From a virus, in IMG/VR virus record IMGVR_UViG_3300035670_001063, positions 1 through 27,254 of that record: a stretch of DNA of 27,254 nt; one strand, written 5' to 3'. Position 1 is the first letter of the stretch. Each line of letters starts with the position of its first letter. Under the pieces are notes generated by a model. That model saw only the letters and a program-made list of their open reading frames with translations, did not search any database and had not been told where the DNA came from. Positions 1-27,254 of this stretch are shown here, one piece after another. A program made the position numbers and the translations under genes.

Positions 1-390
1 ATCAGTATAAATATTTTTAATTATAGTAATGCCACTACCGTCAGGGGTAATATTTATATTACCATTACTATCAGTACTAGTAATACTATTACCATCAATA
101 GTAATATTATCTACTAAGAGCTCATTAATCTTTTTATTTGCATCAACAATAATAGCAGAACTAGCTGTTAGTGTGCCGCGTGTATGGTCTAGTAGATCGG
201 TAAAGTATTTACCACCAATTACTACGTGATTAGCAGCGTTACCGTTAGTTTCGGTACCCATACCAATGTATAGGCGATCACCACCATTTGAATCATTGTT
301 AACTAGGCCAGAGTAGGCCATTTCACCTGCAGCTAGAACACTTGGATTTCCAGCTACCTCTGAACGTTTAATTCTAATAATAGAAGCCAT
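1..390 (-). CDS. Tail fibre / virion protein, N-terminal part (cut by window edge)
   Basis: Translating from the ATG at 390 gives 130 codons open to the left edge, so the 3' end is missing. The start has a good ribosome site (AAAGGGA, 8 bases upstream) and lies 11 bases after the previous stop. The protein begins MASIIRIKRSEVAG and then has a GEMAYSGL segment, GGDRLYIGMG, HVVIGGKYFTDLLDH and a SSAIIVD segment. From memory this pattern recurs at the N-termini of structural or fibre proteins of tailed phages, where it probably attaches the fibre to the tail. The last 40 residues are low-complexity Asn/Ile/Thr/Ser/Gly sequence, as in extended beta-rich fibres. The virion role is inferred from the family pattern and position. 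Confidence 0.75.
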   Translation of the reverse strand, partial: MASIIRIKRSEVAGNPSVLAAGEMAYSGLVNNDSNGGDRLYIGMGTETNGNAANHVVIGGKYFTDLLDHTRGTLTASSAIIVDANKKINELLVDNITIDGNSITSTDSNGNINITPDGSGITIIKNIYTD

Positions 391-401
391 ATTTATTCCC
401 T

Positions 402-638
402 TTAATATTGTCCGGAATCAACTGTTTGTTGATTCAGTAAGGTAGTTGAAATCCATTTTTGAGTTTGTGTATTGTATACTAGTATACTTCCGGGATTTAG
501 AGAGGTTACATCAACATCCTCTAGTGCATTTATAGTACTTTTTCCAGGCGGCCCCATAATTCCAGTAATAACTGTTTTACCTGCCTGATCTCGTACAACT
601 ACAGTATTACCTTTATCCGTTACTACTGTTGTAGTCAT
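402..638 (-). CDS. Small virion/fibre-associated protein with GPPG motif
   Basis: A 78-residue protein. The ATG overlaps the upstream stop (ATGA) and has a very strong ribosome site, AAGGAGGT. The N-terminal half alternates Val/Thr with Asp/Gly (VVTDKGNTVVVRDQAG) and leads into MGPPGKS, a single collagen-like turn. The second half (LEDVDVTSLNPGSILVYN, then TQKWIST) resembles the 'LxDVDxT..GxxLvYN..TxxW' module common in phage fibre and collar proteins. It sits between a structural protein and a fibre start, so it is probably a small virion or fibre-attachment protein. No enzymatic motif is visible. The exact role is unknown. Confidence 0.6.
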   Translation of the reverse strand: MTTTVVTDKGNTVVVRDQAGKTVITGIMGPPGKSTINALEDVDVTSLNPGSILVYNTQTQKWISTTLLNQQTVDSGQY

Positions 639-1234
639 CTTGTTACCTCCTTAACTAGTACTAAATTACCTGTTAAGAAAGGAGTTACTATACCTTGTTG
701 ATCTACTAGCTCTACAGAATATACAGCTGTTTCAAATGTAAAATCTTCTGTTATACTAGCAGGAATAGTTATGGTAATTGTTTTATAGGTTTGATCAATT
801 ACAATTTCACCGGTTTGGGTTCCACACTGGTATATAACGGTTGGACTTTCCACAGTTTCACGAATTTGCATACGTGCAGTAAGATTATTTAACCCAACCC
901 AGTCGTTATATTCAACTACTCCACCACTAGTATAAGTAGTAAAGCCTAGGCTATTTACCTGATTTATAGTAATCTCATTACCAGTAACTCCAGTAGCTAT
1001 ATAGTAACTATCCTCACTAGTAGTATTAATTTCTTTCATTCCACCCGCACCAACCACGCGAAATCGCCAACCAACTGGAAGATTAGATGGTGTAGTGGTA
1101 GTTATTACACAAGGAGCACTCCGAGAAATCTGTGAGATAGGTGTGTAAACTTTTGTTTGCGATTCCCATCTGTATGTTTCTTGAAAAGTTGCACCTTGAT
1201 ATAGTTTATAATTAATTTTAGCTGGTTGTTGCAT
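635..1234 (-). CDS. Virion structural protein with inserted FCCH-like domain
   Basis: A 199-residue protein. The N-terminus (INYKLYQGATFQETYRWE) and C-terminal half (LTARMQIRE near 118-126, GEIVIDQ near 142-148, and VYSVELV to LVLVKEVTR at 171-199) match the pattern of a widespread small phage tail/fibre protein, a two-sheet fold that ends by stating tail-relative strands and 'PEVTR'. In this family W.. is normally followed quickly by LTGYTARMQIR. Here about 75 residues (roughly 35-110: APCVIT, GWRFRVVGAGGMKEIN, GFTTYTSGGVVEY) are inserted and resemble FCCH-like domains found in phage tail accessory proteins. Its start lies inside the end of the upstream gene (17-base overlap), suggesting coupled translation. 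Function is inferred as tail-tip or fibre assembly. Confidence 0.6.
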   Translation of the reverse strand: MQQPAKINYKLYQGATFQETYRWESQTKVYTPISQISRSAPCVITTTTPSNLPVGWRFRVVGAGGMKEINTTSEDSYYIATGVTGNEITINQVNSLGFTTYTSGGVVEYNDWVGLNNLTARMQIRETVESPTVIYQCGTQTGEIVIDQTYKTITITIPASITEDFTFETAVYSVELVDQQGIVTPFLTGNLVLVKEVTR

Positions 1235-1571
1235 CTATTTGTACTCCTTGTTTTGCTAGTCGTTTAAATATGCCGACTTCATTAGTTAGTGCAACTACCT
1301 CAACTTGTAAGCGTTGATTTTCTAAGGTAAGCTTTTCTAGTTCTCTATTTAAAGCTATAATTTGCTCGTGTAATCTACCAAGCTCTAGGCTTAGTTTAGT
1401 ATTCTGCTCACCCATTCGCTCCAGCTCTCGGTGCATAATTTGTATAATTCCCGACTCTGCCTGGGTTGCTTTCCAATTTTTTATTAGCTGCTGGATGCCA
1501 AAAAATGCGGCTACAACGGCTATAGCAATAAGGCCCAAGACTTGAATGACTTGTTCTGATATTTCTAACAT
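1218..1571 (-). CDS. Single-pass membrane protein with long coiled coil (spanin- or holin-associated type)
   Basis: A 117-residue protein with one hydrophobic helix (about residues 8-30, VIQVLGLIAIAVVAAFFGIQQLI) followed by a continuous heptad coiled coil (about 38-107, with repeated Leu/Ile and Glu/Arg/Lys). The N-terminal anchor plus periplasmic coiled coil is the topology of an inner-membrane spanin (Rz type), but no partner lipoprotein gene is visible here and no lysin is adjacent. Small phage proteins with the same layout but no known role also exist. The ribosome site AAGGAAGGG precedes the ATG. It is the first gene after the terminator/promoter pair at 1653-1719, so it opens a new transcription unit. 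The lysis role is a hypothesis only. Confidence 0.5.
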   Translation of the reverse strand: MLEISEQVIQVLGLIAIAVVAAFFGIQQLIKNWKATQAESGIIQIMHRELERMGEQNTKLSLELGRLHEQIIALNRELEKLTLENQRLQVEVVALTNEVGIFKRLAKQGVQIDATTS

Positions 1572-1652
1572 TCTTTACCCTTCCTTTACGCGTGGTAGCC
1601 TAAAAGGTTTGGCTCCTTAAAAATTTTGGTTTTAAAACGGACATTTTCAACT

Positions 1653-1681
1653 ATTGTAACACAAGAGCATAAAGTTGTCAA
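1653..1681 (-). promoter_or_regulatory. Sigma70-type promoter P2
   Basis: On the minus strand TTGACA (1676-1681) is followed by exactly 17 bases and TACAAT (1653-1658), with TG one base before the -10 (extended -10). It begins only a few bases after the terminator hairpin at 1689-1719. The predicted transcript start is near 1646, leaving a leader of about 75 bases before the ATG at 1571. It shares ACATTGACA and scattered spacer positions with the promoter at 18887-18915. Confidence 0.85.
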
Positions 1682-1683
1682 TG

Positions 1684-1719
1684 TAAAAAAATACCCGACC
1701 AGTTTATGGTCGGGTATTT
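1684..1719 (-). terminator. Rho-independent terminator T2
   Basis: A perfect 12-bp stem (1689-1700 with 1708-1719, AAATACCCGACC) with a 7-base loop, followed on the minus strand by a run of T. It lies 12 bases after the stop of the fibre chaperone gene and just before promoter P2. The plus-strand side also has a TTTGTTTTT run, so it may work in both directions. Confidence 0.9.
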
Positions 1720-1730
1720 GTTTTTAAATA

Positions 1731-2141
1731 TTATTCAGGTTTTTGAGGCCAGGTAATATTATCTGGATCTGTTTGAAGAGTAATATCTCGTAAAGCCTGT
1801 CTGTACTGCTTCCAAGCTTCTGGCACGTCAGTGCCAGATTCTTGCGCTTTAATTACCATCCAATCAGTTTCTGCTAATAATTTATCACGCTGTTCTCGTA
1901 TTTGTTGCCATTTTTGTTCTGGGGTTCTAATATCCTGCCAAGTTTCTAATTCATAATTAAAACTATGATAAATACTTGGCTGCATTCCTTTTTCTTTTAT
2001 TTCACCATTTTTAATGTACTGTGTACTTGGATTAGCTCGGCCCTCTATAACTAGAGGTCCTTGCAGTTCAAATTCATTTTCAAGACATGTTCCAGAATTT
2101 AGAATTTCGCCTTGTTGAGTATATGCTATAAATTGTTTCAT
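1731..2141 (-). CDS. Tail fibre assembly chaperone-like protein
   Basis: A 136-residue protein. The C-terminal third has the hallmark of the phage tail assembly chaperone family (PF16778 type): RDKLLAETDW at about 85-94, WKQYRQALRDI at 110-120 and a terminal WPQKP at 131-135. The N-terminal half (IAYTQQGEILNSG, then GPLVIEGRANPSTQYI) resembles the short beta segment that precedes this domain in fibre-chaperone genes. Members help the adjacent fibre fold or attach and often lie directly downstream of it, as here: the ATG overlaps the giant fibre stop (ATGA). It is the last gene before terminator T2, so it ends the tape-measure/tail-tip unit. Confidence 0.8.
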   Translation of the reverse strand: MKQFIAYTQQGEILNSGTCLENEFELQGPLVIEGRANPSTQYIKNGEIKEKGMQPSIYHSFNYELETWQDIRTPEQKWQQIREQRDKLLAETDWMVIKAQESGTDVPEAWKQYRQALRDITLQTDPDNITWPQKPE

Positions 2142-5100
2142 TTTTTAGATTCAAGTATAAAATAACTTAAAATAGGACTTTGTAATATAAATGCTTGATT
2201 ACTAGTTGCACCAAATTTATATGTAACTGGGACTCCTGGTGTTGCTGTATCATGTACAATATACCAGAAAACTTCCTGCCAAAAACTAGATTGAAAGTTT
2301 CCAGTAGTTATAATTTCGGTATCTGTTCCACCCTGAGATCTAATAAAAGATATTCTTGTAGAATTCCAAGAAGCTGGATTGCCTTCTCCTGGTTCAGCAA
2401 ATCTTGTAGCAACTACAGACGGATTACCTGTTATAAAAAATGGACTTAATGCTGACATTCCTATAGTAACTGTACCGCTACCGTTTATATCTGGTATAAA
2501 TGTTAATATATTGCGATAAGCCCAGTTCCCTCCGTAGATAAGCCCAGAAGAATATGCTGCACTAATTCCTCCTCGCGGAACACTTACTGCATTAGTTCCA
2601 ATCTTTAGTGTTTGTACTTGTAGATCACCAATTTTAGCAGTACTAATACTACCATCTTGAATTTTTGCAGTATTAACCGCTAAGTTACCTATTTTAGCAT
2701 TAGTAATTGCTGCATCTTTAATATAGGCACTATCAATAGCTGCTGATTGAATATATGTACCAATATTTGTAGGAGTAATTGGATTTGCAATACCAAGACT
2801 ATCATCAGAAGATTGCATATATGCATTAGCTTCTTCGCCCAGTTGTACTTGAAGCGCACACATATCAACAGCAACCCCAGGACCAAGTCCAGCAGCAGGA
2901 GCTACAAGAGATAGTATAAGATTTCTATTACTAAGTACAGTTGCTCCAACTTGAACTTTCCAAGAGTACCGTTGCCAACTAGCAGTTAATGCAGGATTTG
3001 CTAGCTCTGTGGTTTGGGTAAATCCTGTTTCTGAAATACTAAACTTTGCACCTGCTGCTCCACTAGTTCCTGTTTTTGCGTAAAAACTAATTGTATGCCA
3101 AGCAGTAGCACTAGTATACCTAGGACCATAAGTACTTCCAGATACTTGTACACCTATTCTTGCAGTTCCATATAATCCACTAACAGTATTAAAAAATCTT
3201 AATACATTTGTACCGTATAATCCTTCATTTTCTAATATAGAAGTTGGTGGTGCTGTATAATTGTTTGGGTTGTATATAGTCCATCCAATTGGTAATACAG
3301 TATTAGTAGCTACAGTCTCATATCGTTTAAATCCTGAGTTTATAGCCTTGTTAGTAAACTGAGATATTGCATCTATATATTTTAAATCTAATCCAGTTCC
3401 AGCTGCTAAAATTATATTTCCTGCGGCATCTTTAATAGATAATCCTCGGCTATCAATTTTTTCAGCTGTAACCTGTCCAGCCTGTATTTTTTCTGTAGTT
3501 ATACTATTTGCAGCTAGTTGAAATGCTCCAATAGTCCCGGTAACAATTAAATTACCATCAATTCTAGCAGTTACGTCAACCCAAGTACTTCCTGCCCAAA
3601 ATTTAGTAACTGAAAATCCAGTACTATACATGGTAAGGGTGTCACCTATGACCACAGAACCATAAGTAGTTACAAAGTAATTAGTTGCAACACTATCTGA
3701 CCAAACAGTTTGATCGCTTAAATATGCAGCAGTTGCTCCACGAACTCCAGGTACAACCACAAGACTAGATAAAACTTTAGTTACTGTAAATAATTTTTCA
3801 ACAACAATACCACGATATACTGCTCTAACTAATACAGCGGCCGAGGAGCCAGTTAAATTAGTTATTGAGTATTCTCCTGTTGTTGAATTTATTACAAAAG
3901 TAACATTTCCTTGTTGAACAGCATGTGAGTAAAAAACTTCGCCATTACCAGTAATATCCTCAGAACCTAGGTATACTCTAAATGTACCTTTTGCAGCATC
4001 ATATTGATTAGTACCACCTAGTTTGGCTTTTTTAGCAGTATATGTAACCCTTTCATTAAGATATTCTTGATTTTGAGCAGAATATTGTATTACTACTGTA
4101 CCTTCATCGGCATCTAATCTACTAATGGTTAGTATACCAGTAGTTGAATTTAAGGAGGCTTCGATATTAGTTTTACTTACTATACCAATATCTGTAAGAT
4201 TTAAAACTGTTCCTGTTTGACTTATTATTTTAACTTGAGAAGTTAACTGTGATACATCGGAAGTTCCTGATGTATCTAGTGGTAAAACCATGTCAAATTC
4301 ATTAGTTAATATAGGTCTAGGCGCTGTATCAAACTCACGTCCAGGTATAATACTAATTCTATCTTCTGCTAAAATAGGTCCGGTTGCACTGCCTTGTCTT
4401 ACTCGAACTATTATAGTTGCTTTTTTTATAGTTGTACCGTTTACAACAGCTGTAGGAAAATTATTAGTTGTAGTAGGATGTGACCAACTATAAATATTTG
4501 AAGTACTACTACTTTGTAGTGTAACACCATCAGCCCTATAAAATTCATAATAAGGAGTCTGTGTAGTATTTACAGCTGTTGCAGTAAATAAAGTACTTAA
4601 TGTTCCAGTTCTATTTCCAGCACTATTATATAGTGCACATAAATTAGTATTGTCTGATGATAATGTTACAGAAACAGGATTAGTTGGATATATATTACCT
4701 TGTGCATCTACTATTAAGCTAGCACTATCTTTTGTTAAACTACCTGTTACAATATTTTGACTTTCGTAGGTAACACCAACCTCTACGTCTTGACTAAGGC
4801 CATCCCAAGTAACTCGTAATTTAACAGGTAATACAGAAGTACTATCATAATTTAAAGTATAAGGATAACTACTACCTGTTAGGGTTATATTTCCAGAAAG
4901 TATTTGAGGGACGCTAGGACTTCCAGTTAAATTAGTGCCGGCTGCGCTTATAGTAATGCTGCTAGGATATTTAATTATTTCTGGTGGAGTAACTGCCCAA
5001 GTGTCTGCATTTGATTCTGCTACTAGTTGCCTAAATCGTAGATAAACTCCCGAACTTGTTTTAGCTCCTACAGGTAGTGTAGTAGTAATAGTATTCCACG

Positions 5101-8100
5101 CATTTTGTAAACTAGTTTGAGGGCTGTGGGTAGTTATAGTTGTCCAATTTGATAAATCAGTTGAATATTCTAGTACTAAATTATCTCCTGCGTCTGGTAG
5201 TTCACCCCAACTAGCTCCAGTTGAAGCATTTGCTCCACCTGTCATTACTTTATAAGTTATAACTGTATAATCTGCAAGATTTACTTTTCCAAGAGTTCTT
5301 ATATACCTATCTGCTTGTGTGCCGTATCTAAATATATAAATTTTACCAATTGTAGCAGCATTCTGCAGTTGAGGGTATGATAGTAGGGCATTAAAAACAG
5401 CCTCTACTCCTGTACCTTTATCGTATGAATATTCTGCAGTTATTGGGTAAAAAGTAGACCATTCTGGAAATAAGAAAAAAGGACTACTAGTAGATACAGA
5501 AAGTGCTTTTCCAGGTAATCCAGGATTACCCTGTGACCCAGTTTTACTCTTACTAAAAGTTTGTTCTTTAGTAATAAAGAAAGGTATATCATTGTATGTT
5601 CCACTAATGGTATAAGTAACTTTAGCTGTTGTACTTGCATCAGGAAAATTGCTATGATTACCTATTATAGCCTGTGTAGCTGTTGGTCCGCTTCCACTAG
5701 CTGTGCCAGCTGTAATTCCAGTGCCGCTAGCCGTAACTTTCCAAGTTCCGTTTGTGGTACCTACTCCATCATATATTAATTCAGTTGCACCGGCTAATAC
5801 TTTAATAATTACACCACTATTAGCATAATCAATTACTTGATTATCAGTATTAGCAGTAAAGGAATGCGTATCTTTTGATATAAGCGCTGTAATCGAATCC
5901 CTGCCCGGTTCTGATTTAATTATAGTTTGAGTTTTGGTACTAGTAAATGATTGATTATTTATTACACCTTCAATATTAAACTTAATAGTTGCAGTAAGGC
6001 CTGCTCCTGTTTGAAAATTACTTGGTGCCCCTATTACTGCAAAATTTCCATTTGTTCCTTGGCTCCAAGTTCCAACAGTAATATTCTCATCTTCAACAGA
6101 ACTAATTTTCCAAGTATTATTTGCCGTACCAACTCCATCATACGTTATTAGTCCTGTGCCACTATAAACTCTTATTTCTGTAGCCGCTCCGGAATAATCT
6201 GTTACTTCTCCGCTGCTGTCTGTTGGTAGTACATGAGTATTATTACTTAATTCTACACTAATACCACTTAATCCTGGCATAATAGAATTTAACGATTCAT
6301 AATCTACAGCATATATTACAGATTGTCCTTGTACTACTTTAAATATTTGTACAGCTATTTGTATTTGATTATTTTCTATAAATGTTGCAGGCGAATTATA
6401 ACTTATTATATTACTATCAGTTGCTTGTAATAATGTCTGTGTTCCGTCTGGAGTTATTTGAACAAAATAGTAAATTAATTCAGGATCGCTTACTACTATT
6501 CCATTTTCTGTTAAATAAGCTACTATATATTGTGAAGCAGGGGAAGGAGTTGTTCCTGTAGCACTATATTGAATAGTTTTTTGTTGAAAAATAAGGTAAG
6601 CAGCATAGCTAGGTAAGGCTGCTTGTCCTCCTGCTCCTTCTTCACCTTTTAGTGATTTACTAAATTTTTGAGTTTTGTTTATAGTAAACGGTATGCTATC
6701 GGCTTTACCTGTTATAGTATAAGTAATACTAGCTGTTGTTTGATTATCAGGAAAATTTGAATGGTCTGCTACTATAGCAGTAGTAGATGTAGAGCCTGCT
6801 CCACTTATAGCTCCTGGTGTAATATTTATAGCATTACTTGCAGGATTTATTTCTACTTTCCAACGACCTTCTTGAGTACCTATACCATCATAAATAAGTT
6901 CAGTAACTCCTGAATATACTTTGATCTGTGTACCGCTACCAACGTAACTAAGTACATTACCAATATCTCCAGCAGTAAATGGATGTGAATCATTAGATAA
7001 AATAACATTAACTGCATTTTTTCCTATAATGCCATCTTTACCTGGTTTAATTGCGGTTAATGCTAAAGTATCAATAGCTATAGGATTATTTAAATCAACT
7101 GCAAGGTATACTATTACTGCCAAAGTTTGTGGAAAATCGTTAAAATTTGCCGGTGGAATATACGTGTATTGATTATATTGAGTATTTCCATCAGGGCTTC
7201 CTTGTTGAACTATACTTGTATTACTATTTTTATCTATTAAAGCAAATATGTAATAATAATTTTGTAATTCTGATATACCAGTAATAGCATTAGCACCACT
7301 TACTAAAGTTGCTTCAACAATGGTTGATGTTGGTGTAGGGCTAACACCATCTGTATTATAAGCAAAATAGTTTTGTTGTGGCAGTAATTTACAATTATAC
7401 GCACTTATACCATTTTCAAGAGTGTTAAACGTTTGAGTTTTACTAATTTCAAAAGTATTATTATTATATTTACCAGTTATTTTATATGTAATATATGCCG
7501 TATTAAATTGTGATGACATTGCATAGTGATCTTCTACTTCTGCAAAAGAACCATTGTCAATAACATTACCAGAAATAATATTAATAGCTTGATCGATTAC
7601 TAACTTCCAGCTATTATTAGAAATATTGGAAGCTCCATAGCCTTCATATTGAAGTTCTGTAACTCCTGCAAATACTCTAATTTCTGTTCCACTACCAGTA
7701 TAATTAATTTCTCCATAAACATTTTTAGCAAAACTGTGCGTTTCATTAGATAAAATAACACTTATAGAACTTATTCCATCTTCTCCAGTAGCTCCAGCTT
7801 TACTTTTACTAAATGTTTGTGCTTTAGTAATTACAAAAGGAGTTTGATTTAGTGTACCTTGTATTAAATATGTAATATTAGCCGTATTTGCACTAGTAAA
7901 ACTATTATGATCTCCAATAGTTACATAATAGCCATTATCTGTAAAACTGGTTGATGGCGTAATATTTAAACTAGATAGCACGGTTACTTTCCATGTGCCT
8001 TCTGCAGTACCTGTACCATCATATTGTAATTCTGTTGCACCTGCAAATACTTTTACATCTGTACCACTTCCAACATAGCTAGAAACTTGCCCATTACTAT

Positions 8101-9556
8101 CACAAGTAAATGAGTGAGTTTCATTAGAAAGTAATACATTAATAGCATCTTTTCCATCTTCGCCGTTTGTGCCTGCCTTACTTTTACTAAATGTTTGAGA
8201 TTTAGTAGTAGAAAAACTTATGCCATTCGCTTTTCCGGTAATTGTATATGTAATATTAGCAGTATTTGCTTGTGTTAAAAAGTTAGTATGGTCTGATATA
8301 GTAACAGTAGTAGTACCGTATTGTATATTATTAGTAATAATATCAATATTGTTACCACTAGTATTGGCTAATTTCCAGCCATTGTCTAGAGTTCCAGTAC
8401 TATCATATGACAGTTCAGTACTACCACTAAATACTCGTATAATTGTTCCGCTGCCAGTATAGTCATTAACTTGTCCAGCTTGTGTAGCTGTAAATGAGTG
8501 TGTTTCATTTGACAATAACACTGTAATGGCATCTTTTCCGTCTATACCAGGATTGCCGTCGGTTCCATCTTCTCCAGCATTACTCTTACTAAAGGTTTGT
8601 GTTTTATCTATATTAAAAATGGTACCATTTACATTACCAGTTATACTATAAACAATACTAGCCGTAGTTAAGCTATCAGGAAAGTTACTATGGTCTCCAA
8701 TAATTGCAGTATTACCACTACTACTAATTGATCCTTTAGTAATATTAACTTCTTGACTAGCTACAACTTTCCAAGTATTAGCCTGAACACCTACACCATC
8801 ATAGGTTAATTCAGTGACACCACTAAAAACTTTAATAGTTGTACCACTGCCTGTATAGCTATCTACTACACCTAGATAACTTGCTGAAAAATTATGGGTT
8901 TCATTAGATAGTATTACTGTTATGGCATCTTTACCAATTATTCCATCTTTTCCAGGTTTTAAACCAAATATTGTAATAGTATCTTCTGCTAAAACTGTAC
9001 TGCTACTACTTCCCTCTCTTATTCGTACAGTTATTTGTGTAGGTATAGTTGTATAAGTATTAGGAGGTGTATAGGAATAGGTTGTTGTAGTAGTATTTTG
9101 TACAGATTGATTATCTACAATAAATTCATAAAATACTGATCCTGTAGTATTTTTTGCTGTTGCAGTAATATTTGTTTGAATGGGATTGGGATTCAAACCA
9201 TTTTCATCATAAGCAATTGCTTGACTGCTAGCTGCTAAACTAACTGTAACAACACCACCCAAGGGAGTTCCAGTTAAAGTTTCTGAATCGTTAAACTGGG
9301 TCTCGTCTAAAGAAGAAATAAGAGCATATTTTACATAGTATGCTATTCCAGGAGTTAGATTTGGAATAAACACATTTAGACCATCTCCTGAATAAGCTAA
9401 CGTTCCTTGGGTTTCTACATTAAAATTTTCAGTTGTAGTACTATACCAAACCTTAATACCGGACAAGTCGTCTCTGACTTGTCCGGTATTTGTATCTATA
9501 GGAGGATCAACTACAAGTTGTAATCCTTTAACTGCTGGAAATAATTGTGCTGACAT
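2138..9556 (-). CDS. Giant repeat-built tail tip / receptor-binding fibre protein
   Basis: A 2472-residue protein, the largest gene in the window. Layout by residue: fibronectin-III-like domain (about 8-98); an Ig-like 'B' domain (102-198); four copies of a ~115-residue 'A' domain (211-325, 343-460, 471-586, 598-712); B2 (719-836); A5 (848-968); B3 (980-1094); A6 (1098-1214) and A7 (1221-1338); a jelly-roll-like segment (about 1355-1525); B4 (about 1628-1738); further beta domains; then a GTIGAFQLAANSITTEKI segment (2007-2024) like the C-terminal region of lambda-J-type proteins. After a carbohydrate-binding-module-like segment (about 2070-2245), xxAKIGxL-type repeats (2284-2320) and a terminal tip domain follow. 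Short collagen-like Gly-x-x linkers (such as GEDGTDGNPGIDGKD) separate the A domains. Its place after the K-I-J fusion and before a fibre chaperone indicates the distal tail fibre that contacts the host. Confidence 0.85.
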   Translation of the reverse strand: MSAQLFPAVKGLQLVVDPPIDTNTGQVRDDLSGIKVWYSTTTENFNVETQGTLAYSGDGLNVFIPNLTPGIAYYVKYALISSLDETQFNDSETLTGTPLGGVVTVSLAASSQAIAYDENGLNPNPIQTNITATAKNTTGSVFYEFIVDNQSVQNTTTTTYSYTPPNTYTTIPTQITVRIREGSSSSTVLAEDTITIFGLKPGKDGIIGKDAITVILSNETHNFSASYLGVVDSYTGSGTTIKVFSGVTELTYDGVGVQANTWKVVASQEVNITKGSISSSGNTAIIGDHSNFPDSLTTASIVYSITGNVNGTIFNIDKTQTFSKSNAGEDGTDGNPGIDGKDAITVLLSNETHSFTATQAGQVNDYTGSGTIIRVFSGSTELSYDSTGTLDNGWKLANTSGNNIDIITNNIQYGTTTVTISDHTNFLTQANTANITYTITGKANGISFSTTKSQTFSKSKAGTNGEDGKDAINVLLSNETHSFTCDSNGQVSSYVGSGTDVKVFAGATELQYDGTGTAEGTWKVTVLSSLNITPSTSFTDNGYYVTIGDHNSFTSANTANITYLIQGTLNQTPFVITKAQTFSKSKAGATGEDGISSISVILSNETHSFAKNVYGEINYTGSGTEIRVFAGVTELQYEGYGASNISNNSWKLVIDQAINIISGNVIDNGSFAEVEDHYAMSSQFNTAYITYKITGKYNNNTFEISKTQTFNTLENGISAYNCKLLPQQNYFAYNTDGVSPTPTSTIVEATLVSGANAITGISELQNYYYIFALIDKNSNTSIVQQGSPDGNTQYNQYTYIPPANFNDFPQTLAVIVYLAVDLNNPIAIDTLALTAIKPGKDGIIGKNAVNVILSNDSHPFTAGDIGNVLSYVGSGTQIKVYSGVTELIYDGIGTQEGRWKVEINPASNAINITPGAISGAGSTSTTAIVADHSNFPDNQTTASITYTITGKADSIPFTINKTQKFSKSLKGEEGAGGQAALPSYAAYLIFQQKTIQYSATGTTPSPASQYIVAYLTENGIVVSDPELIYYFVQITPDGTQTLLQATDSNIISYNSPATFIENNQIQIAVQIFKVVQGQSVIYAVDYESLNSIMPGLSGISVELSNNTHVLPTDSSGEVTDYSGAATEIRVYSGTGLITYDGVGTANNTWKISSVEDENITVGTWSQGTNGNFAVIGAPSNFQTGAGLTATIKFNIEGVINNQSFTSTKTQTIIKSEPGRDSITALISKDTHSFTANTDNQVIDYANSGVIIKVLAGATELIYDGVGTTNGTWKVTASGTGITAGTASGSGPTATQAIIGNHSNFPDASTTAKVTYTISGTYNDIPFFITKEQTFSKSKTGSQGNPGLPGKALSVSTSSPFFLFPEWSTFYPITAEYSYDKGTGVEAVFNALLSYPQLQNAATIGKIYIFRYGTQADRYIRTLGKVNLADYTVITYKVMTGGANASTGASWGELPDAGDNLVLEYSTDLSNWTTITTHSPQTSLQNAWNTITTTLPVGAKTSSGVYLRFRQLVAESNADTWAVTPPEIIKYPSSITISAAGTNLTGSPSVPQILSGNITLTGSSYPYTLNYDSTSVLPVKLRVTWDGLSQDVEVGVTYESQNIVTGSLTKDSASLIVDAQGNIYPTNPVSVTLSSDNTNLCALYNSAGNRTGTLSTLFTATAVNTTQTPYYEFYRADGVTLQSSSTSNIYSWSHPTTTNNFPTAVVNGTTIKKATIIVRVRQGSATGPILAEDRISIIPGREFDTAPRPILTNEFDMVLPLDTSGTSDVSQLTSQVKIISQTGTVLNLTDIGIVSKTNIEASLNSTTGILTISRLDADEGTVVIQYSAQNQEYLNERVTYTAKKAKLGGTNQYDAAKGTFRVYLGSEDITGNGEVFYSHAVQQGNVTFVINSTTGEYSITNLTGSSAAVLVRAVYRGIVVEKLFTVTKVLSSLVVVPGVRGATAAYLSDQTVWSDSVATNYFVTTYGSVVIGDTLTMYSTGFSVTKFWAGSTWVDVTARIDGNLIVTGTIGAFQLAANSITTEKIQAGQVTAEKIDSRGLSIKDAAGNIILAAGTGLDLKYIDAISQFTNKAINSGFKRYETVATNTVLPIGWTIYNPNNYTAPPTSILENEGLYGTNVLRFFNTVSGLYGTARIGVQVSGSTYGPRYTSATAWHTISFYAKTGTSGAAGAKFSISETGFTQTTELANPALTASWQRYSWKVQVGATVLSNRNLILSLVAPAAGLGPGVAVDMCALQVQLGEEANAYMQSSDDSLGIANPITPTNIGTYIQSAAIDSAYIKDAAITNAKIGNLAVNTAKIQDGSISTAKIGDLQVQTLKIGTNAVSVPRGGISAAYSSGLIYGGNWAYRNILTFIPDINGSGTVTIGMSALSPFFITGNPSVVATRFAEPGEGNPASWNSTRISFIRSQGGTDTEIITTGNFQSSFWQEVFWYIVHDTATPGVPVTYKFGATSNQAFILQSPILSYFILESKK
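5543..8926 (-). repeat. Seven-copy protein domain repeat (A1-A7) inside the giant fibre gene
   Basis: Each copy runs LSNETHSF-like start, YTGSGT-IKVFSG-TEL-YDG-GT, a W-K pair, an INITxG-like strand, a DHSNF-like turn, ITYTITG, and an end KTQTFSKS. Copies lie at residues 211-325, 343-460, 471-586, 598-712, 848-968, 1098-1214 and 1221-1338. They are clearly related at protein level but diverged, with A6 the most divergent (LSNNTHVL start, IIKS end). B-type Ig-like domains interrupt the array after A4 and A5. This looks like old tandem duplication followed by divergence. Confidence 0.85.
9455..9490. repeat. 15-bp perfect inverted repeat inside the giant fibre gene
   Basis: AATACCGGACAAGTC (9455-9469) and its exact reverse complement (9476-9490) flank a 6-base loop. 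It covers codons 23-34 of the giant gene, about 66 bases after its ATG. It would form a very stable hairpin in the mRNA, but no T run follows on the minus strand, so it is not a standard terminator. Confidence 0.85.
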
Positions 9557-9564
9557 TTAATTAC

Positions 9565-12500
9565 CTATGGTGAAATTGTGTATAAAATTATTTCATTAGA
9601 TACACTATTTATACTTTCATTGCCTGCTGCATCTACTAATCTGCACTCTACTCTATATTTAGTACCTGCTTCACTTATTCTTGGTGAAGGAAATTCTAGT
9701 AGATTAAAATCTACATATGCTGCAGCTGTTGTTTGTGTTTTTATTAGTATGGGATTTTGTAGCGACCAAAAATCTTGGGTACCAGAATCTTTAAATAACT
9801 TTATTCTAAAGTATTTAAAATTATCTGGAATAGTTGTAAGTACTGGAGTTACTCTTATAAATTTGCTAATTCTTTGTATATTTAGTGAATTGGCCGACTC
9901 TCTATTTGTTGTAATGCCTTCGACTGTATGAGTAGTCCAATCTGTCCATTTACTAGCTCTATTATCTTCTGTAATATATCGCAGTCTATATCTATATATT
10001 TCACCAGCTATTACATCTGGAATTGTTATAGTATTAGTTACAAATTCAGAATAAATACTTTTTGTACCTATATTATCTAAATTTGTATTCAATATATACT
10101 CACACTGTATATGTTTTATATTTACTGGAATACTATCTACAGTTGCATACGATATTTTTATATTATATCTATAGTTACCCGGTGAAAGTATATCAATAGC
10201 TCTATCATCACTATAAACGGCTGTAACTACAGGAGCTTGGTCTATATTAAAACTATTTATATAGCCTTGTGGTGGAAGTGTTATTTGACTTTCAAATACT
10301 AATTGTTCAGTTAGCGACTTATAGTCTTCGAATATGTTTGTAAGATCGCTTACACCATAGTCCATTAGTGTAATTTTTGCAGTTTTATTGGCTCCGGGTT
10401 CTATACTTAATACTATTAAATCTTGACTTTCTTTTTCTAGCTCTCCTATCATAAATAGATCGCCAGCATCAATCAAATTTGTATTACTTGCAGATATTGT
10501 TTCTGATAGTAATACATATTTATACTCAGATAGTCCTAGTCTAATATATCCTTGAGAATTTATTGTGCCGTCCGCGCCGGAAGTTTGCACAGTATAACTA
10601 ATAGTTTTTGCTTGTCTATTAATAGTCATTAATTTATTTTGAACATTAATAGATGTATTATCACAAACTATAGTTATAGGATTTGTATCTTCAAAAGGTA
10701 CTGTTCCATATAAACTAGATAGTTGTATTGTTATAGTATTACCTGATCTGGTAAAACTACTAAAAGGTATTTGTGTAACTAATTGGCTTGTAGTACTTTG
10801 TCCAGTTTTTGATCGTACTCTAATAGTATATTGTGTAGGATATTGTAGTTGTACAATATCATCTAATTCTAGTACGCTTATATTTTGTAGTGTATTGGCA
10901 TAGATATTCTTTATTCTGCCACTACCTAAACCCCAAGCAGGAACATCATGTGTTACTTTTACACGATCTCCACGATTACAGGCTAAATATTCAATATCGG
11001 CATTTAAACTATATACTTCTCGTCTAACTTTTGCTTGAGCAAAATGCCACTTTCCATGATCTATAACTGCTCCTACATTAGTTACACCAGGTAGACTTAT
11101 AGATTCAAAAAGTTCTGCATTAGTAACATTTTTTCCAGTATTATAAACTATAACTTCAGATTCTTGATAATTTTGTTCTTCGTCATAGAAATTAATACGT
11201 AGAGCATCTGGTTCTTTTGGTAGTGCTCGCACACCTTCAAATCCCCAGCTATTGTGTGGACTAAAGTGCTGAACTATAGCTGATTTTGGTTCGTCTATAG
11301 TTACGGTCCATTTACCATCAATCATTGTAGGACTAGCTCGTCCAGCTGCACATATATCTCGTAATACTTCTAGTATACTACGTGTATTAGCAACTATACC
11401 ATTATACTCATATTTATAGGTTTTTGTTTTAAGAGTGTTACTTTGGTCATAATACTGTATAGTTCTACCGGTTTCGCAATAATTATACCAATACTCTAAT
11501 TGTGTAAGATTTATTTTGTCACTAATTTCACTATCTAGTATTCGCTGTGGATTTGCTGGATGTGTTAGTACATGAAAAAATAACGCTGCAGGATTACTAG
11601 TTACTAGGCTATAATCAGTAAATACACTGCTTATAGGTCTGCACCTACTTTGTACTATGGCATTAATACCCTCTAACTGGCCACTTAGTTGTCCTTCAGC
11701 CTGTATAACATATACACTTTTTGCAACAGTACAATTTTTAGGATCAGTAATAGGGTTTTTATTATTAGTATATGTAACCGTTAATAGTACTACACTATGA
11801 GCATATCTCCAATCAGGATTATCATCTACATTATCGCCAGTTATCCTACGAGCTCGTACTTGAGTAAGTGCTGCGGTTTCAAAAGTTTTTGTTCTGGTTA
11901 TAGTGTATGCGTCTTTTTTATTTCCTGTAATTGTGACTATTTCCCAAGGTGTCCAGTCAGTATCGCCGTATCTTTTATATTGAGTTTCTATAAGTACAGT
12001 TGCATCTTCTCCAGTACCTGCTCCATCCCCCCTAGACTTAATTCGTCTCATGCCTTCTGGCATATGAAATGCTAGCGTAACTTCTAATGCTTGATCGTTT
12101 GAAGAATCACTAGTCCATACAGGTCTTGCTGCCACTGGAATTTCGGTTTCCGGATTGCCTTCGCATATTAGTGTAACTCTAAGATTAGATTGTTCTACAT
12201 CTCGGGCATACAGTGATTGAAACTTTTGAATATTTGTAGGAGCATCATTATAGCCCGTTAGAGTAACACTATCTTGGATTTCATAATCGTCTATATTAAC
12301 TTCACCAATTTTTAAATCGGTAATTTGTAGTGGCCCAAAACCCCACGCCAGTGCAGTAGTTAAATAACTTATTCGTTCCTCTGGATAGGTAACATAATTT
12401 TGAGCTGCTAACGGTGGTGTTATTCTGGTTTTTCCCAAAATTACAGGTATTGCTTCATATTGATTAGCCCTATTACCTGTGCCCTCAACCATTAGTTGTG

Positions 12501-13341
12501 ATTCGCTGGTACCTGGATCCTGTTGTTGTGGCATACTAACAGGAAAAATTGCATTCATAAGTAACATACCAGCTGTACTTACTGCAGCAGTTGCAAAGCC
12601 GGCTGCTGCTCCTTGCAGGGTTGCACCTGCTGTACCAGCAGCAATAAACTGTCCACTACCAAAAGCAAATTCTGCAACGTATGGGGCATATATAGCAATA
12701 ACTATAAATGCGGCCATTCTAAGAGCATCATTACCCTTGGCTAACTCTCTATAAGTTATAACATCATTAGCCTGTAGCTTAATTTCATTCCAATAAAATT
12801 CAGGAATTGCTGTATTATTTAACAGTAGTACAAAATTATCTGATTTTATTGGTAAGGAGTCTGCTACATCGCGTAATGTAGTTTTTCCATCAATAGCTAC
12901 AGTTAATACTTTAGTTTCTAGGGGCGGAGGTAATTCTTGTAATCTTTTACTTTTAGTTTCTGAATAACTATAGAAGCCTTGTACGCGATTTGCCCAACTA
13001 GTTCCACGAATACTACCTATAGCTACATCATAGCCTTCACGAGAATGTATAAACTCATGTTCATTAAGCATTACACCTACATGAGTATCTCTGCCTAATA
13101 TTCTAAATAGTACAATATCGCCTTCTTTGGCTTGTTGTACTTGCTCCCAGCCTTCTTTATATTGAGCAATTAGTTCTTTAATACGAACACTATCTTCTAC
13201 CACATATTCACTAGCAAAACTAGGTAAATCTATACCATATTGTTCACTATAAATCAGACGGACTAATCCCCAACAATCTGTTCCAGTATAGTCTCTACCT
13301 CTATCCTTGAAAGGGATTCCAATATATTTATTTGACCACAT
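9565..13341 (-). CDS. Fused tail-tip protein: NlpC/P60 peptidase (K) + I-like + J-like hub
   Basis: A 1258-residue protein joining what lambda makes as three proteins. Residues 1-125 are an NlpC/P60 cysteine peptidase like gpK: DCWGLV (Cys23), DTHVGVM (His87) and IHSREG (His99) supply the expected catalytic set, and GDIVLF is typical. Residues about 143-200 form a gpI-like beta-grasp segment (KVLTVAIDGKTTLRDV), followed by an Ala/Gly-rich hydrophobic stretch (206-267). From about 290 (AIPVILGKTRITPPLAAQ) the sequence has the layout of J-type tip proteins (ALAWGFGPLQITDLKIGEVNI), continuing through hub domains and ending in fibronectin-III-like modules. In the virion it would form the tail-tip hub, and the peptidase would cut cell-wall peptide links during entry or tail assembly. 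The ATG directly follows the upstream TAA. Confidence 0.88.
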   Translation of the reverse strand: MWSNKYIGIPFKDRGRDYTGTDCWGLVRLIYSEQYGIDLPSFASEYVVEDSVRIKELIAQYKEGWEQVQQAKEGDIVLFRILGRDTHVGVMLNEHEFIHSREGYDVAIGSIRGTSWANRVQGFYSYSETKSKRLQELPPPLETKVLTVAIDGKTTLRDVADSLPIKSDNFVLLLNNTAIPEFYWNEIKLQANDVITYRELAKGNDALRMAAFIVIAIYAPYVAEFAFGSGQFIAAGTAGATLQGAAAGFATAAVSTAGMLLMNAIFPVSMPQQQDPGTSESQLMVEGTGNRANQYEAIPVILGKTRITPPLAAQNYVTYPEERISYLTTALAWGFGPLQITDLKIGEVNIDDYEIQDSVTLTGYNDAPTNIQKFQSLYARDVEQSNLRVTLICEGNPETEIPVAARPVWTSDSSNDQALEVTLAFHMPEGMRRIKSRGDGAGTGEDATVLIETQYKRYGDTDWTPWEIVTITGNKKDAYTITRTKTFETAALTQVRARRITGDNVDDNPDWRYAHSVVLLTVTYTNNKNPITDPKNCTVAKSVYVIQAEGQLSGQLEGINAIVQSRCRPISSVFTDYSLVTSNPAALFFHVLTHPANPQRILDSEISDKINLTQLEYWYNYCETGRTIQYYDQSNTLKTKTYKYEYNGIVANTRSILEVLRDICAAGRASPTMIDGKWTVTIDEPKSAIVQHFSPHNSWGFEGVRALPKEPDALRINFYDEEQNYQESEVIVYNTGKNVTNAELFESISLPGVTNVGAVIDHGKWHFAQAKVRREVYSLNADIEYLACNRGDRVKVTHDVPAWGLGSGRIKNIYANTLQNISVLELDDIVQLQYPTQYTIRVRSKTGQSTTSQLVTQIPFSSFTRSGNTITIQLSSLYGTVPFEDTNPITIVCDNTSINVQNKLMTINRQAKTISYTVQTSGADGTINSQGYIRLGLSEYKYVLLSETISASNTNLIDAGDLFMIGELEKESQDLIVLSIEPGANKTAKITLMDYGVSDLTNIFEDYKSLTEQLVFESQITLPPQGYINSFNIDQAPVVTAVYSDDRAIDILSPGNYRYNIKISYATVDSIPVNIKHIQCEYILNTNLDNIGTKSIYSEFVTNTITIPDVIAGEIYRYRLRYITEDNRASKWTDWTTHTVEGITTNRESANSLNIQRISKFIRVTPVLTTIPDNFKYFRIKLFKDSGTQDFWSLQNPILIKTQTTAAAYVDFNLLEFPSPRISEAGTKYRVECRLVDAAGNESINSVSNEIILYTISP

Positions 13342-13863
13342 TTAAAATAATCCTGGAAAATAAACCGGAGTAAATGAATATTGAGGAAAAGGTTCTAGTT
13401 CATAGTTTACCATACCTAAATCTGCAGTTACTCTATCTACAGTATAGGCGAAATTAGTAATATAGAAATTTGAAAAGCTAGCTTCTACTACGTTAGGCGA
13501 AGATGATAGTACAATTTCTAGCTTTACCTTAGGTCTACCTTGGATTTCTCTGGCTATAGGCATTACATATCTAGTAACATCATAAAATGTTATAGAACAT
13601 TTTGGCGCAGAGTTTTCTGCCTCGTCTGGCATATTTATTTCGACTGGTAAAAATATATAATTATTACCGCGACTTTGTACACCATACATAACTTCTTCTG
13701 CAGTTTCACTAATACGTCCAGTAAACCCATCTGCTATACGTAAGACTACAGTTTCTGGATTTTGTGGATCATATATAGTTATTAATGTTATAAGCTCTTT
13801 ATCTGTTTCTTGTGCAAATAAAGCTTGTAATGCTGGTGCGCTTAATGTGCTTAATCTACTCAT
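13342..13863 (-). CDS. DUF1833 minor tail protein (gpL-like position)
   Basis: A 173-residue protein. It matches the DUF1833 layout: an opening helix (LSAPALQALFAQET), then a strand pair (LITLITIYDPQNPETVVLRIADGF), PVEINMPDEAENSAPKCSITFYDV in the middle, LEIVLSSSPNVVEASFSNF, and the terminal PFPQYSFTPVYFPGLF. In phages with lambda-type tips this family occupies the place of gpL, between the gpM-like and K/I/J genes, and is part of the tail tip. The ATG overlaps the upstream stop (ATGA), so it is probably translationally coupled. Specific activity unknown; lambda gpL binds an iron-sulfur cluster, but only one cysteine (in APKCSITF) is visible here, so that feature is not expected. Confidence 0.78.
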   Translation of the reverse strand: MSRLSTLSAPALQALFAQETDKELITLITIYDPQNPETVVLRIADGFTGRISETAEEVMYGVQSRGNNYIFLPVEINMPDEAENSAPKCSITFYDVTRYVMPIAREIQGRPKVKLEIVLSSSPNVVEASFSNFYITNFAYTVDRVTADLGMVNYELEPFPQYSFTPVYFPGLF

Positions 13864-14225
13864 GGTAATACTTCAAAAGTTGTATCTACAGTCCAATAGC
13901 CAGGAGCTAGATAGGTTAAAGTATATAACTCGCCTTCTTGTGTAGGAATCATTCTTACTTCTACAATTTGACCAGTTCTTGGATGAGTAAAACCAAATCT
14001 AGCAGTAGCTTTTATGTCCATGTTTACAAAATCTTCTAGTATACTTATCTGATTTGTAGTCATTATAAACGAAACAGTTAGTTTTTTAGCTAACTGTCCT
14101 CGTCTACGTAACTTTGCTGGACCTTTGTCAGTAGGCGTGCGCACTATAAGTGCGCCGCCTGTTTCCTTAAAGCCTTTTTGTGGCACTTGTGGTAGGGTTA
14201 TAGGCCACACATAGGTATATGCCAT
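13860..14225 (-). CDS. Minor tail protein, gpM-like
   Basis: A 121-residue protein. The C-terminal half (ISILEDFVNMDIKATARFGFTHPRTGQIVEVRMIP) has the 'helix, then F.F.HPRTG..V.VR' pattern of the gpM / distal-tail adaptor group, and ends in short strands (YLAPGYWTVDTTFEVLP). It lies directly after the tape-measure gene and before the DUF1833 gene, exactly where lambda places M. The ribosome site AGGAGATAATAC precedes the ATG. It probably joins the end of the tape-measure/tube to the tip hub. Assignment rests on pattern and position, not on a strong motif. Confidence 0.65.
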   Translation of the reverse strand: MAYTYVWPITLPQVPQKGFKETGGALIVRTPTDKGPAKLRRRGQLAKKLTVSFIMTTNQISILEDFVNMDIKATARFGFTHPRTGQIVEVRMIPTQEGELYTLTYLAPGYWTVDTTFEVLP

Positions 14226-14228
14226 GTA

Positions 14229-17200
14229 TTATCTCCTAATTAATTGTGGTTTTAACCCAAAAGTACTTCTCATAGTACGTTGAGATTGGCTGCCACTTCT
14301 AGCCATATCTGAAGCTGCTGCTTCTCCAATCATTATTTCTACTTTTCTATTGCCACGACTGTCTGTGCTCTCTACAGCCTCTGCCTGTACACCGCTGTAG
14401 TTATTAATAACTACTTCAGTTTTTTGACCTCCGCCACGAACACCAAGATTACCTTGATTATCGCGCTTTAGTGGCATTATGGCCTCTGGCCCTGCTTCGC
14501 CCATTAAGCCTGTACCTTTTGCAAATTTAAATAGGGTAGGTTGATTAACTATTGAATTAGTAAACATTCCACCTTTAGCAAATGCAGTTATCGCACTATC
14601 ATAAAAAGAGCCTAATGCACTTGGTCTCGGCGGGCCTACAAATCCAGGACTGCCTTCAGCAGCTACGCTACTAGGAGTTAGACCCGGCAACATACTCATT
14701 AAACTAGGCCTAATTGCACTTTGATATATCATTGAAGTTTGCATTCTAAGCTCAAACTTTAGTAGATCATTTAGCAATGATTTAAATAGATCTTTACCGG
14801 CCCACTTACCTGTTTCAGCCCATTTAGTTATAGCGTCTGCAAGTCCGTCAAATGTACTTTTAAATATTCTGTCGTAACCTTTTTGACGTTCACTTAAACT
14901 TTCATTTAACTGTTTATTTCTAAGTTTGGCATCATATAACAAAGCTTCACTTTGTAAAACTTGAGCGTAGTATTGTTGACTCTGTAGCTGTAGTCCTCGT
15001 AGCCTATCTCGTTCAGCAACATCACCTTGTCCTAGAGCAGCTATTCTTGCCTTATAATTTTCATCTTCATCTTGACTTTGTTTTTTAATACTGGCTATTT
15101 TATTATTATATTCTATTTCTAGCTGTAAACTTTCTAAAGCTCTTGATTTAGTAATATACTCTTGTTCTGTTATATTACCTAAACTGTTATTAATTTCTAA
15201 TCTATCTCGTTCTGCCTGTATTAACCCCGATTCTGTACTGCGACTTAGCTCACGAAATCTATATGCCATTTCGGCAACTTCTTTTTGTTTTTCTAATTCA
15301 GTTGTTACTCTATCTATAGCATTAGCTCTATTAGCTTCAGAAGTAGTTGCATCGTTAGTAGCTTTAGTATTTGCTTCTTTTGCAACTTTTTCTGTAGTTA
15401 AACTACTGATACTATTTCTAGCAGCTTCAGCTACTTTTGTATATCCTCTTTCTCTAGCAGCTTTTTCAACAGCCTCTAATACACCTAACTCTTTTGTTAG
15501 TTGCATTGTTTGTATAATTGCTTCTTGATCACGCTCTTGTGACTCTCTAGCAATACGCTGCTGTCGTTGTTCTACGGGGCTAGCTTGTAAAAATTCTACA
15601 TTTTTACTAAAGAATTCAGCATTTCTTGTTTTTAGGTCTAATAGAGTATTTTGTTCGCGTTTAACTCTGGCTTCTAGTTCTGCTTCAGTTTGACCAATTT
15701 GACCTCTTATTATAGCCATTTGTCGCTGAGTATCTAAATCTATATTTTGTGCTCTTATGCCTGCCGTTCTTTGCATAATTTGTGAAGCAGCTGGAAGTAT
15801 AACTTGTCCAGAGGTTCTTAGTGCTTCTGGATTTGTATATGCTAACTGTTGTTGCTGTACTTCAGATATGGCTCTTCTATTAGCTTCTAAATCTATATCA
15901 GGTCTTTTTTGTTCTTCTTTTAATCTATTTAATTCTAATTCTAGTCTAAGTTGATCATTTGAATTAATTAAATTTATAGTTGTATTTAATTCATCTTTTC
16001 TTAACTGTATGGACTGTAGCTCTAGATCAGTAGCAAGTTTTACAGTTTCTGCGGTCTTTGGTAAATATCCCAGTAACGCTTGCTGTGTTTGAATAACTGC
16101 TTTACGACTAGCTATATCAACAGTTTTATTTATTAAATCTAAAGCTGCATTAATAGCTACAACAAGTGCATCACGTACACCTTGCCCAAGGCTTTCAAGT
16201 TTACCTTGTGTTTCTGCTAATATAGCACCTTTTTCAGCACTAAGTGTTTTTAATTCTGCTAGTCTAGATGTATCGGGGACTCCTGCTTTTCTTTTTGCAG
16301 CCCCTCCTGGTAGCATACTTGCTGCTGAAGGCATTGCTCCTTCTATATCTGCTATTTCTTTGTCGTAACCCTTTTTAAGCTCTGTAGCAACTCTTATTAT
16401 ATCATTATACTGGTTTAATACTTTTATTTCATCATAGATTAATTTTTGACTTTCTGGCGGAAACATACTTATTTTACTAGTATCAGCTGCTAAGTCATTT
16501 AATAGTGCTAATCTATTTTGAGTATTATCTAAAGCCTCATTCATATTATAGGCTTGTTTTGCTAAGTCTTGTGCAAATATAGATATTGGGCTTTTATCTA
16601 GTAAACTATTCGCTAGATTTTGATAACTAGTAGATAGTGCTCTAAATCCATCTTGCACTGCTTTTAATGGTTTTGCAGCATCTTGTGCTTCTTTAGATAT
16701 TGTTTTAAATAATCTTTTTATTTTCTCTGCAACATCAAGTACGGCATCTTTATCACCCATACCTGTTATAGCTTCTACTATAGTTCTTATAGATAGTTTA
16801 TCTTGAATATTTAAAAGATTAGCAATACCTTCTTCAGCTTGTTGTCGTAGTTCAGGGCTGTCTATGTTTCTAATTGAGGCTATAATAGCTGGGCCCATAG
16901 CGTCGCCAAAACGATCTTGCAGACCCATACCTATCATTTGCAAAAATCCATCCATAAATCTATTCCAACCACTTGCCGCCTCATCCGCAAGATTAAGTCG
17001 ATCTACGGTTTCTCCTATACTACCAGCTAGTCCATCTAAAGCATTTGCTTTTGCCTGTATACTTTGTAGGCTTAGGGTATTGTTATATTTATCTGCAGTT
17101 CTATTTGCTGTTTCAGTTTTTTGGTTTAACTCTTCTAAACTATCATTAAATCTTTGTACTTCTTTATCATTCTTGCTAAATACAGCAGCTAGTAGTTCAT

Positions 17201-18836
17201 AAGCACCAAATATTACACCTACAATACCTAAAGCTCTATTAAGTATTGTAAACAATTTTCCTACACTTCCTGCTGCAATAGCGGCACTACCACCAATAGC
17301 AGAAAGTATGCCAGGAATCATACGAAGTTTTTCGTCTTTGATACCTTGCATTAAATTAGAAAAAGCCTGTCTACCCCCTGCTTCTCCTACATCTCCATAA
17401 GCTCTACTAATTAGAGTGCTGGTGGCATAGCGCTGACGAGCTTGTTCTGCTTTTTCTGCAGCAATACCTGCTGTAGAAAGTAATTTTGCTCTTTGATTTA
17501 TTTTATTGTTAGTTTCAGTTTCTAAATCAATGATATCTTGATTAGTCTTTTTAACGTCTTTAATACTTTGTGCAAGATCACCGTATAGCTTTGTGCGTTT
17601 ACCAAGCCTCTCTAGATGTGCTACTTCTTTGTCAGTAATATCTTGTATATCTTTTACAAGAATATCTCTAACGCCCTGTTGTAATCGTTTTTTATCAAAA
17701 GCGGTTTCAAATTGCTTTTCTAATCTATCTAGTGCTTTATACTGTCTATCTTCTAGATTTTGAAATTCGGTTTCTCTTTCTGCTTTAATAGCCTTAATTC
17801 TTGCTATACGTGCTGTTTCTGCTGATTTTGCTTGAGTTTCATAAAAACTTTTACTACGCGCAGCAGCGGCATCTAAACTAGCCCCCCAGCTTTTTAACAC
17901 CGGTATTGCTTGACGCACAATACTGGCTGTAAAAGCGGCTAGGCCTAAGAATAGTGCAGTAGGGCTTGCGCTTAGTAAATTAACTAGTGGAGTAATTACA
18001 GTATTTATAATACTTAGTACTTGTGTACCTAAATTTTTTAGACTGGCAGCTAATTTATCATAGGGATTAGTAGGTATTTCAATAGCACCAAATTTTGTTA
18101 TACCCTCGGATAGTATAGCATTAGCAAACGCTTGTACTTTTTCAAAATCAGTTAGTGCCTCAGAACTTTTACCTACTTTTCTAGCGTAGTCGTCAAAAGC
18201 TTTTCCTGTTTTAGTAATAAGTCCTAATTCATCAAGCAATTCAGGTTCTAGCTTTGTAATACCACGAGTAAGACGGCTTACTGCATCACTCATGTTAAGG
18301 CCAAGTGCTTGAGAAGCTTTACGTGCAACTTCTTCTAGTTGCATTATTTGTTTTTCACCTAATCCGCCACTAGTAGCCTTAACTACAGATTCCATAGACT
18401 CGCGAAGCGTAACGGCTCCGCCACTAGCATCAGAAAATCGTTTAGCCATATTGCCTAAACTAACGCCTTGGGCTGCACCTAGTTGATTTAAACCTTCAAC
18501 CATGTTAGCAGTATTCATGGCTTCACGAAGCGCATTAAACGCAGCAGTTACAGCAAATATATTTGCTGCCCATGTAGCGTATAGGCGAACTAATCCACCC
18601 AAGCCTTGTGCTTGGTTTGCAAAATCACGAGCACTTGCTCCAGTTGCTCCCATAGAGCCTCGGCCGCGTCCATACTCAATATTTTCACTAGCCGCCATTG
18701 CTTTACTAGCAGCTTTTGAATGTGCAACTGTTTTTTCTAGTTCTTTATTTAATCTGCTAGCGTCAGCAGTTCTATCTTTAATACTATTTCCAGTATCTCT
18801 GACGTTTAGATTAATATTTACTGTATTACCTGCCAT
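14229..18836 (-). CDS. Tail tape-measure protein
   Basis: A 1535-residue protein. The tape-measure core lies near 100-260 (LNQLGAAQGVSLGNMAKRF, then LGLNMSDAVSRLTRGITKLEPELLDELGL). Two hydrophobic stretches follow (about 272-315 and 506-554), then long charged helices and coiled coil to about 1400, and a Gly/Ala-rich tail ending in GLMGEAGPEAIMPL and FGLKPQLIRR, the typical end of lambda-type tape measures. The protein sets tail length, sits in the tube lumen and exits during DNA injection; the hydrophobic stretches could form the membrane channel. At the usual scale of about 0.15 nm per residue the tail would be roughly 200-230 nm (inference). It is the first gene after promoter P1. The ribosome site CGGAG could pair with an upstream CCTCC in the leader. 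Confidence 0.93.
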   Translation of the reverse strand: MAGNTVNINLNVRDTGNSIKDRTADASRLNKELEKTVAHSKAASKAMAASENIEYGRGRGSMGATGASARDFANQAQGLGGLVRLYATWAANIFAVTAAFNALREAMNTANMVEGLNQLGAAQGVSLGNMAKRFSDASGGAVTLRESMESVVKATSGGLGEKQIMQLEEVARKASQALGLNMSDAVSRLTRGITKLEPELLDELGLITKTGKAFDDYARKVGKSSEALTDFEKVQAFANAILSEGITKFGAIEIPTNPYDKLAASLKNLGTQVLSIINTVITPLVNLLSASPTALFLGLAAFTASIVRQAIPVLKSWGASLDAAAARSKSFYETQAKSAETARIARIKAIKAERETEFQNLEDRQYKALDRLEKQFETAFDKKRLQQGVRDILVKDIQDITDKEVAHLERLGKRTKLYGDLAQSIKDVKKTNQDIIDLETETNNKINQRAKLLSTAGIAAEKAEQARQRYATSTLISRAYGDVGEAGGRQAFSNLMQGIKDEKLRMIPGILSAIGGSAAIAAGSVGKLFTILNRALGIVGVIFGAYELLAAVFSKNDKEVQRFNDSLEELNQKTETANRTADKYNNTLSLQSIQAKANALDGLAGSIGETVDRLNLADEAASGWNRFMDGFLQMIGMGLQDRFGDAMGPAIIASIRNIDSPELRQQAEEGIANLLNIQDKLSIRTIVEAITGMGDKDAVLDVAEKIKRLFKTISKEAQDAAKPLKAVQDGFRALSTSYQNLANSLLDKSPISIFAQDLAKQAYNMNEALDNTQNRLALLNDLAADTSKISMFPPESQKLIYDEIKVLNQYNDIIRVATELKKGYDKEIADIEGAMPSAASMLPGGAAKRKAGVPDTSRLAELKTLSAEKGAILAETQGKLESLGQGVRDALVVAINAALDLINKTVDIASRKAVIQTQQALLGYLPKTAETVKLATDLELQSIQLRKDELNTTINLINSNDQLRLELELNRLKEEQKRPDIDLEANRRAISEVQQQQLAYTNPEALRTSGQVILPAASQIMQRTAGIRAQNIDLDTQRQMAIIRGQIGQTEAELEARVKREQNTLLDLKTRNAEFFSKNVEFLQASPVEQRQQRIARESQERDQEAIIQTMQLTKELGVLEAVEKAARERGYTKVAEAARNSISSLTTEKVAKEANTKATNDATTSEANRANAIDRVTTELEKQKEVAEMAYRFRELSRSTESGLIQAERDRLEINNSLGNITEQEYITKSRALESLQLEIEYNNKIASIKKQSQDEDENYKARIAALGQGDVAERDRLRGLQLQSQQYYAQVLQSEALLYDAKLRNKQLNESLSERQKGYDRIFKSTFDGLADAITKWAETGKWAGKDLFKSLLNDLLKFELRMQTSMIYQSAIRPSLMSMLPGLTPSSVAAEGSPGFVGPPRPSALGSFYDSAITAFAKGGMFTNSIVNQPTLFKFAKGTGLMGEAGPEAIMPLKRDNQGNLGVRGGGQKTEVVINNYSGVQAEAVESTDSRGNRKVEIMIGEAAASDMARSGSQSQRTMRSTFGLKPQLIRR

Positions 18837-18886
18837 AATTTCTCCGGGAATCCGCTGGAGGTTTAAAAGTTTGCTAGTTTACGACC

Positions 18887-18915
18887 ATTATATCATAGGA
18901 CCATTTAAATGTCAA
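18887..18915 (-). promoter_or_regulatory. Sigma70-type promoter P1
   Basis: On the minus strand TTGACA (18910-18915), exactly 17 bases, then TATAAT (18887-18892), with TG one base upstream of the -10 (extended -10): a full-consensus promoter. It starts 17 bases beyond the terminator hairpin at 18932-18969. The predicted start is near 18880, giving a leader of about 45 bases before the tape-measure ATG. The boxes and spacing match the promoter at 1653-1681. Confidence 0.9.
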
Positions 18916-18931
18916 TGTTAAAATTTATAAG

Positions 18932-18969
18932 CAAAAACCCGCAGGTAATTACTACGCTGCGGGTTTTTG
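18932..18969 (-). terminator. Rho-independent terminator T1
   Basis: A perfect 13-bp stem (18932-18944 with 18957-18969, CAAAAACCCGCAG) with a 12-base loop. The gpGT stop codon at 18952-18954 lies in the loop. On the minus strand the 3' arm is CTGCGGGTTTTTG, so the T run is partly inside the stem and the plus-strand side mirrors it. It closes the head/tail-tube unit just before promoter P1. Confidence 0.85.
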
Positions 18970-19724
18970 TTGTTGTCGATTATTAATATTTTTAGCTCTT
19001 ATACCATCTATAAGTCTAATAATATTTAGTGTAAATAGTCTATCTTGTTTGTCTATACTATACAGGTCAAAAATATCCTGAATTCCTGCAAGATCTTTGC
19101 CCAAGTACAGGCCGTTAAACCCTTCCCAGCGATCTTGTAGTATAGCATAAATACTAAAGCATTCCTGAACTTCTGCAGAAAAATCATCAAATTCTACAGG
19201 TATATTTTCTGGTACAGGCTCCTCACCAGTTAGCTCGCACATCTCAAAATACTGGTCACTAGTAACGCCTAGTTCAGCATTTTGCATATAGTTATCAATA
19301 GCTAATTTAAGTGCTAGGAGCTGCTCTTCGAAAAATTTGCAAGGTCACCAACCTGTTCACTAACAAATGCATCAAAGTTGGTAGAATTTTTCATTAGGTA
19401 AAGAGCATTTTCTGCTGTATACTCTAACATATCTTCAAGATTATAACCACTAAGATCTACAGGGGCAAGTTCTTGTAGGTATTTAAGTTTTAAGCCTTGC
19501 CAACCTTTAACTGCATTTTCTACATATAGTTGCAAGAAAAGTTCTTCATTAAACTCCTCTTGTGGCTGACGATTCTTAAATGTAGTCTTAGTAGACTTTT
19601 TACGAATATTTAAAAGCGTGTCGCGGGATAGGAAAGCAAGTTGAACTAAGAATCCGGGCATACCAGGAAATTCTACTTCAATATTCTTACTGGGAACTAG
19701 TAGGGATTTAAGGGAAAGAGTCAT
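18952..19724 (-). CDS. Tail assembly chaperone gpGT (-1 frameshift product)
   Basis: Frame 0 (gpG) slips back one base at AAATTTT (19332-19338), and the new frame then reads FEEQLLALKLAIDNY into the downstream 111-codon frame that ends at 18952. The product would be 257 residues (131 from gpG plus 126), joined as 19724..19332 then 19332..18952. The T-like extension (DQYFEMCELTGEEPVPEN, then ILQDRWEGFNGLYLGKDL and LFTLNIIRLIDGIRAKN) has no good ribosome site at its own first Met (19287), so frameshifting is the likely route. In lambda, gpG and gpGT bind tape-measure and tube subunits and are absent from the virion; the same position, just before the tape measure, is seen here. Confidence 0.88.
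19314..19724 (-). CDS. Tail assembly chaperone gpG
   Basis: A 136-residue protein, the unshifted product. Ribosome site AAAGGT upstream of the ATG. The N-terminus (LKSLLVPSKNIEVEFPGMPGF) and the helical body (LFLQLYVENAVKGWQGLKLKYL, then LEDMLEYTAENALYLM) fit the tail chaperone group that lies between tail tube and tape-measure genes. It ends with LANFSKSSS just after the slippery heptamer. Its likely work is to keep the tape measure soluble and recruit tube protein during tail assembly. Confidence 0.85.
   Translation of the reverse strand: MTLSLKSLLVPSKNIEVEFPGMPGFLVQLAFLSRDTLLNIRKKSTKTTFKNRQPQEEFNEELFLQLYVENAVKGWQGLKLKYLQELAPVDLSGYNLEDMLEYTAENALYLMKNSTNFDAFVSEQVGDLANFSKSSS
19332..19338 (-). 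promoter_or_regulatory. Programmed -1 ribosomal frameshift site
   Basis: On the minus strand the heptamer A AAT TTT fits X XXY YYZ in the correct gpG frame (codons AAT 130 and TTT 131). After the slip the A-site and P-site tRNAs can re-pair on AAA TTT. The zero frame stops five codons later (TCG AAG AGC AGC TCC TAG), and the -1 frame is open for 126 codons. A short GAGC/GCTC stem just downstream is too small to count as a clear stimulator. Confidence 0.9.
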
Positions 19725-19745
19725 TTATTACCTTTGGTTTATAGG

Positions 19746-19771
19746 AGCACAAGGAGGGGTCTCCTTGTGCT
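19746..19771 (-). repeat. Stable hairpin between tail tube and gpG genes
   Basis: An 11-bp perfect stem AGCACAAGGAG (19746-19756 with 19761-19771) with a 4-base loop. On the minus strand it is followed by CCTATAAACC, not a T run, so it is not a classical terminator. It may be an attenuating or mRNA-end-protecting structure after the highly expressed tube gene. Confidence 0.75.
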
Positions 19772-19783
19772 GGTCACTAATTA

Positions 19784-20944
19784 TTAAGCTGGAGTAATAT
19801 TAGTTGTGTAGTATTTAACACTAAGTTCATTGGCTGCTGCGATATCAAACCCTGCAGTACCGCCACTTGGTGTGCTGCTGCCCTGCGCTGTAAACGTAAT
19901 AGCTGTACTAACAACCTGTTCAGTATTAACGCTAGGAATACTTAATACAACTGCTGGCATTTCTAGCTCTACACGGGTACTGCCTGTACCACCTACACTA
20001 ATTTTAATGTAGTAAGCTGGATCAACCTCTGTGTTACTACCATCTAGTAGATCCTTCATTAAGCCTGCGCTGTTGCTAGCGCCTGTACGTAAGTAGCAAT
20101 TTAGGGTACCACTAATGGCACGAGTACCTGTAAAGTAGGTAGCAGGTTGATTAACAACACCTAAGTTTGCAGGCATTAGGTATGTAATATTATTGCTAAT
20201 AGTTAAGCTACCACCAGTAAGTGCAATAGTATAAGCTGTGCCGCCACTATTAATACCGCTGCTTAAGGTAACAACGCTTAATTTATTAGCAATATAAGGA
20301 GCAGTAGTATTTTTTGCTTTAAATGCACCACTACCTAAACCTGTCCAAGTATTGTTAGTATCGTTAATTACAGGCGTTGTAATTTGACGTAGTGCTTTAC
20401 CTTGACCAGCCCACTGAATACTTGCAATAGCATCTAGTCCAAAATCAATAGTAGCTGTATTCATTACGCAATCATCAATAATAAACGTGGTTGAGTCTAA
20501 GACGATGATTAAGCCAAACTTTTGTAGCTGGTGTACGTTGGAATTTGTAGCTACGCAAGTACCAGCAGTAGTATCTTCACTCCAAGCAGTACCATCAGCA
20601 CTAAACATAGCACCCCATAGGACGCTTTCTTCAGCAGTTATATTAGTACCACCATCGGCTGGTCGCATATAAGTGGTCATGGAGAAGTCAACTGGGTCTA
20701 AGGCAGTATTAAACTGACGTTGACCGCGGCTGGGTGTAGCACCTGCTTCATTTAGTGTAACTGTTTCGGTTGTAGTATTTTGTGAAAAACTAAGTCCATC
20801 AAGAACTTGGATTTCACGAGTATTGGTGGCAGTAAAAGTTTGACCTGTTTCACTACCAGTATTAACACCGTCATGAACTACTCCAAATTCATTTACGTTA
20901 GTAGTAAAGAATACTCTGGCGTTACGAATTAAATTATAACTCAT
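19784..20944 (-). CDS. Major tail (tube) protein
   Basis: A 386-residue protein. The N-terminus (MSYNLIRNARVFFTTN), the IQVLDGLSFSQNT segment, TLNEAGATPSRGQRQFNTALDPVDFSMTTYMRP and the later VLWGAMF match, from memory, the pattern of tail-tube proteins in siphoviruses and marine phages. The end has a strand-rich domain (DPAYYIKISVGGTG, then VELEMPAVVLSIPSV). It is longer than lambda gpV (246 residues), so an added C-terminal domain is likely. Ribosome site AAGGAAAAAAG. It is placed between tail terminator and chaperone, as expected. It should be one of the most abundant virion proteins. Confidence 0.88.
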   Translation of the reverse strand: MSYNLIRNARVFFTTNVNEFGVVHDGVNTGSETGQTFTATNTREIQVLDGLSFSQNTTTETVTLNEAGATPSRGQRQFNTALDPVDFSMTTYMRPADGGTNITAEESVLWGAMFSADGTAWSEDTTAGTCVATNSNVHQLQKFGLIIVLDSTTFIIDDCVMNTATIDFGLDAIASIQWAGQGKALRQITTPVINDTNNTWTGLGSGAFKAKNTTAPYIANKLSVVTLSSGINSGGTAYTIALTGGSLTISNNITYLMPANLGVVNQPATYFTGTRAISGTLNCYLRTGASNSAGLMKDLLDGSNTEVDPAYYIKISVGGTGSTRVELEMPAVVLSIPSVNTEQVVSTAITFTAQGSSTPSGGTAGFDIAAANELSVKYYTTNITPA

Positions 20945-21027
20945 CTTTTTTCCTTGTTGATTAGTGTCGGTTAACCACTACTAACAAGACTTTTATCTGT
21001 TGTTTGTGGTATTTTACACTGTGATTA

Positions 21028-21468
21028 TTACACGAGAGCGTATCTAACCTGTAAGTTAATTTCTCCAACGCCATAGGGCACTAGTAAACCTTCGTCTGTG
21101 GTAATAGATACGACTAAAATTTCTGTTGTTTCATGTCCGGGTTCTGTGCTGTACTGGAGCACTCTGTTGGAATCCACACAGCGCTCTATATCTTCTATAA
21201 GTTGCTCTAGTTCTTCTTGAGCCGTATCTTCGTTACGCACATAGCATTTGATTGCTATGTTTAGGAATCCCCAAGTAAAGTCGCCTGGCATGTACTCACG
21301 TGTTTCACTACCAGGGGTAACATATATACTAGGAAAATCTTGTATTTCATCCCAAAACTTTAGTTTGGCATAAGCATTATTGTATATATTAGTTACGTAC
21401 GGAGGATTTCCGTCAATTCCACGAAATTTCTCTACTAGGGCATTTACTATTTGTGTTCGTTTAGTCAT
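21028..21468 (-). CDS. Tail terminator protein
   Basis: A 146-residue protein. It starts with a helix (RTQIVNALVEKFRGI), then FPSIYVTPGSETREYMPGDFTWGFLNIAIKCYVRN, a helix EELEQLIEDIERCV and a closing strand (GEINLQVRYALV). This alpha-beta layout and its position between neck and tube genes fit the gpU/tail-terminator group, which caps the tail tube and joins it to the connector. Its ATG overlaps the upstream stop (ATGA), indicating coupled translation. Confidence comes from layout and gene order; no diagnostic residue is visible. Confidence 0.75.
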   Translation of the reverse strand: MTKRTQIVNALVEKFRGIDGNPPYVTNIYNNAYAKLKFWDEIQDFPSIYVTPGSETREYMPGDFTWGFLNIAIKCYVRNEDTAQEELEQLIEDIERCVDSNRVLQYSTEPGHETTEILVVSITTDEGLLVPYGVGEINLQVRYALV

Positions 21469-23018
21469 ACTAGTACAGCCCTCATACGTGTTATCATTTG
21501 CTCCTGCAGGATTTCCCTAATTGACTTTGATATTAACAATTTAGGGTCTCTGGATCTAGGAAATTCTTGTCGGCCACCGGCACTAAAAGTAGCATAAGGA
21601 TACTTCATATAATTATAGTAGGCAGTTAACATACCCTCGCGACCTTGTGTAAGTCGTTCAACTTTAACACTTTCTGCAAATCTGCCAGTTCTATAATTAA
21701 GTACATCTCGTCTACTACCATCACCCATATTTTGCCTGAGTTTTTGATGCAGCAAGCTATTTATTATATTTTGAATATTACTAAGATTTGGTGTAGCTTT
21801 GCCTTCAATAAATTTTGTAGTATTATCCGTACGTAATTTAGTACTAGTTTTTTGAACAACTTTAATAGACTTACGACGTTTTTTTATTGGCACTACACTA
21901 TTTAGTAATACTTGTGATTTTTTAGTAGACTTAGATTTTTTATTTAAAATAGTATTAGTAATTAGTATTTGTATATTATCTATTACACTAGGACTAGATT
22001 TTATTCGTAACAATAAATTAGCTAAACCATTAATACTATTTACACGAAATGCTTTTAATAAATTAAGTCTACCTACAGCATCTAATAAATTCCATTTTCT
22101 CTCTAACTGAGCTAAATCTTGCTGATTTTCTCGTCGATTTTGTATAATTACAGTTTGAAATAAGCCGGAAGAAATTACTAGCTGTAATACTTCTGGGTCG
22201 CCTTTGGTTAAATCACCAGTAGATAGTTTAACAGTAGTTTTTTCCTGTCCTGTTTGTTCTAAAAAATCTTTAACTATTAATTTAAAAGTTTCACTACTAC
22301 TATCTATAGATTTTAAAGCATTTTTTGCTGACATTAATTCTGCTAATATTTTTCCACTAATAATAGAGTCGTTTGCTGTTGTGTGACCCCAATTAATAAT
22401 TTTAGTAGTTAAATAATTTTGATCTTTTAATTTAGAATTTGTAATTTTATTAGCAAGTAATTCAGCATCAATAAATTTTTTAATACGTCTGTTAACTATA
22501 TCACGAAGATTATTAAAACTATTGTAGGCAATTTTTAAAGAAGCTACTTTATTTGCATCCCCTTCAAAATATGTGACTATAAAAGGTGTTTTAAATTCAT
22601 TTTTCAGGTTTTCCATATATACAGACATTTCTTTGACTTTTTTACTGTCTAGGGTGTCTGCTCCGCCCTGATTAAATGCTTCGATAAAACCTTTTAAGTG
22701 GGTATCTATTTTTCTAAATGTTTCAGTATCAAGTGCTGGCCATTCATTTGCCATTTCTTTCATGGCTTTATTTATTGCAACTATTGCAACATCTGCAGCA
22801 TTTAGTGTTATATCATTATCTTCAATAGCTTTTTTTAAAGCTTGTTTTAAATCTAATCCATGTAAGGAGAATAAGGCCGGAAATAGTTTATCAAAAGAGC
22901 CTTTTCTTAGTCCACTTAACTGCAATAGTCTATCTACATTAGAAGTAGTTTGTGTATTTTGTTTAGCCTGATAAGCCTGTAAAGCTGTAGCTAACTCTAA
23001 AGCTTTAGTAAATGCCAT
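21465..23018 (-). CDS. Neck protein with gp10-like C-terminus and long unknown N-terminal region
   Basis: A 517-residue protein. The last about 100 residues (NYRTGRFAESVKVERL, then YYNYMKYPYATFSAGGRQEFPRSRDPKLLISKSIREIL) fit the HK97-gp10 / head-tail joining group, where the RTGRFxxSV and YPYATF motifs recur. The first about 400 residues are Lys/Asn/Ile/Leu-rich, mostly helical, with INWGHTTANDSIISG near the middle and a very basic stretch (IKKRRKSIK); I do not recognise them. Ordinary members of the gp10 family are about 100-150 residues. The ATG shares a base with the upstream TAA, suggesting re-initiation. It probably lies at the connector, binding the head completion protein and the tail terminator. 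Confidence 0.72.
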   Translation of the reverse strand: MAFTKALELATALQAYQAKQNTQTTSNVDRLLQLSGLRKGSFDKLFPALFSLHGLDLKQALKKAIEDNDITLNAADVAIVAINKAMKEMANEWPALDTETFRKIDTHLKGFIEAFNQGGADTLDSKKVKEMSVYMENLKNEFKTPFIVTYFEGDANKVASLKIAYNSFNNLRDIVNRRIKKFIDAELLANKITNSKLKDQNYLTTKIINWGHTTANDSIISGKILAELMSAKNALKSIDSSSETFKLIVKDFLEQTGQEKTTVKLSTGDLTKGDPEVLQLVISSGLFQTVIIQNRRENQQDLAQLERKWNLLDAVGRLNLLKAFRVNSINGLANLLLRIKSSPSVIDNIQILITNTILNKKSKSTKKSQVLLNSVVPIKKRRKSIKVVQKTSTKLRTDNTTKFIEGKATPNLSNIQNIINSLLHQKLRQNMGDGSRRDVLNYRTGRFAESVKVERLTQGREGMLTAYYNYMKYPYATFSAGGRQEFPRSRDPKLLISKSIREILQEQMITRMRAVLV

Positions 23019-23587
23019 TATGCATAATCCGCCATGTAGAGATCAAATACTCGTCTAATGTGTGCTGGTAGGCTGCTGCTCTGTACATACTCAATTTGTG
23101 TAGTATTAGTACCCGCAGCTTTAGTTGATTTTACTGCTGCGTCATTGTCTTTGTAGTATGTGAGTAGATCCATACAAGCGGCTTTTAAGTCTTCTGGTAC
23201 GTTCTCATATCCACCAAAGTAGGCAACCTTATAGCCGCGAATTAGTTTTTCAAAAATGCCGCTGGGATGTAGGCTGATTATATCATCGCCATCTACAATC
23301 CAATCTGTAAATTTTACTAGTGGTGTCCAGGTTTGACCATAGTCTACACTTTTTTGAACACTAGTTACTGTGGCAACTGGGGTTTCACGTAACAGAATAC
23401 GATCAAACCCGCCACTACTGTACTCTATAAGAGGATCGTTATAGTAATCTATAAATGTGCGTTTGCAGTAAGTTTTTGCAAACTGTGAAACCTTAGGAAT
23501 TAAGCTATCAATTTCACCGTCAGAATTTGCGCTATTAATTCCCATGTACGACTTATATTCTTGTCTGGTAAAAAGGCTTAATCCCAT
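23018..23587 (-). CDS. Head-tail connector / adaptor (gp6-like)
   Basis: A 189-residue protein. Helix-rich N-terminus (LFTRQEYKSYMGINS, DGEIDSLIPKVSQFAKTYCKRTF) is the classic start of the phage gp6-like head-tail connector family, followed by strands and a middle domain (YGQTWTPLVKFTDWIVDGDDIISL) and helical C-terminus (VPEDLKAACMDLLTYYKD). It docks on the portal after packaging. Very good ribosome site (GAGGAGATAAC). It follows the capsid gene after two tandem hairpins. Confidence 0.85.
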   Translation of the reverse strand: MGLSLFTRQEYKSYMGINSANSDGEIDSLIPKVSQFAKTYCKRTFIDYYNDPLIEYSSGGFDRILLRETPVATVTSVQKSVDYGQTWTPLVKFTDWIVDGDDIISLHPSGIFEKLIRGYKVAYFGGYENVPEDLKAACMDLLTYYKDNDAAVKSTKAAGTNTTQIEYVQSSSLPAHIRRVFDLYMADYA

Positions 23588-23608
23588 GTTATCTCCTCTA
23601 TGTTTCCG

Positions 23609-23658
23609 GGCTAGACTCGTTAGAATCTAGCCAAGAAACAGGGCTACAAAGCCCTGTT
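23609..23658 (-). repeat. Two tandem hairpins after the capsid gene
   Basis: First encountered on the minus strand is AACAGGGCT/AGCCCTGTT (23637-23645 with 23650-23658, 4-base loop), followed by TTTCTTGG, a weak T run. Second is GGCTAGA/TCTAGCC (23609-23615 with 23626-23632). They sit between the capsid stop and the connector ribosome site and could act as a leaky terminator or a processing/stability element that raises capsid mRNA relative to later genes. Confidence 0.6.
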
Positions 23659-23676
23659 AGTTCCCATCCCTGAGAA

Positions 23677-25596
23677 TTAGGCTACGTAACGTAGAGCGCT
23701 TACGCCCTGACCAAGGTTAGTAGTAACTTGGGTCATGCCAGTGCGTAGGCTGGCAACCATTACGCGACGTTGTGTTTCAACTAGGTCGTCGGTGTCAATA
23801 CGTAGACCACGCTGATTACCAACTAGGAAGTTACCGGGTGCAAAGCAGATTGCTCCAACAACACCAGCTGCTTTATCTTCAAACTCAGCGCTTACTAGAA
23901 CTGGAGTATTAGCAACGCTACCAATTTGACCTGTTAGTAAAGTAGCTTGTGTGCCAACTTTATCAACAGTTAGGAAGTTGTCGTCGTCTAAGAGATCATA
24001 GTAACCATCTGTGCTTACAATATAAACTAGCTCAGCAGGATCTAGGCCCCAAGCACCTAGGTCACGACGCATTTCGCGTAGTTTAGCAACGGTTAGTTTA
24101 TTAGCATCGCTAATATCTAGTGTAACAGCGCTGCTTGCATCGTACTCGGCAAGACCTTTAACGGGATCTGCACCAGAACCAGCACCACGTAGCATTGCGC
24201 GATCAACAGCGCGGGCAACACGGCGAACCATTGCATCGCGGATAACAGGCATAATTGCTAGTAGAGCGTCTTCTTCTTCTTCGAAGGCTACGTACTCATT
24301 GGTAGCAACTTTGTATGCGTTAAGAGTGATTTCTTTAAGAGTGTGTGTAGCATTGCCACCAGCACTATTGCTTGTACCAAACTGAGCATTCTGAACCCAA
24401 GTTGCAACACCGGCTTCTGGGTTAACAGGAATAGTCATTACGTTGGTTTGCATTGCAATACTACGTAGAGTAGGAGCAACAACTAGGCGACGGCGAACCT
24501 CGTTTTCCATTGCTAGGCTAACTTCTAGTTCCCAAGTTGCGCTAGGAACGTGTGCACCGTACTTTTCAACTAGTTGCTTACCAAGACGGGTGCTGTCAAC
24601 ACTCTTACCAGCCATTTTTGCTAGTAGAACTGCTTTTTCTTTGTCGGCATAGCTCATGTCGCTGGACTTGCCATCAACAAACTGCATCTTGCTTTTTTGA
24701 ATAGCTTCTAGTTCTTGTGCTTTTTCTTTTAAGGCAGCTTCTAGGCCACTGATAACACTCTTGGTGCTTTCTGCTTGCTCTTGGAAGCGCTTCTCTACTT
24801 CGGCTAGTAGCTTTTCTGCACCAGTTTCAGTAGGAGTTACAGCAGCAACAGCTGCTTTGATACGTGCTTGTAGCTCAGCTTCTGCTTGTTCACGAGCAGC
24901 TTTCTCAGCTTCTACACGAGCTTGTTCTTCTTTGATAGCCTTAGCAGCTTGCTGTGCAGCGTCTTGAGCTGTTTGGGCTAGTAATTGCTTTAATTCTTCT
25001 GGAGTCATGTCCAATTCCTCTTTGGTTGTGCTCTTTGCTTGCCTAGTGGTGTCTAGCCCTTTAGCTGACTCGCTTTGGGGTGCAAATTGCTCTATAAATT
25101 CACGATACTCCGTAACGGAGTTAAACGATTTTGAAAGATTAAAAAGTGTGTTTTGATTTGCTGGTACCGAAACTACCGAAATTTCATGTAATTCTAAGTC
25201 TTTGACTAGGAAAACTTCTGCGGCACTATTATATTCCGCATCTTTAATTCTAAATCCAACTGAAAATGCTGTTAAAACTTCGTCTTTGATAAGCTGGTAT
25301 ACTTTTTCAGCAGCTTTTGAGATCCTAGCTTTAATCCACAATCCTTTTGCATCTACTTTGTGCTCAGTCATACGACCAACTGGTTGAGTATGGTCATGAA
25401 ATGCTAGGATAACAGGATTTTTTATGTAGTTCTCTAAGCCTTTTTCCCAAACTGAGGTAGGAATTACATCGCCGTGTCTGTCAACATCCACAGTTGATGC
25501 GTATCCACTAATCTCAATTACGTCTGGTTCTGCTGGTAGCGGCTCAGCTTTAGTAAAGACACTGTTAAAGTACAGGATCTTATTTTTGTCTACCAT
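23677..25596 (-). CDS. Prohead protease / major capsid protein fusion (HK97 type)
   Basis: A 639-residue protein. Residues about 25-155 are an HK97-type prohead protease (U35): ISGYASTVDVDRHGDVI, AFHDHTQPVGRM (His67/His69), LTAFSVGFR (Ser112) and LELHEISVVSVPAN (Glu138). Residues 197-290 are a Gln/Ala/Glu/Lys-rich coiled coil like the HK97 delta (scaffold) domain, and about 320-639 are the HK97 capsid fold (SIAMQTNVMTIPV, VATWVQNAQF, then VAFEEEEDALL and VYIVSTDGYYDLL). In HK97 protease and capsid are separate genes. Here they share one frame, but an internal ribosome site and Met197 could also give a separate 443-residue capsid. The protease would cut the delta domain during maturation. Confidence 0.93.
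   Translation of the reverse strand: MVDKNKILYFNSVFTKAEPLPAEPDVIEISGYASTVDVDRHGDVIPTSVWEKGLENYIKNPVILAFHDHTQPVGRMTEHKVDAKGLWIKARISKAAEKVYQLIKDEVLTAFSVGFRIKDAEYNSAAEVFLVKDLELHEISVVSVPANQNTLFNLSKSFNSVTEYREFIEQFAPQSESAKGLDTTRQAKSTTKEELDMTPEELKQLLAQTAQDAAQQAAKAIKEEQARVEAEKAAREQAEAELQARIKAAVAAVTPTETGAEKLLAEVEKRFQEQAESTKSVISGLEAALKEKAQELEAIQKSKMQFVDGKSSDMSYADKEKAVLLAKMAGKSVDSTRLGKQLVEKYGAHVPSATWELEVSLAMENEVRRRLVVAPTLRSIAMQTNVMTIPVNPEAGVATWVQNAQFGTSNSAGGNATHTLKEITLNAYKVATNEYVAFEEEEDALLAIMPVIRDAMVRRVARAVDRAMLRGAGSGADPVKGLAEYDASSAVTLDISDANKLTVAKLREMRRDLGAWGLDPAELVYIVSTDGYYDLLDDDNFLTVDKVGTQATLLTGQIGSVANTPVLVSAEFEDKAAGVVGAICFAPGNFLVGNQRGLRIDTDDLVETQRRVMVASLRTGMTQVTTNLGQGVSALRYVA
25006..25020 (-). promoter_or_regulatory. 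Internal ribosome site and ATG for a separate capsid product
   Basis: Inside the protease/capsid frame, GAGG (25017-25020), 8 bases, then ATG (25006-25008, Met197) form a well-spaced start in the same frame. The product from it starts MTPEELKQLLAQ, exactly at the beginning of the delta-like coiled coil, and would be 443 residues, close to the size expected for an HK97-type capsid precursor. Confidence 0.72.
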
Positions 25597-25607
25597 AATT
25601 TCCTCTA

Positions 25608-26786
25608 TTATTGCCCCTCCGACGGCCTACCGCCTTGAGAAGGGTTTGCTGCACTACCAGCAATGTTAGCTGGAATTCTGATCTCGTCAGCTCCGTCTAG
25701 CTTATCGTAGCGTAGTTCCTGGCGAGCTTCATTTGGTGTTATAATACCGCCGTTAACCAGTGTAGCGTGGTAGCTGGCAATATCTTTAATGTCTGGTTGT
25801 AGGGCCGAAACCGTTTGTGTAATTGCTTCTACGTCGTAGCCAAAGTACCTCTCCACTGCACTTACCCATGACTTGGCAATAGGCATTACAGTTTCTAGAT
25901 AGAACAGCCTTAAGTTAGGAGCAATATTAGCGTTATTGCCGCCCATTAACAAGATAGGTGGAACGCCTAGTGCCTGCAGGATCTTTTCTTGATGAGTCTT
26001 GATCGATTGATCAAAATCCATTTCTTTGAAACTGGTGTCTGTAATCTTTTGTGGCTTTAAACCACTATCCAAGATTACCGGACGGCGACCACCAACTTTA
26101 GGATTGTACTTTTGCTGCCAGTATTGTATGGTACGCTCTTTGGCTATAGTTGATAGTGTATTTTCAGTAGTTAGAACCATACCAAACACAGCACCGTTTT
26201 CAAAGAACGCATCCTGAAACTGTTCCATGTTGTAGAGTGTCTTGATTGAACGCTGCGCACTTTCCAGCCTACTCGAACCACGGTAGATACTATCACTACT
26301 TAAATCTTTAAGCGAAAATACTTCCGATTCCCGAAAATCTACTAGTCCGTTATACCGGTAGCCACGAATAAAGGTTTTTTCGTCTGTGAGTATTTCTACT
26401 CTACTAGCAGGCAGGTGGTAGAGAAACGTACCGTCGTAGTGGATAAACACATTGCCTTCTAGTAAGTAGTCGGTAAATATGTTCTTACGAAAATCTTGTG
26501 CCGATTGGTAGGGGTTGGGTCTGTAGTTGAGCAGAGTGCTCAGTGACTTTTGACGAGTACCTACAACCACACCCTCGTACAACTTGTCCTTGACGTCATA
26601 GTCTAAGCTACTACAAGCGCTTACTATTAAGTTAACACCACGATTAACCATCTCAACACGCTTAAATGCCTGCTGATAGGTAATTGGCGCAGTGGTACCA
26701 ACCATGGTACCCTCTTCTTGCGCTATCCTAACCTGCGCAGGATTAAGTTTCCAGCGCAAGTCACTAAAAAATTCTTTTATTCCCAC
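25608..26786 (-). CDS. Portal protein (HK97 family)
   Basis: About 392 residues from the GTG at 26786. The frame extends to another GTG at 26810 (400 residues), but the inner GTG has GGAG six bases upstream and gives MGIKEFFSDLRWK, a more typical portal start. Family signs: VNRGVNLIVSACSSLDYDV near the N-terminus, LLNYRPNPYQSAQDFRKNIFTDYLLEGNVFIHYD, a central RLESAQRSIKTLYNMEQFQDAFFENGAVFG, then ALGVPPILLMGGNNANIAPNLRLFYLETVMPIAKSW near the end. It forms the dodecameric DNA channel at one capsid vertex and anchors terminase. It overlaps the end of the HNH gene by about 23 bases and lies just before the capsid fusion. The C-terminus is Gly/Pro/Ser-rich. Confidence 0.93.
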   Translation of the reverse strand: MGIKEFFSDLRWKLNPAQVRIAQEEGTMVGTTAPITYQQAFKRVEMVNRGVNLIVSACSSLDYDVKDKLYEGVVVGTRQKSLSTLLNYRPNPYQSAQDFRKNIFTDYLLEGNVFIHYDGTFLYHLPASRVEILTDEKTFIRGYRYNGLVDFRESEVFSLKDLSSDSIYRGSSRLESAQRSIKTLYNMEQFQDAFFENGAVFGMVLTTENTLSTIAKERTIQYWQQKYNPKVGGRRPVILDSGLKPQKITDTSFKEMDFDQSIKTHQEKILQALGVPPILLMGGNNANIAPNLRLFYLETVMPIAKSWVSAVERYFGYDVEAITQTVSALQPDIKDIASYHATLVNGGIITPNEARQELRYDKLDGADEIRIPANIAGSAANPSQGGRPSEGQ

Positions 26787-27222
26787 GGCTATCTCCACTG
26801 GTAAACTCACTAAACGGAGATCCCCAACTAGGCTGCTTTAGCACCTCACCATTCTGTTTCTGACGCTGCAGTTCTAACCAATGCTGCTGCTTACTAGCAG
26901 TACCCAGACCTGGCGCTTTGCCAAATATCTGGTGTAGCCTAACGTGGTGTGGATTACATAGTGTATACACTAGTTCATACAGCTCACGGCGGTGCTCACT
27001 AATGAACTGGTCCCGTACCGCCAACACACTCTCATCCGTATCTAGCTCAATGCCCAGTTGTTGGCACCAGCGTTCAAGGAGTAAGGTAATACTGTGGGTA
27101 TGGTGTAGTTCAAGGTCTTGGTTAGTTCCACAAACCCAGCACTTAGATTGCTTCTGGTAAGCACCCTTTGCACGGTCTCGGATCCATTTTACAGGTATAC
27201 GTTTTTGAGTATTTTTTGCCAT
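26764..27222 (-). CDS. HNH endonuclease
   Basis: 152 residues from the ATG at 27222. The frame could extend to a GTG at 27249, but a -10-like TATAAT lies in between and favours the ATG. HNH signs: zinc-type CWVC (Cys28, Cys31), LELHHTHS (His40/His41), CNPHHVRLH (Cys89, His92, His93, His97). The core matches the small HNH nucleases that phages carry beside the terminase and portal, where the nuclease is needed for terminase cutting during packaging. The terminase genes would be expected just outside the right edge. A free-standing homing endonuclease is the alternative. Confidence 0.85.
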   Translation of the reverse strand: MAKNTQKRIPVKWIRDRAKGAYQKQSKCWVCGTNQDLELHHTHSITLLLERWCQQLGIELDTDESVLAVRDQFISEHRRELYELVYTLCNPHHVRLHQIFGKAPGLGTASKQQHWLELQRQKQNGEVLKQPSWGSPFSEFTSGDSRGNKRIF

Positions 27223-27231
27223 AATGTTAGT

Positions 27232-27240
27232 ATTATACCA
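27232..27240 (-). promoter_or_regulatory. Possible extended -10 element before the HNH gene
   Basis: TGGTATAAT on the minus strand (TG one base before TATAAT) ends 9 bases before the HNH ATG. The -35 would lie beyond the window edge, so only half a promoter can be seen. If used, the mRNA leader would be only a few bases. Confidence 0.35.
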
Positions 27241-27254
27241 CCGGGGCACGAGGA

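Follow-up and report, generated by a model that had tools for sequence, protein, structure and literature searches.

Composite blocks in which a terminator is joined to a promoter are found at the edges of exchanged genes in T4-type phages, where these promoter-early stem-loops (PeSLs) are proposed, in the account given in PMC4503421 (citing Arbiol 2010; Comeau 2014), to provide short homology for module shuffling. Adhesins are exchanged in the distal tail fibres gp37/gp38 of T-even phages, as summarised in PMC3797505 (citing Tetart 1998, Trojet 2011), and lambdoid phages have linker sequences at module joints (as cited in PMC4546147). In phage T5, PG25 is a late promoter by primer extension, and the host sigma-70 polymerase serves all gene classes (PMC7472727). 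In the T5 genome (AY543070), PG25 comes directly after a terminator at 92113-92087, and three further terminator-promoter junctions are present.

The locus examined here, a terminator (T2) running into a promoter (P2) in a T5-like phage, shares features with each of these systems. PeSL cassettes are the closest known thing to it: like a PeSL as portrayed in that account, T2/P2 is an intergenic composite of terminator and promoter at the edge of exchanged genes. However, the PeSLs described there are dense, repeated in shuffled regions and built on early promoters, whereas T2/P2 is one fixed copy in a structural/lysis cluster with the same block always behind it. T2/P2 may function in the manner of a PeSL confined to a single fixed position, yet we do not class it as one, as PeSLs occur in many copies per genome and only two boundaries, one of the T2/P2 type, were found here. 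As with gp37/gp38, host-range determinants are shuffled among otherwise similar phages, but the T-even exchange is described in the cited summary within and between fibre genes, while the 3′ limit of the present exchange is formed by an intergenic terminator-promoter. The lambdoid linkers, as cited, likewise are conserved joints bordering exchanged modules; the T2/P2 joint differs in being itself a working-looking terminator and promoter, and in a T5-like phage. The T5 PG25 junction, which lies in the tail gene cluster, also joins a terminator directly to a strong, A/T-rich sigma-70 promoter, but PG25 follows the tape-measure gene pb2 and stands neither before the tape measure nor after an adhesin, whereas P2 borders an exchanged module at a different boundary. 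The hexamers differ as well (TTGATA/TATAAT in PG25, TTGACA/TACAAT in P2).

The window, i.e. the whole stretch of DNA analysed, is the complete IMG/VR record IMGVR_UViG_3300035670_001063 (27,254 bases) and consists of a T5-like late gene cluster with all main genes on the minus strand. These encode the portal (25608-26810), the protease/major head protein (23677-25596), the major tail protein (19784-20944), tail chaperones (18952-19724), the tape measure (14229-18836), a central fibre J-like protein (9565-13341), a putative long tail fibre of 2472 aa without family match (2138-9556), the 3′ part of which lies in the exchanged module, and a PF16778 tail-fibre assembly chaperone (1731-2141), the last gene of that module, whose stop codon precedes the T2 stem by 11 nt. 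Compared with the T5 map, the head and tail genes of the cluster are homologous and follow the T5 order. Searches with the portal and the major tail protein led to Demerecviridae (Vibrio phages VCPH and Thalassa, Aeromonas phage AhSzq-1 and Klebsiella phages) at 33%-41% identity, indicating that the window derives from a distant T5-like phage, which is probably strictly lytic. DNA comparison with cultured phages gave nothing beyond very short weak Vibrio matches. The gene cut at the window start (1-467) resembles tail fibre genes of the Methylophilales phages Melnitz, and positions 197-467 resemble part of Limnohabitans phage DC31 (68%-72% DNA identity), a likeness that gives a hint of a betaproteobacterial freshwater host. 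A strong 13-15-bp hairpin (TACCGGACAAGTC...GACTTGTCCGGTA, 9457-9488), which lacks a good T run when read on the minus strand, falls within the opening codons of the 2472-aa fibre gene, where J and fibre genes meet, and a similar hairpin is present in the relative G005 (54056-54087).

On the minus strand, T2 (1719-1689) reads AAATACCCGACCA-TAAAC-TGGTCGGGTATTT and forms a 13-bp stem, six pairs of which are G-C, with a 5-nt loop (MFE -20.1 kcal/mol, z -7.0 against dinucleotide shuffles). With its T run (1691-1685) directly after a G+C-rich stem it has the make-up of an intrinsic terminator; on the plus strand it is likewise a hairpin with a T-rich tail. The -35 hexamer TTGACA of P2 (1681-1676) starts 7 nt past the stem and is followed by an extended -10 element (1661-1653), composed of TG (1661-1660) and TACAAT (1658-1653). 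P2 is thus TTGACA-N17-TACAAT, with 11/12 consensus matches, a spacer ending in TGT and the TG one base ahead of the -10, which agrees with an extended -10 sigma-70 promoter (TTGACA, 16-18 nt, TATAAT, TG). The terminator/promoter junction placed at 1653-1719 by the preliminary description is therefore borne out, as T2 (1719-1689) leads into P2 (1681-1653) on the minus strand. The window has two promoters with at least 11/12 matches, TG and N17, compared to a mean of 0.03 and a maximum of 1 in 60 dinucleotide shuffles of it, and no terminator-promoter junction was found in any of these shuffles; T2/P2 is more than chance.

Transcription from P2 is predicted to start near 1646, as judged from the -10, giving a leader at 1646-1572 (minus strand) in which no strong fold was found (z 0.26). 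A leader hairpin or riboswitch was considered and rejected, since folding is no better than chance. About +50 to +70 from the -35, the leader of most relatives contains a second conserved block, TTTTTTCTTGACAAgcTTTTAAC (e.g. L022, 9545-9565), which pairs as an inverted repeat with GTTTGTCAA in some relatives and by the usual consensus is no second promoter.

Relatives were retrieved by similarity to the 199-aa protein encoded behind P2, yielding 29 viral contigs, and all 29 carry T2/P2 at the same place, with a terminator running into TTGACA-N17-TG-TA[T/C]AAT. Across 21 distinct segments from these protein-found contigs, TTGACA, TG, six T's and the -10 except for its third base (T/C) are invariant, while much of the spacer sequence is variable. 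The T2 stem shows compensatory changes (G-C/T-A/A-T, G-C/A-T/C-G, and C-G/T-A) in these 21 segments, for which the anchor failed in one case (L027). This count was used in place of a looser one on 91 loci, in which a crude anchor gave mismatched registers. Information content across 91 unique loci peaks at -30 to +30 and is at background level upstream of -50. When stretches found in IMG/VR with the pattern TTTTTTnCATTGACA-N17-TAnAAT were added to the protein-found ones, 128 of the 147 stretches examined among the matches listed had a terminator and a TG promoter. The comparison indicates that conservation extends to both terminator and promoter, and that the two go with the block downstream of them.

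A second junction, T1/P1, lies 17.2 kb from T2/P2 in the window, also on the minus strand. T1 (18969-18932), an intrinsic terminator, overlaps with the last part of the tail assembly chaperone gene (18952-19287), and P1 (18915-18887) is a TTGACA-N17-TATAAT promoter with TG (12/12) before the tape-measure gene. A counterpart is found at the same gene boundary in 7/7 long relatives (44-99.7 kb), in L003-L006, and in the window, and P1 is conserved like P2, always before the tape-measure gene. A conserved stop-and-restart boundary is supported at both places. Immediately before the start codon of the tape-measure gene, the P1 leader (18886-18836, minus strand) holds CTCCAGCGGATTCCCGGAG, which could mask the ribosome-binding site by base pairing.

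The two junctions had been described as being of the same design and as sharing ACATTGACA. The first statement applies to the promoter, as P1 is a 12/12 match with TG, but not to the close spacing, as T1 is long-looped and lies about 16 nt ahead of P1. The shared bases are present in the window, but P1 of the relatives has GGG, GGT, GTA, CTA or GTG before TTGACA. The build differs too: an A/T tract resembling an UP element separates T1 from the P1 -35 (18931-18916 in the window; AAAAATTTTTT as an example in relatives), while P2 has no such tract and its -35 is nearly abutted by the T run. The T run of T2 would here occupy the place of the UP element, an economical overlap. P1 and P2 spacers are identical at 9/17 positions in the window and at 6-11/17 within genomes, compared to a mean of 7.8/17 between different genomes; they are no more alike within than between genomes, and their resemblance is therefore no sign of common origin. 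On the spacer comparison and the variable bases before TTGACA, we rejected the reading that P1 and P2 are copies of each other.

The preliminary description also supposed that the module might be repeated at other boundaries and proposed a genome scan for a stem, T run and promoter. Run on four relatives of 89-99.7 kb (G001, G003, G004, and G005), with 28-36 predicted terminators per genome, such a scan recovered junctions at the P1 and P2 boundaries, P1 before the tape-measure gene and P2 after the adhesin gene, and none recurring elsewhere; the supposed repetition was not found, with only these two recurrent junctions. The T1 of G003 was read by eye because the automatic scan missed its long loop, and in G004 a weak additional junction was seen at 69 kb. 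A regulatory cassette that is mobile or dispersed and has been copied to several boundaries, comparable to T4 PeSLs, would account for two junctions of the same design per genome and for the self-contained terminator-promoter composite. We regard this as very improbable, as the junctions keep to two fixed places, T2/P2-type junctions never occur more than once per stretch among the matches listed, and P1 and P2 have no special likeness within genomes and are spaced and flanked differently. The genomes share a design common to both junctions but no dispersed module.

Two other promoter-like patterns were seen in the relatives. The sequence TTGACA-N17-TACAAT, seen repeatedly within genes of G001, G003, and G007, was rejected as a promoter because it sits in an apparently conserved coding motif, TLTKRINGGTIGIEDR, of what we take to be a GH19-type endolysin gene. 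Separately, a near-identical family of promoters with 18-nt spacers (TTGACACGsGCCAAAATTATATGnTATAAT) is found in G005 (27420-32096, locus L064), with up to five copies within 5 kb, and in G001 (8993), G003 (79031) and G009 (65). In appearance they are a set of early promoters whose common spacer motif is possibly a regulator site.

The position of T2/P2 became apparent from pairwise alignments around P2, in which DNA similarity begins at the base of the T2 stem. Among close pairs (at least 80% identity downstream, n = 107), similarity is lost within 20 bp of the stem base in 83 and within 100 bp in 9 more, and it is continuous in 15. For instance, L007 and L009 have 99.4% identity over the stem and the DNA downstream of it, and no common upstream DNA. 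By C-terminal comparison, the genes ending before T2 fall into about 14 unrelated types (single-linkage clusters), with the stop codon in frame and 0-47 nt ahead of the stem. The types with recognisable domains are the PF16778 tail-fibre assembly chaperone (the window, L009, and others), a PB4-spike fibre, an F5/8-type-C/CBM adhesin and an S74 fibre; the remaining types had no family match. On a tree of about 1.1 kb of downstream DNA (71 rows, long branches), at least 26 type changes were counted, compared to a floor of 13 if each type had arisen once. On its upstream side, the exchanged part ends within the long fibre gene, at a distance of kilobases; when the window is aligned with G001, similarity stops about 7.3 kb (window) and 4.0 kb (G001) before P2. 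P1 served as a control: over 28 genome pairs, DNA similarity covers 74% of the 2.45 kb upstream of P1 vs. 4% at P2. These comparisons indicate that P2, but not P1, borders an exchanged adhesin module on its downstream side, and that the seam coincides with the 3′ edge of a module repeatedly replaced by unrelated ones. Crossovers may occur at any point of the shared downstream DNA, the position of the edge then reflecting which sequences have to be retained.

Alternatively, T2/P2 could be plain operon punctuation, a terminator that happens to adjoin the next promoter, with the loss of similarity marking the end of a fast-evolving gene and without a role in exchange or insulation. We consider this a serious contender, at a little under even odds, because T5 has several such junctions, some in regions without adhesins, and P1 shows the same design without an exchange edge. 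Yet the upstream genes are not just diverged but unrelated between near-identical backbones, and the edge falls at the stem base instead of further into the intergenic DNA. Moreover, the window and L022 are similar at -38 to +41 and then again only from +453, so that a block of 80 bp persists as a conservation island even where the leader and the first gene have lost DNA similarity.

The relatives in the exchange analysis are all metagenomic contigs, and assemblers break at variable adhesin regions, so that chimeric or broken contigs from mixed populations could mimic exchange at a conserved seam. Such an artefact is very unlikely to explain the pattern, given that L007, L008, L010, and L011 are identical from four records and that the upstream genes always end in frame just before the stem. 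The same combination of backbone and adhesin also recurs in separate assemblies (L017/L018/L019/L032, L021/L028, and L023/L024/L035), which argues against chimeras.

Behind P2, the window encodes three proteins on the minus strand. The first (117 aa, 1571-1218) has an apparent N-terminal hydrophobic stretch followed by a coiled coil and a weak match to the ‘hol-like chemotaxis’ family phrog_2658, the second (635-1234) is the 199-aa query used for finding relatives (phrog_1084), and the third has 78 aa (402-638, phrog_13853). L015 lacks the 117-aa gene and has P2 directly before the 199-aa gene; the gene was likewise not found in L087, L088, L127, L151, and L159, where the arrangement seems to be the same, the adjacency having been read directly for L015 only among these six contigs. 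In L030, L031, L033, and L034, the 199-aa gene is about 300 bp longer owing to an insertion mid-gene. The P2 unit extends over about 21 kb in G001 (34665-56197) and G004 (23113-44107), ending in both at a two-way terminator that faces opposite-strand genes, and in relatives it includes the gene presumed to encode the GH19-type endolysin.

With a probability of about 0.78, we read T2/P2 as the boundary of two late units at the 3′ edge of the exchanged adhesin module, a boundary that would insulate the downstream unit. As a canonical intrinsic terminator, T2 would end the P1 unit, which comprises the tape measure, tail tip and tail fibre/adhesin genes. P2, being near-consensus with an extended -10, could be read by the host sigma-70 polymerase unaided and would start the second unit. 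P2 is probably a late promoter, as its class is suggested by gene content. T2 would halt transcription arriving from foreign adhesin genes and P2 would restart it at a fixed rate, so that the downstream genes would keep their own promoter whichever adhesin stands upstream, and adhesin swaps would be tolerated because this stop and restart insulate the unit behind. The conserved block of ~80 bp and the homologous genes behind it could in addition provide a landing edge for homologous recombination. That the seam is a dedicated docking and insulation joint, with selection keeping the fixed ~80-bp element so that adhesin cassettes are exchanged without disturbing the lysis/structural unit, is a tentative extension that we hold to be somewhat doubtful.

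No sigma-factor domain was found in eight relatives, consistent with the use of host sigma-70; in the search for a single-subunit phage RNA polymerase, the control itself gave no match. A homologue of gpT5.026, the RNA-polymerase-binding late switch, gave no tblastn match in 8 relatives, all of them contigs (three of 97-100 kb, the others partial) in which the protein may have diverged, leaving the regulatory parallel to T5 incomplete. The junction could also act as an attenuator or anti-termination switch, in which T2 is leaky, P2 is minor, and read-through into the lysis genes is regulated at T2; with the putative endolysin gene behind T2, timing would matter. This, too, seems very improbable, as P2 comes close to the consensus in every relative, neither an alternative fold nor a conserved anti-terminator was seen around T2, and the transcribed leader, as described above, lacks a fold beyond chance.

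The components of T2/P2 are ordinary, with terminator and promoter conventional in design; what was unexpected is their position at an exchange edge. How lytic phages trade host-recognition genes without breaking expression behind them is a practical question. The T5-like lineage that carries the seam is widespread, largely uncultivated and of freshwater type, and the seam offers a fixed, searchable mark, as the pattern TTTTTTnCATTGACA-N17-TAnAAT has the adhesin module directly before it and allows the module to be excised from any contig of this lineage. The comparison also extends the stop-and-restart junctions seen in T5 to a large uncultivated T5-like group.
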